From: Gemmatimonadota bacterium
GTDB lineage: Bacteria; Gemmatimonadota; Gemmatimonadetes; Longimicrobiales; Gaopeijiaceae
Assembly (NCBI GenBank): GCA_040882465.1
Contig: JBBEBG010000034.1
Span: 1-64,000 of the forward strand
Reading direction: 5' to 3'
Length of the DNA stretch: 64,000 nt
Under the pieces are notes generated by a model. It was not told where the DNA came from and ran no database searches. It saw only the letters and a list, made by a program, of their open reading frames with translations. Positions 1-64,000 of this stretch are shown here, piece after piece (within the stretch, counting starts at the first letter, position 1; each line of letters opens with the position of its first letter). A program made the position numbers and the translations under genes.

Positions 1-123
1 CAAAAGGGCTTCATCGAAAAGAGGCATCCCCGGCTCTTCCCAGGTTCCGCACTCTTTCCCCGCGGCGTGTTCGGATAACTCCGGTTCAGCGAGCCCAAGT
101 TCGCTTCTCGACGATTGTAGCCG

Positions 124-666
124 CTACGTGGAGAACGCCAGCGAACAACCGGAGTTGTAATCGGAACCCCGGAAGGCTAACTGAAGACCGAACGGCTCGA
201 AGGGTGTTGGCACAAATTCCTCCCCGGCGTTGCACGCGCACCCGGCGGGCTGTCGGCACGTGAGATTCCTGTTGATGCAGGAGTTCCCACACGCTTTCCC
301 CGTCGTGCACATCCGGCAGCAGGACCGCCTCGGTCCCGGTGACGGCGCCGGGGCTGTCTGAGGTACGGCGCGGGCGGGTGGCGCTGTTGTCGCACGGACG
401 CATGCGAGCCCCTCAGTACGAATGTCCCGCAGCCTCACGTCTCCGATCCCGTTCACCCGCGTTAGTTGATCCACGGTCGCGAAGGGCGATTCGGCGCGAA
501 TGGCAATAATCTCTCGTGCCCGGACCGTATCAACGTGGACGATCAAACGAAGTTGATCGAATGAGGCGGTATTGAGGTCCACGCATTCCCGGGCCTGCTG
601 GCCGTGAAGCCCGGCGGCACAGGCGAGGACGATTCCGGCGAGTAGGGCGGCTCTACGCATTCCCAC
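124..666 (-). CDS. Secreted ComEA-like helix-hairpin-helix protein with Cys-rich tail
   Basis: The 180-aa product starts with a hydrophobic signal peptide (about residues 1-22). Residues 30-85 form a helix-hairpin-helix domain of the ComEA type, seen as DLNTAS followed by VNGIGD, which in that family binds DNA non-specifically. The C-terminal part (about 112-150) has eight or more cysteines in the pattern CCRMC, CGNSC, C, CAC. Such tails occur on secreted competence-like or nuclease-like proteins. The combination suggests an exported DNA-binding protein. It is alone on the minus strand, and no nuclease domain is recognisable. Confidence 0.6.
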   Translation of the reverse strand: MGMRRAALLAGIVLACAAGLHGQQARECVDLNTASFDQLRLIVHVDTVRAREIIAIRAESPFATVDQLTRVNGIGDVRLRDIRTEGLACVRATTAPPARAVPQTAPAPSPGPRRSCCRMCTTGKACGNSCINRNLTCRQPAGCACNAGEEFVPTPFEPFGLQLAFRGSDYNSGCSLAFST

Positions 667-925
667 ACGCTACGAGGGTCTACGTTTCCGCGCCAGAAGA
701 GGTTAGCCGAAGTGTGCGGCCGTCACTCTTAGCGTCACAGTAACTCATTGCCGTACAAATACTTGCGACCATCGCACTTCGGGTCGCATACTTCGCTGTA
801 CGCGAACCGGGCGGGGGGCCACCCTTGGAAGATGCGCCCCGCACCCGGCTCTTCCACAAGGCCGGAGCCTCATGGCGTCCTACGTTGGGCGCCGTACCCT
901 CCGGCGTCAACGAGGAGAGCTTGCC

Positions 926-1513
926 ATGTCACCCGTCACCCAACACCCCCGCCGCTGGAGCGCCACCCCACCGACTGCGCTACGGAGCCGCATCGGCCTC
1001 GGATTTCATAAGAGATTCGAGCGGTCCGAGCCAGAGCCGGAAGCCCCCGCCGCCCCCCCGATCATCCGTCCGCCGTTCGATAGCTACACATGGCCCCGCC
1101 TCGCGCTGAACCATTATGCGGAGGCGGGGAGAATCTCGCGTGAGTCAATCCCGCTCATCATGTCCACGGTCGCTATCGCGTTCGACTCCGAATCCGGATC
1201 GGTGTGCCCCCGATGGGGACCTTGCGTGGCCGACGCCCTCAACGCTTCGCCGTCAACCATACTTCGGAGGTTCGATCGCCTTGGGATCCCCACTCCGCGC
1301 AAGTGGGTGGCTTGGGGACGAATCGTGGTGGCGGCGGAAGTCATGGCGAGCGGAAGCACAGGGGAGCGTGCCGCGCGCGTAGCTGGCTATTCATCAGGCG
1401 ACCCTCTTCGACATGCCGTGGCGGCTCAATTCGACTTCCCTCCTCGGTTCCGCATGATTCACCGGTTCCCCGATCCCGCTTGGCGATACGTCGCGGATAG
1501 CTGGATCCCCTGA
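926..1513 (+). CDS. AraC-type helix-turn-helix protein
   Basis: The start at 926 is chosen because a GAGGAG ribosome binding site lies just upstream; an upstream GTG/ATG frame from 872 has none. The protein is 195 aa. After a proline-rich N-terminus, the last 100 residues look like a double HTH: VADALNASPSTILRRF is the first recognition unit and AARVAGYSSGDPLRHAV the second, joined by a helix, as in AraC/XylS C-terminal domains. It probably controls genes of the accessory region. A GC-rich hairpin follows 8 bases after the stop. No ligand domain is recognised. Confidence 0.55.
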   Translation: MSPVTQHPRRWSATPPTALRSRIGLGFHKRFERSEPEPEAPAAPPIIRPPFDSYTWPRLALNHYAEAGRISRESIPLIMSTVAIAFDSESGSVCPRWGPCVADALNASPSTILRRFDRLGIPTPRKWVAWGRIVVAAEVMASGSTGERAARVAGYSSGDPLRHAVAAQFDFPPRFRMIHRFPDPAWRYVADSWIP

Positions 1514-1521
1514 CACGCTCC

Positions 1522-1551
1522 CGCCCCGGTCGCCTTCGGGTGGCCGGGGCG
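1522..1551. terminator. Hairpin after the AraC-type gene
   Basis: Two 13-base arms, 1522-1534 and 1539-1551, pair completely if two G-T wobbles are allowed, around a TTCG tetraloop. There is no clear T-run, so it may be a weak or factor-assisted terminator for the gene ending at 1513. Confidence 0.5.
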
Positions 1552-1646
1552 AAGTACGCCGCATTGCAGGGCTTGCGGGCGGGGTACTGCTTGCCGTCGT
1601 TGCCTTCGACGGTCTCGGGCTCTTCCCGTTTCGTAGAATTACGAAC

Positions 1647-1787
1647 TCACCCCCGGACGCCCCCCTCGGTGACCCCGAGCGCGTTTCCGATACGCACGTT
1701 CGTCCACCCCCACTCCCGGAGCTTCACCGCCGTCTCGCGCCTCAGTTCGCCGGACCACCGACGGCCGTTGCCTTTCAGGGCAATCAT
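1647..1787 (-). CDS. 46-aa HTH-like small protein
   Basis: This short ORF begins with ATG at 1787, 18 bases downstream of the methyltransferase stop and on the same strand. It contains RRETAVKLREWGWTNVRIG, which looks like the start of a homeodomain-like or resolvase-type helix-turn-helix. A diverged relative lies upstream of the methyltransferase (3435-3813), so the enzyme gene is flanked by two related HTH sequences. It may be only an N-terminal fragment of a longer DNA-binding protein. Confidence 0.45.
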   Translation of the reverse strand: MIALKGNGRRWSGELRRETAVKLREWGWTNVRIGNALGVTEGGVRG

Positions 1788-1805
1788 CCGCCCCCCGGTC
1801 GCCCG

Positions 1806-3422
1806 CTACGGCTCCTCCTCCAACTCAAGCTGAGGTTCGGCAACTTTTCTCGCCGCTTCGGGCGCCCGCTTGTAGGTCACGTTAGCTCCCCGCACGTCCG
1901 GCATGTCGATCCGCTTGCCCTGCAACAGCTCCGCGACCGTGAGAAGCTGGATTCGTGCGTGCTTGCCCCAGGGGGACTCGTAGAAGTCAGCCGAAGCCGC
2001 CTCCTTTCGCATAGGATCGGTTGGCTCTTGGAAACTCACGAGCACTCCGATTGCTGCCCCCTCCCGATCCACCACTCCTCTGAGGTCCCGTACATGGGCC
2101 GGACCGGTCTTCCCTGCCTTCACGGAGATGATGACCTGTTTCGTCTTCCCCTTGGCCCCCTCGTCGTGGAAGTAGAGGCGGCCGTCGATCCCCCGATCAG
2201 CGCCCTTCTTCTCCTCATGAGGCCGTGCGCCCACCAGACCGAGAGCCCAGAATTGAAACTGGTACGGATCATCTTTAGCGAGTTGTTCGGCATCCGGAAC
2301 GCTGACCGGCTCGCCCACCACATCGTAGCTCATGGCAATCTCTGGCCCGAACGAGTCTTGCAGCCGGTGGCGAATGAGGTTGATCGCAAGGTGCGTGATG
2401 TCGATCCCGATCCAGCGACGCCCCAGTTTCTGGGCTGATGCGACTGCGGTCCCGCACCCACAGAAGGGATCGAGGACTACGTCTTCTGGGTTGCTGCTGG
2501 CTTCGATGATTCGATCAAGGAGGGCTTCGGGCTTCTGGGTGGGATACCCGAGCCTCTCGCCGTGCCAAGACCGAAGGGCTTGAATGTCAGCCCAGACATC
2601 TTGGGCCGGAAGTCCTGGCATTTCATCGAGGTAGCGCTTGATTCGCGGAAATCCGTTCCGCGTGTAGTAGACTCGCCCTTCTGCATCGAGCGCCACCATG
2701 CGAGCCTCGGGAACCCGCCAGATTCGAGTTACGCCCTTCCACTCGTATTCGTATCCTCCGCCCTGAAGTCCGGCCGCACTTAAGTCTCCGGACATAAAGC
2801 GCCGTCCGTCCTCATCTTCATAGCGGTAGTATTGCTCGACGTACTCCGCCTCATATGGTTGGTACGTCTCATTCCATGTCGGGTCCGGCCCCGCGACGTA
2901 GTAGAGGATAGCATCATGCACGCGACCGTATCGGGTCGCATCGGAGTGGCCACTCGTGCGCTTCCAGATGATCTCGTTACGGAAGGACGCGGGTCCAAAG
3001 ACTGCATCCATGAGAAGCTTCAGGTAGTGACTCGCCGTCGGGTCGCAATGGAGGTAGATCGAGGCGGTCGGCTTCATGGCACGGCGGAGCGCAACAAGCC
3101 TCGGGGCCATCATGGAGAGGTACGCGAGCATATCACTCTCCTCCAGGATCGTCCGGAACGCCTGGAGGGTCCGCGACACCTCACCACCCAACTCGACTGT
3201 CTCAGCATAGGCGAGGGCCGAAGCCTCGTTCCATTCCCACGTGTCTTCGAACGCCCGGATCTGCGCCGGAGCGGGCTGCCCCTCTTTGTGCCCGAACAGA
3301 ATGTTGTAGTCCTGATTCGAGTTGAACGGCGGATCGAGGTACACGAGGTCCACCGACGCATCCGGGATATGCCGCCGGAGCACGTCGAGGTTATCCCCGT
3401 AGTAGAGCTTGTTTTCCGCCAT
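1806..3422 (-). CDS. Site-specific DNA methyltransferase fused to Mrr-like nuclease domain
   Basis: The 538-aa protein is an amino-methyltransferase of the beta order: catalytic motif IV (LDPPFN, about residue 30) precedes the SAM-binding motif I (DPFCGCGTA, about residue 320). It would methylate adenine N6 or cytosine N4. After residue 390 a second domain carries GADRGIDG followed by VIISVKAGK, which resembles the PD-(D/E)xK core of Mrr-type endonucleases. Modification and a possible cleavage activity would then share one chain, as in single-protein restriction systems. No specificity subunit or separate nuclease is adjacent. Small HTH sequences lie on both sides. Confidence 0.8.
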   Translation of the reverse strand: MAENKLYYGDNLDVLRRHIPDASVDLVYLDPPFNSNQDYNILFGHKEGQPAPAQIRAFEDTWEWNEASALAYAETVELGGEVSRTLQAFRTILEESDMLAYLSMMAPRLVALRRAMKPTASIYLHCDPTASHYLKLLMDAVFGPASFRNEIIWKRTSGHSDATRYGRVHDAILYYVAGPDPTWNETYQPYEAEYVEQYYRYEDEDGRRFMSGDLSAAGLQGGGYEYEWKGVTRIWRVPEARMVALDAEGRVYYTRNGFPRIKRYLDEMPGLPAQDVWADIQALRSWHGERLGYPTQKPEALLDRIIEASSNPEDVVLDPFCGCGTAVASAQKLGRRWIGIDITHLAINLIRHRLQDSFGPEIAMSYDVVGEPVSVPDAEQLAKDDPYQFQFWALGLVGARPHEEKKGADRGIDGRLYFHDEGAKGKTKQVIISVKAGKTGPAHVRDLRGVVDREGAAIGVLVSFQEPTDPMRKEAASADFYESPWGKHARIQLLTVAELLQGKRIDMPDVRGANVTYKRAPEAARKVAEPQLELEEEP

Positions 3423-3434
3423 TGCACCCTCGTC

Positions 3435-3813
3435 TTACCGGATCGGCGCGTCGGGGTCCATCTTGGCCAAGAAGTCCTCGAGCCGCCAGGGACGTTCAGT
3501 TACTCCCGCCGCCATGGGCGGGATCGTCTTGATGTCTTCGTTGGCCTTCGCGAGAGTTCCGTGCGGCGTGCAGAAGTAGTACGCCATGCACGACCCCACC
3601 CATCTACCTCGTCGCGCTGAGCGGGGCGCGTTGCGTTCCTCTTCTTTGATGAACTGGGCGAGCCAGCCTGAGACCGCCGACTGGATGCCCCGGAGGACTC
3701 CTGCGATTTTGCAATGCGGTCAGCCCTTTTCCCGAAGTTTTGCCGCCCTCTCGTGTTCCTGTTCGCGGGACCACTGACAGCGGTTGCCGTCGCTACGGGC
3801 GACGTCGTATCAT
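3435..3813 (-). pseudogene. Broken HTH DNA-binding protein
   Basis: Translating leftward from about 3800 gives an HTH segment (AAKLREKG, stop, then KIAGVLRGIQSAVSGW) and a tail that runs in frame to a TAA at 3435. Compared with the 46-aa HTH at 1647-1787, the stop replaces a tryptophan codon (TGG to TGA). The region between the ATG at 3813 and the HTH also has a length change that puts the start out of frame. The last 50 codons could still be translated from an ATG at 3587, ending 13 bases before the methyltransferase start. It may once have been a regulator of that gene. Confidence 0.5.
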
Positions 3814-3890
3814 GCGCTTGCCTGACCGTCGCTCGTAATCTGAAATGTGCGCCAATCCGGGAGCACGCCCCCATGCTCTTCGTGGACTGA

Positions 3891-4055
3891 ATGACTAGAC
3901 GTGCAGCCTTCGGACTCCTCGCCGCGCTCCTACTTCTGGCGAGTCTCTGGACCGCTTTCATGTTCCGGTACGAAATGGAGTGCGGAGGGGGCGGGCCAGG
4001 CACAATTACCTGCGTTCGATTGGACCACTGGACAGGACGAATGCTCGGGCGATAG
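3891..4055 (+). CDS. 54-aa single-pass membrane protein
   Basis: ATG at 3891 opens a frame of 54 codons ending in TAG. Residues 4-26 (AAFGLLAALLLLASLWTAF) are a hydrophobic segment suited to a membrane anchor or signal peptide, followed by a short polar tail with two cysteines (ECGGGG and TCVRL). It is unrelated to anything recognised. Coding is supported only by the hydrophobic pattern. Confidence 0.4.
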   Translation: MTRRAAFGLLAALLLLASLWTAFMFRYEMECGGGGPGTITCVRLDHWTGRMLGR

Positions 4056-4237
4056 GGCCCGAACGCTAGGTGCACAAGAGAGTAGAGAGTCTTGAAGGTG
4101 CCCGCGTGTGCGCCCCTAGGAATGCCGATTGACGAACGGTAGGGAGGAGGTCCTCGCGAAGCTCGCCCGGGAGAAGTGCCCGGAGATCAAGAAGGTAGCC
4201 GAGCTGGAGCGGTAACGGAAAATGCCCATGCGTCATT

Positions 4238-4435
4238 GTGAATGTGGATACGAGCTCCAAGTCGATCGAGTCATTCAACGAAACCGGATGCCGCCGCCGG
4301 TGTGCCTTTACCAGACGCACCCGCGCCTGTCCCATGTGCGGAAGCACTGGTATGCACCAGCTGATTCTTGGCGGCGGACTGAGTTGTTGCGAATGCGCGA
4401 AGCATTGGAAGGTTGGGAAGGAGCCGGGGGAATAA
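4238..4435 (+). CDS. Small zinc-ribbon protein
   Basis: This 65-aa frame starts with GTG. Its C-terminal half has CPMCGSTG and then SCCECAKHW, a plausible four-cysteine zinc ribbon. A competing frame from 4222 also starts with a CECGY motif, so a frameshift joining the two is possible. No strong ribosome binding site is visible and the function is unknown. Confidence 0.4.
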   Translation: MNVDTSSKSIESFNETGCRRRCAFTRRTRACPMCGSTGMHQLILGGGLSCCECAKHWKVGKEPGE

Positions 4436-4463
4436 AGGTGAAACTCACGGTGCGTTGCCCAAC

Positions 4464-5126
4464 ATGACCTCGACCGTTGCCGTGCTTCAGGTCCCTCTTG
4501 TCGATTCTCTTCTAATCGCCATCGAGGCGCGACAGGCCGTTGAGCATGCCTACCGGAGCGACCTCCTGGCAGTGGTGCTCTGGAGCCTCGCAACTGCCGT
4601 CGGAATCGTGATTCTACTGGTGTCGGTGGGCTGGCTCGTGAACATTCGGATTTACAAGAATGACTTGAACACGATGAGGGGCGAGTTGGACGCGGGCCTC
4701 CGGGCGGATTTCGACAGAGACCTGAAAAAGTTAACGCAAGCCATTCAGGGCCAGGTTGAAGAAATCATGCGGCAGAATCAAGCGCTGTTCGAGGCCAAGG
4801 CCGCCGAGCTCGCGACGATGGTCCACGGCGATCGCTACTCCAGGTTCATTCAGGTTGCCCGAGACCACTGGCACGAGGGGAACGTTGGCGCTGCGATTGT
4901 TGCGTGTTCGCTCGCCCTGGGAACGGCCCTCGACTCGGGTGTGTCCTATTTGGTTGGAGAGTCCTTGGGGCTCATGGTGGAAATACTTGAGACGAAGGAG
5001 GCGCTCAGTCACTCCGAAAGGGACCGGCTTGAGAAACATCTACAGCGGGTACCAAACGAGAACGCCCTCCTTCGCGATCGTGCACTCCGAGCACTGGCCG
5101 AAGGCCCGATCAGGCCGAGCCCGTGA
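4464..5126 (+). CDS. Membrane-anchored coiled-coil protein
   Basis: The 220-aa product, from the ATG at 4464, has one transmembrane helix at about residues 36-61 (VVLWSLATAVGIVILLVSV). A long charged, probably coiled-coil stretch follows (about 75-125), then a helical domain with AIVACSLALGTAL. The ORF extends upstream to 4413, but the added residues are basic and unlike a natural start. It stands alone on the plus strand; no family is recognised. Confidence 0.5.
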   Translation: MTSTVAVLQVPLVDSLLIAIEARQAVEHAYRSDLLAVVLWSLATAVGIVILLVSVGWLVNIRIYKNDLNTMRGELDAGLRADFDRDLKKLTQAIQGQVEEIMRQNQALFEAKAAELATMVHGDRYSRFIQVARDHWHEGNVGAAIVACSLALGTALDSGVSYLVGESLGLMVEILETKEALSHSERDRLEKHLQRVPNENALLRDRALRALAEGPIRPSP

Positions 5127-5293
5127 CCTCCTTCCGATCCAGGTGCCGGCTATCAAGGAACGCAAGGGCCGGAGTGACCGATTCGGACGCCGGATGTTCG
5201 CACGCGAACTCGAGCGCGGAGTTGAGGGAGGAGGCGGGAGAGTGAGCGAACGGTCGCTGATTCCGCGCTGATCGTAGGGCGGTATCGTGGTGC

Positions 5294-5500
5294 ATGGGCT
5301 TCCTCGTTCTCCCCGACGACGTGTTGCGCCTGGACGTGGACGGCGAGGCTGTCACCTTCTGGACATGGGACACCCCGGCGCTTCTCGCACGCGGTAGGGG
5401 CGACGTGGTGCCGCTGGACCCGTTCCCACGATACGACCGAGCGCGGCACTTACCCAAGGAAGAGTTGCGCGAACTGTGGCGGGCGAAGCGGGAGCCGTGA
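5294..5500 (+). CDS. 68-aa hypothetical protein conserved with region B
   Basis: The product begins MGFLVLPDDVLRLDVDGEAV and contains FWTWDTPALLARGRGD. A clear relative is encoded at 34367-34735 in region B, with about 70 percent identity over the first 65 residues by eye. Conservation of protein sequence while neighbours change supports a real gene. It marks the outer edge of the conserved module shared by the two elements. The function is unknown. Confidence 0.6.
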   Translation: MGFLVLPDDVLRLDVDGEAVTFWTWDTPALLARGRGDVVPLDPFPRYDRARHLPKEELRELWRAKREP

Positions 5501-5627
5501 CAGGGCGAAGGGCTGCCGTGGAGGGCCGAAGGCCCGGAGCCGGCACACGCGCAGTTAGGCGCCGTGTGAATTCTAGGTTCCTGCCCGAAACTCCGTCAAT
5601 GCATTGTGCCGGCGCTGAGCTCGACAT

Positions 5628-6116
5628 CTACTCCACAATAATGGGGGCTTCGCCCTCGAAGTCCCTCCGCAGGGCAAGGATCAGATCTTCTCCCTTGCTT
5701 CGATCAATTTGTAGCTCGTCTTGCACACGCTCCTCTAACCTATCCACCAAGTAGCTGATGTACCGACCGGCTTCTGCGTCAGTCAGATCCTTAATCGCCC
5801 GTTTCTGCACACTCTCGATCTCTCCGAGAAGCCGCGCCGCAACGAGCTGCGCCTCCATCGCTCTTACCTGCACGAGCTGAGCTTCGGCGAGCTGCATTTG
5901 CAGCAACGACTCCACTTCGGCAGCACTCCTTATCGCAGCACTGAGCCTTGTTGCTTCGCGCTGTGTCTCCTCAAGAACGCGAATCTGCTCTTCAAGGTCC
6001 CCACGGGCGCCTATCTCGTATACAGGGAACCGATTCCGCTCAAACAGCTTCAGCGTGGCGTCATACACGGCCTTGACCGTGGTGTCGAGTGCCAGGGCGT
6101 TCAGAACGTCAAACAT
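5628..6116 (-). CDS. Alpha-helical coiled-coil protein, second gene of a pair
   Basis: The 162-aa protein is rich in Glu, Arg, Leu and Ala, with a long heptad-like region (about residues 40-125: QIRVLEETQREATRLSAAIR onward) and no signal peptide or membrane segment. It begins 5 bases after the stop of the 6122-6610 gene, so the two form an operon. The pair occupies the place that the DAP-decarboxylase-like gene holds in region B. The family is not recognised. Confidence 0.55.
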   Translation of the reverse strand: MFDVLNALALDTTVKAVYDATLKLFERNRFPVYEIGARGDLEEQIRVLEETQREATRLSAAIRSAAEVESLLQMQLAEAQLVQVRAMEAQLVAARLLGEIESVQKRAIKDLTDAEAGRYISYLVDRLEERVQDELQIDRSKGEDLILALRRDFEGEAPIIVE

Positions 6117-6121
6117 GCGAT

Positions 6122-6610
6122 TCAGACTCCAAGCTCTAGAACGTCGAACGAAGCCCGAGGTAGATTCTCGATTATATACTCCAGCGAGAGCGGATGAGCT
6201 CGATCGGGAACTGGGACTTTCTTGATCACCACCGCCACTGGCGCGAAGGGAATCACGAAGAGCAGGGGCCGGAAATCTCGGACCTGTGATGCCCCGATGA
6301 TCGCGGCGATGTCCTTCTCGTCGTCCGCGGTGATCTTTCCTTCCCCTCGTCTTGCCGTGGCACCTCGCAGAATGCCGCCCTTGTTTCGCTTGATGCCGTC
6401 GCTGTGCAAATCACCCCGAGCGACCTCACCCGCCAGCGAATGATAAATCTCGCAGGGGCTACAGGTGGGCGGGATGTTCAAGTGGGGCGCGGCTGTTCGT
6501 CCGTCGAATACCGGGCCGCACCATGCGTAGTGCGTGCCGCCGTAGAAGCGTTCCGCGATGGCCCACGCGAGCCATGTGTTGGTTGAGTACAGCACGAGCG
6601 GATCATTCAT
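6122..6610 (-). CDS. Hypothetical protein, first gene of a pair
   Basis: This 162-aa protein begins MNDPLVLYSTNTWLAWAIAE and contains HYAWCGPVFDGR, EIYHSLAGEVARGDLHS and RDFRPLLFVIPFAPVA. The conserved-looking aromatic and charged clusters suggest an enzyme or nucleotide-binding fold, but no named family can be assigned. It overlaps no neighbour, and its stop is 5 bases before the start of the coiled-coil gene at 6116. A cargo or defence role is only a guess from its position. Confidence 0.55.
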   Translation of the reverse strand: MNDPLVLYSTNTWLAWAIAERFYGGTHYAWCGPVFDGRTAAPHLNIPPTCSPCEIYHSLAGEVARGDLHSDGIKRNKGGILRGATARRGEGKITADDEKDIAAIIGASQVRDFRPLLFVIPFAPVAVVIKKVPVPDRAHPLSLEYIIENLPRASFDVLELGV

Positions 6611-6790
6611 GGCGTGACAAATTCAAACGTACCTTGCATTCCGTCGCTTCAACAGCGGAGGCCGACCCCTGCATAGTTTTCGTGAGGTAGCGCTTCACAT
6701 GGCGCCTTGTCGGATTCCCGAACCCTCGTTCGGCGATGCTACACTGTATCGGGTCAACCTACACCCTCGTATTCGCAGGCGCGACACGGC

Positions 6791-7036
6791 CTACCGTACC
6801 GCCATCCCCACGAGCTCGCCTAGCTCCCCGTCCGTCAGCTTCCACGGCGCCCGATGACTCTCTCCGAGTCGGACCTCCAAGGTCCGGCCCGTCTCCGATA
6901 CCGCCCGCGCCTTAGCCGACAGGTGCCAGGGCGTGCCGTCTCTGTCCCTCCACACGAATGCCCCTGCCTTCGCGGCCCCGAAGTAGAAGCCGACGGTGCC
7001 CTCGGGAATCGCGTGGACGTGGCGAACGCCTCGCAC
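6791..7036 (-). CDS. 81-aa protein, divergent from the lipoprotein; N-terminus probably frameshifted
   Basis: The frame from a GTG at 7036 encodes RGVRHVHAIPEGTVGF, then FVWRDRDGTPWHLSAKARA and a C-terminus with APWKLTDGELGELVGM. The homologous sequence at 32223-32352 in region B reads MGSSKVLVRGVPHVHAIPE from an ATG. In region A the equivalent ATG is one base out of frame, so this copy has either lost about 8 N-terminal residues or uses the GTG. The function is unknown; the WxLxD pattern at the end also appears in the 85-aa protein at 35899. Confidence 0.45.
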   Translation of the reverse strand: MRGVRHVHAIPEGTVGFYFGAAKAGAFVWRDRDGTPWHLSAKARAVSETGRTLEVRLGESHRAPWKLTDGELGELVGMAVR

Positions 7037-7341
7037 GAGGACCTATAGGGCTCCCCATGCCGTCCTTCGGGTCTCAAGTGAAGACGAGGAGCGCCCCTGG
7101 CTCGAAGCGCTCCGAGGCGTCGAGGTAGAGGCTCCCGGCACGGCCGGAGGGGTCCTTCCATGTTCTGAGGGCTGGCACAACGGCTCTGCGGATCTTCGGG
7201 AGTCCTACGGGACCCCCGAACGTGCATCGCATCGATTCCGTCTACAAGGCCGGGTAGGTATGGCGAAGCAACGGGTTCGCTCGTAGTCTCGAATACGAAA
7301 CGAATCACGTCCCCCTGGGGCCGGAATGGGAGGGGCCGCCG
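7037..7341. other. Non-coding intergenic region between divergent genes
   Basis: No convincing ORF is present on either strand; frames that run through it do not agree between this copy and the one in region B (31940-32222), although the DNA is similar. It should therefore hold the divergent promoters of the 81-aa gene and the lipoprotein. No sharp -35/-10 pair is identified. Confidence 0.5.
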
Positions 7342-8091
7342 ATGCGCGCAATGCTGACCGTCGTCGGGCTTGTCCTTCTTGGTGGGTGCGTCCCGCCAGA
7401 GGAGTCTGAGAGCGGGGAGGAGCAGGTTGAATCCACGGAGACAAGCGCAGAAGACCTGTTCGCTGTCCTTCGCCAGAGTCAAGAACTCCCAGGGCTGGAG
7501 TGGCGTGCCGTCGCAATGGCTGAGGAATTGATCGCCCGTTTTTCGGGTACGCCATTGGGTGATTCTGCGTCGGCCATGATCGCCGACCTCAGGGCGAGGG
7601 AGGCCGCCGCAGCCCAGGCGGAGGAAGAGGCGCGCGAGGCCGAAAGATTGGCCGCCAAATGGTCGTACTCGGTGTCTCAAGACCCCATGACATCCCGGGA
7701 GACGCGCACGGCGACCATTAGCTCCGAGAACACTGTCAATTTCGCGTTTCCGTACCAAGGCGAGCAGCGGGGCACGCTTACCTTGCGTGACCATCCAACC
7801 TTCGGCCGGGATATAATCTTTCGGATTGAGCGAGGACAGCTTCTCTGCACGTCTTACAGTGGTTGCCGCGTGCGGATTCGGTTCGACGAAGGCGCGGCCC
7901 AGTCCTGGGAGGCGGTCGGGCCCTCTGACAACTCATCGGAGTCGCTGTTCATGCGGAACTATGACGGATTTTTGCCGCGATTGAGGGAAGCCGATGTCGT
8001 GCTCGTCCAAGCGGAGGCTTACCAGGAGGGTTCGCCAATCTTCGAGTTCCGGGTCGGAGGATTCGACTTCAACAGGTATTCCGGTCGGTGA
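7342..8091 (+). CDS. Lipoprotein with conserved satellite-type C-terminal domain
   Basis: The 249-aa product has a lipobox (LVLLGGC, Cys at residue 15), so it would be lipidated and exported. A Glu/Ala-rich helix (about 30-105) leads to a beta-rich domain beginning KWSYSVSQDPMTSRETRTA and including FAFPYQGEQRGTLTLRDHP and YQEGSPIFEFRVGGFD. The near-identical paralogue is 31190-31939. The stop overlaps a GTG (8088) that begins only a 20-codon remnant of the 92-aa gene; in region B that gene follows intact. The domain is known to me only as an uncharacterised one in phage and mobile DNA. Confidence 0.8.
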   Translation: MRAMLTVVGLVLLGGCVPPEESESGEEQVESTETSAEDLFAVLRQSQELPGLEWRAVAMAEELIARFSGTPLGDSASAMIADLRAREAAAAQAEEEAREAERLAAKWSYSVSQDPMTSRETRTATISSENTVNFAFPYQGEQRGTLTLRDHPTFGRDIIFRIERGQLLCTSYSGCRVRIRFDEGAAQSWEAVGPSDNSSESLFMRNYDGFLPRLREADVVLVQAEAYQEGSPIFEFRVGGFDFNRYSGR

Positions 8092-8150
8092 ACTTCCAAG
8101 AACGCTACTGCGGGGCACCCGGGATGTTGAGAGGGAAAGTGGTGCGATGA
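8088..8150 (+). pseudogene. N-terminal remnant of the 92-aa gene
   Basis: GTG at 8088 overlaps the lipoprotein stop exactly as the 92-aa gene does in region B. The first four codons (start, Asn, Phe, then Gln where region B has His) match NFHEPLRA in kind, after which the frame diverges and stops after 20 codons. A complete, though also broken, version lies at 9418-9696. Foreign DNA therefore appears to have entered after the first codons. Confidence 0.45.
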
Positions 8151-8305
8151 CTTCGCCCGACGATAGGAGGCTACCACCGATCACGGGTGCCGGAGTGGAT
8201 GAGATACCACCCTTTCGCCCCGGCGGCATCGCGGACGCCATCGAGTGTCGCGGCGGGGAGTTGGCCCGGCTGGCGGAACGACTTCGAAAGGAGGCTCGGA
8301 AATGA
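8147..8305 (+). CDS. 52-aa hypothetical protein
   Basis: The ATG at 8147 overlaps the end of the 20-codon remnant, and the TGA at 8303-8305 overlaps the ATG of the next gene (ATGA). The protein has a proline-rich N-terminal half and a helical end (ELARLAERLRKEARK). Tight coupling on both sides is the main evidence that it is translated. The function is unknown. Confidence 0.45.
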   Translation: MTSPDDRRLPPITGAGVDEIPPFRPGGIADAIECRGGELARLAERLRKEARK

Positions 8306-8655
8306 AATTCGAGGATCCGAAGATTGGAGCCGTAGAACCGCACGACTCTTTTGTGACTGGTGCTATCGACCCCGACTCTGGCGAATGCACCGTGTTTCTG
8401 CGGTGGACCTCCACACCGGCCTCCCATTGGTGCGCTCTGCTTGAGTCCACGGCCAAAGACTGGGAGGGGATCGAACAGGTAATTGATAACGGACTTGTGC
8501 TATGCACCACCCTGGAAGGGCTGGCAGGAGACGTTGAGCGGATCGCCGAACTACTGCGAGAGTTCAACAACGAGTTTAGGGAGTCGAACGCCGAGATATT
8601 CCAGACCAGGAAGCGGTTGGATGACGCCATCGGGGAACTGCAACTTCCGATGTAG
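8302..8655 (+). CDS. 117-aa hypothetical protein
   Basis: The start at 8302 is supported by AAAGGAGG eight bases upstream and by the ATGA overlap with the preceding gene. The protein begins MKFEDPKIGAVEPHDSFVTG, has a compact N-terminal part with SHWCALLES, and ends in a helical region (ERIAELLREFNNEFRESNAE). It has no signal peptide. It belongs to the stretch that seems inserted between the lipoprotein and the 92-aa gene. Confidence 0.55.
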   Translation: MKFEDPKIGAVEPHDSFVTGAIDPDSGECTVFLRWTSTPASHWCALLESTAKDWEGIEQVIDNGLVLCTTLEGLAGDVERIAELLREFNNEFRESNAEIFQTRKRLDDAIGELQLPM

Positions 8656-8701
8656 GGCTCTGCCCACCCTGGGGAGCCGCTGTTGGAAGGGCGGACGCCT
8701 C

Positions 8702-8912
8702 CTGACGGCGCTGGAGCCAGGGGCAGGCGGGACGACCGGGAAATGGTCCCACCGTCGGGGCAATTTCCCCCTACGCCGCCGCTCTCGAATCTTCCGGCCT
8801 CTCGAGTCAAGACGCCTCCCGCTGGCAGAAGGTCGCGAAGTTCGGGGAGGAGGAGATGGAGGCGCGCAAGGCGCAATGCCGGGAGGATGGTGCTCCCATA
8901 GCGAGAGCGTAG
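8702..8912 (+). pseudogene. Frameshifted gene fragment related to 36239-36496
   Basis: The DNA matches region B at CTGACGGCGCTGGAG and again at CCCCCTACGC followed by GCCGC. The first half reads LTALEPGAGGTTGKW; after a frameshift the second half reads SPYAAALESSGLSSQDASRW and ends DGAPIARA. The SSQDASRWQKV motif resembles phage and plasmid proteins with a ParB/KorB-like helical domain. No start codon is evident. Confidence 0.45.
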
Positions 8913-8945
8913 TTACGAGCACTCGCCGGGCGGAGGAATAGCGAA

Positions 8946-9347
8946 ATGAGACGACTGATCGCGGGATTGGCGGTGGCGCTCACCGGGTGCGCTCCCGGCG
9001 AATCGGACGAGGATCGGATCGCCGCGCTTCGGTCCGAACAGTCGGCGATTGGCGCAGAGATTGAGCGCCTGACGGCTGATCGGGCGAGGCTGTTCCGTGA
9101 TGAGGATATCGCGATGTTCTCCCGACAACTCGATTCGCTCAACGCCCGCATGATTCGTGGCACAGACTTCGACGCTATTGACCGCGAACTCGATGCGCTC
9201 GCCGCTCGCCGTGATTCGGTCCTGGCCCTGGTGGACGCGCCTGAGAATCAGGCGGTGATCCGGGCACTCGGAGACTCCTTGACCGCGCTCCGGGACCAGC
9301 TGGCCTTCATGGACCGCGAGGTCCGGCGAATCCTGGACACGCCCTAA
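8946..9347 (+). CDS. Small coiled-coil lipoprotein
   Basis: The 133-aa product has a short signal sequence ending in VALTGC (Cys at 15), a lipobox. The rest is almost wholly helical with heptads (IAALRSEQSAIGAEIERLTA and ELDALAARRDSVLALVD). GGAGGAATAG upstream supports the start. It resembles small periplasmic coiled-coil lipoproteins in shape only. Confidence 0.55.
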   Translation: MRRLIAGLAVALTGCAPGESDEDRIAALRSEQSAIGAEIERLTADRARLFRDEDIAMFSRQLDSLNARMIRGTDFDAIDRELDALAARRDSVLALVDAPENQAVIRALGDSLTALRDQLAFMDREVRRILDTP

Positions 9348-9417
9348 CGATGGCCGCAATCCGAGGAAACCCGGTCAATTGGGAGCATGCACTGAGTCGA
9401 GATAAGGGCATTTGCCC

Positions 9418-9696
9418 ATGAGATTCCACGAACCCTTCAGTACCCGATCCGGTGAAGCGACCTACCGGACCTTCGACGGCTCCGACGTGGCCGGAATCCG
9501 CATTGCGCTCGTGTGCGGCTCATAGCTTCTAAGCGACGTGACGGACCGAGGAACGTGGGCGATCAGGATGGAGGAGGACGGTGCGTTCCTCGTTGCTGAG
9601 ACGCAGCCGGGGGAAAGCATGGAATTCGGGCGGTACTGGAGGCTCGAGGAGGCGCTGGGGAAGCTCGCCGCGGCGGCTGGACGGAAGGGGGAATGA
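9418..9696 (+). pseudogene. 92-aa gene with internal stop (copy of 30915-31193)
   Basis: From ATG at 9418 the frame reads MRFHEPFSTRSGEATYRTF and so on to VCGS, then TAG, then LLSDVTDRGTWAIRMEEDGA to a TGA at 9694. The region B copy has TGG (Trp) at the position of the TAG, so a single base change broke this gene. The end overlaps the ATG of the next gene (ATGA), the same coupling as in region B, where a different gene follows. The function is unknown. Confidence 0.75.
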
Positions 9697-10355
9697 CGCC
9701 ACCGTACCAACTGCGTCGATACACACATGTTAGTGCCCTTCGAAGCATCTTCGCAGATCAGCGGATGCGCCTGGGACGGTTCAAGGACTGGGAGGACAAG
9801 AACGACTCCCACTACGTCGAAGCGTACCGACGCGAAGGCAACTTCACTGATGTTCGAATCCTGTGTCTCTCCGCAGCTGAGGAAGACTTCCATCACTGGA
9901 GATCCTTCGCGTTCTCGCCGGACGGCGTACTCATCGTCTTCAATGGAACCGAGCTGCACAATGCGCTGTTGCGTGCGCCGCGCCTCGTTGCGCACGGCCC
10001 CATGGAATACCACTGGTGGACGGGGGGGCTCAAGCGACTCAAGCGTCTGAAGCCCGACGAGCCCCCCCTCCTCGGAGGAAGGATTCGCCCCGACCGGCTT
10101 CCGTTTGTGAAGCGGAAACACTTCCAGGGCGAGCGGGAGTATCGCTATGTCTTTGGGTTCACAGACAGCTCAAAGCAGGAGCGCAATGTGGATGTCCCGA
10201 CCGCCTCAATCGCGAGAGTTTGGCTGAGTCCGTGGTCAAAGGCGAGCAGTCTGCACGCAATCAGGCGAATGCCTGGGGCCAATTCAATTCAAATCAACCG
10301 TTCCAAACTCCTCAACAACAAAGAATGGAGGGCGCTCGCGGACCGATCAGGATGA
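9693..10355 (+). CDS. DUF2971-like protein
   Basis: The 220-aa protein starts MTPPYQLRRYTHVSALRSIF and contains MRLGRFKDWEDKNDSHY, RILCLSAAEEDFHHWRSFAF and REYRYVFGF. That order (an early position-of-loss segment, a conserved cysteine/serine strand, HHW then a phenylalanine-rich strand) recalls the DUF2971 family, which is common in mobile elements and of unknown role. It takes the cargo position that a HEPN-like gene holds in region B. It is coupled to the broken 92-aa gene by ATGA. Confidence 0.5.
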   Translation: MTPPYQLRRYTHVSALRSIFADQRMRLGRFKDWEDKNDSHYVEAYRREGNFTDVRILCLSAAEEDFHHWRSFAFSPDGVLIVFNGTELHNALLRAPRLVAHGPMEYHWWTGGLKRLKRLKPDEPPLLGGRIRPDRLPFVKRKHFQGEREYRYVFGFTDSSKQERNVDVPTASIARVWLSPWSKASSLHAIRRMPGANSIQINRSKLLNNKEWRALADRSG

Positions 10356-10480
10356 AGGCACGCCGCTTATGGCTGACGGCGATCGTGCGGCGTGGGATTA
10401 CTGAGCCGCCCACCGTTGGAGAGTGCGCCGATCGGCTCTCGCCCGACTGCGTGACCGCGGCGCTCGTTCTCACTCGCGCC

Positions 10481-11470
10481 TTAGGCCGGCGGAGGCAACT
10501 CCCGATCGCTTCCAGATGTGGCCTCGGGGGAGATTGCCGGGCCACTCGTTTGGATGTCGGAGGGAACGTCCATGGTTGCTTCGAGCGCTCCTCCGTCGGG
10601 CGGCTCGGATACGCGATCAATTCCGGGGGCTCCGTATCCCCAGTGCTTCTGAATCAGCAGGTGATTGGTCCTGCAATTCTTACACGAGAACTCAAGGCCA
10701 ACTTCCAGCTTTCGGTTCTCGATGGGCATCAATGTGCCGCAACTCAAGCAGTCGAAGGCTGTCGCGTCGAGGTGGAAAACCATGTCTTCGGGCGCAACGT
10801 CTGAGGGGGGGTTCTCCGGCACCTCGACGACATGCATCGCTCCACAGTGAATGCACCTCGCTCGCTTCGAGAGGATCGCAGCAAATTGATCGACGACCGA
10901 AAACTTCTCGCAGGCCTCGCACGGGTAGTTGACTGAGATCGTGAGGCCGCTCGACTGGGCAGAGCGGACACGAGGCCCAATCTCGGAAAAGAAACCCTCG
11001 AGCGTGTCTCGAAGCTTTCCCTGCCATCGAAGGATCCAGGCGTGGTCCTGCTGGCGCTTCACGGTCGGAACGTGGAGATAGCTCGCGAGGCGTTGATAGT
11101 AGTGGTCAAGGGTCTCGACTTTCAGGGTCAGGTGGTCTACCTGGGTCGTCGGGCCGATTGCATTCCCCTCTCCGTCTGTGGGCGTGAATCGCATTCGAAT
11201 GTCGGAGTCCGAGCCGGGCTCGATCTCGCGAAGTGCACGGAGGACGACCTCGGGCTGCCAAGTACCGGAGTCGGCTCCAAGGAGGTCGGGCGCGAGCCTC
11301 TTCTCGTACATTCTGAGCTTGTCGTATGCGAATGCTTCCAGGCAGAGGCGCGCTTCGAGCGCGGCGTATCGCAAGGACTGAGGATCGCCACGCTCGAACA
11401 GTTCCTTCGCTCGCCGAAAGGCGCTCAGGCGATCGTATCGGAGCCGCTCCTCCTGCGAATTTGGGGGCAT
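10481..11470 (-). CDS. Hypothetical protein with two zinc ribbons
   Basis: The 329-aa product has an N-terminal helical domain (about 1-70, LRYAALEARLCLEAFAYDKL, HEPN-like in style) and two putative zinc ribbons: CEACEKF paired with CIHCGAMH (about 190-225), and CLSCGTL paired with CKNC (about 255-285). A Pro/Ser-rich tail follows. It lies last before the tRNA-like boundary and is convergent with the DUF2971-like gene. A nucleic-acid-binding role is likely but unproved. Confidence 0.55.
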   Translation of the reverse strand: MPPNSQEERLRYDRLSAFRRAKELFERGDPQSLRYAALEARLCLEAFAYDKLRMYEKRLAPDLLGADSGTWQPEVVLRALREIEPGSDSDIRMRFTPTDGEGNAIGPTTQVDHLTLKVETLDHYYQRLASYLHVPTVKRQQDHAWILRWQGKLRDTLEGFFSEIGPRVRSAQSSGLTISVNYPCEACEKFSVVDQFAAILSKRARCIHCGAMHVVEVPENPPSDVAPEDMVFHLDATAFDCLSCGTLMPIENRKLEVGLEFSCKNCRTNHLLIQKHWGYGAPGIDRVSEPPDGGALEATMDVPSDIQTSGPAISPEATSGSDRELPPPA

Positions 11471-11638
11471 GGTCCCATTCGTCTGTGCGGTGATCCCTCG
11501 TGGATCAGGTGCTCGAACGCGAGAGGGAATCTAACTGTGCCAAAAACTGGTGCGACGCGCACCGATTCCCTGCCCTACCACCTGACGCTCGATTCAGGAT
11601 TCCCAACGGGTCCCGACGCTGGCCAACGGCGGATTTCC

Positions 11639-11678
11639 CCTTAGGAGGCAGCCGCTCTATCCTCTGAGCTACGGGGAC
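11639..11678 (-). pseudogene. tRNA-Arg(CCU) 5' half
   Basis: On the minus strand, from 11678, the sequence gives a GTCCCCG acceptor arm, a D arm with GCTC and GAGC, and an anticodon loop CTCCTAA with CCT. The next bases do not pair with the anticodon stem, and no normal T arm or 3' acceptor follows within tRNA distance. A weak GTCCC/GGGAC pairing at about 11610 is possible. It is probably a tRNA gene interrupted at the anticodon stem at the edge of region A. The CCU tRNA can be dispensable where a UCU tRNA reads AGG. Confidence 0.5.
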
Positions 11679-11769
11679 GGAATCGAAAGAAGAAGATAAT
11701 GCCTCAGCGCCGGTCGTTGCGGCGTCCTACCGCATCTCATCCCGCGAATCGGTCCCCGCGCGTCAGTCC

Positions 11770-12099
11770 CTATTTCCCCGGTTTTCCCGGCGCGCGGTAG
11801 CTGACGCTCTTCTTCGCGGCCTTGTCGATCTCTTCCGGTGAGAGGAGGACCGTGGTCCTCGCCCTTACCGCTCCGCTCGCGTTGACGGCGAGGGCCACCG
11901 CAGCGGCCTCGACGCCCGACGGCACCTCCACGATCACCGCGAAGTCATCCTTTCCAAAGGTGAAGTAGAAGGCTTCGACCTTTCCTCCGAGGCCTTTCGT
12001 GACCTTCTCGATGGCCTTGCGACGTTTGGAGCCGCCTTCCTTTCGGAGGCCTTCGACTCCCTTTTCCGTGTACGAACCCTGAAAGAGATACTTGGCCAT
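11770..12099 (-). CDS. GYD domain protein
   Basis: The 109-aa cytosolic protein starts MAKYLFQGSYTEKGVEGL, matching the beginning of GYD domain proteins, a small alpha/beta family of unknown function related to dimeric barrels. FYFTFGKDDFAVIVEVP fits the central strand. The C-terminal YRAPGKPGK tail is also usual in this family. It is a single-gene unit and marks the return to core DNA right of region A. Confidence 0.8.
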   Translation of the reverse strand: MAKYLFQGSYTEKGVEGLRKEGGSKRRKAIEKVTKGLGGKVEAFYFTFGKDDFAVIVEVPSGVEAAAVALAVNASGAVRARTTVLLSPEEIDKAAKKSVSYRAPGKPGK

Positions 12100-12329
12100 G
12101 TCTCATCTCCGCGGTGAGCGTCAGCCGCCCCGGGGCCCATCGAAATGGGGGGGGTAGCCTCGACGCAAGGTTACGCGTCGCCGATAGGGAAAGCCAGAGA
12201 ATCAGCCATGGGTCAGGTGTCTGCCGGAACTGGTCGCCTATCCGGCGAGTGTCCACCACGATATTTTGACCTCCCCGCGCTAGGCCACGGGACGACGATC
12301 ACGATCGCCGCACTTCCGGGGAGGCAAGG

Positions 12330-14495
12330 ATGAGACCGAACCGAATCGGCAGGACCACCAGGCTCCGCGGGATTTTGGGCTTGACGGCGACCGCCATCGC
12401 GGCCACCGGCTGCGAGCTCCCGAACGGGGTCGTCGCGATTGACGACGACGACATCGGCGGAGTGGTCACGAGCTCGAGCGGACCCGAGGCCGGTGTCTGG
12501 GTGATCGCCCAGACGGCCGATCTCCCGACGCCTTTCGTCCGCATCGTCGTGACGGACGACGACGGGCGCTATCTCGTACCCGACCTTCCGGATGCGACCT
12601 ACGACGTCTGGGTCCGCGGCTACGGCCTCGTGGATTCCGCGCCGGTGCGCGGCACGCCGGGGCGCGAGCTCATGCTCGCCGCGACCGTGGCTCCCGATCC
12701 GCATGCGGCCGCGCAGATCTACCCGGCGGGTTCCTGGTTCTCGCTCCTTCGCGTTCCCTCCGCCGACGAGTTTCCCGGAACCGGCCCCGACGGGAATGGG
12801 ATCTCGCCGAACATGCAGAACCAGGCCCAGTGGCTTCGGCTCCTCAAGTCGGGAGGATGCCAGGCCTGTCATCAGTTGGGGAACCGCGCGACCCGGGAGA
12901 TCCCCACCGCGCTCGGCTCCTTTCCCTCCACCGTCGCCGCGTGGGAGCGCCGCATCCAGTCGGGTCAGGCCGGCGCTCAGATGAATGCGAGCCTCGGACA
13001 GTTCGGACGTGAGCGAGTGCTCCAGGAGTTCGCGGACTGGACGGACCGAATCGCGGCGGGAGAAGTCCCCCCTGCCCCGCCCCGGCCGGCCGGAGTCGAG
13101 CGGAACGTGGTCATCACGCTCTGGGACTGGGCGGATCCGACGGCGTACCTGCACGATGTCGTCTCGACGGACCGGCGAGACCCGACGGTCAACGCCTATG
13201 GTCCGGTGTACGGGGCCCCCGAGCTCAGCGTGGACTACATCCCGGTCCTCGACCCGGCCACCCACACGGCGTCGGTTATCCCCCTGGAGCCGCGAGACCC
13301 GGAGACGCCGGCTCCGTCTTCGGCCATGATGCAGCCTTCTCCGTACAATGGAGACCAGCCCTTCTGGGTGAGCCGGCTCAACGTGCATAATCCGATGTTG
13401 GACGCCGAGGGGCGCGTGTGGCTCACCGCCCGGATCCGGCCGTCGGCGAATCCTCCGGTCTGCCAGGAGGGGTCGGATCATCCCTCGGCACAGGCCTTCC
13501 CGGTGGGAAATGCCGGACGCCACCTCGCCGTCTACGATCCCGAGACGGCGGCGCTCACCCACGTCGGCACCTGCTTCGGCACGCACCACCTGATGTTCGC
13601 CGAAGACGATCGCAACACCCTCTGGACGAGTGGCGGCGGCCAGGTCGTCGGATGGCTCGACACGGAGCTCTTCCTGGAGACAGGGGATGAGGAGGCCGCG
13701 CAGGGATGGACGCCTCTGGTCCTCGACACGAACGGAAACGGGGTCCGGGACGATTACACGGAGCCGAACGAGGAGCCCGATCCGGCACTCGACCGCCGAA
13801 TCGCCTCCGGCTTCTATGCCGTGTCGCCGGCGCCGGATGGATCCATCTGGGCCACTTCGCTCGGTTTTCCGGGCGCCGTCCTGCGACTCGCCCCGGGCGA
13901 GAATCCGAGCGAGACCGCGCTCGTCGAGATCTTCCAACCCCCACTGGATGAAGGCGGAGTGCCCATCGAAGGGTATTCCCCGCGCGGAGGGGATGTGGAC
14001 CGCAACGGCGTCTTTTGGGCGGCGATGGCGAGTGGGCACCTGGCCAGCTTCGACCGTTCGAAATGTGCCGGACCCCTGAATGGGCCCGAGGCCACCGGTC
14101 AGCACTGCCCCGAGGGATGGACCTTCTACGCCGAACCGCTCCCGCAACTTCAGGGAGTGGACGGCTCGGGAAGCGCGGAGGCGAGCTACTACACCTGGGT
14201 GGATCAGCGGAACACGCTCGGACTTGGCGAGAACGTCCCGATCAACACGGGCAACCAGTCGGAGGGGCTTCTCGCGCTCCGCGACGGCGAATGGGTCGTG
14301 CTGCGCGTTCCATACCCCCTCGGGTTCTTCACGAAGTGGATGGACGGGCGGATCGACGATCCGGACGCCGGATGGAAGGGACGCGGGATCTGGGCGACCG
14401 TGAGCACTCGAGCTCCCTTCCATATGGAGACGGGAGCCGGAACAACGAGTAAGGTCGCTCACTTCCAGATGCGTCCGGACCCCCTGGCCCGCTGA
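12330..14495 (+). CDS. Large secreted lipoprotein with CXXCH motif and propeller-like domain
   Basis: The 721-aa product has a signal peptide ending IAATGC (lipobox, Cys about 28). Residues 40-115 look like a carboxypeptidase-regulatory-like Ig fold (ARVIVTDDDGRYLVPDLPD style). At about 175, GGCQACHQLG is a CXXCH haem c site. The remainder resembles streptogramin-lyase/NHL beta-propellers, with blades such as DGSIWATSLGFPGAVLRL and DRNGVFWAAMASGHLASFD. It is likely a periplasmic or surface redox or sensor protein. The substrate is unknown. Confidence 0.6.
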   Translation: MRPNRIGRTTRLRGILGLTATAIAATGCELPNGVVAIDDDDIGGVVTSSSGPEAGVWVIAQTADLPTPFVRIVVTDDDGRYLVPDLPDATYDVWVRGYGLVDSAPVRGTPGRELMLAATVAPDPHAAAQIYPAGSWFSLLRVPSADEFPGTGPDGNGISPNMQNQAQWLRLLKSGGCQACHQLGNRATREIPTALGSFPSTVAAWERRIQSGQAGAQMNASLGQFGRERVLQEFADWTDRIAAGEVPPAPPRPAGVERNVVITLWDWADPTAYLHDVVSTDRRDPTVNAYGPVYGAPELSVDYIPVLDPATHTASVIPLEPRDPETPAPSSAMMQPSPYNGDQPFWVSRLNVHNPMLDAEGRVWLTARIRPSANPPVCQEGSDHPSAQAFPVGNAGRHLAVYDPETAALTHVGTCFGTHHLMFAEDDRNTLWTSGGGQVVGWLDTELFLETGDEEAAQGWTPLVLDTNGNGVRDDYTEPNEEPDPALDRRIASGFYAVSPAPDGSIWATSLGFPGAVLRLAPGENPSETALVEIFQPPLDEGGVPIEGYSPRGGDVDRNGVFWAAMASGHLASFDRSKCAGPLNGPEATGQHCPEGWTFYAEPLPQLQGVDGSGSAEASYYTWVDQRNTLGLGENVPINTGNQSEGLLALRDGEWVVLRVPYPLGFFTKWMDGRIDDPDAGWKGRGIWATVSTRAPFHMETGAGTTSKVAHFQMRPDPLAR

Positions 14496-14523
14496 GCGGA
14501 AGGCACTCGCGGGGCCGTTCCGC

Positions 14524-15096
14524 ATGTCGACCCGAGCCGGCCCTTCAATCGTCGCCGCCTTCGAACCGTTCGGCGGGCGGACCCGGAATCGATCGTGGGA
14601 AGCGGTGCGGCGCCTCGAGCTTACACCGGGCGTCGAGCGCGTCCTCCTCCCGGTGGACTTCGTCCGGCTCCGCAAGGTGATCCCGAAGCTCGCCGCCAGG
14701 ATTCCGAGCGCGCTCCTTCTGGTCGGTGAAGTGCCCTCGGGCCCGCTCCGCGTCGAGGGAGTGGCGCTGAACGTCCTCCATTCCGACCGCCCGGACAACG
14801 CGGGGAGCGTTGTGGCGGACGTCCCGATCGTGCCGGGCGCTCCCCTGGCCCTCCGCGTCCGCTGGAATCCGGGTGAAGTGACCCGAGCCCTGACCGCGGA
14901 AGGAATTCCAGCCGTCCCCTCCTTTCACGCGGGGACTTACGCCTGCAACGCCGCCCTCTATCTGGCCCTTCACCACCTTCCCGCATCCTCGCGTGTCGGC
15001 TTCCTGCATCTCCCCCGGCGGGGTGGTCCACCGGGAACCGGCCTTCCCCGTCTCGTGCGTGCCGTCGAGCTCGTATTCGCCGTACTCACCAGCTAG
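14524..15096 (+). CDS. pcp: Pyroglutamyl-peptidase I
   Basis: The 190-aa protein belongs to peptidase family C15, which removes N-terminal pyroglutamate. AAFEPFGGRTRNRSWEAV is the family N-terminus. The catalytic triad can be read as Glu in LRVEGVALN, Cys in GTYACNAALY and His in VGFLHLP. It is about 25 residues shorter than typical enzymes. It starts 28 bases after the lipoprotein stop and may be cotranscribed with it. It is cytosolic. Confidence 0.8.
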   Translation: MSTRAGPSIVAAFEPFGGRTRNRSWEAVRRLELTPGVERVLLPVDFVRLRKVIPKLAARIPSALLLVGEVPSGPLRVEGVALNVLHSDRPDNAGSVVADVPIVPGAPLALRVRWNPGEVTRALTAEGIPAVPSFHAGTYACNAALYLALHHLPASSRVGFLHLPRRGGPPGTGLPRLVRAVELVFAVLTS

Positions 15097-15181
15097 TTGG
15101 TGTTTCCCATTATCTATGCAATGCCCGAATTACGTTTTCATGGTATTCGTGATGTGGCTTCCGGAAATGTGTCGAATACAC

Positions 15182-15216
15182 TTGATATAAACACGCGTAT
15201 CGCGTGTATTTATAGA
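15182..15216 (+). promoter_or_regulatory. AT-rich promoter-like site with overlapping palindrome
   Basis: In an unusually AT-rich 140-base patch, TTGATA (15182-15187) lies 17 bases upstream of TGTATT. Between and over them sits a near-perfect palindrome, ACACGCG-TAT-CGCGTGT (15191-15207), with flanking ATAAA/TTTAT. This suggests a promoter with an operator for the lipoprotein gene starting at 15377. No transcription factor is assigned. Confidence 0.35.
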
Positions 15217-15376
15217 GCCTTACGCATATCAGTGAAGCGAGGGCACAGCCGATGCACCTCAGGGGTCCAGTGCCGGACCGGTCCCCTCCCACATCGGGAG
15301 AACGGCCATCCGGATCATGGACCTGAGGGAAGGCGCCTTGAACGGCCGCCCCGGTCCCAGAAAGGGAGATGGAGCG

Positions 15377-16051
15377 ATGATGCGGATGCGACGAAGCCGA
15401 ACGGTCGGCGTGGCGATCCTCCTCGCGGCGATTGCGGGGTGCGATGTCGGGCCGACGGACCCGGGAGAGGTGAGCTTGGCCGTCCCGGGCTCCGATGTGG
15501 GTGGCGGTTCTACGGGCTCGATGGCCGCCGTGCCGCCGGACCTCGCGGTCTCGGACCTCGAGGAGGGCGTAAATCTCGAGCAGGCGGCAAGGCGCTGGAT
15601 CGGCCATGCCCAGCGACTCTTCGATCGGGCGTCGGAGTTGGCAGGCCCGAATCCCGAGCCACCGATCTCTGCATGGTTGCAAGCGGCGGAACAGCTGCTC
15701 GACCAAGCGAAGGAATCATACGCGGCCGGGCACTTCCCGGCGGCCATCGCGCAGGCCCAGGCTTCGGCACAGAAGTCCCAGGACGTGATCGAGGCACTCT
15801 CGGGCGATCGGACCAACCTCGAGGATCGCGCCGCCCAGGCGATCCAGCATGCGGAAGCCCTCTATCTGGAGGCCGTGGATCTGGCCGGTCCCAACCCGGA
15901 GCGTCGGGTGCGGACCGCGCTCGGAAAGGCCCAGGATCTTCTGGAGGCGGCCGTGCGCGCATTCGAGGCGGAGGAGTATCAGCAGGCGATCCGGCACGCG
16001 CTGGACTCTGCCCACATCTCGCAGACGGTGATCCGCTACCTCACTTCCTGA
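15377..16051 (+). CDS. Lipoprotein with two tandem helical repeats
   Basis: The start is ATG at 15377, with GGAG upstream; the longer frame is not signal-peptide-like. The 224-aa product has a lipobox (AAIAGC, Cys about 22). Two homologous units follow, each with a helix, the phrase LAGPNPE, a second helix and a closing segment (QKSQDVIEAL in the first, HISQTVIRYL in the second). It is an internal duplication, TPR-like in appearance. It would sit in the periplasm. The function is unknown. Confidence 0.7.
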   Translation: MMRMRRSRTVGVAILLAAIAGCDVGPTDPGEVSLAVPGSDVGGGSTGSMAAVPPDLAVSDLEEGVNLEQAARRWIGHAQRLFDRASELAGPNPEPPISAWLQAAEQLLDQAKESYAAGHFPAAIAQAQASAQKSQDVIEALSGDRTNLEDRAAQAIQHAEALYLEAVDLAGPNPERRVRTALGKAQDLLEAAVRAFEAEEYQQAIRHALDSAHISQTVIRYLTS

Positions 16052-16078
16052 CCCATGAGGCGAGTGGAGGCGGGGCAA

Positions 16079-16112
16079 GGGCCCGGCGGCCGAACGCTCG
16101 GACGCCGGGCCC
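16079..16112. terminator. Perfect 10-bp hairpin between convergent genes
   Basis: GGGCCCGGCG (16079-16088) and CGCCGGGCCC (16103-16112) form a perfect stem 28 bases after the lipoprotein stop and before the convergent DedA stop. It probably ends transcription from both sides, although T-runs are weak. Confidence 0.6.
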
Positions 16113-16148
16113 GATGCTTTGGCACGGCGCTTCTTCACCAGGGACCGC

Positions 16149-16802
16149 TCAGAGAAATCGGGCGATGACGACGAACCCGAGAACGAGCAGAATGCCGAAA
16201 ACGAGGGTGAGGACGTTGAAGTACCGATCGATGAAGCGGCTCACCGGGGCGCCGAACTTCCAGAGAAGCGCGGCCACGGCGAAGAAACGGAGGCCTCGGC
16301 TGAGTACGCTAGCGACGACGAAGACGGGAAACGAGACGGAGAAGACACCCGCGGAAAGGGTGATGACCTTGTACGGAATCGGCGTCAGCCCCGCGAGGAA
16401 GACGGCGAAGAAGTCGTACCGATCGTAAAAGCCCTGTACGCGGTCGAAAGATTCGGGAGTCACTCCCGGAACCCAGCTGAAGAAGAAATCTCCGAGCATG
16501 CTCCAGGCCCCCCAGCCGATGAGATATCCCGCGACGCCTCCCGCCACCGACGCCGCGGTGGCCCAGGCCGCGAAGGAGAAAGCGCGGCGCGGTGCCCCCA
16601 GGGCGAGCGCCATGAGGAGCGGGTCCGGCGGGATGGGGAAAAAGGAGGCCTCGGCGAAGCAGAGCGCGACGAGGGCGACGCGGCCGTACCGCGTGTTCGC
16701 CCACCCGAGGACCCAGTCATACAGGCGGCGGAGAAATCCCGGGAGCGGGACGTCCGGTTGCGCGATCGGCTGGGGTGGGTCGCCCCCCGGGGCGGAGGTC
16801 AC
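16149..16802 (-). CDS. DedA-family membrane protein
   Basis: The 217-aa protein starts at a GTG whose GTGA overlaps the pcm stop. Several hydrophobic segments and the motifs FFPIPPDPLLMALALGAP and LAGLTPIPYKVITLSAG (re-entrant loops with proline) mark the DedA/SNARE-associated family, YqaA-like branch. Members act as lipid scramblases or flippases at the inner membrane. It is the last gene of the merR-surE-pcm-dedA operon. Confidence 0.85.
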   Translation of the reverse strand: MTSAPGGDPPQPIAQPDVPLPGFLRRLYDWVLGWANTRYGRVALVALCFAEASFFPIPPDPLLMALALGAPRRAFSFAAWATAASVAGGVAGYLIGWGAWSMLGDFFFSWVPGVTPESFDRVQGFYDRYDFFAVFLAGLTPIPYKVITLSAGVFSVSFPVFVVASVLSRGLRFFAVAALLWKFGAPVSRFIDRYFNVLTLVFGILLVLGFVVIARFL

Positions 16803-17470
16803 GTCGCGGCCGGCCCCGTCGGATCGTTCCATCCCTGTTTGCCCAGGAGTGGGACAAAGGTGCAGGCATCCCGGACGACCTCCTCGACGATCTCTCCCTC
16901 GATCTTGCGCAGGAGCCGGAGCTCCTGCGACTCCCGTGAGCCCACGGGGATGAGGAAGCGGCCTCCCTCGGCGAGTTGATCGAGGAGCGCGGGGGGGACA
17001 GCGGGCGACGCGGCCGAAACAAGAACGACGTCGTAGGGCGCGTACTTTCGCCATCCGATGGAACCGTCTCCGACGAGGAGGGCCGCGTTCCGGATGCTCA
17101 GGACGTCGAGGGCCTGCCGTGCCCGCACGGAAAGCTCGCGAACCCGCTCGACCGAATAGACGCGATTCGACATGAGGGCGAGGAGGGCCGTGAGGAAGCC
17201 GCTTCCGGTCCCGATCTCGAGGACTTTTTCTTCCGGCGTCGGGCGCAGGATCTGAAGGTAATGCGCCTGGAGCGATGGCTGGGACGCGGTCTGGCCGTAC
17301 CCGATCGGAATCGGAGCGTCTTCGTACGCGCGGGGACGCACGCCTTCGGGGAGGAAGAGATGGCGCGGAACGCGATCGAAAAGCTGGAGGAGCTCCAGAT
17401 CTTCGATTCCCTTCGCGCGAATCTCTTCGATCAGCCGGCGCCGGTACCCGACGTACTGCAGATCGCTCAA
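16799..17470 (-). CDS. pcm: Protein-L-isoaspartate O-methyltransferase
   Basis: The 223-aa enzyme uses SAM to repair isoaspartyl residues. IPIGYGQTASQPSLQA is the family substrate-binding signature and VLEIGTGSGFLTALLA is SAM motif I. The start is a TTG whose TTGA overlaps the surE stop; upstream codons in this frame are a shadow of surE. The surE-pcm pair is classical in bacteria and linked to survival in stationary phase. Confidence 0.92.
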   Translation of the reverse strand: MSDLQYVGYRRRLIEEIRAKGIEDLELLQLFDRVPRHLFLPEGVRPRAYEDAPIPIGYGQTASQPSLQAHYLQILRPTPEEKVLEIGTGSGFLTALLALMSNRVYSVERVRELSVRARQALDVLSIRNAALLVGDGSIGWRKYAPYDVVLVSAASPAVPPALLDQLAEGGRFLIPVGSRESQELRLLRKIEGEIVEEVVRDACTFVPLLGKQGWNDPTGPAAT

Positions 17471-18219
17471 AGCTCCAGGTTCCACCCTCGAAATTCCTCC
17501 AGGAGGCGATAGTTCGTGAGGTCGAGGTGGAGAGGCGTGACCGAGATGAAGCCGTCGTCCACGGCCTTGAAATCGGATTCCTGGTTCCCCTTCCACTGGG
17601 GAGCCCCCCCTCCGATCCAGAAGTATTCCTTTCCCGACGGGTCCATCGCCCGCGTGAGAGACTCCGAGTAGCGCCTCTCTCCGAGGGAGGTGATGCGGAC
17701 CCCACGCACGTCGTCGGGATGGACCGCGGGAAGGTTCACGTTCAGGAGGGTCGAGCCGGGAAAAGCCGCCTTTCGCGCGAAGAAGAGGGCGAGGAGCGCC
17801 GAGAGCATCTCCTCCCAGGCGGCGATGGATTCGAAGTCCGGACCGGTATAAGAAATCGCCAGCGCCGGTACGCCGAGGACGGTCGCCTCCATCGCGGCGG
17901 CAACGGTCCCCGAGTATAGGACATCCTCTCCCATGTTGGATCCGTGGTTGACGCCGGAGAGGCAGAAATCGGGACGCTGGTCCATGAGGGCATTCACGGC
18001 GAGGATGACGCAGTCGGTCGGCGTCCCGTCCACCACGAGGGTGCCGTCCGAAGCTCGCCGGCTTCGCAGGGGATGGTGCAAGGTGAGGGAGTGGCTCGTC
18101 GCGCTCTGCTCCCGGTCCGGCGCGACCACCGTCACCTCGCCGAGGGATCGAGCGGCGGAGGCGAGCACCTGGAGTCCGGTGGCCATGAATCCATCGTCGT
18201 TCGTGCAGAGAATCTTCAT
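17467..18219 (-). CDS. surE: 5'/3'-nucleotidase SurE
   Basis: The 250-aa protein begins MKILCTNDDG. The metal site residues are visible as Asp-Asp in NDDG, Ser in DREQSATSHS and Asn in SGVNHGSNMG. SurE releases phosphate from nucleoside monophosphates and short polyphosphate. Its ATG overlaps the merR stop (ATGA) and its TGA overlaps the pcm TTG, so the genes are translationally coupled. Length is normal for the family. Confidence 0.95.
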   Translation of the reverse strand: MKILCTNDDGFMATGLQVLASAARSLGEVTVVAPDREQSATSHSLTLHHPLRSRRASDGTLVVDGTPTDCVILAVNALMDQRPDFCLSGVNHGSNMGEDVLYSGTVAAAMEATVLGVPALAISYTGPDFESIAAWEEMLSALLALFFARKAAFPGSTLLNVNLPAVHPDDVRGVRITSLGERRYSESLTRAMDPSGKEYFWIGGGAPQWKGNQESDFKAVDDGFISVTPLHLDLTNYRLLEEFRGWNLEL

Positions 18220-18635
18220 CCCTTTCCGGTTCCCCCCGACCCCTTCATCCCACGGGACTCCGGCCCTTTGCCGGGGAGCGTCAAGATCTCGCGCAGCCGG
18301 TGCAACTCGTTCCGGATCCCCGAGAGGAGCTCTGGCTCGACCGCCTCTCGGCGTTCCTCGGGGAGGTCGCCTCCACGCCGCATCTCGCGGATCCTCCGGT
18401 CGGCACCTTCGATCGTGTACTTCTCGTCGTAGAGAAGTTTCTTCACGAGGAGGATCAGCTCGACTTCCTTCGGGCGATACACGCGGTTGCCCGCGCGGTT
18501 CTTCGAGGGCTGAAGCGCCTGGAACTGCGTCTCCCAATACCGGAGAACGTGGGGCTTGAGTCCCGTGAGCTCGCAGACTTCCCCGATGGAATAATAGGCC
18601 TTTTTCATCAGTGGCTCGTTCACATCGCCCTCCAT
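18216..18635 (-). CDS. MerR-family regulator
   Basis: The 139-aa protein has the N-terminal winged HTH of MerR (YSIGEVCELTGLKPHVLRYWE), with the wing in NRAGNRVYRPKEVELI and a coiled-coil dimerisation helix after it. No effector domain or conserved cysteines follow, so the inducer is unknown. GGAGG sits just before a GTG 12 bases inside the annotated ATG, so that GTG may be the real start. It heads the surE operon. Confidence 0.85.
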   Translation of the reverse strand: MEGDVNEPLMKKAYYSIGEVCELTGLKPHVLRYWETQFQALQPSKNRAGNRVYRPKEVELILLVKKLLYDEKYTIEGADRRIREMRRGGDLPEERREAVEPELLSGIRNELHRLREILTLPGKGPESRGMKGSGGTGKG

Positions 18636-18659
18636 CGGTACGGAAGCCGCCCGGAACGA

Positions 18660-19685
18660 TCAGGTCTCGGGCTTGGGCTCCCTGAGCATGAGCTCCTGCA
18701 CAGCCTCCCTCGGCGGTTTTCCCTCTTCCAGGATCGCGTACACCTGATCCACGATGGGCATCTCGACGCCGCGCTCCCGCGCGAGTGCGTGTACGGCAAC
18801 GGTCGTAGACACCCCTTCCGCGACGGAGCGCATGTCGCCGAGGATCTCCGAGATGCGTTCTCCCCGACCGAGCCGAATCCCGACGGTGCGGTTGCGGGAC
18901 AATCCGCCGGTGCAGGTGAGGACGAGATCACCGAGACCCGCGAGCCCGTAGATCGTGGCGGGCTGCCCGCCCAGCGCCGTGGCGAGTCGGGCGATCTCGG
19001 CGAGCCCGCGGGTGATGAGGGCGGCCTCGGTGTTGTGGCCGAACTCGAGCCCGGCGCATACGCCCGCCGCGAGCGCGATCACGTTTTTTACCGCCCCCCC
19101 CACTTCGACCCCGATGAGGTCCGCATTCGTGTACACCCGAAACGTCTCGGACCCAAAAACCTTCTGGACGGTGAGGCGAGCCTCCTCGGACCGGCTCGCC
19201 GCGACCACGGCGGTCGGGCTGCCCCGCGCCACCTCCACGGCGAAGGAGGGGCCCGAAAGCGCGACGAGGTTCTCGGCGGACCGGGCCGGAAGGAACTCGG
19301 CGAGAACCTCGTGCATGCAGCGAAGCGTCGTGGTCTCGATTCCCTTCGAGGCACTCACCACGAGGGCGCCGGGTGCCAGGTGTGCGGCCGCCTTCCGCAT
19401 GACATCGTCCACGTGTTGCGCGGGGCTTACCGAGACGACGACTTGGGCGTCGGGGACGACTTCCTCGAGGCGGCGCGAAACGTGGATCGCCCGCGGAATT
19501 TTCACGCCGGGGAGGTAGGCGCGATTTTCCCCGTCCTCCCGAATGGTCCGGACGACGTCGTCCTCGTAGCTCCAGAGGGAGACTCGGTGCCCGTTCGTGT
19601 GAAGGAGGTGGGCGAGTGCGGTGCCCCAACTTCCGGCGCCGACCACCGCGGCCCGAACGCCGCCGGGGAGGAGCGATCCACTCAT
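18660..19685 (-). CDS. gpsA: NAD(P)-dependent glycerol-3-phosphate dehydrogenase
   Basis: The 341-aa enzyme reduces dihydroxyacetone phosphate to sn-glycerol 3-phosphate. AVVGAGSWGTALAHLLH is the Rossmann dinucleotide site, SKGIETTTL and the lysine in GGAVKNVIALAAG are catalytic-domain hallmarks, and GLAGLGDLVLTCTGGLSRN is the family signature. Its ATG overlaps the plsY stop, so G3P synthesis and its acylation are coupled. Length is normal. Confidence 0.95.
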   Translation of the reverse strand: MSGSLLPGGVRAAVVGAGSWGTALAHLLHTNGHRVSLWSYEDDVVRTIREDGENRAYLPGVKIPRAIHVSRRLEEVVPDAQVVVSVSPAQHVDDVMRKAAAHLAPGALVVSASKGIETTTLRCMHEVLAEFLPARSAENLVALSGPSFAVEVARGSPTAVVAASRSEEARLTVQKVFGSETFRVYTNADLIGVEVGGAVKNVIALAAGVCAGLEFGHNTEAALITRGLAEIARLATALGGQPATIYGLAGLGDLVLTCTGGLSRNRTVGIRLGRGERISEILGDMRSVAEGVSTTVAVHALARERGVEMPIVDQVYAILEEGKPPREAVQELMLREPKPET

Positions 19686-20398
19686 CGAGTGCCTCCCGGG
19701 CCGCTGACCACCGCTCCGCCGGAGCCGGGGAGCGGCTTCCCGCCAGGGGCACCGGCGGCCCCCGGACCCCCGTCGTCCCGTGGGGGCGACCCGCCTCTCC
19801 GGCGCCCGAAACGGCGCTCATCCCCCCGCAGGAGGCGCCGAATGTTCGAGCGGTGTGCCCCGATGACGAAGAGCGCCAACGCGATGGCGAAGACGAGGGC
19901 GCTCCTCCCTCCGGGGTGCGGAGTGAAGAGCATCGCGATGGGAAGGGTCACGGCCGCGAGAATTGAGCCGAGCGAGACGTATCCGGTGAGGAGAACCGCG
20001 CCGACCCAGACGCCAAGGGCAACCAGGACGGCCCAGGGGGCGAGCGCGACGAATACCCCCGCGCTGGTCGCGACTCCCTTCCCTCCCCGGAGTCTCACCC
20101 AGAACGAAAAGACATGGCCGAGGATCGCGGCGGCCCCATACCCGAGCGTCCACCCGAAGGAGGCCTCGGGTGCGAATCGCGGGAAAAGTGCGACGGGGGC
20201 CCAACCCTTCAGAAGGTCCACCAGCATCACGGGGACGGCCGCCCGCGCGCCGAGGGCTCTGTACGCATTGGTGGCCCCGAGATTCCCACTTCCGACCTTT
20301 CTCAGGTCCAGCCCGTAAAAGGCCTGGCCGACCCAATACGAAGTCGGGGTGGCCCCGAGGAGGTAGGCAAGCGCCACCAGTAGCAGCGGAACTGTCAT
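19682..20398 (-). CDS. plsY: Acyl-phosphate:glycerol-3-phosphate acyltransferase
   Basis: The 238-aa integral membrane protein adds the first acyl chain to G3P. The three PlsY motifs are present: SGNLGATNAYRALG, GGKGVATSAGV and HRSNIRRLLRG. An extra Gly/Pro-rich tail of about 35 residues follows the last motif, longer than usual. The ATG overlaps the der stop (ATGA). A very long frame covering this gene and der is a shadow upstream of 20398. Confidence 0.93.
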   Translation of the reverse strand: MTVPLLLVALAYLLGATPTSYWVGQAFYGLDLRKVGSGNLGATNAYRALGARAAVPVMLVDLLKGWAPVALFPRFAPEASFGWTLGYGAAAILGHVFSFWVRLRGGKGVATSAGVFVALAPWAVLVALGVWVGAVLLTGYVSLGSILAAVTLPIAMLFTPHPGGRSALVFAIALALFVIGAHRSNIRRLLRGDERRFGRRRGGSPPRDDGGPGAAGAPGGKPLPGSGGAVVSGPGGTR

Positions 20399-21735
20399 GT
20401 GCGCCGTCCCTTCCCTGGATCGGACCCACGAATGCGAATGCGGATCGGGACGCCCCGGAACCCCCACGCCGCACGAAAACCGTTCTGCAGATAACGAAGG
20501 TAGTGTCCTGGAATCTCCTCGGGGAGATTGCAGAAAAGGACGAACGTGGGTGGCTTCGTATCCGCCTGCGTTCCGTACCGGAGTTTCACCGCGTGCCCTC
20601 GACCGGCATGGGGGGGCGGCTGGCGCTGGACGAGTCCAGCGAGCACCTCGTTCACTTCGTGGGTCGCAATTCTTCGGACGCGCGCTTCCGCGACCTCGAG
20701 AAGTAGGTCGAGGCTCTTCCTCACCCTCTGCCCCGAAAGTGCGGAGAGGAAGAGCATCGGGACCTCCGCGAGAAAAGGGGCTCGGAGGGCAAGGGCCTTC
20801 TCGAAATTGGGCGCGGTCATGTGGTCCTTTTCTACGAGGTCCCACTTGTTTACGCCGAGCACGACCCCGCACCCCGCATCCCACGCCGCTTCCGCGATTC
20901 GGAGGTCCTGGTGATGGACCCCCTCGGTCGCATCCACGAGGAGGAGACAGACGTCCGCCTCTCGGATCACCTTTTCCGTTCGGAGGGCCGAGTAGTACTC
21001 GACGGACTCCCGCACGCGGGCTTGGCGCCGGAGGCCGGCCGTATCCACGAAGACGATGCGCTTCCCGTGGTACGTCAGTACGGAGTCCACGGGGTCGCGC
21101 GTCGTGCCGGGGACCTCGCTCACGATGACGCGCTCCTCGCCCAAGAGCGCGTTGACGAAAGACGATTTTCCGACGTTCGGCCTCCCGATGACCGCGACGC
21201 GGAGGTCGGATTCGGGAGGCGGGCCGGTTACTTCCGGGAGGGCGGCGACCACTCGGTCCAGAAGGTCTCCGGACCCCTTCCCTGAAATCGCGCTGACGGG
21301 TACGGGCTCGCCGAGACCGAGCCTCCAGAAGTCGTGGTGGGCGATCTCTCCCGGAAGATTGTCCATCTTGTTCGCCGCGAGGAGGAGCGGGCGCCCTGAG
21401 GGTCGGACGAGGTCGGCGAGGCGTTCGTCGAGGGGGTGCACCCCCTCCTTCCCGTCCACGATGAAGAGGATCAGGTCGGCTTCGCCGATGGCCGCCAGCA
21501 CCTGGCTTTTCACCGAGCGGTCGAGGGGCTCGTCGCTCCCTTCGATCACCCCCCCCGTATCCACGATGAAGAAGCTGCGGCCCGCCCACTCGGCGGGCGC
21601 GAAATTCCGGTCCCGGGTGACCCCCGGGCGATCGTCCACGATCGCCGCGCGGTGGCCGAGCACCCGGTTGAAGAGCGTGGACTTCCCCACGTTCGGGCGA
21701 CCCACCACGGCGACGACCGGGAGCCGCTCGGTCAC
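20395..21735 (-). CDS. der: Ribosome assembly GTPase Der (EngA)
   Basis: The 446-aa protein has two tandem GTPase domains, each with a P-loop (VVGRPNVGKSTLFNRVLG near residue 10 and VIGRPNVGKSSFVNALLG near 190), DTGG or DTAG switch motifs and NKMD or NKWD specificity motifs. The C-terminal KH-like domain contains the usual PTFVLFCNLPEEIPGHYLRY stretch. It assists 50S subunit maturation. GTG start overlaps the stop of the DUF512 gene. Confidence 0.96.
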   Translation of the reverse strand: MTERLPVVAVVGRPNVGKSTLFNRVLGHRAAIVDDRPGVTRDRNFAPAEWAGRSFFIVDTGGVIEGSDEPLDRSVKSQVLAAIGEADLILFIVDGKEGVHPLDERLADLVRPSGRPLLLAANKMDNLPGEIAHHDFWRLGLGEPVPVSAISGKGSGDLLDRVVAALPEVTGPPPESDLRVAVIGRPNVGKSSFVNALLGEERVIVSEVPGTTRDPVDSVLTYHGKRIVFVDTAGLRRQARVRESVEYYSALRTEKVIREADVCLLLVDATEGVHHQDLRIAEAAWDAGCGVVLGVNKWDLVEKDHMTAPNFEKALALRAPFLAEVPMLFLSALSGQRVRKSLDLLLEVAEARVRRIATHEVNEVLAGLVQRQPPPHAGRGHAVKLRYGTQADTKPPTFVLFCNLPEEIPGHYLRYLQNGFRAAWGFRGVPIRIRIRGSDPGKGRRT

Positions 21736-23003
21736 AGCGACCGCAAGGTGTCCGTGATCTCGAATCCGGCGAGGACACGCGCGGGTGCGAGCCCCTCGCG
21801 AAGGCTCGCCAGGGAAAACGAGTCCACGAAGAGCTCGTCCTGATTCAGCGCTTCGGCCGGGATCAGGATCAGGTCTCGCTCCGATGGATCCGGCACGGCG
21901 GAGAGAAGATCCTCCCCCGCGAGGAGACCGGCGACCGTGACCGGGGCTCCGTAAAAGCGGTTTTCGACTTCGATGACCTCCACGTCGGCCCGTATGGCGG
22001 CCGCGAGACGCGAGGCCCGCTGGCGGAAGAACGGTGCCATCGAGGCGCCGGTGAGGAGACGGACGCGGCACCCGGGGAGCCGGGGAAGGCCCGCGACTCC
22101 TCGATCGAAGCCGTCGAGAAAGAGGCGAAGCGCCCCGACGCCATTTTCCGCCAGGGAGAGGTCGTCGTAATACGAGGCCGGAGGGAGCTCTCGCCCGGCA
22201 CGGAGAAAAAGCTCGTCCGCGGCGTAACACCATCCGTACCCGCGCTCGTTCAGCGCCGTCTGTCTGGCCTTCCCCACCTGGTCCAACGCCGTGGCGGCCT
22301 CCTCAGGTGTGAGATGCCTCACGGGGCGGTTCAGGTTGTACTTCGTGAGCCCCACGGGGACCACGGAGAGGGTGCGCACTCCCCGACCCAGCGAAGCCAG
22401 GTCCTGGATCGTTCGGTCGAGATGGGGCCCGTCGTTCCACTCGGGACAGAGGACGATCTGGGTGTGAACTTCGAGCCCGCGGTCGGTGAGAAAACGGAGG
22501 TGGTCCATGATGAGACCCGCCCGCTCGTTCTTGAGAAGCCGGATCCGGACCTCGGGATCCGTCGCGTGCACGCTGACGTACAAGGGGGATAGCCGCTGGT
22601 CGGCAAGGCGCTGGAGCCCTTTCGGGCCCAGGTTCGTCAGCGTAACGTAACTGCCGTAGGTGAAGGAAAGGCGAAAGTCGTCGTCGCGAACCCAGAGGCT
22701 GGGTCGAACTCCTTGAGGGTTGCCGTCGATGAAGCAGAAGACACACTCGTTCGCGCACTCGCGGATCTTGTCCGGCTCGGGCACGATCCCCAGCGGCTCG
22801 CCCGGCTCCCGCAGGATCTCGAGGAGGGTGCGCGCCCCTTCGGGCCCGACCGTCTCGATCTCGAGTTCGGTGTCCGAGAGGAGGAAGGTCAGGTCGATCC
22901 CGTCACGGACGCGTTCGCCGTTGATCCGGATGATCCGACTTCCCACCTGGAGCTCGAGCTCCTCGGCGATGCTCCCCGACTCGATCTGTGCGATGCGGAC
23001 CAA
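21732..23003 (-). CDS. PDZ-DUF512 iron-sulfur protein
   Basis: The product (about 423 aa from TTG at 23003; a GTG at 23075 would add 24) begins with a PDZ-like segment (IESGSIAEELELQVGSRIIRI). It then has the cluster motif CANECVFCFIDGNP, and LSPLYVSVHATDPEVR is typical of radical-SAM-like chemistry. The C-terminal half is DUF512. The family, once described as a putative FeS oxidoreductase, has no established reaction. The inner start is preferred because the divergent M23 gene starts at 23078 and the two need promoter room. Confidence 0.8.
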   Translation of the reverse strand: MVRIAQIESGSIAEELELQVGSRIIRINGERVRDGIDLTFLLSDTELEIETVGPEGARTLLEILREPGEPLGIVPEPDKIRECANECVFCFIDGNPQGVRPSLWVRDDDFRLSFTYGSYVTLTNLGPKGLQRLADQRLSPLYVSVHATDPEVRIRLLKNERAGLIMDHLRFLTDRGLEVHTQIVLCPEWNDGPHLDRTIQDLASLGRGVRTLSVVPVGLTKYNLNRPVRHLTPEEAATALDQVGKARQTALNERGYGWCYAADELFLRAGRELPPASYYDDLSLAENGVGALRLFLDGFDRGVAGLPRLPGCRVRLLTGASMAPFFRQRASRLAAAIRADVEVIEVENRFYGAPVTVAGLLAGEDLLSAVPDPSERDLILIPAEALNQDELFVDSFSLASLREGLAPARVLAGFEITDTLRSL

Positions 23004-23077
23004 CGGTGACGCCTCCGGGCGAACGCGCCTCAGCCCCCGGCGGGGGCAGCTCCGCACCTCAAGGTGAAGCGCCACTG

Positions 23078-24340
23078 ATGAGACGAATGATCAACAATAG
23101 TAACCACTTGCGGGATCGGTCTCAACGGACCGGGAACTCCGGCCGAGCGGGGCTCGCCCTGGCCATGGTGATCCTCTGCCTGGGATCGGCGGGGTGTGGG
23201 GTGGAAGAGTTCCTGATGGAGCCGTTCCGGGGCGAGACGCCACGGGAGCGCTATGGGGAGGCGCTGGACCGCGCGGGACTCGGCGAAAGTTTGCTGGTCC
23301 GAGAGTGGCACCGCGCCGGGGAGCGGGCGCTCCTGGGCGCCGTCGAGGTCTCCGCTCCCCTCGTTGAAGAGAACTGGATCGCGCCCGACGAACCGACCGC
23401 GCTCGGGTATCGCCTCGACCTCCGGCGTGGAGAGCGGGTGCAGGTGGAGGTCCGGGCGGAACACACTGTCCAGCGCGTCTTCATCGAACTATACCGCGAC
23501 CGCCCCGACGACGAGGACGACGATCCCTTGCTCGTGGACTGGGCCGCCGATTTCGAGACGGGGTTCGTCTACGACGCGCGCGCCACCGGAAGTTATCTCC
23601 TGCGCGTCCAGCCGGAGCTCCTCGGTGGCGGACCTCTCGAAGTCGAGATCCGGGTGGGCGCCTCGGTCGCCTTTCCGGTCCAAGACCGTTCCACCGCGAA
23701 CGTCATGAGCTTCTTCGGGGACATCCGGGATGGGGGGGCACGCGACCACCACGGGGTGGACATCTTCGCTCCGCGGGGGACGCCCGTCCTGGCTGCGACT
23801 GCCGGGACGGCGTACCGGGTGGACGTGACGGCCCGAGGCGGGAAGGTCGTGTGGGTGCGTGATGGAAGTGGCGAGATCCGCTCCTATTACGCCCACCTCG
23901 ACGCTCAGCTCGTCGAGGAGGGCGAGGAGGTCAGCGTGGGCGATACGCTCGGTCTCGTGGGGAATACGGGAAATGCGATCACGACGCCTCCCCATCTCCA
24001 TTTCGGGATTTACGTGAGGCGGGGAGGGGCCGTGGATCCCTGGCCTTTCCTCCATGAGCCCCCCGGAGAGCCGCCCCTGCTCGACGTACCGAGGGAGGCA
24101 TTCAACGAGACCTTCCGCATCGCGCTCGAGAGGATTCCGCTCCGTGCGGGACCCTTCGCCTCCGCGACGGAGCTGGCGGAGCTCCCTCGCGAGCTCTCGG
24201 TGCGGGTGATCGGCGGAACGGGGCGCTGGTTCCGAGTGCGCACGGCCGCCGGCGGGGAGGGGTACATCGCGGTCGATGCGGTGCTGCCCCTGGACAGGGA
24301 GCTCGATCCCGAAACCCGGCTCGCCTTCGCCTTCCAGTGA
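23078..24340 (+). CDS. M23 metallopeptidase lipoprotein with C-terminal SH3-like domain
   Basis: The 420-aa product has a basic N-terminus and a lipobox (CLGSAGC, Cys about 41). Residues about 220-340 are the LytM/M23 domain: HHGVDIFAPRGTPVLA supplies a zinc His and Asp, and HLHFGIYV the other histidines. The last 75 residues (ERIPLRAGPFASATELAELP) resemble an SH3b cell-wall-binding domain. It would cleave peptidoglycan crosslinks or act as an activator at the envelope. It is divergent from the DUF512 gene. Confidence 0.88.
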   Translation: MRRMINNSNHLRDRSQRTGNSGRAGLALAMVILCLGSAGCGVEEFLMEPFRGETPRERYGEALDRAGLGESLLVREWHRAGERALLGAVEVSAPLVEENWIAPDEPTALGYRLDLRRGERVQVEVRAEHTVQRVFIELYRDRPDDEDDDPLLVDWAADFETGFVYDARATGSYLLRVQPELLGGGPLEVEIRVGASVAFPVQDRSTANVMSFFGDIRDGGARDHHGVDIFAPRGTPVLAATAGTAYRVDVTARGGKVVWVRDGSGEIRSYYAHLDAQLVEEGEEVSVGDTLGLVGNTGNAITTPPHLHFGIYVRRGGAVDPWPFLHEPPGEPPLLDVPREAFNETFRIALERIPLRAGPFASATELAELPRELSVRVIGGTGRWFRVRTAAGGEGYIAVDAVLPLDRELDPETRLAFAFQ

Positions 24341-24396
24341 CGAGGCCCGGAGGAAACAGCAGTTTCCCGTATCGCGCGGTGCTTCACCCGCGCATA

Positions 24397-24446
24397 TTGA
24401 CAACGTTCCATGCCCTACCGTTCCACTCCCAGGGAATGAGGAAACC
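24397..24446 (+). promoter_or_regulatory. Possible promoter start and leader of the quinoprotein gene
   Basis: A consensus TTGACA lies at 24397-24402 in the 106-base gap before the quinoprotein gene. The -10 element is not clear at 16-18 bases spacing, so this is weak. GAATGAGGAAACC supplies a ribosome binding site before the ATG at 24447. Confidence 0.3.
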
Positions 24447-26507
24447 ATGTTCAAGAGAGCGCTTTTGACGCGGGGGCTTTGCGGAGCCTCCGGGCTCGCC
24501 GTGGCGGTTCTGACCCTCGCGGTCTGGATTCCGGCCGCAGCGTCCGCCCAGGAACGGGGCACGCCGTACGGGGAGTGGCGCTATCAGAGCGCTGACGCCT
24601 GGGGTACCCGATTTTCCCCGGTGAATCAGATCACCGCCGAGAACTTCGGCCAGCTCGAGCAGGCCTGGCTCTTCCGCGGTGACAACTTCGGGCCGAACAT
24701 CTCGACGCAGTCGCGTTCGACCCCCGTTTACGTCGACGGCCTGCTTTATACGGTGGCGGGATATCGCCGTCAGGTCGTGGCGCTGGATCCCGCGAACGGC
24801 GAAATCGTCTGGACCTTCCGGGAACCCGACACGGAGCGCTTCCACCGCTCGATGCGGGCGAACTACGGGAAGGGCGTCTCGTACGGAGAGCTGAACGGGC
24901 GGGGCGTGATCTATATCACGACTCCGGCCTTCTTCCTGTGGGCGCTGGACGCGAAGACCGGGCGCCCCCTCGAGAACTGGGGGACTCCGGTTCCGCTGGA
25001 GGGGTGGCCGCAGACCGGCGTGGTGGACCTCCTTCCCGATCTGATCGCGGACTGGGGTCCGTGGCAGGATTGGGACGAACCATACGATCCGGACCACGGC
25101 ATTCCCCGTGAGCTCGGGTTCATCACGAGCTCGTCCCCGCCCATCGTCGTCAACGGCGTGGTCGTCGTCGGGAACTCCGCCGAACAGGGGTACAACCAGA
25201 CGCGAATCGAAAACGTCCCCGGGGACATTCTCGCGTACGACGCGGCGACCGGTCGTCACATGTGGAAGTTCAACGTCATCCCCCGCCCCGGCGAATTCGG
25301 GCACGACACCTGGGAGAATGACGCCTGGGCCTGGACCGGCGACGTCTCTTCGTGGGCGCCGATGTCCGCCGACGATGAGCTCGGGATCGTGTATATCCCG
25401 ACGAACCCGCCGACCATCGACTACTTCGGCGGATTCCGTCCGGGGGCGAACCTCTACGGGACGAGCGTGATCGCCCTCGACGTGCAGACGGGTGAACGCG
25501 TGTGGCACTTCCAGACGGTCCACAACGACCAATGGAACTACGACCTCCCCAATGTCCCCATCATCGCGGATCTGAATGTGGACGGGCGGGAGATTCCGGC
25601 GGTGATTCAGACCTCCAAGCAGGGCTTCATTTATACTTTCAATCGGGAAACCGGCGAGCCGGTCTGGCCGATCGAAGAGCGTCCCGTGCAGCAGACGGAG
25701 GTGCCCGGGAACTGGACCTCGCCCACTCAGCCCTACCCCACGAAGCCCGAGCCCTTCGAAGAGGTCACGATGGGTCTCACCCCGGACCGCATCATCGATT
25801 TCACGCCGGAGCTCCGGGCGGAGGCGATGCGGATCCTGGAGGATTATCGAGTCGGTGGACCGTACATGCCGCGCCTGCACGTGGGCCACGACGCGGGCGT
25901 CACGAACAATATCCGCTGCTCAGGGGGTCTGAACATCACGAACCCCGCTGCCTTCGATCCGACGACGAATATTCTGTACGCGTCACACGGGCCGGGGTGC
26001 GGAGGCGGGTTCATCATGCCCGGGATCGACGCGGACGTGCCGGACGATATCATGACGACCGGCACGACGATTTCCGAGTGGGTTGCGGGCCCGGGCGGGG
26101 GCCTCCCGCAGGTCCAGGGTCTTCCGCTCTGGAAGCCGCCGTACAACCGGCTCTCGGCCTATGACATGGACACCGGCGAACGGCTCTGGTGGATTCCGAT
26201 TGGCGAGCCCAATGAAAACATCCGAACCCACCCTGCGCTTCAGGGCGTGGACATCTCGCAGTTCGGGGGCGGAGGGAGCTCGATCCAGATGGTCGTGGGG
26301 GACCTCCTCCTCACCACAGGATTCGGGCCACCCGTGCTCCAGGCGCACAACAAGTTGACGGGTGAGGTCGTCGGCGAGGTGGAGATTCCCGTGGATGGCC
26401 AGTACGGGATGATGAGTTATCTCCACGAGGACGTGCAGTACATCGTGGTTCAGATCGGTGGTGGCGAGTACCCGAGCTCGCTGGTCGCGTTGAGGCTCCC
26501 CAACTAG
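24447..26507 (+). CDS. PQQ-propeller dehydrogenase (quinoprotein)
   Basis: The 686-aa protein has a cleaved signal peptide (about 1-33, ending ASA). It then shows the tryptophan-rich blades of the PQQ eight-bladed propeller: ALDPANGEIVWTFREP, YDAATGRHMWKFNV, ALDVQTGERVWHFQTVHND, TFNRETGEPVWPIEERPV and AYDMDTGERLWWIPIG. WNYDLPNVPIIADL is typical of glucose/quinate-type dehydrogenases. There is no C-terminal cytochrome domain or N-terminal membrane bundle, so it is a soluble periplasmic enzyme passing electrons to a separate carrier. The substrate cannot be named. Confidence 0.85.
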   Translation: MFKRALLTRGLCGASGLAVAVLTLAVWIPAAASAQERGTPYGEWRYQSADAWGTRFSPVNQITAENFGQLEQAWLFRGDNFGPNISTQSRSTPVYVDGLLYTVAGYRRQVVALDPANGEIVWTFREPDTERFHRSMRANYGKGVSYGELNGRGVIYITTPAFFLWALDAKTGRPLENWGTPVPLEGWPQTGVVDLLPDLIADWGPWQDWDEPYDPDHGIPRELGFITSSSPPIVVNGVVVVGNSAEQGYNQTRIENVPGDILAYDAATGRHMWKFNVIPRPGEFGHDTWENDAWAWTGDVSSWAPMSADDELGIVYIPTNPPTIDYFGGFRPGANLYGTSVIALDVQTGERVWHFQTVHNDQWNYDLPNVPIIADLNVDGREIPAVIQTSKQGFIYTFNRETGEPVWPIEERPVQQTEVPGNWTSPTQPYPTKPEPFEEVTMGLTPDRIIDFTPELRAEAMRILEDYRVGGPYMPRLHVGHDAGVTNNIRCSGGLNITNPAAFDPTTNILYASHGPGCGGGFIMPGIDADVPDDIMTTGTTISEWVAGPGGGLPQVQGLPLWKPPYNRLSAYDMDTGERLWWIPIGEPNENIRTHPALQGVDISQFGGGGSSIQMVVGDLLLTTGFGPPVLQAHNKLTGEVVGEVEIPVDGQYGMMSYLHEDVQYIVVQIGGGEYPSSLVALRLPN

Positions 26508-26529
26508 GGCGGGGCTGAAAGAGCGGACT

Positions 26530-27558
26530 TTAAGCTGGAAACCCCGGCGTCCTGGAGGGGCGGCCGTCCTTCGTGACGAGCAGCCCCTCAACGCCGGGGA
26601 GTCGGGCCAGGAAGGCGACTCCCTCTTCGGGCCCGAGAACGAAGGCGGCGGTGGAAAGGGCGTCGGCCTCCATCGCATTCCGCGCGATGACCGTCGCCCC
26701 ACTCGTGTGAATCGGTGACTGTCCGGTCCGCGGGTCGAGAATGTGGTGCAGGGTGCGGTCTCCGGTGAAGGCCTGAACGTAGTCCCCCGAGGTCGCGACA
26801 CCTTCGCCGCGCAGTTGGAAGTCTCCCACCGTTCCAGCGGGATTCCGCGGGTCCTGGATCGCGACCGGCCACCCGTCCTTCTCGGCGCCCTCCCCGCCGG
26901 ACGCGAGGTCGCCGCCCGCCTCCACGACGACGTGGTCGGCACCCCGTTCGACGAGCGTCTGGACGACGCGATCGACGACGTACCCCTTCGCGATCCCGTC
27001 CAGGGTGATGGCCATGCCGGGCGTCTCCAGAGCGATCGCGTCGCCGTCCACCCGGATCCTCCGGTAGTCCACGAGCTCCAGCGCCCGGGAGACCTCACCA
27101 TCGCTCGGGAGGGGCGCCCCTGGGAGCGTCGACCTTTCCTGGTAGAGGCGCAGGAGGGGCGCCACCGTGACATCGAAGGCGCCGCCGCTGAGCTCGGAAA
27201 TCTCATGAGCCCTTTGAAGCACTTCCACGAGCTCCTCCGGCGGCCGCCGGACAACCCCCATTCTGGCCAGAAGGGCGACCGGCGTGTCGGCGCGGTGACG
27301 GCTGAGGATCCCCTCGAGGCGCCCGAGTTCCTCGAATGCCGCCTCGACCATCGTCCGGGCTCCGTCCTCGGAGGTGTGCGTCACCCCGATCGTGACAGGC
27401 GTTCCGAGTCCGAAGCGGGTCGCCTCGACCCGATGCATCCCTGCGCGCCGAAGAATCGCCCGCGTCAGGGTGCCCCCGAACGCGACGGAGAGCCCGGCGA
27501 CGGCCGTGATCCGGAGGGCCTGGCGCCGCGAGATGGAGCTGTGTGCGGACTCGTTCAC
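26530..27558 (-). CDS. apbE: FAD:protein FMN transferase
   Basis: The 342-aa enzyme attaches FMN covalently to Thr or Ser of flavoproteins. The N-terminal SRRQALRITAVAGLSVAFGG looks like a Tat signal. Family motifs are GGAFDVTVAPL, LDGIAKGYVVDRVV, VEAGGDLASGG and HHILDPRTGQSP. Its GTG overlaps the stop of the NosR-like gene, so its target is almost certainly the FMN-binding domain encoded immediately upstream. Confidence 0.93.
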   Translation of the reverse strand: MNESAHSSISRRQALRITAVAGLSVAFGGTLTRAILRRAGMHRVEATRFGLGTPVTIGVTHTSEDGARTMVEAAFEELGRLEGILSRHRADTPVALLARMGVVRRPPEELVEVLQRAHEISELSGGAFDVTVAPLLRLYQERSTLPGAPLPSDGEVSRALELVDYRRIRVDGDAIALETPGMAITLDGIAKGYVVDRVVQTLVERGADHVVVEAGGDLASGGEGAEKDGWPVAIQDPRNPAGTVGDFQLRGEGVATSGDYVQAFTGDRTLHHILDPRTGQSPIHTSGATVIARNAMEADALSTAAFVLGPEEGVAFLARLPGVEGLLVTKDGRPSRTPGFPA

Positions 27559-29777
27559 CGGCTGCCTCCCGACGGCGCGGAGCTCAGCTGCACGAGACGC
27601 GGCCGGATCGCATCCATCTCGTGGCGGCACACTCCGGCGCGCTCGATGAGCTGCGTCTCGCAAACATTGCACCGCACGCATTCCTTGAAGTCGATTTCGT
27701 GGCCGCGAATGGCACCCGTCGGACACTTCTGCTCGCATACCTTACAGAGTTGGCACTGTTCGACCCTCCGAATCCGGAAGGGCGACACGACCGACACGAC
27801 CGCAAGCGCGGCCCCCAGGGGGCAAGCGTAGCGGCAATAGAAGCGGGGAACGATCGCGGAGGCGACGAGGATTCCACCCGCGATGGCCCAAAGGAGCAAA
27901 GAGGGGCTCCAGAAAAAGACGGTCCCGAAGGGTTCGAAATAGTGGAAGAGGTTCAGCGGAATCCCCGCCACCACGGGAAGGACGATGAGTGCCAGAATGC
28001 CGTACTTGAGGTAGAAGGCCCGCTCGTGGAGGGCGCGCGGAAGCTCTCGCTGGAACCGGCGGGGAACGACGCGCTCGAGGAAGTCCTGAAGGGCCCCGAA
28101 CGGGCAGAGGAAGCCACAAAACACCCTTCCGAAAAAGAGGGTGGTGACGACCGTGAAGCTGACGAGAATGAGGAGCGGAAGGTCCGTGAGGTAGACGTCC
28201 GGACCGACTGAGATCCCCGCTAGAATGTGCGAAACGGAGAGGAATCCGCGGTCCACGAAGCCCAGGAAGACGAGTGTCCCCGCGAGGGCCCCCCAACGGA
28301 GTGCTGGACGTTTCGCAACGAAGGCTGCCACGACGACCGCGAGGAGAACGAGGAGGAGAGAAACGCGGGTCCAGGAGGTCTGCGCGAGGGTTCGCTCGAA
28401 GCCGGACTCTTCCACGACCTCGTCGTCGAAGAGAAGCGCGGCAATCTCGTCATCCGTGAACTGGAGCGCGTTGGACCCCGTCGAGGTTGCGGGGGGCGGA
28501 GCCACCGCCAATTCACCTGTTGACCCGGACTGTCCTGCCTCCGCCGTGGCGGGGGAAGCTTCGGGCTCCGTGGCCTCGGCGGTGGACGCAGAGACGACTG
28601 CGGCCTCGCGCGGGGGGAAAGCGGCCGGTGCGTCGGCGGGGCCGGCGGGCGCGGAGGCGACGGCCGCAGGCGAATCGTACGCCTGGTACTCTGCCGTGAA
28701 GGGGCCCGAGGTCTCGTTCGGGGTCAGGACGATGGTGAAGGGCCGGCGGACGTCGAGGGCGCGGTCCACGAGGAGGAGGCCGGCGCGCCGAAACTCCCCC
28801 TGTGCTCTTCCGTCGGGGAGAATTCCCGCCGTCGCGAAGTCGGAGTTCGCCACCCGAATCGTGTCGGTGCCCTGGACGAAGGAGAGCCTCTCGAAGCGGA
28901 ACAACGCCACATCGGATCCGTTCAGCCCCAAGAACATGAGATGAGTGGAATCCGCTCGTGCCCCCGCCCGCTCGAGCGTCCCACTGAACCGGGTGGGGCC
29001 GAGGAGGAGTTCGGCCATCTCGAGGTCGCGAAGGTAGGCGAGGGAGATCGAGGGGGGATTAGTCCCCTGCCCTTCCGCCACGATCTGGCGTGCCAGCCCC
29101 AGATTCTCGATCTCGGGCCAGGTCAGCCTTTCGAGCGCTTCGACCGAAATGGTCCCCATCCGCGGAATCGTGGCGTCGGCGGCCAGCGCGGGTCGGGCGA
29201 GGTAGGCGACCGCAACGCGCCGGGCCGCATTGCGGATTCCCTGAGTCATCGCGGAGACGGTGATCGAGGCGCCCGTGATGTTCTGGACGTCCTGCCGGAT
29301 CCGGAAGGGATCGGTGATGGACTTCCCGGCGAACTGCCCCAGGATTCCAGGCCGAGAGAGGAAGTCGCCGCGGCTGCTCCGCAGCGATTCCCTGTACTCG
29401 ATGACGCTCGCTCCCGTCAGGACCCCCTCCAGACTCATCCCCACGAGGACCCGGATGGGAGCGGTGTACCCGAAGCTCTCCGGGGGCACGTCCGAGGTCA
29501 GGAAGGCATAACCCACGAGCGTTTCGGTCCCCGTCGCTTCGTCCACCCGAAAGGCCTGAAAAACCGGGGGATTACCTCCCTTCTCGGCAAAGCGGTCGGC
29601 ACCGGGGAATACCGCGCTGAGCTGACCCTCGGTGATCAGGGAGATGGCCTGCCCGGCACCGCTCCCCGGGAGGAAAAGCAGTGCGAGCGCGGCGGCGATC
29701 GACCCGAGACCGTAACGTGCGGAGGAGGAGTTTCCGCGGATCCTCAGAGGCGCAATGGTTGGCTCTGTACTTCGCAT
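27555..29777 (-). CDS. NosR/NirI-like FMN-binding membrane polyferredoxin
   Basis: The 740-aa protein has a signal-like N-terminus, a periplasmic FMN-binding domain with the flavinylation motif ITGASITVSA (about 185), a linker rich in Ala/Glu/Pro, then about five to six membrane helices. The cluster motifs are CGFLCPFGALQDF, CRYACPLGA, CQLCKVCEQKCP and CVRCNVC. This is NosR architecture, which feeds electrons to nitrous oxide reductase. No nosZ or other nos gene is in the window. ATG at 29777 with GGAGG is preferred to a TTG at 29801. Confidence 0.85.
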   Translation of the reverse strand: MRSTEPTIAPLRIRGNSSSARYGLGSIAAALALLFLPGSGAGQAISLITEGQLSAVFPGADRFAEKGGNPPVFQAFRVDEATGTETLVGYAFLTSDVPPESFGYTAPIRVLVGMSLEGVLTGASVIEYRESLRSSRGDFLSRPGILGQFAGKSITDPFRIRQDVQNITGASITVSAMTQGIRNAARRVAVAYLARPALAADATIPRMGTISVEALERLTWPEIENLGLARQIVAEGQGTNPPSISLAYLRDLEMAELLLGPTRFSGTLERAGARADSTHLMFLGLNGSDVALFRFERLSFVQGTDTIRVANSDFATAGILPDGRAQGEFRRAGLLLVDRALDVRRPFTIVLTPNETSGPFTAEYQAYDSPAAVASAPAGPADAPAAFPPREAAVVSASTAEATEPEASPATAEAGQSGSTGELAVAPPPATSTGSNALQFTDDEIAALLFDDEVVEESGFERTLAQTSWTRVSLLLVLLAVVVAAFVAKRPALRWGALAGTLVFLGFVDRGFLSVSHILAGISVGPDVYLTDLPLLILVSFTVVTTLFFGRVFCGFLCPFGALQDFLERVVPRRFQRELPRALHERAFYLKYGILALIVLPVVAGIPLNLFHYFEPFGTVFFWSPSLLLWAIAGGILVASAIVPRFYCRYACPLGAALAVVSVVSPFRIRRVEQCQLCKVCEQKCPTGAIRGHEIDFKECVRCNVCETQLIERAGVCRHEMDAIRPRLVQLSSAPSGGSR

Positions 29778-29803
29778 CGGCCTCCAGCGTGTCAGAGACA
29801 AAG

Positions 29804-29838
29804 TAGAAGCCCCCCGGGGGAGACCCGGGAGGCTTCTA
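29804..29838 (-). terminator. Ancestral terminator of tRNA-Gly
   Basis: Arms 29804-29818 and 29824-29838 pair over 15 bases with one mismatch. It lies just beyond the tRNA 3' fragment at 29845-29894, in the orientation in which the tRNA would be read. It therefore probably ended tRNA-Gly transcription before element B inserted, and now shields the nosR-like gene from element transcripts. Confidence 0.6.
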
Positions 29839-29844
29839 AATCTC

Positions 29845-29894
29845 GTCCAGAGCGGGCGACCGGGTTCGAACCGGCGACCCTCAGCTTGGGAAGC
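29845..29894 (-). repeat. attL: 50-bp copy of the tRNA-Gly 3' half
   Basis: Identical to 46350-46399. It runs from 6 bases beyond the tRNA 3' end through the T arm into the anticodon stem, then diverges. It is not a functional tRNA gene because the 5' half is absent. Confidence 0.92.
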
Positions 29895-29977
29895 ACTTCC
29901 CTGGCGTCAGTCAGCGTCATAGCGGCCCGGAATCTGGCCATTTCCGGGTTTTCGCGCCAGCCCGCGTCAGGGGGGTT

Positions 29978-30000
29978 TGTTACCGGATCTGTTACCCGAT
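29978..30000 (+). promoter_or_regulatory. Left pair of putative integrase arm sites
   Basis: TGTTACCGGAT (29978-29988) and TGTTACCCGAT (29990-30000) are tandem 11-mers one base apart. The same pair, in swapped order, occurs at 46261-46283 near the other end. Position 84-105 bases inside the core repeat fits arm-type integrase or excisionase sites. They also sit at the 3' end of the HEPN-like gene region. Confidence 0.5.
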
Positions 30001-30006
30001 TAGGGC

Positions 30007-30918
30007 TCAATCCACGGCGCTCCCGAGACGGTCTAGGCGAAGGCACGCCCTGACGGAAAACTCGACGCAGAAGCTCGCCTCCGGCAAGGTAGGATCCAGC
30101 TTCGTCCAATTGGTCCAGGTCCCCCGCGCTTCGCCGCTCATCATGATACTCATGGCGGGGGTGAGAGCGCGAAACCGTCTCCAGTCGGGATCGCTGACGT
30201 TGAGATCCGACACGACGTAGGCGATTCCGGCCTGAAGCTTCTCGAGCTGATCTAGCACTTTTCGCGAGAAGTCTTCCAGGGGAGAAGGGCGACTGTCTTC
30301 CCACGGGACTCGCAGTTCGAGATGGGAAAGGGACGGCCAGAATGCGCCGCCGAACTCACGCACTACCGCTTCCTTCGACTTCATCGCATGTGCCAACGCG
30401 GCCGAGGCTTGGGTGCACGCGCCCCGTGCATCTTGTTCACCAAGGAGCTCCTCAGCCTTGCGGAGGCACCCGCGAGCGGCCTCGCACGCGACGAGGTCGA
30501 CCATACTGATGGCCGATAACTCAACCGAGAAGATCTTGGGGCAGTTCTCCTCCAGGAATGCAGTCGCGATGAACCTGAATTCGTCGAGATGGCGCTTGCT
30601 GGGCCACGTGCCGTCGTGCTTCAGCGATACCCGCGCCTTGTTCAGTCGCGCGAGTGAGCGACGATGCGATAACTCTATTCCAGTCTTCTTTTCAAACTCG
30701 CCCAGGTACTCGAGGAACTTCAAGTCACGTCCGCCCGCGTCGGCCCGTTCGCAGGCGAGCGCGAGGAATAGCTCAAGCGCATCGTGCAGCCCAAGGAGCC
30801 CTGAATAGCATAAGGGCTCGGGCTCGCGGCATTGTTGCTCCGCGATCGTAAGAATGTATCGCGCAAATCCGAGTCGCTCTCGGGTGTGTTGAGCGAGCTC
30901 GGTGTTGCCCGCACTCAC
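30007..30918 (-). CDS. HEPN-like protein, cargo gene
   Basis: The 303-aa product has an N-terminal helical domain (about 10-120: CYSGLLGLHDALELFLALA, then LNKARVSLKHDGTW). The string RVSLKH is an R-x4-H motif of the kind that forms the RNase site of HEPN domains. The C-terminal half is unrecognised. The start overlaps the stop of the 92-aa gene. In region A the same slot holds a DUF2971-like gene. An abortive-infection role is plausible but unproved. Confidence 0.55.
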   Translation of the reverse strand: MSAGNTELAQHTRERLGFARYILTIAEQQCREPEPLCYSGLLGLHDALELFLALACERADAGGRDLKFLEYLGEFEKKTGIELSHRRSLARLNKARVSLKHDGTWPSKRHLDEFRFIATAFLEENCPKIFSVELSAISMVDLVACEAARGCLRKAEELLGEQDARGACTQASAALAHAMKSKEAVVREFGGAFWPSLSHLELRVPWEDSRPSPLEDFSRKVLDQLEKLQAGIAYVVSDLNVSDPDWRRFRALTPAMSIMMSGEARGTWTNWTKLDPTLPEASFCVEFSVRACLRLDRLGSAVD

Positions 30919-31193
30919 TTCCCCTCCCTCCTCGGCGCCGCGGTGACCTCCCCCAGCGCCTCCTCAAGCCTCCAGTACCGCCCGAAGTCCATGCTCCCCC
31001 CGGGCCGCGTCTCAGCAACGAGGAACGCTCCGTCCTCCTCCATCCTGAGCGCCCACGTTCCCCGGTCCGTCACGTCGCTCAGGAGCCAGGAGCCGCACAC
31101 CGGGGCAATGCGGATTCCGGCCGCGGCGGAGCTTTTGAAGGTTCGGGGAGTTGCTTCACCGGATCGGGCCCGAAGCGGTTCGTGGAAATTCAC
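30915..31193 (-). CDS. 92-aa conserved protein coupled to cargo
   Basis: GTG start overlaps the lipoprotein stop and the gene's own stop overlaps the start of the cargo gene, so it is translationally coupled on both sides. The protein begins MNFHEPLRARSGEAT and contains SWLLSDVTDRGTWALRMEED and FGRYWRLEEALGEV. The homologue at 9418-9696 has a stop at the tryptophan in SWLLSD. No family is recognised; size and position would fit a regulator or immunity factor. Confidence 0.65.
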   Translation of the reverse strand: MNFHEPLRARSGEATPRTFKSSAAAGIRIAPVCGSWLLSDVTDRGTWALRMEEDGAFLVAETRPGGSMDFGRYWRLEEALGEVTAAPRREGK

Positions 31194-32350
31194 CGACCGG
31201 AATACCTGCTGAAGTCGAAGCCTCCCACCCGGAACTCGAATATTGGCGAACCCTCCTGGTAAGCCTCCGCCTGCACGAGCACGACATCGGCTTCCCTCAA
31301 TCGCGACATAAATCCGTCATAGTTCCGCATGAATAGCGACTCCGATGAGTTGTCAGAGGGACCGACCGCCTCCCAGGCCTGGACCGCACTTTCGTCGAAC
31401 CGAATCCGCACGCGGCAACCACTGTAAGACGTGCAAAGGAGCTGTCCTCGCTCAATCCGAAGAATTATGTCTCGGCCGAAGGTTGGGTGGTCACGCAAAG
31501 TAAGCGTGCCCCGCTGCTCGCCTTGGTACGGAAACGCGAAATTGACAGTGTTCTCGGAGCTAATGGTCGCCGTGCGTGTCTCCCGGGATGTCATGGGGTC
31601 TTGAGACACCGAGTACGACCATTTGGCAGCCAATCTTTCGAACTCGCGCGCCTCTTCCTCTGCCTGGGCCGCGGCGGCCTCCCTCGCCCTTAGGTCGGCG
31701 ATCACGGCAGACGCGGAATCACCCAATGGCGTCTCCGAAAAACGGGCGATCAATTCCTCGGCAATTGCCACGGCGCGCCGCTCACGCCCGGGGATTTCTT
31801 GACTCTCGCGAAGGAGAGCAAACAGATCTTCCGCGCTTGTTTCCGTGGATTCAACCTGCTCCTCCCCGCTCTCAGAATCCTCGGGCGGGACGCACCCGCC
31901 CAGAAGGACAAGCCCGACGACGGTCAGTATTGCGCGCATCGGCGGCTCCTTCCATTCCAGCCCCAGGGGACGTGAATCGTTTCGTCTTCGAGACTACGAG
32001 CGAACCCGTTGCTTCGCCATGCTTACCCGGCCTTGTAGACGGAATCGGTGCGATGAACATTCGGGGCATTCCGTACACATCCCGAAAGTCCATTGCGCCG
32101 CTGTGCCAGCCCTCACAACATGGAAGGACTCCTCCGGCCGTGCCTGGAGCCTCCATCTCGATGCCTCGGAACGCTTCGAGCCCGGGGCGCTCCTAATTGT
32201 TCACCTGTGACTCTAAAGACGGCATGGGAAGCTCGAAGGTCCTCGTGCGAGGCGTTCCCCACGTCCACGCTATCCCCGAGCGCACGGACGGTTTCTGCCT
32301 CCAGGCGGCCAGGGCGGACGGATTCGTCTGGGGGGATAGGGACGGTACGC
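31180..32350 (-). repeat. Inverted repeat copy 2 (shared with 6930-8105)
   Basis: The reverse complement of this segment matches region A across the lipoprotein gene, the intergenic region and the small divergent gene. Here the lipoprotein and 92-aa genes are intact and adjacent, while the divergent gene is truncated. In region A the opposite is partly true. Confidence 0.8.
31190..31939 (-). CDS. Lipoprotein with conserved satellite-type C-terminal domain (paralogue)
   Basis: The 249-aa product differs from the 7342-8091 protein at only about 20 positions by eye, with the same lipobox (LLGGC) and the same C-terminal domain (KWSYSVSQDPMTSRETRTA, RIERGQLLCTSYSGC). It is the first gene of a three-gene overlapping operon: lipoprotein, 92-aa protein, HEPN-like protein. 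Its close conservation between two elements suggests selection on the lipoprotein, perhaps at the cell surface. Confidence 0.82.
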   Translation of the reverse strand: MRAILTVVGLVLLGGCVPPEDSESGEEQVESTETSAEDLFALLRESQEIPGRERRAVAIAEELIARFSETPLGDSASAVIADLRAREAAAAQAEEEAREFERLAAKWSYSVSQDPMTSRETRTATISSENTVNFAFPYQGEQRGTLTLRDHPTFGRDIILRIERGQLLCTSYSGCRVRIRFDESAVQAWEAVGPSDNSSESLFMRNYDGFMSRLREADVVLVQAEAYQEGSPIFEFRVGGFDFSRYSGR

Positions 32351-32352
32351 CG
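32223..32352 (+). pseudogene. Truncated copy of the small divergent gene
   Basis: From an ATG the frame reads MGSSKVLVRGVPHVHAIPER and continues to DRDGTP, then TGA where region A has TGG (Trp) in DGTPWHLSAK. Further downstream the frame is lost. This copy keeps the N-terminus and lacks the C-terminus; the region A copy is the reverse. Confidence 0.55.
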
Positions 32353-32573
32353 TGACAGTTGCCTGCGGCTTCAGAGGCGGGCTGAACTGCGAGGTCTGCC
32401 ACCGGGACACACCTTCCGGGCTCTCGAGAAGCTGACCAACCGTGAGGCTCCCAGGGATGGCGGTTCGGAAGCGTATTTCGCATTGTCGGGCGCTCCCAGA
32501 AAGGATTCCGGGAACTTTTCCACAGTCGCCAAGCGCACCGAAGACCGCGAAAAAGAAATAGCTTGCGAACCGA
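32353..32573. other. Degenerate non-coding stretch
   Basis: The first 80 bases are the decayed 3' part of the small divergent gene. After that no ORF with a plausible start or composition is seen on either strand up to the structured region at 32574. Confidence 0.45.
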
Positions 32574-32653
32574 GGGGGGCTGGCCGATATTGCAGATGCC
32601 CTGCAACGCTAAGCCCCCCCCAACCAGAAGTCCGGCCGGAGGGGGCTTTTTTT
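32574..32653 (+). promoter_or_regulatory. Terminator with a competing upstream pairing (attenuator-like)
   Basis: AAGCCCCCCCC (32611-32621) can pair with GGGGGCTTTTTTT (32641-32653) to form an intrinsic terminator with a strong T-run on the plus strand. The same C-run can instead pair with GGGGGGCT at 32574-32581. The two structures exclude each other, as in transcription attenuators. No leader peptide is obvious. The nearest downstream gene is the DAP-decarboxylase-like gene starting at 32986. Confidence 0.5.
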
Positions 32654-32985
32654 GTTGCGGGGCGCGCGACCTGTGGGTGGTCGGTTTGTATCGGGGCGCT
32701 AACCCCGATCGGCCACTTCCACAACGAAGCTCGCGACGAACCCTCATGAGCGGAGGAGCCTAGATGGCTCCGAGAACGCCTTTCGAGTCTCGCGGGGCCC
32801 GGGGGCCCCCGCCCCTCCTTTCTATTTCCAAGTAAACACTAAACACCTGTTTGCAACCGTCAAGTGTTTTCTGGGGGAACTCGATTTGAGATGAATGACC
32901 GCACGATCGAACAAAGCAAGTACCGCGCCGTTCCGTCGGTCAAGGGCCCAACATAAACCCCCGTCTTTGCGGAGGCAATAATCTC
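32654..32985 (+). other. Leader region upstream of the decarboxylase gene
   Basis: No gene is seen. A small hairpin (ATCGGGG and CCCCGAT, about 32690-32710) and a GC-rich palindromic run near 32796-32820, followed by CCTTTCTATT, may be terminator-like. From 32825 to 32880 the sequence becomes AT-rich with AAACACT and AGTGTTT in inverted orientation, a likely promoter/operator zone. GGAGG sits 10 bases before the GTG at 32986. Confidence 0.35.
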
Positions 32986-34404
32986 GTGATCATGCCAGCC
33001 AAGAGCACCAACCCATATGCGGCCACGCGCGCACCCGCGGCCAAGCCACTTCCCTTCAGCCAACGTCAGATGCAAGAGATCCTCGCTGAGTATCCGACCC
33101 CCCTCTTCGTGTATCACGAACGCGGGATCCGCGAGAGCGGTCGCCGCCTCAAGGCCGCGTTCCTTTGGAACTCGGGGTTCAGAGAATACTTCGCTGCGAA
33201 AGCTCTTCCGAATCCGAACATTCTTGCCCTCCTATCTAGTGAAGGATTCGGAGTCGACGCGTCCAGCCTACCCGAGCTGCAGGCTGCGGCAGCGGCGGGA
33301 ATACCCGGGGATGAGGTCATGTTCACGTCGAACAACACACCGGTTCGCGAGTTTCGAGAAGCGAAGGAGCGTGGAGCCATCCTGAACCTCGACGACATCA
33401 CCCACCTCGACATCCTCCTCGAGGAAGCGGGAGGACTTCCCGAGCTCCTCTCGTTTCGACTCAACCCGGGGTCGACGCGTACCGGAAACCAAATCATTGG
33501 GGACCCTGTCGAAGCCAAGTTCGGAATGACCCGTGCGCAGATTTTTGAGGGTATCACTCGTGCGCGGGAGGAGGGAGTCCGACACTTCGGCCTCCACACC
33601 ATGATCGCTTCCAACGAATTGGATCCTTCGTACTTCGTTGATACCTCCGAGATGCTCTTTGAACTCGCTGCCGACCTGGCCAGTCTCACCGGAGTCAAAG
33701 TTCAGTTCGTAAATCTTGGGGGGGGCATCGGGATCCCGTACGAGCCCGACCAGCTTCCGGTGGACATCGAAGCGATCGGCAGGGGGGTCAGGGAGCGCTA
33801 CGATGCGATCATCCGCCCGGCGGGCCTGCACCCCCTCGCGGTGTACATGGAAAACGGGCGGTACGTCACGGGGCCCCACGGATACCTCCTCACCACCGTG
33901 ACCACTCTGAAGGAGACTTTCAAAAAATTTGTCGGCGTGGACGCGACGATGGCCGATGTCATGCGCCCGGCAGTGTACGGGGCCTACCATCACATCTCGG
34001 TTCCCGGGAAGGATCGAGTCCCGCCGTATTGGGTCGCCGACGTCGTCGGCTCGCTTTGCGAAAACAACGACAAGTTTGCGATCGACCGTAGGCTCCCGCC
34101 GGTCGAACGGGGGGACGTGCTCGTGATCCACGACGTTGGGGCACACGGTCACGCGATGGGGTTCAACTACAATGGGAAACTCCGCAGCGCAGAAGTCCTA
34201 TTGCGAGAGGACGGAAGCATTCTTCCGCTTCGTCGGGCGGAAACAGCGCGAGAGTATTTCGCGACGGTCAACTGGGATTCGCTCAAAGTGCTTCGCCGCG
34301 AGATCGGTACTCAGTTGGCAAACCTGATCTCCGATCTTGGGGAGGCCTCCGGCCACATAAGCGGGATCATCCATCCGAGTCTCCCGGAAGGACCGGCCCA
34401 CTAG
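32986..34404 (+). CDS. Type III PLP decarboxylase, diaminopimelate-decarboxylase-like
   Basis: The 472-aa enzyme has the alanine-racemase-fold motifs of group IV decarboxylases: YFAAKALPNPNILALL (PLP lysine), FRLNPG, VNLGGGIGIPY (glycine loop), MENGRYVTG and SLCENNDKFA (the cysteine region that binds substrate and precedes the acidic specificity residues). The closest fit is LysA, which converts meso-DAP to lysine, but arginine or ornithine decarboxylase cannot be excluded. A biosynthetic gene inside a satellite is unusual. Start is GTG at 32986 or ATG at 32992. Confidence 0.8.
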   Translation: MIMPAKSTNPYAATRAPAAKPLPFSQRQMQEILAEYPTPLFVYHERGIRESGRRLKAAFLWNSGFREYFAAKALPNPNILALLSSEGFGVDASSLPELQAAAAAGIPGDEVMFTSNNTPVREFREAKERGAILNLDDITHLDILLEEAGGLPELLSFRLNPGSTRTGNQIIGDPVEAKFGMTRAQIFEGITRAREEGVRHFGLHTMIASNELDPSYFVDTSEMLFELAADLASLTGVKVQFVNLGGGIGIPYEPDQLPVDIEAIGRGVRERYDAIIRPAGLHPLAVYMENGRYVTGPHGYLLTTVTTLKETFKKFVGVDATMADVMRPAVYGAYHHISVPGKDRVPPYWVADVVGSLCENNDKFAIDRRLPPVERGDVLVIHDVGAHGHAMGFNYNGKLRSAEVLLREDGSILPLRRAETAREYFATVNWDSLKVLRREIGTQLANLISDLGEASGHISGIIHPSLPEGPAH

Positions 34405-34735
34405 GTGTGTTACCCACTCGTCCATCAAGCCACGAACGGTCCAGCCTTCCACCGGGCTGGGCCGTTCGCGTTTCTTCGCGTGGAGCCTGCGGATTCCTCC
34501 GCCCGTCTCGAGATCGGGAGCGCTCGGCGGAGCACCTGCTCCGCGCCCTCCACATCTCCCGCAGCTCCTCCTCGGGAAACTCCGTCACCCGGTCGAACCG
34601 CGGGAACATCGTGAGCGTCACCGTGTCGCCCCTGCCGCGTGCGAGGAGCGCGGGAGTGTCCCAGGTGAAGAAGGTGACGCCCTCGCCATCCACCTCGAGG
34701 CGTGCCACGTCGTCAGGGAAAGCGAGCAGGGCCAT
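34367..34735 (-). CDS. 68-aa-type protein with an extended, probably abnormal C-terminus
   Basis: The first 65 residues (MALLAFPDDVARLEVDGEGV, FFTWDTPALLARGRGD, FPEEELREMWRA) match the protein at 5294-5500. Here the frame runs on for 55 more low-complexity, Arg-rich residues. They pass through a terminator hairpin and overlap the 3' end of the convergent decarboxylase gene. The extension probably arose by loss of the original stop. The function is unknown. Confidence 0.5.
   Translation of the reverse strand: MALLAFPDDVARLEVDGEGVTFFTWDTPALLARGRGDTVTLTMFPRFDRVTEFPEEELREMWRARSRCSAERSRSRDGRRNPQAPREETRTAQPGGRLDRSWLDGRVGNTPSGPVLPGDSDG
34433..34468. terminator. Hairpin after the decarboxylase gene
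   Basis: Fourteen-base arms (34433-34446 and 34455-34468) pair with one G-T wobble, followed by CGTTTCTTCG. It is 29 bases after the decarboxylase stop and inside the tail of the convergent gene. Confidence 0.65.
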
Positions 34736-34792
34736 GCGGGGGAGGATGCTGTCGAGCGATCAGCGGGCGATCAGCGGGGACCCAAAAAAGAA

Positions 34793-34812
34793 GCGGCCCC
34801 CGTCGGGGCCGC
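34793..34812 (-). terminator. Intrinsic terminator of the 35398-34826 operon
   Basis: GCGGCCCC and GGGGCCGC form an 8-bp GC stem with a four-base loop. On the minus strand it is followed by TTCTTTTTT. It lies 14 bases after the stop at 34826 and ends the long minus-strand operon of element B. Confidence 0.8.
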
Positions 34813-34825
34813 CCATTAATAAGCT

Positions 34826-35398
34826 TCACTCCTCCGGATCCCTGGGGGACCACCAGCCCCCAGGTCCACGAACCCACCCTCTTTTCCCGAGGTGGATTCC
34901 AAGAGCGGCGTTAAGCCGCTTCTGTCGCCCCTGCGTTGTCTGTTTTGCCGCCGAAGGCAGAACGGCCGCCATCTTCACCTGCACCCGATCGCCGCTCAGG
35001 CGCAGCCTTCCGTCCTTCTCGCCTGCCAGGATGAGGGCCGCGAGCTCCGCCGCCAGTTGCTCAGTGTCGACCGCGGCCTGCATCGGGCGAACCCGCTGTT
35101 TCCGGCTGCTCACGAGAGACGCGACGGCCGTGTCCGCGTTGACCTCCCATGACTGGATCTCGGCGTAGCCGGATCCCCCCGCCACGATGCCTCCGTGACG
35201 CTCGATCTCGAAGGCGAGTGTCGGAGGGGCCCAAGTCACGTTGAAGATCCGGTTATGGATCTTGTAGCCTTCCATTCCCCCGTCGCCCCCGCTGAGCTGA
35301 TCCCAGGCGTTCTCGAGGAGCCGGTCGAGGGCGTGGTCGTCCCGCGGCACGGGGCCGGCTGGGAGAGATGCAAGGTGGTGCCGGAGGGCGTCACTCAT
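34826..35398 (-). CDS. 190-aa hypothetical protein
   Basis: The protein begins MSDALRHHLASLPAGPVPRD and contains WAPPTLAFEIERHGG, AEIQSWEVN and a basic C-terminus (RQKRLNAALGIHLGKRGWV) that could bind nucleic acid. Its ATG overlaps the previous stop (ATGA). It is the last gene before an intrinsic terminator. No family is recognised. Confidence 0.55.
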   Translation of the reverse strand: MSDALRHHLASLPAGPVPRDDHALDRLLENAWDQLSGGDGGMEGYKIHNRIFNVTWAPPTLAFEIERHGGIVAGGSGYAEIQSWEVNADTAVASLVSSRKQRVRPMQAAVDTEQLAAELAALILAGEKDGRLRLSGDRVQVKMAAVLPSAAKQTTQGRQKRLNAALGIHLGKRGWVRGPGGWWSPRDPEE

Positions 35399-35787
35399 CC
35401 CCCGCTTCCCCCGGTCTCGGACTCCACTCGCTTCGCCTCGACCTCTTGGAGCCGTTGCAATAGTTTCGGGACCCTGGCCCCGGGGGCATGAGGTTGCTTC
35501 GCAAACCGGCGTAGGATCTCAAGCTCGTCGTCATCCTGGCCCAGCTTGCGGTAAACGATCGCCGCATGCCAGTAGTACCAAGGGGCGACACCGTAGCCAT
35601 GCCTCCCGGCTTCATTCTCCGTCTGCTCGATAGCCGCCAGTAGCATCCCGAGCGCATCTTGCAAACGTCCCTCGCGTTTCGCCCGCTTGATCTCCTCCAC
35701 GGAATCCCAAATAGGGGTGTGTCCCCCCGGACGATGGCTCCGGTGCTCATCAGCGCGACGCCCGAACAGTCGGTCAAGAATTCCCAC
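35395..35787 (-). CDS. TPR-like hypothetical protein
   Basis: From the GTG at 35787 the product is 130 aa: VGILDRLFGRRADEH, then helical pairs (EEIKRAKREGRLQDALGMLL, YYWHAAIVYRKLGQDDDELE) typical of TPR-like repeats. The open frame extends to 35880, but the extra residues look like translated non-coding DNA. The stop overlaps the next gene. The role is unknown. Confidence 0.5.
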   Translation of the reverse strand: MGILDRLFGRRADEHRSHRPGGHTPIWDSVEEIKRAKREGRLQDALGMLLAAIEQTENEAGRHGYGVAPWYYWHAAIVYRKLGQDDDELEILRRFAKQPHAPGARVPKLLQRLQEVEAKRVESETGGSGG

Positions 35788-35898
35788 TTGAGGCTCAGCA
35801 AAATGGGGAGGAACTAGGACCCGCCACGGGGGGGGGCGGTCCAAAGATCCAACGGCATCGAAGGGTTGCAGCAAGCGCACCCTCAGGCGAGCAGAGGG

Positions 35899-36156
35899 TC
35901 ATAGCCCCGCCCTCTCGTCTGTAGAATTGTGGAGCAGTCGGAGCAATTCAGCATCGGAGAACTCATCGAGAGAGAGGTGGTTCCGCGCTTCGGTGGACCT
36001 GACTTCATCTCCGCTCATGAAGCGTATAGTCGGCACCATGACGGGCGCCGGACCCGTACCGCTCTCCCGACGTCGTGGAAGGGGAAACCTGAGGGTCACC
36101 TCCCACGACTGGCCGTCTCGGCCCTTTACAGTCCGCAGCTCCGGAGCGTCCTTCAC
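35899..36156 (-). CDS. 85-aa hypothetical protein
   Basis: The product begins MKDAPELRTVKGRDGQSWEV and ends LSLDEFSDAELLRLLHNS. The pattern of a DG-x-W-E-V strand, a middle basic strand and a final L-x-(D/E)-L helix is also visible in the 81-aa protein at 6791. They may be distant relatives. No family is assigned. Confidence 0.5.
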   Translation of the reverse strand: MKDAPELRTVKGRDGQSWEVTLRFPLPRRRESGTGPAPVMVPTIRFMSGDEVRSTEARNHLSLDEFSDAELLRLLHNSTDERAGL

Positions 36157-36238
36157 AAACTCGCTTCCGTTTGAGGGTGGACGGCCAAGGTAACCGGAGG
36201 GTCCGACACTGGGCCAGAATCTTCCGACGTCGGGAGCT

Positions 36239-36496
36239 CTACGCGGGTAGACTTCTCACCTTGGCGTCGGAAACGGAGCGAGCCGATACGTTCGCGGCCT
36301 TCGCGGCTTTCTCGCGGGCGCGGCCTGTGTCGGAACCTGTGGCAATATTGCCCGGTGTTTCCCCCTTCTTCGGACGCCCGCCGGTTCGCTTCGCCTCCTC
36401 CTCCTCCAGCGCGGCAGCGTAGGGGGAATCGGTTTGTCCATCGGTGGGCGAACCGAAACGTCCGCTCCCGCCCTGCCCCCGCTCCAGCGCCGTCAG
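36239..36496 (-). pseudogene. Gene fragment related to 8702-8912
   Basis: The frame reads LTALERGQGGSGRFGSPTD, then SPYAAALEEEEAKRTGG and TGRAREKAAKAANVSARSVS to a TAG. The ARDKAAxAxxVSxRxV pattern is known from phage and plasmid proteins with a ParB-like helical motif. The frame begins inside the end of the GNAT gene with no recognisable start codon, so it is a truncated gene or uses a rare start. DNA similarity with region A begins at CTGACGGCGCTGGAG. Confidence 0.45.
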
Positions 36497-37095
36497 GAGA
36501 CGGTCGCCGCACCCCTCAGCTCCTCCTCGAGGAGAATATCGAATCTCATACTCGTGTGGGTCAGGCCATCGTCGCTCTTGAACCGCTTGAAGAACTTGAG
36601 GACCGCAATCTCCCGGTCGGTCTCCCCCTCGTTTCGCACAAACCCGTACCGCTCATACCAGGCTACAAGAGAGTCTCGCCGCATCGCATCGAGGGTGACG
36701 TAGCGGATCCCTATGTCCTCTGCGACTGATCGCGCTAACCCGACCACGAAGTCCAGAATCCACGTCCCCACTCCCCGACCTTTGAAGCCGTTGTCCACTC
36801 CCATCCGTCCCAACTTGAGGGCCGGGGCCGTCGAGTAACGCGCCCCCTTCGGTCGTTCCTTCGTGCGTAGTCGGATACTGTCGGCGAGGACCGCGAAGTA
36901 ACCGACCAGCTCCCCATCTGGAAGGGTCACGAGGTAGGAACACGAAAAACCCGTCAATTGGTCCGTGACGGCCGTGCCATCGCACAGGTAATCGGTCAGG
37001 TCGGGCTCCCCGCAATCGAAAGGCGGGGCAGTGAACTCCTTCGGCAAGGCGACGACGTGAAGGGACGAGAGGAAGCCGTCGCCTTCCGGGCTCAC
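36493..37095 (-). CDS. GNAT acetyltransferase, toxin-like
   Basis: The 200-aa protein has the GNAT acetyl-CoA loop (GVDNGFKGRGVGTWIL, about 105-120) and the C-terminal WYERYGFV segment. It begins FDCGEPDLTDYL-style, as do toxins of the TacT/AtaT class that acetylate aminoacyl-tRNA. Its GTG overlaps the stop of a 59-aa basic gene, the gene order of a toxin-antitoxin pair. A housekeeping acetyltransferase is an alternative. Confidence 0.7.
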   Translation of the reverse strand: MSPEGDGFLSSLHVVALPKEFTAPPFDCGEPDLTDYLCDGTAVTDQLTGFSCSYLVTLPDGELVGYFAVLADSIRLRTKERPKGARYSTAPALKLGRMGVDNGFKGRGVGTWILDFVVGLARSVAEDIGIRYVTLDAMRRDSLVAWYERYGFVRNEGETDREIAVLKFFKRFKSDDGLTHTSMRFDILLEEELRGAATVS

Positions 37096-37271
37096 TTCTT
37101 CGAGGTCCGCACTCCCTTGGCGGCTCCGGTCGCCGTGGTATACACCGCGTCGGCGCGCTGAATCGTCGTCACACGGCGGGCCGTGTTGGGCGTGCCTGAG
37201 CGCATTTCCTTCTGGATCCGCACGGCTGCCTTACCCTTCACCACCGGGGTCGCTTTGATTGCCTTAGCCAT
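37092..37271 (-). CDS. 59-aa basic protein, possible antitoxin
   Basis: ATG at 37271 opens MAKAIKATPVVKGKAAVRIQ and the frame ends GAAKGVRTSKK with TGA, which overlaps the GNAT GTG (GTGA). It is strongly basic and contains VKGKAAVRIQKEMRSGTPNT, a pattern often found beside GNAT genes in mobile DNA. It is not a DUF1778 ribbon-helix-helix by eye. It is too short to appear in standard ORF lists. Confidence 0.55.
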   Translation of the reverse strand: MAKAIKATPVVKGKAAVRIQKEMRSGTPNTARRVTTIQRADAVYTTATGAAKGVRTSKK

Positions 37272-37352
37272 GGGACTCCGCTTTGCGAACGAACCTCGTG
37301 AGAAATGGCACCGTTAGGTCGGGCGCCTAGGCACCACGCCTACGAGCTTACG

Positions 37353-37478
37353 CTACTCAACCCGTGGGGGTTCCACCAGTCGCCAGCCCCCTACCCGGGA
37401 GCCCACGAAAATCGAATTCGTGTGGATGGTCCGGTCGTCGGCCCCGACCAGGACGTTCAGGCGGGCGAGGGTGGTCAC
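37353..37478 (-). CDS. 41-aa hypothetical protein
   Basis: GTG at 37478, 3 bases after the preceding stop, opens a 41-codon frame (TTLARLNVLVGADDRTIHTN, then GSRVGGWRLVEPPRVE). The tight spacing within the terminase-side operon is the only support. Confidence 0.35.
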   Translation of the reverse strand: MTTLARLNVLVGADDRTIHTNSIFVGSRVGGWRLVEPPRVE

Positions 37479-37481
37479 GGG

Positions 37482-37736
37482 TCAGCCCTCCCTCGGCGGC
37501 GTCGAATCTGCGCGCGCCGGATGGCCGAAGGGAAGCTTCGCCGGCGGGGTCGTGCGCCACGCGGCGCGGATCTCCGACTCGAGCTCCCGCCAGAGCCGCC
37601 AGAGCCGCTCCGGAGTGCTCAGGACTCCTCCCTTGAACCCGAGGAAGGGGTTACAGTCGGGAGCGGCGAGGAGCCAATCCCATTCGACCGGGCTCGGTTG
37701 ATCGGCGCGCACGCGGCGGCGAGGGCGGGTCGTCAC
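37482..37736 (-). CDS. 84-aa hypothetical protein next to terS
   Basis: The ATG overlaps the terminase small subunit stop (ATGA). The protein is rich in Trp and Arg (SPVEWDWLLAAPDC, STPERLWRLWRELESEI). No family is recognised. In full phages this place would hold the large terminase, but this protein is far too short and has no Walker motif. Confidence 0.5.
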   Translation of the reverse strand: MTTRPRRRVRADQPSPVEWDWLLAAPDCNPFLGFKGGVLSTPERLWRLWRELESEIRAAWRTTPPAKLPFGHPARADSTPPREG

Positions 37737-38134
37737 GGGACTACCTCACTCGGGACCTCGAGATGAAGCTGTCGGAAGAGCTGGCGAAACTCGCGCAGGT
37801 TGTCCCGGGCGACCTGGTGCGCGGGATGAATGCACGTGAGGCCGGAGTCCGGATTCAGAACCGTCGGGCCCTCCTCCCGAAGGACCACCTCGGCCTCGCG
37901 GTATCGGTCCCAGGTTTCGCAGGCGGCCCGGAGAAGGGGGAGACCGTCCGGCCCGAGGACCCACTGGTCCACGATCGAGCGCCAGAGCTCGGCTCCCTCG
38001 CCGCGAAGACTGGACGGCGGGGCGGGCGGATCGGGCGTTTCGACCGGGCCGACGACCTGAGAAGGCACGGCCCGCGGGCGGATCGGGAGCACCTCAGCCA
38101 TGGTCGGGACTCGGAAGAAATTTCCATTGTTCAC
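37733..38134 (-). CDS. terS: P27-family phage terminase small subunit
   Basis: The 133-aa protein matches the P27 pattern: ELWRSIVDQWVLGPDGLPLL, ACETWDRYREAEVVLREEG, then HPAHQVARDNLREFRQLFRQ. TerS recognises the packaging site and hands DNA to a large terminase. In satellites it redirects helper-phage packaging. No TerL gene is present in the element. GTG at 38134 or ATG at 38101 are possible starts. Confidence 0.75.
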   Translation of the reverse strand: MNNGNFFRVPTMAEVLPIRPRAVPSQVVGPVETPDPPAPPSSLRGEGAELWRSIVDQWVLGPDGLPLLRAACETWDRYREAEVVLREEGPTVLNPDSGLTCIHPAHQVARDNLREFRQLFRQLHLEVPSEVVP

Positions 38135-38247
38135 CGGCGTGCGTGTGTGAATAAAGCCTACCGCCGGTTCCTAAGCCCTTTTGCTGTGGGGATTTACAGC
38201 CCCCACCCCCCTGGGGCATCGCGCGCGCGTGTGAGCGGGTCATGGCG

Positions 38248-38436
38248 TCACTCCTCTACCTCCAGCGTCTCAACCGCGACGAACTCGGGGACCGAGGTGG
38301 CGGCACGGTACGCTCGCCGCGCTCTGTCCCTCAGTTCCTCGATCGTCGGAGCCGTGACAACGAGATCACACTCGGGCATGGTGCCGACGAACTCGCCATC
38401 GTCGCTTCGTTCGATCACCAACTCGATCGTGCTCAT
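38248..38436 (-). CDS. HicB-like small protein
   Basis: The 62-aa product (IELVIERSDDGEFVGTMPEC, then TIEELRDRARRAYRAA) has the partial RNase-H-like fold pattern of HicB antitoxins. No HicA partner with its double-stranded-RNA-binding motif is adjacent. Its ATG overlaps the protease gene stop. It may be an orphan antitoxin or phage regulator. Confidence 0.6.
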   Translation of the reverse strand: MSTIELVIERSDDGEFVGTMPECDLVVTAPTIEELRDRARRAYRAATSVPEFVAVETLEVEE

Positions 38437-38963
38437 GCGTCACCCCCTTGCGGTTGTCGGCCCGCGATGGCGTGGATGGTTTCCCCATCGACGAACCCGG
38501 CGGCGAGAAGGGCCGAGGCCAACCGCTCGATCTCGCGCCAGTGTCTCGAGACGAGATCCTCGGCGATGAACCGGGACGGCGCGACGGCGCGACCCCCCCG
38601 GATGAGCGCGAGGTCCGGGCCGGATGGACGCGCACCGAACCCGCCGGCGAACGACTCCGAGACAGCGCCCGCGAGGTAAGCAGGGTCTCGGTCGGTGTCA
38701 CCGGCGCGGATCCAGCATGACCCGCCTCCGGTCCCGTAGATCGCAGCCCCGTGGACAACCCCACCCGTCACGACCGCGACGATCGCGTGGCCGGCCTCGT
38801 GGTAGGCACTGAGGCGGAGCGATTCCTGGAGAGGAGCTCCCCGCCTTCCGCGTGCCTCCCGTCGGGCCTGCTCGACGAGGTCCAGGCCCATCGACGACTC
38901 GGCGAGGTCGAGTTGCCGAGCGCGCAACTCGTGCGCGATCTGGGCCTCGTGCGTCACCACCAC
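38433..38963 (-). CDS. M41-like zinc metallopeptidase domain protein
   Basis: The 176-aa protein contains AYHEAGHAIVAVVTGG, the HExxH zinc site as found in FtsH (M41) proteases, without an AAA domain or membrane segment. After it come a Gly-rich segment and a helical C-terminus (RHWREIERLASALLAAGFVD) typical of that protease domain. It may cut a phage or host protein. It is coupled to the HicB-like gene. Confidence 0.7.
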   Translation of the reverse strand: MVVTHEAQIAHELRARQLDLAESSMGLDLVEQARREARGRRGAPLQESLRLSAYHEAGHAIVAVVTGGVVHGAAIYGTGGGSCWIRAGDTDRDPAYLAGAVSESFAGGFGARPSGPDLALIRGGRAVAPSRFIAEDLVSRHWREIERLASALLAAGFVDGETIHAIAGRQPQGGDA

Positions 38964-39262
38964 GAGCGGTCCCTATTGTGCAGGGCACTCTCGGCAATGA
39001 GCTCGGAGCGGTGAAGCTCCTCGGCTTCGGCGCGCTCGCGACGCTCCTCCTCCTCCCTCGTGGCGCGGGCAAGGTGCGCGGGATCCGCGATCGTCCGCGC
39101 CGCGTGGGTCCGGCCTCGCTGCTCGATGGCGCGCCCGGATCGCTGGGGACAGGCGCCGTTGCACCGCGTCCAGGTGCCCCCCGGAACTCGGCGCTCCATT
39201 GGTGCCCATTCGCCGTTGACGGAGCCCCAACGAAATTCCATCGACGAGACGACGTGACTCAT
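38954..39262 (-). CDS. 102-aa hypothetical protein
   Basis: From ATG at 39262 (ATGA overlap with the previous gene) the product has SSMEFRWGSVNGEWAPMERR, one CNGAC motif, and a charged helical tail (ATREEEERRERAEAEELHRS). It overlaps the protease gene start by 10 bases. The function is unknown. Confidence 0.5.
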   Translation of the reverse strand: MSHVVSSMEFRWGSVNGEWAPMERRVPGGTWTRCNGACPQRSGRAIEQRGRTHAARTIADPAHLARATREEEERRERAEAEELHRSELIAESALHNRDRSWW

Positions 39263-39963
39263 ACCGGCGTCCCCAGGGAAACCTTCCGGCCTCGGACCCA
39301 ACGGAAGATTCCGTCCGGGCCGGCAGCGAGTGACTCGCCGTGCAGCCGGTCACGGGCCGCGATCTTCTCGAGGGCGGCCTTCCGGGCCTTGAGCTCTTCG
39401 TCCCTTTCGGGCCGCTTCACCCGGACGCCGTAGTCGCTCTCGATTTCATCGAGGAGGCGATTGATGCGGCTGTCGGGTTCTTTCCCGAGGAAGCCGCGGA
39501 CGTTGAGTCCCGGGAACCGGCCGGTGTGGGCGACGTCCTGATCTCGGAACGCTTCCATCTCCGCGACGAATCGCCCGACCGGCCCGGAGAGCGCCTGAAG
39601 CGCCTCGGCGACCTCCTGGACGGCCTTCCTGACGCGGGGCTCGGCCGCGTCCATGATTTTCGCGTCGCGAGCTCCCTTCGCGGCGTCGATCCGCTCCTGG
39701 TAGAGGCCGTCCACCCTGTGGAGCACTTTGATCTGGCGTCGGAGATCGGTGCGCTCCTCTTCGAAGGCCGCGATGTTCGCCACGGGCGTCCCATCGAGAA
39801 CCGCGCGCGCCGCTTCCGTTGTCCGGTCCTCCGAACGGGCCGCGGTGATTTCGGTTGTGACCTGGTCGAGTCGCCCCTCGAGCTCGCCGGCCTCGGCTCG
39901 TTTCTCATGGCGGGCGCGGAGTAGCGCATCGTATGCGGCGATCGGGTCTGTCCCTGAACTCAT
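39259..39963 (-). CDS. Coiled-coil hypothetical protein
   Basis: ATG at 39963 is preceded by CAGGAGAGAGAGACC. The 234-aa protein is largely helical (EAGELEGRLDQVTTEITAAR and ERTDLRRQIKVLHRVDGLYQ) with a short beta-containing C-terminus ending GIFRWVRGRKVSLGTPV. It might be a scaffold or DNA-bridging protein; no family is recognised. Confidence 0.55.
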   Translation of the reverse strand: MSSGTDPIAAYDALLRARHEKRAEAGELEGRLDQVTTEITAARSEDRTTEAARAVLDGTPVANIAAFEEERTDLRRQIKVLHRVDGLYQERIDAAKGARDAKIMDAAEPRVRKAVQEVAEALQALSGPVGRFVAEMEAFRDQDVAHTGRFPGLNVRGFLGKEPDSRINRLLDEIESDYGVRVKRPERDEELKARKAALEKIAARDRLHGESLAAGPDGIFRWVRGRKVSLGTPV

Positions 39964-40063
39964 GGTCTCTCTCTCCTGAAGGTTTCGGCAGGCCCCGAGG
40001 CGGGACGCGACGCCCGACGGCGACCCATGCCGAACGCCGGCCCGCCCTCGGCCCACTCGTGAT

Positions 40064-40249
40064 TCATCGGTCCCCCACGCACTCCCAGGCGTTCACTGCG
40101 GTGGCCGCGGCCACGAAGGTCGATCGCGGCATATCGAGCTCGGCACATGCGGCGTCGATCAGGCGGAGCTGCTCGGCACTGACCGGCACCCGCAGATTGA
40201 TCTTCCGACGCGGTTCGGATCGGCCTCGGGGACGGTTTCGATTCTTCAT
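40064..40249 (-). CDS. Ribbon-helix-helix protein (DUF1778-like)
   Basis: From ATG at 40249 the 61-aa product has a basic N-terminus and KINLRVPVSAEQLRLIDAAC followed by MPRSTFVAAATAVNAWE, the strand-helix-helix of CopG/DUF1778 proteins. It would bind DNA as a dimer. It lies between the LuxR-type gene and the coiled-coil gene and may regulate the operon. Confidence 0.65.
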   Translation of the reverse strand: MKNRNRPRGRSEPRRKINLRVPVSAEQLRLIDAACAELDMPRSTFVAAATAVNAWECVGDR

Positions 40250-40303
40250 GGCTTCAAATCTCGCGGGTCGGAATGGATCGCGAATCACCGAAAACGGCTA
40301 TTT

Positions 40304-40552
40304 TTAGGTTGCCGCTCCATTGGCAACTGCGTAGGCGCGGATCAGCCGAACGGACGGGGTTCCCGACCCCGGGAAGAGGCTTCCAGCGTGCCGGATTTGC
40401 GCTCGGATGGTGTGCGGCGACCTGCACAACTCCGCAGCGATCTCGGCCTGCGAAAGCCCGCACGCGAGGAGCCGCGCGACTTCGCGCTCGCGCTTCGACA
40501 GCTTCGCTGTCCAGACGAGCCTGAACTCTGGCGGGAATGCCTCGTGGCTCAC
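40304..40552 (-). CDS. LuxR-type HTH protein
   Basis: The GTG at 40552 overlaps the stop of the zinc-ribbon gene. The 82-aa product is a stand-alone GerE/LuxR helix-turn-helix ([39 protein letters not shown]) with no sensor domain. It is likely a transcription factor of the satellite. Confidence 0.7.
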
Positions 40553-40719
40553 GTCGCGCCTCCGTCGCTCGGCCGGATCTCGCTGGCGTCGACCTCGAAC
40601 CGGCACCCGCAACGACACTGGATCGAAAGCCGCCCGCGGCCCGGGTCGCCCAACCGGCGAATTGGCGGGACCTTGCCGCAATCGGGGCAGCGCGCCCACC
40701 GGGAGGATCGTGAACTCAC
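40549..40719 (-). CDS. 56-aa zinc-ribbon protein
   Basis: GTG at 40719 starts [20 protein letters not shown], followed by [18 protein letters not shown]. The two CxxC-type pairs form a zinc ribbon. Start and stop both overlap neighbours by four bases. It probably binds DNA or a replication protein. Confidence 0.55.
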
Positions 40720-40787
40720 GGGAACCACCAGCGGAGCTCCCAGGCGAGGAGCTGGATCCGCGAGAAGATCGAGCGAAGAAGGCTCAC
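40716..40787 (-). CDS. 23-aa micro-ORF, Trp-rich
   Basis: GTG at 40787 overlaps the stop of the 79-aa gene, and the TGA overlaps the GTG of the zinc-ribbon gene. The peptide begins [20 protein letters not shown] after the start, basic, hydrophobic and amphipathic. Perfect coupling on both sides suggests translation, either as a peptide or to carry ribosomes to the next gene. Confidence 0.4.
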
Positions 40788-41023
40788 CCCTCGCCTCCGT
40801 TCGATAACTCCTCGAGGGCCGCGCGGAGTTTCGGGAGAGCGCCGGCCGGGAGAACGAGCGGGAGCGCATCCCACCCGCAGCGGTGGAATCCCTCGCCGAT
40901 ACCCCAGCCCGCCGCGATGACGAGTGAGTCGGGCGCGAGGGTGATCCGTACGACCTGGCGGCCGGCACCGAGTGGGAGGTCGATGGAGCGCACCGTCGAG
41001 GTCTGCACGGTCGGGTTGGTCAT
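40784..41023 (-). CDS. 79-aa hypothetical protein
   Basis: The product begins MTNPTVQTSTVRSIDLPLGA and has a predicted beta-sheet region (RQVVRITLAPDSLVIAAGWG) and a final helix (LPKLRAALEELSNGG). It is the first gene after the helicase in this part of the operon. No family is recognised. Confidence 0.5.
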   Translation of the reverse strand: MTNPTVQTSTVRSIDLPLGAGRQVVRITLAPDSLVIAAGWGIGEGFHRCGWDALPLVLPAGALPKLRAALEELSNGGEG

Positions 41024-41066
41024 GGAGTCGTCAACTCCCGCACGGCCAGGGTTTTGATCGTGGCAC

Positions 41067-41149
41067 CAGCGTCACCGGCACTTGAGCATTGTTTCTCATA
41101 CGCGCGCGCGTAGAGGGGAACAAGCAACCCCTGGTGACACTGGTGACAC
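41067..41149. repeat. Tandem TGGTGACAC repeats near the helicase gene (possible origin)
   Basis: TGGTGACAC occurs twice without a gap at 41132-41149, and GTCACC (its inverted core) at about 41070. A small AGGGG/CCCCT hairpin and an alternating CG run lie between. The site sits just after the primase-helicase gene in a 149-base gap, where satellite origins with iterons often lie. Confidence 0.35.
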
Positions 41150-41172
41150 CTTGGCGCGCCGAATCGCAGAAC

Positions 41173-42630
41173 TCAGTTAATGGCATCTGTTTGCGCCGTT
41201 TCGTGTGAACCGTCTTCTAGGCCAACTCCAATCCAGAATTTCGGCCGCCTCGTCTTCCCATCCGGGCCAGTCACCCGACGTTGCTGTTTGAGCGCCCCGT
41301 TCTCGGTGAGCCAATCGGTGAGTCCTTCAGGACGCACTTTGCCTTCGGAGTCCGTCCACTCACCGAGAAGCCCCTGGAGCTCCTGGGCCTGAATTTCGAG
41401 ACCCGTCCGGAACACGAGTCCACAGTCGGATGCGAACCGGGCGAAGGTGTCTTCCTTGTTGCGGTAGTCGAGGGTGGCACGGATCACAGCCTCGGGTTCA
41501 GAGAGCCCTTCGGCCTGCCACTGGAGGCACCCTTCCACGAGCCATCGCAGGATGCCCGGAGCTTCGGAGGCTAAAACGTCATCGAGGTTCGGATCGGCGG
41601 CCTTGCCGGTGAAGGTGTTCTTCCACTCGACAACCCGGATGCGCCTCCAGATCCCGGTATCCCGTCCCCCGATTTCGGGGAGGTGATTCGTCTGGAGCCA
41701 AAGCGAATGTGTGGGGTCGAATGACCACGGGTCTTCCCGCATCCTCCGGGCACGGATCCGGTCGCCCCCCGTCAAATTCTTGACGGAAGCTTCCGCGAGC
41801 TTCACCCGCCGGTCCGTCTCGACCGCGACCGCGAGTCGGGTACGAAACAGGTCTGCGCGTACCGTGTCGTGCTCTTTAAACTTCGTCTCGACCAGGAGCG
41901 AGAGATGCACTTCGACAGCGAGTGGGCCGAGGACCCGCTGTAGGGCCCGGAGAAATGTGCCCTTCCCGTTCCCGCCGAGTCCGAAGTGAATCACGAAGAC
42001 GTGATCGCGTTGTGAGCCCACGAGTGCGGCGCCGGCCACCCGCTGGACGTAGGACCGCACGCTCGCGTCCGGGAACCACTCCTGGAGGGCGCGTTCCCAT
42101 CGGGGGGCCTCGGCGTCCTCGTTCCAGGTGACGGGACACCGCAGGGCCATCAGGTCGGAAGGAGAAGCGGGACGGAAGCCGCCGGATTCCCGAAGGTCGA
42201 GCACTCCGTTCTCGACCCCCAGGAGCCACCCGTCCCGGTCCAGGTCCTCGTGATCGAGCGGGACACCCTCGATCCCGCGTGCCAGGTCCACCATACCGCC
42301 GATACCGTGGGCATTGAGGGAGCGGAAGGCGAACTTGAACACCTGTTTGGCGGTTGCCGCGTCGGTCATTGCTGCGGCTTCCTGTTTGAGCGCCTCCCCC
42401 ACGTCCTTTGCGAGCTCGCGCACCTGCACGTCGCGGAAGTCCTGCACCCAAAATCCGTCTTCCCCGCAAACCACCCAGCGCCCCCATGGCGCGATGTAGC
42501 GAAGCCGCTCCCCATGGATGCGGATTAGCCGAGTAGCGTTACTCGAATCCGTGAGCGTTTCGCCCGGGGGAGTCGTCTCGGCCGCGCGACGGTGGAGCTC
42601 GGCCTGGAGGTCCAATGCGGGGCCGCTCAT
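41173..42630 (-). CDS. P4-type phage/plasmid primase-helicase, SF3 helicase
   Basis: The 485-aa protein has an N-terminal D5-like region (about 75-170) and an SF3 helicase: Walker A GLGGNGKGTF, Walker B RLAVAVETD, motif C SLWLQTNHLPEI and arginine finger GIWRRIRVVEW. It unwinds DNA at an element origin. Its start overlaps the prim-pol stop (ATGA), so primase and helicase are coupled. This is the replication core of satellites and P4-like elements. Confidence 0.9.
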   Translation of the reverse strand: MSGPALDLQAELHRRAAETTPPGETLTDSSNATRLIRIHGERLRYIAPWGRWVVCGEDGFWVQDFRDVQVRELAKDVGEALKQEAAAMTDAATAKQVFKFAFRSLNAHGIGGMVDLARGIEGVPLDHEDLDRDGWLLGVENGVLDLRESGGFRPASPSDLMALRCPVTWNEDAEAPRWERALQEWFPDASVRSYVQRVAGAALVGSQRDHVFVIHFGLGGNGKGTFLRALQRVLGPLAVEVHLSLLVETKFKEHDTVRADLFRTRLAVAVETDRRVKLAEASVKNLTGGDRIRARRMREDPWSFDPTHSLWLQTNHLPEIGGRDTGIWRRIRVVEWKNTFTGKAADPNLDDVLASEAPGILRWLVEGCLQWQAEGLSEPEAVIRATLDYRNKEDTFARFASDCGLVFRTGLEIQAQELQGLLGEWTDSEGKVRPEGLTDWLTENGALKQQRRVTGPDGKTRRPKFWIGVGLEDGSHETAQTDAIN

Positions 42631-43430
42631 GCCGGAACCTCGATCCCGCGTGCCCCGAACGCGCTCTCGATCGTCTTCCCGATCTCGTCATCTTCGAGAC
42701 CAGTGTTCCGTGCGGCGAAGGTCAGGAGATCAACGAGCTTTCCGGCGTCCGCCTCGCCGGTTGCGACGAATCGGGACAGGCTCCACGCGGCACGGTTGAG
42801 GGCGTTGTTCCGGTCGCCCTCCGGTGAGTTCGCCAGCTCCAGGCACTCCGACTCGATCGCGGCGATGACGTAGGCGCGACGGCGCGGAGTCCCAGCGTCA
42901 ACCGCAGGAGTCGTCGGAGGGGTCGTCCGTGGAGCCGGATCCGGCCGCCGGAGGAGCGCGGCCACAGCGGGCGGGAGCGGCCGGATCTCTTCAATCTTCC
43001 CGAGCGCCTGGTACCTCTTACCGGATGGATGGAAGGAGGGCGGAAGTAGCACAAAACCTCGATCCGCCCGTACGTCTACGAGTCCCCGTAGCTTCCGGTT
43101 TCCGATGGTGCCGCCGGGATGCTGGAAATAGAAGTGCGATCCCCGAGCCGTCTTCACTATCATCGTTGGCTCTGCGAGAACCCCGAGTCGTCTCAGCTCC
43201 TCGCCTCCTTCCGGGCTGTCCACGTCGAGCACGATCAGCCCCGCGCGGCCGGGTGGGAACCCGATGTTCGCCGCCGGCCAGCGGGACCACCATTCGGCAA
43301 TGGTGGCCGGGTCCATCGTCGCGTCGAGAAAGCCGTTCGGCGTAAGCGGCTCCTTCCCGCGCGGAACGACCGGGAACACCAACCACCCGTGAGAGGCGTA
43401 CCGGAGCGCCGCGTCCCGAAGGCGAGTCAA
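42627..43430 (-). CDS. Bifunctional DNA primase/polymerase (prim-pol)
   Basis: The TTG at 43430 overlaps the preceding stop. The 267-aa enzyme begins LRDAALRYASHGWLVFPVVP and has GREPLTPNGF-type residues (KEPLTPNGFLDAT), the catalytic acidic pair in LIVLDVDSPEGGEEL and the histidine in RGSHFYFQHPG. These are the three motifs of the archaeo-eukaryotic primase superfamily. It would start element replication with the helicase. Confidence 0.85.
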   Translation of the reverse strand: MTRLRDAALRYASHGWLVFPVVPRGKEPLTPNGFLDATMDPATIAEWWSRWPAANIGFPPGRAGLIVLDVDSPEGGEELRRLGVLAEPTMIVKTARGSHFYFQHPGGTIGNRKLRGLVDVRADRGFVLLPPSFHPSGKRYQALGKIEEIRPLPPAVAALLRRPDPAPRTTPPTTPAVDAGTPRRRAYVIAAIESECLELANSPEGDRNNALNRAAWSLSRFVATGEADAGKLVDLLTFAARNTGLEDDEIGKTIESAFGARGIEVPA

Positions 43431-43618
43431 GCACCACCTCGCACCCACGGAAGGATCTCCGGGCGGCCGCATCGACAGATCGCGAGGAGGTCGACGTCCT
43501 CGCCGGTGACTACGCGCCGCAAATCCGCTTCGGCGAGAGGCCGCCGGCATGCGGCGCACCGGGCTCGGTCGGCGATGAGATCCGCCCGCAGTCCGACAGG
43601 CCACGCGACGCCCGTCAA
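43427..43618 (-). CDS. 63-aa zinc-finger-like protein
   Basis: TTG at 43618 overlaps the HTH gene stop. CAACRRPL and CRCGRPE form a possible zinc site. It is wedged between the excisionase-like gene and prim-pol. The role is unknown; loader or regulator is possible. Confidence 0.5.
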   Translation of the reverse strand: MTGVAWPVGLRADLIADRARCAACRRPLAEADLRRVVTGEDVDLLAICRCGRPEILPWVRGGA

Positions 43619-43965
43619 CCCTTCCCTCCCGTCCGGATGCGCCGGCGATATTCACTGAGGTCCGACGGGTCGCTCGGATCCTCGGACCCGAGGTCGGCAG
43701 CGTCCCGCAAGGACCGGAGCGCCGCCCTCGGGATTCGCCATTCGCGGCCGGCCAGACGGTACGCTCCCACGAGTCGGCCCTGGCCGGCCCACGTGCGGAT
43801 CGTGGACGGCGCGCGGCCGAGAATGCTCCCGGCCTCGGCGACGGTCAGATCCACGTCTCGGGACTCTCCAGTCTCCTCGAGGATGCCGGCGATCCAATCG
43901 CGAGGGACCAGAGAGCCCACCGGGATCTGCTCTAGTGCGGACGCGAGTCGGGCGTGGAGATTCAC
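43615..43965 (-). CDS. AlpA/excisionase-like HTH protein
   Basis: The 116-aa protein contains LTVAEAGSILGRAPSTIRTW followed by RLVGAYRLAGREWRIPRAAL, the winged MerR-like HTH seen in excisionases and AlpA activators. In PICIs AlpA switches on integrase and replication genes. A GTG start and TTGA overlap with the next gene put it at the head of the replication operon. Confidence 0.7.
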   Translation of the reverse strand: MNLHARLASALEQIPVGSLVPRDWIAGILEETGESRDVDLTVAEAGSILGRAPSTIRTWAGQGRLVGAYRLAGREWRIPRAALRSLRDAADLGSEDPSDPSDLSEYRRRIRTGGKG

Positions 43966-43968
43966 GAT

Positions 43969-44145
43969 CTACGCGCCCAGGTCCCGGCGGGCGGCGTCGA
44001 GGGCGGCCTCTCGCATGTAGGACGAAAGGTGGTCGGGCCGCCGCGCGGCTGCGGCCTCGATCAGGGCCCGCTCCGCGTCCGACAAGCGGACTGGGATCGG
44101 GGATCGGCGGGCGCGACTCGGGACCGGGATGCGACCTCTCCTCAC
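43969..44145 (-). CDS. 58-aa ribbon-helix-helix protein
   Basis: GTG at 44145 has GTAGGAGG upstream. The product has a basic arm, then IPVRLSDAERALIEAAAARR and LSSYMREAALDAARRDL, an RHH fold. It is the first gene of the leftward operon and faces the integrase operon, the usual place of a master repressor or Xis partner. Confidence 0.6.
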   Translation of the reverse strand: MRRGRIPVPSRARRSPIPVRLSDAERALIEAAAARRPDHLSSYMREAALDAARRDLGA

Positions 44146-44232
44146 GTTGGGTGCCTCCTACTCTTGCGGTGGGCCTCGGCTCGCGTATATCGTTACGTAT
44201 GCGGCACAAGGATGTAACTGCAAGGAGGAACC
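44146..44232. promoter_or_regulatory. Divergent control region of the satellite
   Basis: This 87-base gap separates the leftward regulator/replication operon from the rightward integrase operon. It includes an AT-richer stretch (GCGTATATCGTTACGTAT) and an inverted pair GTTAC (44192) and GTAAC (44214), which could be an operator for the RHH or HTH protein. Both flanking genes have strong AGGAGG sites. Confidence 0.5.
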
Positions 44233-44970
44233 GTGGAGATCGATCTGAAGGAAGAGCGGCGGCGTTCGCGCGAGCGGACAGGCGAAGTCGTCCTCGACGC
44301 ACGCGGACCTGAGCTGGTCCTCGCCGAAGAGCGGGCCCACGCGGCCGAGGGATACGTCCAGGGACTAAGGTCGAAACTTCTCGGGACGGAGACTCCGCTA
44401 AGGCGTCAGGCGGACGGATCGGGTGGCGTTTGGGTCGGCGCTTCCCCAATTGACGAGGCGTTGAAGCAACTTGCTCTCGCTACGGGGTTTCTGCATTCGG
44501 ACGTGCGAGACTGGGTGGTCTACGGGGAGCGACCTCGCCTGCACCGTGCGATCATCGGCATTCGCGAACACCACGAAAACCTGCCGGATGGCACGGTCCT
44601 CCGGCACCGGTGTGCGACGCTGACCCTGCACGCACCAATCACGGAGCGTGAGATCCGGCGCATTCACCGTGAGCACCTCCGGGACGCCTGGAGCGAGGGG
44701 ACGGATCCGATATCTGCCCTCACCCTCAAGGGGCCCGACGTCAGCGAGCTCGACTATCACCTCCTGCGCCTTCGGCAGAAGAATCGGGAGGCGGCATGGT
44801 CGGAAATCCTAAAACTGTGGAGGCGCACGCCCCCCACCGGACACGACCCCGGCGAGTGGAAAAGGCGCCATGCGAAGGTCTCTGTGGAGGCCCTAAAGGT
44901 TCGTTGGCATCGAATCCCGGAAGAAGTCCGAGACCAATTCACCGCCGAGGAGGAGACTCATGACTCGTAA
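44233..44970 (+). CDS. 245-aa hypothetical protein cotranscribed with integrase
   Basis: GTG at 44233 follows AAGGAGGAACC. The protein has ASPIDEALKQLALATGFLHS, a central beta-like region (HRAIIGIREHHENLPDGTVL) and a basic helical C-terminus. It overlaps the integrase start by 11 bases. No family is recognised; a helper for integration or a superinfection factor is possible. Confidence 0.5.
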   Translation: MEIDLKEERRRSRERTGEVVLDARGPELVLAEERAHAAEGYVQGLRSKLLGTETPLRRQADGSGGVWVGASPIDEALKQLALATGFLHSDVRDWVVYGERPRLHRAIIGIREHHENLPDGTVLRHRCATLTLHAPITEREIRRIHREHLRDAWSEGTDPISALTLKGPDVSELDYHLLRLRQKNREAAWSEILKLWRRTPPTGHDPGEWKRRHAKVSVEALKVRWHRIPEEVRDQFTAEEETHDS

Positions 44971-46240
44971 GACCCGACTCTACACGAAGCGAGGACGCTT
45001 CTACGGCGACTTCCGGGATCTCGGCGGGGGCCTGGAGGCCCTGAAACCGAAGGGAGAGCGGATCGCGACGACGGATCCGGACGTCGCGGCGAAGATCGCG
45101 TCCGACCGAGTGACCGAGCTCGAGGCGGCGAAGAAGGATCGGGACTCCGGTGCGAAGGCACGCGCGCTCGGGATCGAGCGACCGAAAGGGGCCGGCCTCA
45201 AGTGGTACGCGGCCCTCCACCTCAATCAGAAGGAGGAGGACGAAGAAGTCGTCGCCTCGTGGCTCAAGCAGACCGAGCGCCACCTCCAGACCGCCGTCGA
45301 CTATTTCGGAGCCGCCACCGAGATCGCTTCCCTCACTCCGCTCGACATGGGCGGTTTCGTGAAGCACCTGAGGGGGCTCTCGAACAAACGAGGCGGCACG
45401 CTCTCCGACACGACGGTCCGAAAGCACCTGAACTCACTCTCGAACCTCTACCGGCGCGGAGTCTCGGACGGATACGTGACCGTGAACCCGGTGGCGGACA
45501 TGTACTCGAAGCCCACAGAGAACAAGGTCGAGGCCGACTTCCTCTCCGCGAAAGAGGCGGCGGTCCTTCTCGAAGCGGCGAGGACGTACCGCGCTCCAGT
45601 TGAACCCGAAAGGCAGGATCACGGAGGTGCCATCTCAGCGAAGCCGAACCCGCACCTCTACCCGATTCTCGCGACGTTTCTTCTCACGGGCGCCCGGAAG
45701 TCGGAGGTGCTCGGTCTCGAGGTGGACGACGTGAGCCTCAGGCTCGGGAGAATCTTCATCCGATCCAACAAGTGGCGGCGGCTCAAGACGAAAGGGTCGA
45801 CCCGCGAGGTCCCGCTCTGGCCCCAACTCCGCACGATCCTCGAGGCGTACTTCCTCGAGCGGGCCCAGGACGGCGCGACGGGCGATCTGCTCTTCCCGTC
45901 GAACAGGGGACAGACTGAGGGAATGATCCGTGATCTGCGAAAGGCGCTCGACAAGATCGGCGAGCGCGCCGGCTTCCCCGCCGGCCACGTTCGGCTCCAC
46001 ATGCTGAGGCACACCTACACGGCCGCTCGGATCCAGACGCTGGATCGCGGGGCGCCGGTCTCCCTCTACACCGTCGCTCGCGAGCTCGGCCACTCCTCCC
46101 AGAGCATGATCGAGGAGCGGTACGGCCACCTGCACGGGAGAGCCGTCGACGGTGGATCCGCGGAGGTAGAATTCCGAATCGAGCACCACCGGGAGAGCGC
46201 GGACGCCACCCTCGAGGAGGCTACAGTGGGGGCCCGGTAA
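44960..46240 (+). CDS. int: Tyrosine recombinase, integrase of element B
   Basis: The 426-aa enzyme has an N-terminal SAM-like core-binding domain (about 85-165) and a C-terminal catalytic domain. Catalytic residues are Arg in LTGARKSEVLGLEV, Lys in the SNKWRRLKTKGSTRE hairpin, HMLRHTYTAARI (H-x-x-R), His in RELGHSSQSMIEE and Tyr in RYGHL. The gene ends 109 bases from the core site within tRNA-Gly, as is typical of tRNA-targeting integrases. It would catalyse insertion and, with Xis, excision. Confidence 0.93.
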   Translation: MTRKTRLYTKRGRFYGDFRDLGGGLEALKPKGERIATTDPDVAAKIASDRVTELEAAKKDRDSGAKARALGIERPKGAGLKWYAALHLNQKEEDEEVVASWLKQTERHLQTAVDYFGAATEIASLTPLDMGGFVKHLRGLSNKRGGTLSDTTVRKHLNSLSNLYRRGVSDGYVTVNPVADMYSKPTENKVEADFLSAKEAAVLLEAARTYRAPVEPERQDHGGAISAKPNPHLYPILATFLLTGARKSEVLGLEVDDVSLRLGRIFIRSNKWRRLKTKGSTREVPLWPQLRTILEAYFLERAQDGATGDLLFPSNRGQTEGMIRDLRKALDKIGERAGFPAGHVRLHMLRHTYTAARIQTLDRGAPVSLYTVARELGHSSQSMIEERYGHLHGRAVDGGSAEVEFRIEHHRESADATLEEATVGAR

Positions 46241-46283
46241 CACGCTCCCGGGGGCCTGTTTGTTACCCGATCTGTTACCGGAT
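46232..46283 (+). promoter_or_regulatory. Right putative integrase arm sites
   Basis: TGTTACCCGAT (46261-46271) and TGTTACCGGAT (46273-46283) repeat the pair at 29978-30000 in swapped order. A third, inverted copy (GCCCGGTAACA, 46232-46242) overlaps the integrase stop. Their distance from the core site suits arm-type binding. Confidence 0.5.
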
Positions 46284-46305
46284 CGCGGGATGAGGGGAAA
46301 GAAAG

Positions 46306-46341
46306 AAGGCCCCGCAGGGAGTTCGCTCCCTGCGGGGCCTT
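46306..46341 (-). terminator. Element-supplied terminator for tRNA-Gly and int
   Basis: Two perfect 16-base arms flank a TTCG loop. On the minus strand the stem is followed by CTTTCTTTCC. It sits 15 bases beyond the tRNA 3' end, in the place where the ancestral terminator lay before insertion, and can also end int transcription on the plus strand. Confidence 0.85.
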
Positions 46342-46349
46342 CACTTTCG

Positions 46350-46399
46350 GTCCAGAGCGGGCGACCGGGTTCGAACCGGCGACCCTCAGCTTGGGAAGC
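46350..46399 (-). repeat. attR: 50-bp repeat within tRNA-Gly
   Basis: Identical to 29845-29894. It covers the tRNA from the 3' flank into the anticodon stem and leaves the tRNA gene complete, because the element carried the same 3' sequence. Confidence 0.92.
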
Positions 46400-46428
46400 T
46401 GATGCTCTACCAACTGAGCTACGCCCGC
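46356..46428 (-). tRNA. tRNA-Gly(CCC)
   Basis: The 73-nt gene folds with acceptor stem GCGGGCG/CGCCCGC, D arm GCTCAGTTGGTAGAGC, anticodon stem TCAGC/GCTGA around TTCCCAA (anticodon CCC) and T arm GCCGGTTCGAACCCGGT. The discriminator is U, as usual for bacterial tRNA-Gly, and CCA is not encoded. Its 3' half is the attachment site of element B. Confidence 0.96.
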
Positions 46429-46501
46429 AACCGCCCTGGAAAAATCCCTTCCGCGCGACCCGAGGTCAAGGCACCCGCGGGGTCAATCGATGGGCGGCTG
46501 G

Positions 46502-47980
46502 TTATGGAACTTCGTACCGATAGCCTCCGACATCGGCGTCCGTGACCAGATCCACCTGGAACTGGACCGACTCCCCGATCGCGGGGAGCGTGACTTCGAA
46601 GCTTTCCGATCCGGCGAGGCTCCCGTCCAGCCCATAGAAGTGCATTTCCATATTCACGTCCGTCCCCGGACTTCCGCCGGCCAGAGTCGTGACCCTCCCG
46701 GCCACAGCCCACCCGTCCGGAAGCTGACCCATCCCGATCCCGGTGATCTCGAAGGGGAGCGCGTTAAAGCTTTCCAGGTATGGATCGACCTCGCGATCCC
46801 GGCCCAGGCGCGCGAGAGCGGTGATCACCATGCGATAAGCGTTGCTGCTGTGGGTGTCCACCTCGAGGAGATCCTGCCCCACGTCGAACGACTCGCCCCA
46901 GAGGCCCGGGGCGGCGGTCGAGTCGGCCGCGTCCGCCGCGAAATAAAGTGACTGAGCGTAGTTGTAGAGCGGGTCCCGGGCCTCCGGGATCATCTCATGC
47001 GCACGCGCGAAAGCCCTGGCTGCCTGCACCTCGTTTCCCCCTTCCGAGAGCCCCGTGCCAATGTTGACCAGGTCGCGGGCACTGAGGTCCGGGCGCTGGA
47101 GCAACTCGTCGTAAATCGCCTGGGCTCGGGCGGTCTCACCGGCGAGGACGAGGGAGGCCGCAAGATTGCTGATGACGCTCAGGTCGTCGGGAAGGATCTC
47201 GCGCACATCCTCGAACACCTCGGCGGCCTCCGCATAACGCTGCTCCTGGAAGAGAAGTTGCCCGGCATTGAGCAGGGCGACCTCTCGAGCCAATTCCCAC
47301 TCTGCGCGAAGCTCCGCGTCCTCGATGCGATCGGCCCGCGGTCCTTCGACCACCTCGACGGCCTGGAGGAAGAGGTCGATCGCGTCACCGGTGCGGTCTC
47401 GGTCCGCGTAAATGCCCCCGAGCTGAATCATCGCCTCGGGGCGGCCCTGGTAGATGGAATGGGCGCGCTCGAACGCCGGGGCCGCATCGCCCGTCCCGGC
47501 GAGGACGATTTCCACGCCTTCGTTGAAGGCTTCGATCCAGGACAGCTCGCGGATGTAGTCCGTCTCCACCACAAAACGCGGGAAGATGGCTTCCGCACGC
47601 TCGAACATCTCTCCGGCCATCGAGTAGTTCCCAAGCCCCAGATAGGCTTCGCCCGCCTGGAAATACGACTGGGCGTTTGTGGGGTCGAGCTGGATTCCCG
47701 CCTGGGCGGCTTCCAACGCCGACTGGTAAAGCTCCTGCTCCCGCGGCTCCTCGGATGCCTGAGAAGCCTGCAGCAAGTAGAGGGCGGTCAACCCAGTCTG
47801 CTCGTTGTCGCGGGGCGGGTCACCCTCCGGGAGCTCGAGTACCCATGCCGGAAGGTCGTCGCCCTCGACCGGCTGCGAGATCGTTTCGAACCCCTGCTCG
47901 TTGGCCCCTCCGCCACTGGCACAACCCGCAACGATGAGAGCAATGCCAAAGAGGCTCGTGACTGCACGCCGGACGTTCAT
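46502..47980 (-). CDS. TPR-repeat lipoprotein
   Basis: The start is ATG at 47980, with GAGGAG before it. The 492-aa product has a lipobox (IVAGCASGG). Many tetratricopeptide pairs follow, for example NAQSYFQAGEAYLGLGNYSM and EAAEVFEDVREILPDDLSVI. The last 90 residues form a beta-rich domain (VAGRVTTLAGGSPGTDVNME). It is probably a periplasmic or outer-membrane scaffold. Partners are unknown. Confidence 0.8.
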   Translation of the reverse strand: MNVRRAVTSLFGIALIVAGCASGGGANEQGFETISQPVEGDDLPAWVLELPEGDPPRDNEQTGLTALYLLQASQASEEPREQELYQSALEAAQAGIQLDPTNAQSYFQAGEAYLGLGNYSMAGEMFERAEAIFPRFVVETDYIRELSWIEAFNEGVEIVLAGTGDAAPAFERAHSIYQGRPEAMIQLGGIYADRDRTGDAIDLFLQAVEVVEGPRADRIEDAELRAEWELAREVALLNAGQLLFQEQRYAEAAEVFEDVREILPDDLSVISNLAASLVLAGETARAQAIYDELLQRPDLSARDLVNIGTGLSEGGNEVQAARAFARAHEMIPEARDPLYNYAQSLYFAADAADSTAAPGLWGESFDVGQDLLEVDTHSSNAYRMVITALARLGRDREVDPYLESFNALPFEITGIGMGQLPDGWAVAGRVTTLAGGSPGTDVNMEMHFYGLDGSLAGSESFEVTLPAIGESVQFQVDLVTDADVGGYRYEVP

Positions 47981-48204
47981 CCAACTCCTCCTGGTGATCC
48001 TCGAAATGGAACTCCGAACAGGGACCCCGATCCGGCGCGGCAACGCGGATCGCAGTGGCACCCGCCGGAGGGCTTCCCGATGAGCGTGACCCCTACGATG
48101 AGGGTAACCCTTCAAGTTACGGAGGATCCCTGCGCGCCGTCAAACCTTTGAGGTTTCCCGGAATACGAGGTGACCTGCAACGACCAGGGTGGAGGTCCAG
48201 GCGA

Positions 48205-50028
48205 TCAGTTCTTCAGGTGCAGGAGCACGCGCCGCGCGAGGACTTTGGAGAACCCCGGAAGGGCTTCAAGCTCGTCCTCGCTCGCCTCGCGGACTCCTTT
48301 CACGGAGCCGAAGTGCGTCAGAAGGGAGCGCTGGCGGGCCGGGCCCACCCCCGGAATCCTACCGAGTTCGCTCGTGAGGGTCCTCCGGCCCCGCAGCTTG
48401 CGATTATACCCGAGGGCGACGCGGTGCGCCTCATTCCGGATTCGTTGGAGCAATCGGAGTGCCGGATCCCGACGGGAGAGCCGAAGAGGCTCCGCCAGCC
48501 CAGGACGAAAGATCTCTTCCTGCCTCTTCGCGAGCGCGGCCAGCGCGATCTCCGGCGCGCCGATCCGGGACAGGACCGGCTCGACCGCCGAAAGCTGGCC
48601 TTTGCCCCCGTCCAGCAGGAGGAGCTCGGGGAGAGGTTCGCCCTCCGCGATCCGCCGCGAGAGGTACCGTTCGACAACTTCCCCCATGGAGCGGAAGTCG
48701 TCGTTGGTCCACCCCCCGCGGATCCGCATCTTCCGGTACAGGCTCTTTTTCGGCTCTCCGTTTTCGAAAACGGTCACGCTCGCGACGAGTTCGCTTCCCT
48801 GGGTGTGTGAGATGTCCACGCAGGCGATGAGGCGCGGCACGACTTTGAGCCCCAGCCGTTCCTGGAGGTCGTAAAGGATGGAGTCCGCTCGTTCGGGGGC
48901 CCCCTCCTGGGAAAGCACGCGTTCCTCGAGAATGGCGCGCGCGTTTGATACGGCAAGCTCGATCAACCGTGTCTTGTCGCCCCTCTCGGGGACGAGAAGA
49001 CGCACCCTGTGGCCGGCGCGTTCGGTCAGCACCCCCTCCAGGACCTCACGGTCCGCAAAGTCCATGGGGAGGAGGACCTCATGCGGAAGATCCCGGTCGG
49101 CTTCCGTTCCACCCAGGAGGTAGGCCTGGGTCGTGAAGCTGCCGAGAAGATCGGAGTCGGACTCTTCCGCGATCCCGTCGAAGCGATGGCTCTCCCTTCC
49201 CAGGAGCACGCCGCGCCGGATCTTGAGCACGACGGCGGCTCCCAGGCTCCCATCGCGAGCGATCCCCAGAATGTCCCGGTCGCCGCCATCCGTCCCTTCC
49301 GCCCTTTGCTCCCGCGAGATCGAATCCAACCCGCGCAATACGTCGCGGTGGCGGGCGGCGTCCTCGAAGCGAAGCTCCCGGACGGCAGCCTCCATTTCCA
49401 CCGCAATTTCCTTGCGCACCGCCTCGGTCTTTCCGCCGAGGAGCCGAAGGATCTCGCGGATCATCTCGCCGTATTCCCGTTGCGATTGAAGCCCCACACA
49501 GGGCGCCTTGCAGCGGCCGATGTGATAGTCGAGGCAGGGGCGCGGGGGCGCCTCCGAGGGGAGGTCGTACAGGCAGGACCGAACCGTGTAGAGGCGCTTC
49601 ACGACGTCGAGGGCCTGGCGCACGGGGCCCACGGAGGTGAAGGGACCAAAATACCGGGCCCCGTCGTTGCGGATACGCCGAGTGACATAGACCCGCGGAA
49701 AGGGCTCCTGCGTCGTCACCTTGATGAAGGGATACCGCTTATCGTCTCGAAGTTGAATGTTGAACCGAGGCTGGTGCTCTTTGATCAGATTGGCTTCGAG
49801 CACGAGCGCCTCGGCGTCGGATCCGACGACGATCGTCTCCACGCCGTGGGCCCGTCTCGCGAGCTCCTGGATGCGGATCCCCCGTCCCGCATCGCCTCGG
49901 AAGTAACTGCGGACCCGCGTCCGCAGGGACTTGGCCTTTCCGATGTAGAGGACCTCCCCCTCCTCATCCATGAAGAGATAGACCCCTGGAGAGGTCGGGA
50001 GGTGATCCAGCTCGGTTGGGGCGATCAC
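48205..50028 (-). CDS. uvrC: Excinuclease ABC subunit C
   Basis: The 607-aa protein has the N-terminal GIY-YIG nuclease (SPGVYLFMDEEGEVLYIGKA), a UVR domain (about 200-235, LRFEDAARHRDVLRGLDSI), the RNase-H-like endonuclease domain (CVDISHTQGSELVAS and LLLDGGKGQLSA) and a C-terminal double helix-hairpin-helix (IPGVGPARQRSLLTHFGSV). It makes both incisions in nucleotide excision repair. The GTG start overlaps the murJ stop. Confidence 0.96.
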   Translation of the reverse strand: MIAPTELDHLPTSPGVYLFMDEEGEVLYIGKAKSLRTRVRSYFRGDAGRGIRIQELARRAHGVETIVVGSDAEALVLEANLIKEHQPRFNIQLRDDKRYPFIKVTTQEPFPRVYVTRRIRNDGARYFGPFTSVGPVRQALDVVKRLYTVRSCLYDLPSEAPPRPCLDYHIGRCKAPCVGLQSQREYGEMIREILRLLGGKTEAVRKEIAVEMEAAVRELRFEDAARHRDVLRGLDSISREQRAEGTDGGDRDILGIARDGSLGAAVVLKIRRGVLLGRESHRFDGIAEESDSDLLGSFTTQAYLLGGTEADRDLPHEVLLPMDFADREVLEGVLTERAGHRVRLLVPERGDKTRLIELAVSNARAILEERVLSQEGAPERADSILYDLQERLGLKVVPRLIACVDISHTQGSELVASVTVFENGEPKKSLYRKMRIRGGWTNDDFRSMGEVVERYLSRRIAEGEPLPELLLLDGGKGQLSAVEPVLSRIGAPEIALAALAKRQEEIFRPGLAEPLRLSRRDPALRLLQRIRNEAHRVALGYNRKLRGRRTLTSELGRIPGVGPARQRSLLTHFGSVKGVREASEDELEALPGFSKVLARRVLLHLKN

Positions 50029-51596
50029 GGCTTCGGACGGCGGTTCGGGCGGAGCCCCTGCAGGGGTTCGGAGACTCCGAGGAGGATCGTGGCGACGAAG
50101 TATACCCCGCCGAAGGGGAGAAGCGTTCCGGCCGCTTGGATCAAGGGGGGGGTGCCCGCGAGGAGGAGGCCCGCCGCAAGCCCCGCGGCGCAGCCGGAGC
50201 CCGCCGCCAACCAGATGCGGGCGAAGGTCCCCGGTGCGCTTCCATGGGGCCCGATCGTCCGCTGGAGTGCTCTTCGGAGGAGGAGGAGTTCGGTCCACGC
50301 CCCGACCGTGGCCCCCAGCGCGAGGCCGGCTGCCCCGAGCCGGAGCTCGCCGACACCCAGCCGGTCGAGGGGAAACATGAGCGCCGCTCCGACCCCGAAC
50401 GAAAGTGCGACCCGTAGGTAGGCGACGCGCGCGGGAGTGCGCGTGTCGTGCATGGCGTAAAAGGCGGAGGAGAGGAGCCGCGAGACTGCCGACGCCGGCA
50501 TCCCGAGCGCGTAGGCTCCGAGGACCCCCCAGGTCGCGAGCACTTCCGTGGGGCCGAAGGCGCCTCGTCCATAAATGACGGCCGAGATCGCGTCCCCGAG
50601 GAAGAGGTAGGCCAGCGCCGAAGGGATCAGGAAATACGCAACACGCTCGATGCCCCGTCCCACGTCCCGTGCGAGCGCTTCCCGGCCCTGGCTCCGAATT
50701 CGCGAGAGCTCGGGAAGCTCTGCGGCCGCGACGGAAAGGCCGAACAGGGAGATCGGAAGGATGTAAAGCGTCTGCGCGTAACGCAGGAGCGCGATTGCGC
50801 CGCTGGCCAGGTAGGAAGCGAGCGCCACATCGAGCAGTCCGCTCAAGTTCACCGCGCCACGAGCGCTGACCATCGGGACGAAATTTCGAAACGCCTCCGC
50901 GACGCCTTCCGCCTTCGTCGCGAGCGAAGGGCGAAACTCTCCGAGGAGCCGGACAGCCACCGGCATCAGGATGCCGAGTTGCAGCGCACCCCCGGCCACG
51001 GCACCCCAGGCGAGGACGTTCGCGAGCGCCTCGCCGGAAAGCTCCCAGACCCATCCGCCGCCCACCATCGCGACGATCATGGCCGCGTTCCACGCGATCG
51101 GCGCTGCGTACGAGAGAAAGAAACGGCGGTGTGTGTTGAGGACCCCGAGCGCCCAGGCCGAGACGGCCAGGCTCGCGGTCATGGGAAAGAGGATGCGGAC
51201 GAGACCGGTGGTCGTCTCCTGGAGTTCCGGCGCAAACCCGCCGGCGACGATCCTCACGATCCAGGGCGCCAGCAAGATTCCAAGAACGGCAAGCAGGCCC
51301 GCGGCGACCGTCAGGAGCCCGAAGACGGCGCCGGCGAAACGCGCCGCTTCCTTTTTTCTCCCCTCTTCGAGCAGCTCGGCGTAAATAGGGATGAAGGAGG
51401 CTGAGAGCGTCCCCTCTCCGAGGAGGACCTGCAGGACGTTCGGGGTCCGAAGGGCCACGCCCCAGGCATCCGCCACCGGGGAGACGCCAAAGAAGTGTGC
51501 GAAGACGCCTTCCCGGACCAGCCCCGTGATCCGGCTTCCCAGGATCCCGGCGGCGACCCGGTACGAGGCGGAAGAACGGTCAGGAGGTGGGGTCAC
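50025..51596 (-). CDS. murJ: Lipid II flippase MurJ
   Basis: The 523-aa polytopic protein has about 14 membrane helices and the MviN signature at the start (GSRITGLVREGVFAHFFGVS, then VLQVLLGEGTLSASFIPIYA). It moves lipid II across the inner membrane for peptidoglycan synthesis. It overlaps the 96-aa gene by 17 bases and uvrC by 4. Confidence 0.93.
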   Translation of the reverse strand: MTPPPDRSSASYRVAAGILGSRITGLVREGVFAHFFGVSPVADAWGVALRTPNVLQVLLGEGTLSASFIPIYAELLEEGRKKEAARFAGAVFGLLTVAAGLLAVLGILLAPWIVRIVAGGFAPELQETTTGLVRILFPMTASLAVSAWALGVLNTHRRFFLSYAAPIAWNAAMIVAMVGGGWVWELSGEALANVLAWGAVAGGALQLGILMPVAVRLLGEFRPSLATKAEGVAEAFRNFVPMVSARGAVNLSGLLDVALASYLASGAIALLRYAQTLYILPISLFGLSVAAAELPELSRIRSQGREALARDVGRGIERVAYFLIPSALAYLFLGDAISAVIYGRGAFGPTEVLATWGVLGAYALGMPASAVSRLLSSAFYAMHDTRTPARVAYLRVALSFGVGAALMFPLDRLGVGELRLGAAGLALGATVGAWTELLLLRRALQRTIGPHGSAPGTFARIWLAAGSGCAAGLAAGLLLAGTPPLIQAAGTLLPFGGVYFVATILLGVSEPLQGLRPNRRPKP

Positions 51597-51870
51597 CGCG
51601 GGGCGGCAGCCGAGACCGGTCTGTGGGCGACCGTTCGGTGAGTAGCTTCTGGAAGAAGTCGGATTCCTCGGTGAGGCGCCGTACGTCCTCGTTGAGCCGC
51701 TCCACCTCGCCTTCCAGCAAGCGAACGCGGTCCGCGAGCCTTTCCGGCGTTTCGAGCTGGCCCCGGCGCTCGACTTGCGCAGCGATCGCGCGCCCCAGCC
51801 GGGAGTCGAGGATCGTGGAAAGGACCTCGGGAATCAGGAGCGCGACGACGATGATGACGATCCACCACAT
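51580..51870 (-). CDS. 96-aa membrane-anchored coiled-coil protein
   Basis: The protein has a single N-terminal membrane helix (MWWIVIIVVALLIPEVLSTI) and a coiled coil (about 45-80, VRLLEGEVERLNEDVRRLTE). The layout recalls PspB or YneF-type small proteins, though identity is not clear. It overlaps murJ. Confidence 0.6.
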   Translation of the reverse strand: MWWIVIIVVALLIPEVLSTILDSRLGRAIAAQVERRGQLETPERLADRVRLLEGEVERLNEDVRRLTEESDFFQKLLTERSPTDRSRLPPRGDPTS

Positions 51871-51917
51871 GTGCGAAAGCTACCTCCGAAAAAGTGCGGG
51901 GAGCAACCGCATGTGCC

Positions 51918-53531
51918 TCAAGGGAGTACGGCCTGTTTCACCCGTTCATTCACTGCGTCCAGGAACGCGTCGTCGTAGCGGATGAGATAATAAAATGGAT
52001 TGAAGACCCGCTCTTGTGGCCGTCCGAGAGGAAAAAGATGAAGCTGCGCCTTGGCCGCCTGCGTCAATGCGACCTCATTTCTGCGCTTCAGGCTTTGCAG
52101 AATCTTCCTTTCCACATCCGCGAGAAGCTGCCCGCTCTGGCTCCTCAGGGCATCGAGCGGGCCTCGAAGCGTAGGATCGATGGGTATCGTGGCCTGCTCG
52201 AGCGCGTCCGCGCCGGCGGCGAGGGAGCGCTCCAGGGCCCGGAGCGCATCATGGACCTCACCGGGCATCTCCTCTCTCGCGAGCTTTCCGGCCAGCTCAT
52301 GCTCCGCAAGTGCAAGGTCTTCAAGCCCCAGTGCGAACTTCCGTAGGATCTTTTCCACCTTCCCCTCGAGGACGGAGAAGGCCGCGCGGGGGTGGACGAT
52401 CGGGCGTTCGACGCCGTGCGCGGAAAATACGGACGCGGCGTGGGGGAGGTACGCGATTTCTCCAGGGCCCGCCACGTAGGAGAGGGTGGGGAGAAGTGAG
52501 GCCTCCACCACGGGTCGAAGGAGGACGTTGGGGCTAAGGAGCGACGGGTCGTCCGCCGCGCGGGCGGTGACATCGTCGAAGGAGAGGACCGTTTCCGAAC
52601 CGCGAAGTCGGAGGCGGGTTCCATCTCGAAAAATGCGCTCGCGCCCGGCCGGGCCTTCGAAAAAGAGGTTGGTGGCCCCTTCGAGAAACGGAACCTGGGG
52701 CTCGAACCCTGCTTCGCGAACGCGGACGTCGAAGGAGGCGAGGGACTCTTCCCGTTCGGCGCTCTCTGTGAGCTCGCGAAGAAGGAGGGGAAGTGATCGG
52801 GCCTTCAGAGCCGAATCGTGCGCAAAGAGCAGGAAGACACCTGCGCTCCCGAGGAGGTCGGCCATGATATGCCGGAATCCGTCGGCGAGCGTCTTGCCGG
52901 GCGCATATCCCTCGGAGAGGAGATCTTTCCACCGGGGGAGGAATTCAGAGCCGGGATGGAGGCCGCAGAACTTTTCTACCGCATCCGTGATCTCCGGTCC
53001 GACCGCGACGCGGTGGAGGGGCTTCCCTGCCGCTCCCGCCGGAGGTGGCAAAGAGACCTCGCTCAGAACGTTTTCCAGGTTCACGACGTGGACCGCGGCG
53101 ACGTCTTCCCAAACATGGTGCTCAGAGGCGATCCAGAATACGGGAAGCACGGGACGGCCGAGCACGCCTTCGAGACGTCGGGCGACCGCCGCCGCGGTGA
53201 GTCCCTTATAAAGCGCGTAGAGGGGGCCGCCGAAGAGTCCCGGCTGCTGCCCCGTGGTGACCATGAATCCCCCCTGGCCCACAAAGGCTTCGAGGCGCGC
53301 GGCGGCGCCGGGCCCGCCGCCGCTCAGATGCGTGGCCACCTCCCGAAGCGCTGCCGCGTCGAAGCGGCGTTCGACCTCCCGGGCCTTCGCCTCGTACGAC
53401 GCGATTTCGCGGGGATCGCCGGGGAGAAGGGCCGTAGCGCGAGGCTCGAGGCCGAGCCAGGCCTCGGCGAACCGTGTGCCGGAAAGCCGCCGGGGTTCCA
53501 CATTCACGAGGGGAGCGCCCGCTCGGCTCAC
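51918..53531 (-). CDS. bshC: Bacillithiol biosynthesis cysteine-adding enzyme BshC
   Basis: The 537-aa protein has the family landmarks VTTGQQPGLFGGPLYALYKG and VLPVFWIASEHHVWEDVA, and a long C-terminal coiled-coil region. BshC adds cysteine to GlcN-malate, the last step of bacillithiol synthesis. bshA and bshB are not in the window. The GTG start overlaps the end of rlmH. Confidence 0.9.
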   Translation of the reverse strand: MSRAGAPLVNVEPRRLSGTRFAEAWLGLEPRATALLPGDPREIASYEAKAREVERRFDAAALREVATHLSGGGPGAAARLEAFVGQGGFMVTTGQQPGLFGGPLYALYKGLTAAAVARRLEGVLGRPVLPVFWIASEHHVWEDVAAVHVVNLENVLSEVSLPPPAGAAGKPLHRVAVGPEITDAVEKFCGLHPGSEFLPRWKDLLSEGYAPGKTLADGFRHIMADLLGSAGVFLLFAHDSALKARSLPLLLRELTESAEREESLASFDVRVREAGFEPQVPFLEGATNLFFEGPAGRERIFRDGTRLRLRGSETVLSFDDVTARAADDPSLLSPNVLLRPVVEASLLPTLSYVAGPGEIAYLPHAASVFSAHGVERPIVHPRAAFSVLEGKVEKILRKFALGLEDLALAEHELAGKLAREEMPGEVHDALRALERSLAAGADALEQATIPIDPTLRGPLDALRSQSGQLLADVERKILQSLKRRNEVALTQAAKAQLHLFPLGRPQERVFNPFYYLIRYDDAFLDAVNERVKQAVLP

Positions 53532-54004
53532 TCACCCCCCTTGTGATAAGGTTCGCCGCGGAGAATCGTGCCTGCGCGGTAGAGCTGTTCCGCGAGGATC
53601 AGGCGGGCCGCCGCGTGTGGAAGCGTCATCCGCGACAAAGAAAGGGCGCGGTCGGCGCGCCCCGCGATCTCGGGGTCTACCCCGAAGGCACCGCCGATGA
53701 CGAACGCGACGCCGGGGGACCCGGCCAGGGCCCGGTCACCCAGCTCGCGTGCGAGGTCTTGTGAGGACATCCCCTTTCCCTCCCTGGTGAGCACCCAGAT
53801 TTCGGCGCGGGTCGGGAGCCGGTCGCGGATCCGGCGTGCTTCCACTTCCCGGACACGCGCTGGGTCCTGCGGTCCCCCTCCGGCCCCCGCTTCCACTTCA
53901 GTGACTTCCAGCTTCCAATACCGCCGCGCGCGGCTCTCGAACTCTCGGATGGCGGGCTCGAGGATTCCCTTGGCCTTCCCCACCACGAGGATCCAGATCG
54001 TCAT
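53528..54004 (-). CDS. rlmH: 23S rRNA pseudouridine-1915 N3-methyltransferase
   Basis: The 158-aa SPOUT methyltransferase starts [36 protein letters not shown] and LSLSRMTLPHAAARLILAEQ are the knot and SAM-binding signatures, with LYRA near the end. The gene's ATG overlaps the lpxK stop. Length is standard. Confidence 0.93.
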   Translation of the reverse strand: MTIWILVVGKAKGILEPAIREFESRARRYWKLEVTEVEAGAGGGPQDPARVREVEARRIRDRLPTRAEIWVLTREGKGMSSQDLARELGDRALAGSPGVAFVIGGAFGVDPEIAGRADRALSLSRMTLPHAAARLILAEQLYRAGTILRGEPYHKGGE

Positions 54005-55029
54005 GGCGAGGTCCCCGAGCGAAGCCGCGCCTCGAGCGCGTTGAGGATCTCGGTCTCGAGGGTCTCGGGTGGATTTGGAACCAGGGGAAGCACCCGAACC
54101 TCCGGGAGGAGTTCCCTGAACGGGGCGAGCTTGACCGCGTCTTTCTCCGTGGTGGCGATCCATGCGCCGCCCGCGGCCCGGCGGATCGAGACCGCGTCCC
54201 GCGTGGTGAAGGCATGGTGATCCGCGAACGCGAGGTGCCCGGAAGTGGCCCCTACCCGCGACAGGACCGAGCGAAGAAAAGGCTCCGGGGACCCGACCGA
54301 TGTAATGACCAATGGTGGGCCGGCCGGCGGCGGGAACGGATCTCCGCCGAGCGCGCACCACTCTCCGTCCCCCAGGGAGAAAACGCGCGCGGAAGGGATC
54401 CCCCTGAGGCCGGAGAGCGCGTCCACCAGCCGGTGGGCCGGCGGGAGCTCTGCGCCGCCTTTCGCGGTCACGAGGACCAGATGGGCCCTCCGAAGGGCAG
54501 AAAGGGGTTCTCGAAAGGGTCCTCGGGGGAGGAGCCGCGGAGGAAGCGGGTGTTCCGGTGACAGCAGGACCAGATCCAGGTCGCGCAGGAGCTGTCGGTG
54601 TTGAAACCCGTCGTCGAGGACGGCGATGTCCGCGCCTTCGGCCGCAGCGGCCTGGACCCCACGCACACGGTTCCCAGAGGCGACGACGGGGACTCCAGGG
54701 TTCCAACGACGGTGGAGGAGGATCTCGTCCTTTCCGTACCCTCGGAGGACGATGGCCGGCTTCCAACCACGGTGCGCGAGCGTCCGGGCCAGCCAGGCGG
54801 CCACAGGGGTCTTGCCGGTCCCCCCGACGGCGAGGTTTCCGACGGAGACGACCGGGATTGGTCCGCGCCTCCCCGGCAGGACCCCGCTGTCGTAGAGGAA
54901 ACCTCGGAGTCGCACGACGGTCCCAAAAACGGCGGAAAGTGGCGCCGCGACGAGGGTGAGCCCGGTCGTGAGGAGTCCGGGCTCACCGCGCCACATCCGC
55001 CGGACCGACCTCTCGAGAGGCGCTCTCAT
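54001..55029 (-). CDS. lpxK: Tetraacyldisaccharide 4'-kinase
   Basis: The 342-aa protein contains the Walker [21 protein letters not shown] and [20 protein letters not shown], both diagnostic of LpxK, which phosphorylates the lipid A precursor at the inner membrane. ATGA overlap with the acyltransferase gene upstream. Confidence 0.94.
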
Positions 55030-55655
55030 TCAACACCGCCGTTCAGGAAAACTTCGATCGCGCGGGCCTGCGTAGCGAGATCGGGCTCGCTGGCGTCCCG
55101 GGGCACGACCTGGGGCTGGCCGTAACGGATGCGCACGCGCGCGAAGGGTTTGGGGATGGCGAACCGATCCCAAGAGTCGAGCCGCCACGCACGGTCGAGG
55201 GAGACGTGTATGGGAATGATCGGGGCTCCCGAGAGCTGAGCGACGACGAGGCCCCCCGGTTTGAACACCCCGGCCGGCCCTTTTGGACCGTCGGGGGTGA
55301 TCCCCGCGTCTTTGCCATCCTTCAAGGCGCGCACGAGTCCTCGGACTCCCGCGACTCCCCCGCGGGTGCTGGAACCTCGGGAGGTCGCGAAACCCATCCG
55401 GTGAATGACGCGGGCGATGTATTCTCCGTCGCCATGTTCACTCACCAGGACCACGATTCCCTCCCGGCGGTGGAGGATGGTGAGGGGGAGGATCCAGGTA
55501 TGCCAATGGGCATAGATGACCGGGCGCCCCACTTGGTGGAAGGCCTCCACGCGCTCCTTTCCGGAGATCTCGTAGCGCATCGATGCGCCTATGGCCGCGA
55601 GCGCCTCCGCCCCGAAAAAAGATGCCGCCCGAAATTGAAGCTCGCGCCGAGTCAT
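55026..55655 (-). CDS. DUF374 lysophospholipid-acyltransferase-like protein
   Basis: The 209-aa protein has YAHWHTWILPLTILHRREGI (acyltransferase H-x4-D-like block), SRGSSTRGGVAGVRGLVRAL and GITPDGPKGPAGVFKPG, the DUF374 signature. Its position between lpxB and lpxK suggests a lipid A secondary acyltransferase in place of LpxL. The start overlaps lpxB by 4 bases. Confidence 0.82.
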   Translation of the reverse strand: MTRRELQFRAASFFGAEALAAIGASMRYEISGKERVEAFHQVGRPVIYAHWHTWILPLTILHRREGIVVLVSEHGDGEYIARVIHRMGFATSRGSSTRGGVAGVRGLVRALKDGKDAGITPDGPKGPAGVFKPGGLVVAQLSGAPIIPIHVSLDRAWRLDSWDRFAIPKPFARVRIRYGQPQVVPRDASEPDLATQARAIEVFLNGGVE

Positions 55656-56824
55656 GGGACGCGTGCATCCTCACCACTTCCCACTCGGCCGGCGAGGATC
55701 TCCGCGGCGAGATCCGCGACCCGCCGCGAGGCTCCGGGCGTCCCCAGGCGTTCGCGAACCCGAGCGAGCCCTTCGATCATGACCCTGCGTCGTTCCGTGT
55801 CGCCCAGAAGCGGGGCCACGGAAGCCGCGAGGTTGTGCGGGGTGACGTCACCCTGAAGAAGCTCCGGCACGACGCGGGAGCCCGCGACCAGGTTCGCGAG
55901 CGCGACGTGTTCCACCCGGACGAGTCGTCGCGCGAGAGCGAAGGTGAGGGGAGAGGTTCGATAGGCCACCACGAAGGGGGTACCCTCGAGGGCCGCTTCG
56001 AGGGTGGTCGTCCCCGACTTCACGATCGCCGCGCGAGCATGCCGGAGGAGTGCTCGTCCGTCACGAACCACTGTCGCGCCCAGCGCGGCGGGCGTCGGAA
56101 GCTCGACGCCGCCGGCGTGCGCGACCGCGAGCTGGAGCCCGTAAACATCGTTCCCCGCGACTCTCCCCGCCTCCAGGAAGGGAGTGAGGTGGCGGTTCAC
56201 CTCCTGGGGGCGGGACCCGGGGAAGAGGGCGAGGATCGGTCGCGCCGCGTCGAGTCCGTGCGCGGCGCAGAAGCTCTCCCGCGAAGGGACCGGCTCGTCG
56301 CGCTCCAGCAGCGGGTGCCCGACAAAGGTGGCTTTCCCCCCTTCCCTCTCGAAGATCTCCTTCTCGAACGGAAGGATGACCGCGATCCGGCTTGCGTCTC
56401 TGGCCAGCTGGGCCGCGCGTTTCGGTTTCCACGCCCAGACCTGTGGCGCGATGTAATAGAGCACGGGGAGGCCTGCCTTCCGGGCCCGCCGAGCCACTCT
56501 CAGGTTCAGCCCTGGGTAGTCCACCGGGATCACGAGATCCACGCCGGCCTCCCGCATCAGCCGCGCGATCCTTCGCTCGAGCCTCAGGAAGTAGGGCAGT
56601 CGCGAGACGACCTCGGTGAACCCCATCACCGCGAGGTCCTCGAGTTTGGCGATCAGCTCGACTCCGGCCCCGGCCATCCTGGACCCGCCGGTGCCGAGGA
56701 GCCGGACTCCGGGAAACTTGCCGTGAAGGGCGTGCGCGAGATGGGCGGCGTGGAGGTCCCCGGACGGCTCGCCCGCAAGGAGGAGGATGACCGGGGGCGT
56801 CACGAGCGGGCTCGACCCGGTCAC
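55652..56824 (-). CDS. lpxB: Lipid-A-disaccharide synthase
   Basis: The 390-aa GT19 enzyme has LLLAGEPSGDLHAAHLAHAL, VDLVIPVDYPGLNLRVARRA, YYIAPQVWAWKPKRA and LPFEKEIFEREGGKATFVGH. It joins UDP-diacylglucosamine and lipid X. It follows the small membrane ORF and the Gfo/Idh gene in the lpx operon. Confidence 0.95.
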   Translation of the reverse strand: MTGSSPLVTPPVILLLAGEPSGDLHAAHLAHALHGKFPGVRLLGTGGSRMAGAGVELIAKLEDLAVMGFTEVVSRLPYFLRLERRIARLMREAGVDLVIPVDYPGLNLRVARRARKAGLPVLYYIAPQVWAWKPKRAAQLARDASRIAVILPFEKEIFEREGGKATFVGHPLLERDEPVPSRESFCAAHGLDAARPILALFPGSRPQEVNRHLTPFLEAGRVAGNDVYGLQLAVAHAGGVELPTPAALGATVVRDGRALLRHARAAIVKSGTTTLEAALEGTPFVVAYRTSPLTFALARRLVRVEHVALANLVAGSRVVPELLQGDVTPHNLAASVAPLLGDTERRRVMIEGLARVRERLGTPGASRRVADLAAEILAGRVGSGEDARVP

Positions 56825-56831
56825 TCGAGGA

Positions 56832-56966
56832 TCAGAACGCGACCGTGAGGTACCAGATTACGGCGCCTGCGAGGATCAGGAGGACGACGAGGCCGCGGGT
56901 CTTGAACCCCTTCCGCACGTCGATCCAGTCCTTCTTCCGGTCACGTCTTACTCGAATCAGAGACAT
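56832..56966 (-). CDS. 44-aa single-pass membrane protein
   Basis: ATG at 56966 opens SLIRVRRDRKKDWIDVRKGF, then a hydrophobic helix (GLVVLLILAGAVIWYLTVAF) to TGA. It overlaps the end of the oxidoreductase by 26 bases and precedes lpxB by 8. A basic N-terminus and one helix suggest an inner-membrane anchor facing the cytosol. Confidence 0.5.
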   Translation of the reverse strand: MSLIRVRRDRKKDWIDVRKGFKTRGLVVLLILAGAVIWYLTVAF

Positions 56967-57963
56967 AGCTGCTCACAATCCGGTCTTGGATGGCGAGGGC
57001 GGTCGCCAGGGCGTCCCGCCCGTCGCGGCCGGAAACGCGGGGAGTCCTTCCTTCTCGAATCGCCTCCAGAAAGCTCTCCAGCTCGCGGCGCAGAGGTTCC
57101 CCTCCCACCGAGGTGAGCGGAATCCGCTCCACGATGCTCCAGATTCCTCCCGGGATCTCGCCGACGGGCCGCTCCTTCCCAACCCCCGCGAGCGTTGGGA
57201 GATCCCCTTTCAACCGGAGGAATTCTCCCGTGCCGTCTGCCAGGTTGAGGCTGAGGTACCCCGAGCGCTGAAAGATGCGGAGCTTTCTCATCCTCTCCGT
57301 GGAAACCCGGCTTGCGGTGAGATTCGCGACCGCGCCGCCCTCGAAGGCGATCCGTGCGTTCGCGATGTCCACGGAGGGAGTGAGCACGGGAATCCCGGTG
57401 GCCTGGATGTCAGCCACCGGACGCCCCACGAGGCTCGTGACGAGGTCCACGTCGTGAATCATGAGGTCGAGGACGACGGCGACGTCGGTGCCCCGCTCGG
57501 TAAAGGGAGCGAGGCGGTGTGACTCGATGAAGAGGGGAGTATCCAGGAAGGGGGCCGCCGCGACCAGCGCGGCGTTAAAGCGTTCGACGTGCCCCACCTG
57601 TACGAGTGCCCCCTTTCGGGTGGCCGTCTCGAGAATCCGATCGGCCTGCGCGAGGTCGGCCGCGATCGGCTTTTCGATGAAGACGTGGATGCCACGCTCG
57701 AGGGCCGCCACCGCAACGGGCTCGTGAGTCAAGGTCGGCGTCGCGACGACGAGTGCGTCCACCTTGTCGAGGAGTTGGTCGAGCGAGGGGAAGGCGGCAA
57801 CCTCGAGCTCGTGCGCGACCTCGGCGGCCCGCTCCGGGCGGGGCTCGAAGAACCCGACCATGTCCGTGCCGGGAAGGGATCGGGCGATTCGCGCGTGATG
57901 GAATCCGAGGCTTCCTACTCCCGCGACCCCGATCCGGACCTGGGGGGAAGGCAACCGCGTCAA
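56941..57963 (-). CDS. Gfo/Idh/MocA oxidoreductase in the lipid A cluster
   Basis: The 340-aa protein has the Rossmann start RIGVAGVGSLGFHHARIARS, the family EKPIA motif (GIHVFIEKPIAADLAQA) and DLMIHDVDLVTSLVGRPVA. Its place directly after lpxA fits GnnA-type UDP-GlcNAc 3-dehydrogenases, which prepare diamino-sugar lipid A, but no aminotransferase partner (GnnB) is in the window. Other sugar oxidations are possible. Confidence 0.75.
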   Translation of the reverse strand: MTRLPSPQVRIGVAGVGSLGFHHARIARSLPGTDMVGFFEPRPERAAEVAHELEVAAFPSLDQLLDKVDALVVATPTLTHEPVAVAALERGIHVFIEKPIAADLAQADRILETATRKGALVQVGHVERFNAALVAAAPFLDTPLFIESHRLAPFTERGTDVAVVLDLMIHDVDLVTSLVGRPVADIQATGIPVLTPSVDIANARIAFEGGAVANLTASRVSTERMRKLRIFQRSGYLSLNLADGTGEFLRLKGDLPTLAGVGKERPVGEIPGGIWSIVERIPLTSVGGEPLRRELESFLEAIREGRTPRVSGRDGRDALATALAIQDRIVSSYVSDSSKT

Positions 57964-58769
57964 AAGGTGATCCCTCGCTCCGAATTTCTGATGAAGTCGA
58001 GGAAGTGCGTCACCTCGGGAATCCCTTCGACCTCTCCGGCCGCGCGGGCAACGCCCTGCGTGACGTTCAGGTCCGATTGGAAAACGATGCGATATGCCTT
58101 CTTCAGGGCCGCGCGCACCTCGGGCGAAAATCCACGCCGCTCGAGGCCCACGGAGTTGAGGCCGTAGAGCTTGGGGGGGCTTCCCGCCACGCGGCAGTAC
58201 GGCGCGACATCCTGCGAAATCCGCGACGCGCCGCCGACGAAGGCATGAGCTCCAATTCTGACGAACTGGTGAATCGGGGTGAGGCCGCCTACGATCACCC
58301 AGTCTTCGATTTCGACGTGCCCGGCCATGTTGACCGCATTCGAGAGGATGACCTGGTCACCGAGCCGGCAATCGTGGGCGACGTGCGTATAGGCCATGAG
58401 GAGACAGTCGTTTCCGACTGAAGTGAGCCCCGATGCGTTCGTACCTCGATTCAACGTCGCGTACTCTCGGATCACCGTCCGGTCCCCAACCACGAGGCGA
58501 GTTTCCTCCCCGGCGTACTTGAGGTCCTGTGGGGCGGTCCCGAGGACGGCTCCTTTATGCACCGAGCATCCGGCGCCGATGGTCGTATCCCGCTCGATGA
58601 AAACGCCCGGACCGACGACCGTCCCCGCTCCGATTCGCACCCCGGGCCCGATCAGGGTCCACGGGCCAACGACGACGCCGGCTTCGAGCTCGGCCGCCGA
58701 ATCCACGATCGCCTGTGGATGAATGTCAACGCCTTCGATCACTTGGGGATCTCGGCGGGGCGCGGTCAT
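57960..58769 (-). CDS. lpxA: UDP-N-acetylglucosamine acyltransferase
   Basis: The 269-aa left-handed beta-helix protein has hexapeptide repeats (IGAGTVVGPGVFIERDTTIG), the catalytic histidine in YTHVAHDCRLGD and the family C-terminus (GFSPEVRAALKKAYRIVF). ATG at 58769 overlaps the lpxC-fabZ stop. It performs the first step of lipid A synthesis. Confidence 0.95.
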   Translation of the reverse strand: MTAPRRDPQVIEGVDIHPQAIVDSAAELEAGVVVGPWTLIGPGVRIGAGTVVGPGVFIERDTTIGAGCSVHKGAVLGTAPQDLKYAGEETRLVVGDRTVIREYATLNRGTNASGLTSVGNDCLLMAYTHVAHDCRLGDQVILSNAVNMAGHVEIEDWVIVGGLTPIHQFVRIGAHAFVGGASRISQDVAPYCRVAGSPPKLYGLNSVGLERRGFSPEVRAALKKAYRIVFQSDLNVTQGVARAAGEVEGIPEVTHFLDFIRNSERGITF

Positions 58770-60058
58770 CGGTCCATGATCCGAGCCATCAACTCGGCTT
58801 CCGCCACGAGCTGTCCGTCCACGAATCCTTCCCCGCGCATTCGGCAGACCCCCCGTCGAAGCTGCAGAAGCTCGAGCTCGAAGACCAACTGATCCCCGGG
58901 GGTGACCGGGCGGCGCCACTTGACGTTATCCAGGGACATGAAATAGACGACCTTGTCCTCGGGATTCTCCACGGCATCCATCATGAGGAGGCCCCCGACC
59001 TGCGCCATCGCTTCGATGATGAGGACCCCGGGCATGATCGGATGCCCGGGGTAGTGGCCCTGAAAAAAGGGTTCGTTGATGGTCACGTTTTTTACGCCGA
59101 CGATCCGTTTTCCCGATTCGAAGTCGATGACCCGGTCCACGAGGAGCATCGGATAACGGTGCGGGAGATACTGAAGTATCTGTTGGACGTCTACGATGGG
59201 CGCCCCAGCCGGATTGCGGCGGGCCGCCTTGGAAAGCTCGCGCGCCAGCGCGACGTTGCCGCTATGGCTAGGGCGCTCCGCCACGACGTGAATCTCGAGT
59301 CGCGCGCCGATGAGAGCGAGGTCTCCGACCATGTCCCCGACCTTGTGACGAAGGAACTCGTCCCGGAAACGGAGGTCGCCGCCCAGAATCCCGCTCTCGT
59401 CGAGGACGACCGTATTTTCCATCGAGGCGCCCCTGGCAAGTCCACGGGCTCGCAGCGCTTCCGCTTCCGACGCGAACCCGAACGTCCGCGCCGGAGCGAT
59501 TTCGGAGGCGAAGGATCCGTGGTCGAGCCGGAACGAACCGTATTGGCGCCCGATGGCGGGATGAGGAAACTCGATCGTCGCCGAGATTCGGAGAACGTCC
59601 GACGGGGTCGCCACGTATCGTGACCCTTTGTCCCCTGCGTAGGTCACGGCATCAGGAATGCGAAGGACGGGAACTTCTTCGTCGAGTTCCTGGGTCCCCG
59701 CCCCCTCGAGCGCCTCGAGATATTGGGCGAAGCTCCCGTCCAGGATCGGCGCCTCCGGGCCATTCACGTCCACGACCGCCCGCGTGATTCCAGCGGCGGT
59801 GAGCGCCGCCATCACGTGCTCGACGGTCAGGACGCGCGCGATCTCACCGGCGGCGAGCGTGGTCCCCAGCTCCGTGGCGACCACGTGGTCGAGGTCGGCT
59901 GGAATCTCGGCCGCCCCCTCGAGATCCACCCTTCGAAAGATGATTGACTTGGCCGCCGGAGCGGGTCGAATGGTCACCGAAGCCTTCTCGCCGGAATGAA
60001 CCCCGACCCCGGAAAGGGTCACGGCGGTGCGAAGGGTGCGGTGCTTGGGTCCGATCAT
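58766..60058 (-). CDS. lpxC-fabZ: LpxC-FabZ fusion: UDP-3-O-acyl-GlcNAc deacetylase and hydroxyacyl-ACP dehydratase
   Basis: The 430-aa protein joins LpxC (residues about 1-275; zinc ligands in LTVEHVMAAL and HKVGDMVGDL, catalytic His in RPSHSGNV) to FabZ (about 285-430; ILQYLPHRYPMLLVDRV and GHYPGHPIMPGVLIIEAMAQ with the catalytic His and Glu). Such fusions are known from Bacteroidetes and some other phyla. ATG at 60058; a longer frame to 60178 is not like LpxC. Confidence 0.94.
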   Translation of the reverse strand: MIGPKHRTLRTAVTLSGVGVHSGEKASVTIRPAPAAKSIIFRRVDLEGAAEIPADLDHVVATELGTTLAAGEIARVLTVEHVMAALTAAGITRAVVDVNGPEAPILDGSFAQYLEALEGAGTQELDEEVPVLRIPDAVTYAGDKGSRYVATPSDVLRISATIEFPHPAIGRQYGSFRLDHGSFASEIAPARTFGFASEAEALRARGLARGASMENTVVLDESGILGGDLRFRDEFLRHKVGDMVGDLALIGARLEIHVVAERPSHSGNVALARELSKAARRNPAGAPIVDVQQILQYLPHRYPMLLVDRVIDFESGKRIVGVKNVTINEPFFQGHYPGHPIMPGVLIIEAMAQVGGLLMMDAVENPEDKVVYFMSLDNVKWRRPVTPGDQLVFELELLQLRRGVCRMRGEGFVDGQLVAEAELMARIMDR

Positions 60059-60216
60059 GGGGGTCCTGGCGTGGATTCGCCGTTCGCGCCACAGGGTGCG
60101 TGAGCCTGGAACGCGGGACAATCTAATACCGTCCAACCCTGACGGCCCACCCGGGGGGAACGGGAGGAACTGACACAATGGTGCGCCGAATCACCCCCCT
60201 TCTCTCCAATGCCCGG

Positions 60217-61308
60217 TCAGGAAGAGGGAGCTCCATCTTTTTCCGATCCACTGCCCAGGTCGGCCACTCGGGCCTCGAGCTCGCGGAGGCGTGAGAGGGC
60301 CTTTGGGAGGCGGGACTGGGCCGCCGAGGTTCGCAGGAACTCGGCGCGGGGGCGCGCGGGAAATCCCATCACGGTCTCGCCCGCTTCCACGTCCCCGATG
60401 ATCCCGGCTTGGGCCGCGAGCTGGGCGCCGTCGCCGACCGTGAGGTGCCCGGCGATCCCCGCCTGCCCCCCCGCGAGGACGCCGGACCCGATCCGGCTCG
60501 ACCCCGCCACGCCGACCTGAGCTGCGAGGAGCGCCATCCGTCCCACGACTACGTTGTGGCCCAGATGCACGAGGTTGTCGAGCTTGCTCCCCATCATGAC
60601 ACGGGTCTCTCCGATGGACCCCCGATCTACCGTCGAATTTGCCCCGATCTCCACGTCGTCCTCGACGATGCAGGCACCGATCTGGGGGACCTTCTCGATC
60701 TTTCCCTCGCCGGCGACGTAACCGAAGCCGTCCACCCCGATTCTCACGCCGGCATGAAGAATCACACGGTTTCCGAGGACGACCCCCGGATAAACGACGA
60801 CGTGAGGGTGGAGAAAGGTGTTTGCGCCAATTTTCACCCCCGCTCCGACCACGACGTGAGCGCCGATCGAACTCCCGTCCCCAACCTCCGCTCCGTCCTC
60901 GATCACGGCATATGGTGCGATTCGAACCTTCCTCCCGAGGCGAACGCCGCGCCCCAGCACCGCCGTAGGATGAATTTCCGCTTCGCCCGGTTCCACCGGT
61001 CGGAAGAGGTCGAGAAGGGTCGCCAAGGCCCTGTGCGGGTCTTCCACGACGAGCCGCGGCCGGGAGTCCTCTCCCAGGAGGTTCTCGAGGGAGCGAGCCA
61101 CCAGGAGGGCACCAGCCGCACTTTCGTCCAGCCCCCCGACGTACCTTCGGTGCGCGACGAATCCGAGCTCCTGACTGGTGGCCGCGACGAGAGGCGCGAC
61201 CCCGGAGATCTCGAGATCGCCCCTCGGGTGCGAGGCGCCCACCAGGGGAGCCAGGGAGGAGAGTGGATGCGTCCGGGAGGGCGCACGGCGGAGCGGGAAG
61301 CTGTTCAT
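60217..61308 (-). CDS. lpxD: UDP-3-O-acylglucosamine N-acyltransferase
   Basis: The 363-aa trimeric hexapeptide enzyme has an N-terminal uridine-binding domain, hexapeptide repeats from about 115 and the catalytic region LDNLVHLGHNVVVGRMALLA with its histidine. GIDGFGYV-like residues (GVDGFGYVAGEGKIEKVPQI) are diagnostic. It is separated from skp by a terminator-like hairpin and from lpxC by 158 bases. Confidence 0.94.
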   Translation of the reverse strand: MNSFPLRRAPSRTHPLSSLAPLVGASHPRGDLEISGVAPLVAATSQELGFVAHRRYVGGLDESAAGALLVARSLENLLGEDSRPRLVVEDPHRALATLLDLFRPVEPGEAEIHPTAVLGRGVRLGRKVRIAPYAVIEDGAEVGDGSSIGAHVVVGAGVKIGANTFLHPHVVVYPGVVLGNRVILHAGVRIGVDGFGYVAGEGKIEKVPQIGACIVEDDVEIGANSTVDRGSIGETRVMMGSKLDNLVHLGHNVVVGRMALLAAQVGVAGSSRIGSGVLAGGQAGIAGHLTVGDGAQLAAQAGIIGDVEAGETVMGFPARPRAEFLRTSAAQSRLPKALSRLRELEARVADLGSGSEKDGAPSS

Positions 61309-61334
61309 GGCCGGATGTCCTGGTAAAACGGAAA

Positions 61335-61380
61335 CGGGCCCTCCCCGCGGTCGCGGACGACCGGAGGGAAGGCCCCGTGA
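61335..61380 (-). terminator. Hairpin between skp and lpxD
   Basis: On the minus strand CGGGGCCTTCCCTCC pairs imperfectly with GGGGAGGGCCCG, followed by TTTCCGTTTT. It would stop or attenuate transcription from the bamA-skp side before lpxD. Confidence 0.6.
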
Positions 61381-61402
61381 AAGCCCGAATCCGTGTGGCG
61401 TG

Positions 61403-61939
61403 TTAGGGCTGCGTGCTCCCTGCCGCCTTTTCCCTGAGTCGGCGAAGCACTTCCTGTGTCAGGTCGAGGGACGGGTCGGCCGCGACGATCGTTTGACCCT
61501 GCACGTCGAAGATAAAGGCGTACGCACCCTCCAGCCGCATCTCCTCGATCGTGGCGGACATGTCGTTCAGAATTGGTTCGATCAGGCTTTGGCGGCTCTG
61601 CGCGAGTTCCTGGTCCATCTCCTCGAGGCGCAGCTGATATCTCTGCTGGCGCTGCATGATCTCCTGCTCGCGCGCCTGACGTACGTTGGCCAGCAAGGTG
61701 GCCTGCTGCTGCTGATATTCCGCGATCAGATTGTCGAGCTCCGTCTGCATCGTCTCGGCCTCCGTGCTCAGCCGCTCCATCTGCCGGTCGAACTCGGCCT
61801 GTGCCTCCTGCGCGCCCGGAGCCTCCGCGAGGATTGCCTGGGAGTCGATATATCCGATCCGGGGCCCCTGTTGCGCGGCGGCCGTCTCGGCCGACCCGAA
61901 CACGAGGAGTCCCGCGAGTACGAACCCGAGTTTCCGCAT
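61403..61939 (-). CDS. skp: OmpH/Skp-family periplasmic chaperone
   Basis: The 178-aa protein has a signal peptide (ending AAAQ, about residue 23), IGYIDSQAILAEAPGAQEAQ at the mature start, a long coiled coil (about 50-130) and the C-terminal FIFDVQGQTIVAADPSLDLT strand of Skp. It holds unfolded outer-membrane proteins for BamA, encoded just upstream. Confidence 0.9.
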   Translation of the reverse strand: MRKLGFVLAGLLVFGSAETAAAQQGPRIGYIDSQAILAEAPGAQEAQAEFDRQMERLSTEAETMQTELDNLIAEYQQQQATLLANVRQAREQEIMQRQQRYQLRLEEMDQELAQSRQSLIEPILNDMSATIEEMRLEGAYAFIFDVQGQTIVAADPSLDLTQEVLRRLREKAAGSTQP

Positions 61940-62014
61940 GACGTCCGCTCCGTGCCTGTGGTTGCCGGCGACCTCACCCGCCTGTGACTTTGCCCCGACG
62001 TAGGTCGGCGAGGC

Positions 62015-64000
62015 TCAGAAAATGCCCTGCTGGCCACCCATTCGGAAGTGCAATTCCGCACCCCCGTCGGTTCGATCGAAGCCCCAGGCGTAATCGAGCC
62101 CGATGGGGCCGAAGGGGGTCATCATCTCGATCCCGAGCCCCGCGCCCCTCAGCAAGTGTGTGGGGTCGATGTCTCGCGGGTGACCCCAGATATTCCCAGC
62201 CTCGGCGAAGGCCGAGATCGAGACGCCGTCCGTGACCCGGATCGCATACTCCGCGCTGAGGCTCAGAAACGCGTCTCCGAGCCGATCCGCTTCACGGACG
62301 GCCCCCGCGCCGGTGGGAAAGTAACCGTTCGGCGTGATGGTGGTCTCCTCGTAACCGCGGAGCCGCTCGCCGAACTGGACACCCCCCATCCAGAAGCGGT
62401 CGAATGGAAAGTTCGCGGCATTCCCGAAAATCGCCCCCGCCGTGGCCCGAAGGCCGAGGGCGGTGACGATCGGCCGGGCTCCGGCGCCCCCTCGTCCGAT
62501 CTGGGCCACCGGGACCCACCAGGCGAGCTCGACGCGGTGCTTCGTGTAATTCCCGTCCCCGCCGAGGACGCCGCCATTGAACTCGGCCGTCCAGCTCTGT
62601 TCGCTCCCGATCGTGGGGAAGAGCGGGTGATCCAGAGTGCTGCGGGCGAGTCCGAGGCTGATCTGGCTCAGCGTTCCCGGGGGTCGTCCAAAGAGCGATG
62701 TGTCGTCCACCCCCCCGCGGAGCCGGTACTCTGTGCGGGACAAGGAATACCCCACATAGAACCGTGCAAAAAAAGATCCCGGAACGGGGAAGCCAACCCG
62801 CGTCGAGACCCCGCGCGTCTTCCGATCGCCGGTGGCGAAGGAGAAAAAGCGGTCCCGGGCATCGAAAATCGAAATCGTCCCGCTGAGGCGTGAATTGAGG
62901 ATCGCCGGATCGGAATACTGGACCGAGAAGCTGTTCTGATAACGGCCAAAGTCCCAGCGCAAGCTCCCCGCCTTCGCCTGGCCGAAGATGTTCGAGTGGT
63001 CCACACCGATGAAACCGGCGATGCCGGTCTGGCCCCCCATCGTCGTGCCGAAGTTCAGCGTCGCGTTTTGTTGCTCAACGACCCGGAAGACGATGTCCAC
63101 CTCGTTGGTCGCCGGATTTTCGATGATCTCCGGGAACGGAAGGGGCGTCTCGAAAAAGCCGAGCCCCGAGATGGCCTGGTAGCTTCCAATGAGGCGTTCC
63201 TGGGAGTAGACGTCACCCGGGAGGAGGAGCACACGATCTCGAATGATCCGCTCGTGGGTGTAGTCGTTCCCCTCGATGTAGATCCGCCGCACGTAAACGG
63301 GCTGCCCTTCCTGGATGGTCCAGGTGAGGGCTACGCGCGGGGACTCCCCTTCCTCGGCGGGCGGGAGCCGTTCCAGCCCTGGGGTCACCTGGGCGTAAAG
63401 ATATCCCTCGTTCGCGTAGAGCTCCTGGACCCGCTGTGAAGCTTCGATGAAGGCGAGCTGATCGAAGACACGCGTTCCCGGCGCCGGTTCGGATCCGCGT
63501 CGAATCCCCAGAGTGCGGAGCAGTCCGCCGGATTCGTTTTCGTAATAGCCTTCGAGATCCTGGGTCGGGAATCGCCGGGCCCCTTCCACGGAAAAGCTCG
63601 CGACCAGGTATTGGGGACCTTCCCTCACATCCACCTCGAGGCGGGCCTTCCCCGACGTCGGATCGATGACTAGGGTGTCGCCCAGCACCTGGAAATCCAG
63701 GTACCCCGTGGAGGCATAAAACTCGGGGAGTGCCGCGAAGAGATCCTCTTCGAGCGTATCCTCCCGGAACGTTCCCGTCTGCCACCAGAAGAAGCCCTCC
63801 TCCTTGGTATCGAGAACGCCGCGGAGGTCTTCGTCCGAAATCGCGTCATTCCCGTTGAAGACAACCTCGGCCAACGAAATGCGCTGGACTTCGGCGACCG
63901 CAAGGACCACCTCGATCTCGCCCGGAACCCCCGGGATCGGAACCCGCCGCTCATCCACCCGCGCAAAGGGCACACCACGCTCGGCCAGCCCGTCGCGAAT
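62015..64000 (-). CDS. bamA: Outer-membrane assembly protein BamA, partial
   Basis: The visible 661 residues run from inside the POTRA repeats (for example VEGARRFPTQDLEGYYENE and YIEGNDYTHERIIRDRVLLL) into the 16-stranded beta-barrel, and end in a typical strand with C-terminal Phe (MGGQQGIF). The 5' end lies beyond the right edge. BamA inserts outer-membrane proteins; with skp and lpxD next to it the order is classical. Confidence 0.95.
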   Translation of the reverse strand: MRDGLAERGVPFARVDERRVPIPGVPGEIEVVLAVAEVQRISLAEVVFNGNDAISDEDLRGVLDTKEEGFFWWQTGTFREDTLEEDLFAALPEFYASTGYLDFQVLGDTLVIDPTSGKARLEVDVREGPQYLVASFSVEGARRFPTQDLEGYYENESGGLLRTLGIRRGSEPAPGTRVFDQLAFIEASQRVQELYANEGYLYAQVTPGLERLPPAEEGESPRVALTWTIQEGQPVYVRRIYIEGNDYTHERIIRDRVLLLPGDVYSQERLIGSYQAISGLGFFETPLPFPEIIENPATNEVDIVFRVVEQQNATLNFGTTMGGQTGIAGFIGVDHSNIFGQAKAGSLRWDFGRYQNSFSVQYSDPAILNSRLSGTISIFDARDRFFSFATGDRKTRGVSTRVGFPVPGSFFARFYVGYSLSRTEYRLRGGVDDTSLFGRPPGTLSQISLGLARSTLDHPLFPTIGSEQSWTAEFNGGVLGGDGNYTKHRVELAWWVPVAQIGRGGAGARPIVTALGLRATAGAIFGNAANFPFDRFWMGGVQFGERLRGYEETTITPNGYFPTGAGAVREADRLGDAFLSLSAEYAIRVTDGVSISAFAEAGNIWGHPRDIDPTHLLRGAGLGIEMMTPFGPIGLDYAWGFDRTDGGAELHFRMGGQQGIF

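Follow-up and report, generated by a model that had tools for sequence, protein, structure and literature searches.

Collinear accessory ends of a putative phage satellite and a second tRNA-integrated island in one Gemmatimonadota genome

Within the 64,000-nt window, i.e. the whole stretch of DNA analysed, two regions (A and B) carry similar genes in the same order next to a tRNA boundary. The original prediction was that these ends define an undescribed satellite family with two exchangeable cargo slots. The question is whether such a family exists or whether the genes were exchanged by more familiar means. Our results resemble commonplace exchange of genes on one island that may be a phage satellite and on another island; they do not demonstrate a new satellite family.

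Two collinear ends at two tRNA genes

Comparison by blastn established that the end of island A (5294-11640) is collinear with the reverse complement of B (34735-29895). Three blocks aligned in a single order: 5292-5485 with 34737-34544 (76% identity, E 9e-33), 6924-8103 with 32357-31178 (89%, E = 0) and 9424-9696 with 31187-30915 (85%, E 4e-82). The predicted gene order, relative strands and DNA-level likeness of the conserved genes were therefore confirmed, and each slot held unlike genes in A and B, as had also been proposed. Features of island A were as follows.

1..11640, no strand: part of island A assembled on this contig (C34); the window begins at the contig end; assigned by composition
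1806..3422, minus: N6/N4 DNA methyltransferase with Mrr-like C-terminal domain (Pfam N6_N4_Mtase, E 9e-42; Mrr_cat, 3e-7)
5294..5500, plus: 68-aa gene with no assigned function (76% DNA identity to B, dN<dS)
5490..5560, plus: attC-like site, 3' half, directly after the 68-aa gene (86% identical to sites on contigs C18, C38, C8 and C4 of the same genome)
5628..6610, minus: slot 1, two 162-aa genes (5628-6116 and 6122-6610) that matched no family
6791..7036, minus: small divergent gene, 81 aa (in B the homologous stretch is cut short by a stop at 32355)
7342..8091, plus: lipoprotein, 249 aa, C-terminal TagO/VasI-like domain (93% amino acid identity to B, dN/dS about 0.17)
8302..9347, plus: third variable position, absent from B; 117-aa gene (8302-8655) and 133-aa lipoprotein (8946-9347)
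9418..9696, plus: "92-aa" gene broken by a TAG; open part 9538-9696, 52 aa
9693..10355, plus: slot 2, DUF2971/PDC-S31-like gene (PADLOC PDC-S31, E 5e-7; ATGA overlap with the "92-aa" stop)
10481..11470, minus: slot 2, 329-aa protein with two CxxC pairs, zinc-ribbon-like by eye from its sequence
11640..11679, minus: right end of the island, tRNA-Arg(CCT) 5' half (23 bp common to the end of contig C40)

The two copies of the lipoprotein gene (dN 0.035, dS 0.19-0.22) and of the 68-aa gene (dN 0.21, dS 0.66-1.03) differ mainly at silent sites, indicating that both are real genes under purifying selection. The 92-aa and small divergent genes were present as homologous DNA in both ends, and each island carries one of them in damaged form: an in-frame TAG leaves only the C-terminal 52 aa of the 92-aa gene open in A, and a stop shortens the small divergent gene in B. 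Both predicted slots do differ in content; however, the two extra genes between the lipoprotein and "92-aa" genes of A bring the variable positions to at least three. Four-fold sites have diverged by 44% in the 68-aa gene and by 19% in the lipoprotein gene (Fisher p 0.01, a comparison that depends on a 195-bp gene), and this inequality between blocks fits piecemeal exchange, weakly. The G+C content of the B cargo (61.5%) resembles that of island A (61.7%), whereas the B core (66.1%) resembles the host flanks (66%), which points to different histories for cargo and chassis.

The tRNA boundary predicted for both ends was found, as the 3' part of tRNA-Gly in B and the 5' half of tRNA-Arg in A. 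The other half of tRNA-Arg(CCT) closes contig C40, and joining the C40 and C34 flanks restored a perfect tRNA-Arg(CCT) as the attB site of A. The att core of A had two matches only in the genome, and no contig with its other end was found. The inverted A and B ends, with 18 kb of host DNA between them, might also be read as a composite transposon; this was rejected, each end having a tRNA gene and an attachment site to itself.

Element B as a probable satellite

Element B is present in full, spans 16.5 kb and occupies tRNA-Gly(CCC). Its features were as follows.

29845..29894, minus: left end, displaced 3' part of tRNA-Gly(CCC) (direct repeat, 50/50 identical to 46350-46399)
30007..30918, minus: slot 2, HEPN-type protein, 303 aa (PHROG 37995, E 3e-28; GTGA overlap with the 92-aa stop)
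30915..31193, minus: 92-aa gene (85% DNA identity to A)
31190..31939, minus: lipoprotein (blastn against A, dN/dS)
32986..34404, plus: slot 1, diaminopimelate-decarboxylase-like gene (Pfam Orn_Arg_deC_N, 1e-29)
34540..34735, minus: 68-aa-type gene (blastn against A, dN<dS)
37733..38134, minus: terminase small subunit, P27/HK97 type (Pfam Terminase_4, 6e-7; PHROG 83, 3e-11)
41173..43430, minus: D5-type helicase (41173-42630; Pfam D5_N, 6e-26) and Prim-Pol (42627-43430; Pfam Prim-Pol, 5e-40)
43615..43965, minus: HTH_17 excisionase-like regulator (Pfam, 1e-8; PHROG 66, 9e-5)
44960..46240, plus: tyrosine integrase (Pfam Phage_integrase, 3e-17; PHROG 1, 5e-44)
46355..46428, minus: intact tRNA-Gly(CCC), attachment site of B (the same host gene adjoins it in relatives)

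That host gene, a TPR gene, adjoins tRNA-Gly in 26 of the 29 loci of relatives. In 17 matches a homologue of 21732-23003 lies on the other side of tRNA-Gly with no element between. An Rfam search returned tRNA only.

An integrase with a specific attachment site and a primase/helicase replication module are features expected of a phage-inducible chromosomal island (PICI) or satellite, and B has both. B also resembles PICIs in its size, its excisionase-like regulator, its accessory end and its candidate small terminase gene without detected structural genes (PMC6092414); no head or tail family was found among the B proteins scanned, and many small ORFs match no family. The terminase call is weak, with a TIGR01558 match of 4e-8 that falls under the NCBIfam cut-off, and the HTH protein cross-matches weakly to another small-terminase family. 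In contrast to the PICIs, no exclusive PICI gene was recognised in B, and no known PICI relative was found by sequence. Judged by its gene content, B probably belongs with the PICI/P4-like phage satellites. It would be mobile, excising by its own integrase and replicating by the Prim-Pol/D5 helicase, and its small terminase would divert the packaging of a helper phage. The satellite label had been applied to both ends; it is plausible for B only. No integrase, replication or packaging gene was found in 1-11640, the assembled part of A, the rest of which lies off the contig.

Variable positions and the slot 2 junction

Slot 2 is the best-supported socket among the variable positions. The genes that follow the conserved small gene in A and B are unrelated to each other, and the start of each coincides exactly with its stop codon, through ATGA in A and GTGA in B, with purine-rich sequence upstream of the start. 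The lipoprotein and 92-aa genes of B likewise overlap. Slot 2 probably acts as a translational plug-in point, the incoming gene starting on the stop of the conserved gene with its ribosome-binding site inside that gene. A broader proposal makes the 92-aa gene the constant partner in such a site: its 3' end would supply the ribosome-binding site and the stop/start overlap to any effector gene inserted behind it, and the satellites and islands of this lineage would trade defence effectors (HEPN, DUF2971-like) that are all coupled in translation to this one conserved gene; we consider this generalization unlikely. If borne out, a stop/start overlap with a conserved small gene would offer a simple anatomical rule for spotting swapped effector genes.

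The R96-x4-H101 motif of the B HEPN protein was invariant in four remote plasmid homologues, one of which has an N-6 DNA methylase on one side and a TIR gene on the other; tblastn found no phage homologue. Predicted structures were of low confidence for both the HEPN protein (mean pLDDT 38) and the lipoprotein (mean pLDDT 57). For A, no plasmid homologue of the DUF2971-like protein was found, and profile searches assigned no family to the 329-aa protein.

Replacement at attC sites would offer a ready mechanism for such slots, the cargo genes being integron cassettes in a CALIN or former array. The same genome has an integron (contig C16), the half-site after the 68-aa gene of A is attC-like, and in another genome (G191) a homologue of the lipoprotein domain forms a cassette with an attC site on either side. 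A cassette array or CALIN has an attC after each gene, however, and here a single half-site was found (5490-5560). At the remaining junctions in the cargo of A and B, neither a structure scan nor similarity to the C18/C38-type and C16-type attC families revealed an attC, the B copy of the 68-aa gene lacks the site, cargo genes lie on both strands, and the translational overlaps, 4 bp at slot 2, leave no room for an attC there. Cassettes were thus ruled out as the general slot mechanism at all junctions but one, and we regard this account of the cargo as quite unlikely.

Origin of the shared accessory end

A satellite family defined by its chassis and two conserved exchangeable sockets would account for a gene order that, for conserved and variable positions alike, is the same in A and B, and for the replacement of slot 2 exactly at a stop codon in both. 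Its members should recur elsewhere. Among 395 genomes of the phylum, however, we found no other convincing homologue of the 68-aa or 92-aa gene and no third copy of the conserved module with other slot contents. Clear relatives of the lipoprotein were found in two genomes, in an integron cassette array and in a host-like context. Homologues of the lipoprotein/92-aa pair outside integrase-bearing elements had been named beforehand as counting against the socket model, and such locations were thus found in part, for the lipoprotein. Its TagO/VasI-like domain also had distant matches on unrelated phages and plasmids; pattern scans for the lipoprotein in viral and genome contigs, and pattern-based searches with the B helicase and integrase, gave no confirmed relative. 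Relatives of the B helicase had no detectable cargo homologue in the stretches examined. In A a third position also varies, and its visible part shows no satellite gene. The two-socket family is drawn from two copies in one genome and is not supported; we think it unlikely.

Duplication of an island end within the lineage, after which the copies drifted apart through insertions, deletions and decay and without any system of exchange, would agree with the existence of just two known copies and with a damaged gene in each (the 92-aa gene in A, the small divergent gene in B). But each island occupies a different tRNA gene, and the tRNA halves that they duplicated are opposite ones, which implies separate integration; divergence is unequal between blocks; and the genes in the slots are not degraded copies of one another but unrelated. 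This alternative is quite unlikely.

We therefore favour, with reasonable but incomplete confidence, the explanation that A and B are two independent tRNA-integrated islands, B probably a satellite, that share a mosaic accessory end whose piecemeal-replaced genes are probably for phage defence. Two independent integrative islands of one chromosome would have entered tRNA-Arg(CCT) (A) and tRNA-Gly(CCC) (B), each with its accessory module at the end distal to the integrase. The modules are of common descent, as seen in the 68-aa gene, the small divergent gene, the TagO-like lipoprotein and the 92-aa gene, and recombination would have exchanged the intervening and following genes piecemeal, with some of the material perhaps brought in as integron cassettes. 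Most likely these exchanged genes would protect the host, the candidates being the HEPN-type gene in B and the DUF2971/PDC-S31-like and DNA methyltransferase genes in A.

Defence hotspots known from P4-like satellites and from P2-like phages (PMC9122126) are comparable: there too, conserved genes close to one end of a satellite have variable genes of probable protective function between them. The present case differs in that the P4 chassis is absent, there are two copies with several variable positions, and the protective role is putative. If borne out, it would add a bacterial group that has received little study to those whose phage satellites carry defence hotspots; at present it amounts to two copies of a mosaic cargo end on islands integrated at tRNA genes, the shared module being known from a single genome. 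The slot 1 gene of B scored 289 bits against the lysA model, slightly below the cut-off of 298; a diaminopimelate decarboxylase is not defence-like and counts against the defence reading.

Shared cargo of islands A and B

The cargo region of island A (window 5294-11640; A occupies 1-11640) was compared with the reverse complement of the cargo end of the 16.5-kb element B (about 34735-29895) by blastn of the window against itself. Three collinear matches were obtained.

Collinear blocks shared by A and reverse-complemented B
6924-8103 in A, 32357-31178 in B, 89%: lipoprotein gene with upstream region, plus the beginning of the small divergent gene
9424-9696 in A, 31187-30915 in B, 85%: '92-aa' gene
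5292-5485 in A, 34737-34544 in B, 76%: 68-aa gene

The conserved genes therefore match at the DNA level (76-89%) and in the same order, as originally predicted. Substitutions were mainly silent in both the lipoprotein gene (dN 0.035, dS 0.19-0.22) and the 68-aa gene (dN 0.21, dS 0.66-1.03), indicating true genes of common ancestry, well past chance. One gene is damaged in each copy: the '92-aa' frame of A, which begins at 9418, is interrupted by a TAG that leaves 9538-9696 open (52 aa), and the small divergent gene of B is ended by a stop where the aligned codon of A encodes tryptophan. The lipoprotein and 92-aa genes of B share a four-base overlap, whereas in A they are separated by two genes found only there (8302-8655 and 8946-9347). 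Thus, although both predicted slots do differ between the copies, the variable positions number three rather than two. An A intergenic stretch (8690-8732) also has a 44-bp match, 86%, to the B core near a GNAT gene (36466-36508).

In both copies the slot-2 start overlaps the stop of the 92-aa gene: the shared bases read ATGA in A and GTGA in B, and the sequence immediately 5' of the start, still within the 92-aa gene, is rich in purines. This overlap is the strongest anatomical support for a socket. Slot 2 of B encodes a HEPN-type protein whose R96-x4-H101 is invariant across four remote homologues from plasmids. One of these homologues has an N-6 DNA methylase on one side and a TIR gene on the other. 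Slot 2 of A encodes a protein with two CxxC pairs and a DUF2971-like protein; the latter had no Pfam match, its label coming from the original prediction, and matched PADLOC candidate PDC-S31 (5e-7). Slot 1 holds a DAP-decarboxylase-like enzyme in B and two proteins with no family match in A.

Integration sites and gene content

Copies of a 50-bp repeat lie in direct orientation at the two ends of B (29845-29894 and 46350-46399) and correspond to the 3' part of its attachment site.

46355-46428: tRNA-Gly(CCC)

Among 29 loci from relatives in the same family, 26 have this tRNA gene next to the same TPR-protein gene. Homologues of window gene 21732-23003 lie on the other side of the tRNA gene (17 matches); the element-free site was therefore observed. 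This genome has an extra 6.7 kb between gene 21732-23003 and B (23087-29801), which may represent an earlier insertion at this tRNA-Gly.

The right end of A, at 11640, is the 5' half of tRNA-Arg(CCT), and the 3' half lies on the end of another contig of this genome, C40. The 23-bp word CTTAGGAGGCAGCCGCTCTATCC occurs only twice in the genome, at this end of A and at the last base of C40. Joining the two flanks by script gave a perfect tRNA-Arg(CCT), while either flank alone gave no tRNA. From these data we conclude that A sits in tRNA-Arg and is an island bounded by a tRNA. As the tRNA half duplicated in A is opposite to that in B, A integrated independently of B.

The contig begins at window base 1, so that our view of A covers 1-11640 and one end only. 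Along with the cargo and unknown genes, this assembled portion encodes a DNA methyltransferase bearing an Mrr-like domain and a protein whose AraC-type helix-turn-helix scored under the Pfam cut-off; no integrase, replication or packaging gene was seen in it. B encodes a tyrosine integrase, an HTH/excisionase-like regulator, Prim-Pol, a D5 helicase and a P27-type small terminase; the scanned B proteins matched no other head or tail family, apart from a weak cross-match of the HTH protein to another small-terminase family. PICI-like or P4-like satellites are built in this way, and B is plausibly a new phage satellite. Its helicase has relatives in 26 of 395 phylum genomes (best 64%, in G337; others weaker). 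No homologues of B cargo proteins were found in the stretches fetched around these relatives, but several of the stretches are short contigs, which limits the weight of this negative. The G+C content of B cargo (61.5%) resembles that of A (61.7%), unlike the B core (66.1%) or host (66%).

Further tyrosine integrases lie beside tRNA genes for Met (C31, L059), Leu (C1, L060, and C18, L062) and Gly-GCC (C35, L061). Those on C31 and C1 are akin to that of B, and the B HTH gene also occurs on C31.

Cargo relatives and integron links

Apart from the A and B copies, the 68-aa and 92-aa genes had no convincing relative in the 395 genomes; remaining matches had E >8e-4 and lay mostly within longer unrelated frames. 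The lipoprotein has clear relatives in two genomes. In G191 it is an integron cassette within an array, with an attC site on either side (GCCTAAC..GTTAGGC and GCTTAAC..GTTAGTC). In G180 the neighbouring genes have a chromosomal look; as read from sequence, they encode a DinB-like protein, a hydrolase and a MATE-type transporter. These contexts run partly against the original prediction, in which such genes belong to integrase-bearing elements. The C-terminal domain of the lipoprotein also occurs on plasmids and on unrelated phages of Microcystis, Pseudomonas and Burkholderia; one match carries the annotation TagO (type VI secretion). The proposed two-socket satellite family is a hypothesis built on two copies; A and B are best read as tRNA-integrated islands with mosaic accessory ends.

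An attC-like site, of which the 3' half is present (5490-5560), directly follows the 68-aa gene of A, suggesting that part of the cargo may have travelled as integron cassettes; no attC was found at any other A or B cargo junction. Sites of the same type occur elsewhere in the genome.

C18:104011-104133 and 105214-105334: full sites
C38:20-160: full site
C8:149685-149809: full site
C4:1-77: partial site, at the start of C4

These repeats of ~125 bp, the second such family in the genome, have three sites at contig ends and are probably a single fragmented array. Some adjoin toxin-antitoxin cassettes (YefM/YoeB and ParDE-like pairs). A chromosomal integron of this genome (L063, C16:105000-124999) encodes IntI (TIGR02249, 405 bits) and has an attC array with toxin-antitoxin cassettes.

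7632-8459 of L063: integrase
12002, 17292, 17996, 18810 and 19353 of L063: attC

C38 also carries an integrase resembling those of XerC/D or integron type, with a HARP-like domain at its N terminus (L050/L058, 1217-2596, minus strand); the attC-like site lies on the 3' side of this gene, as in inverted integrons.
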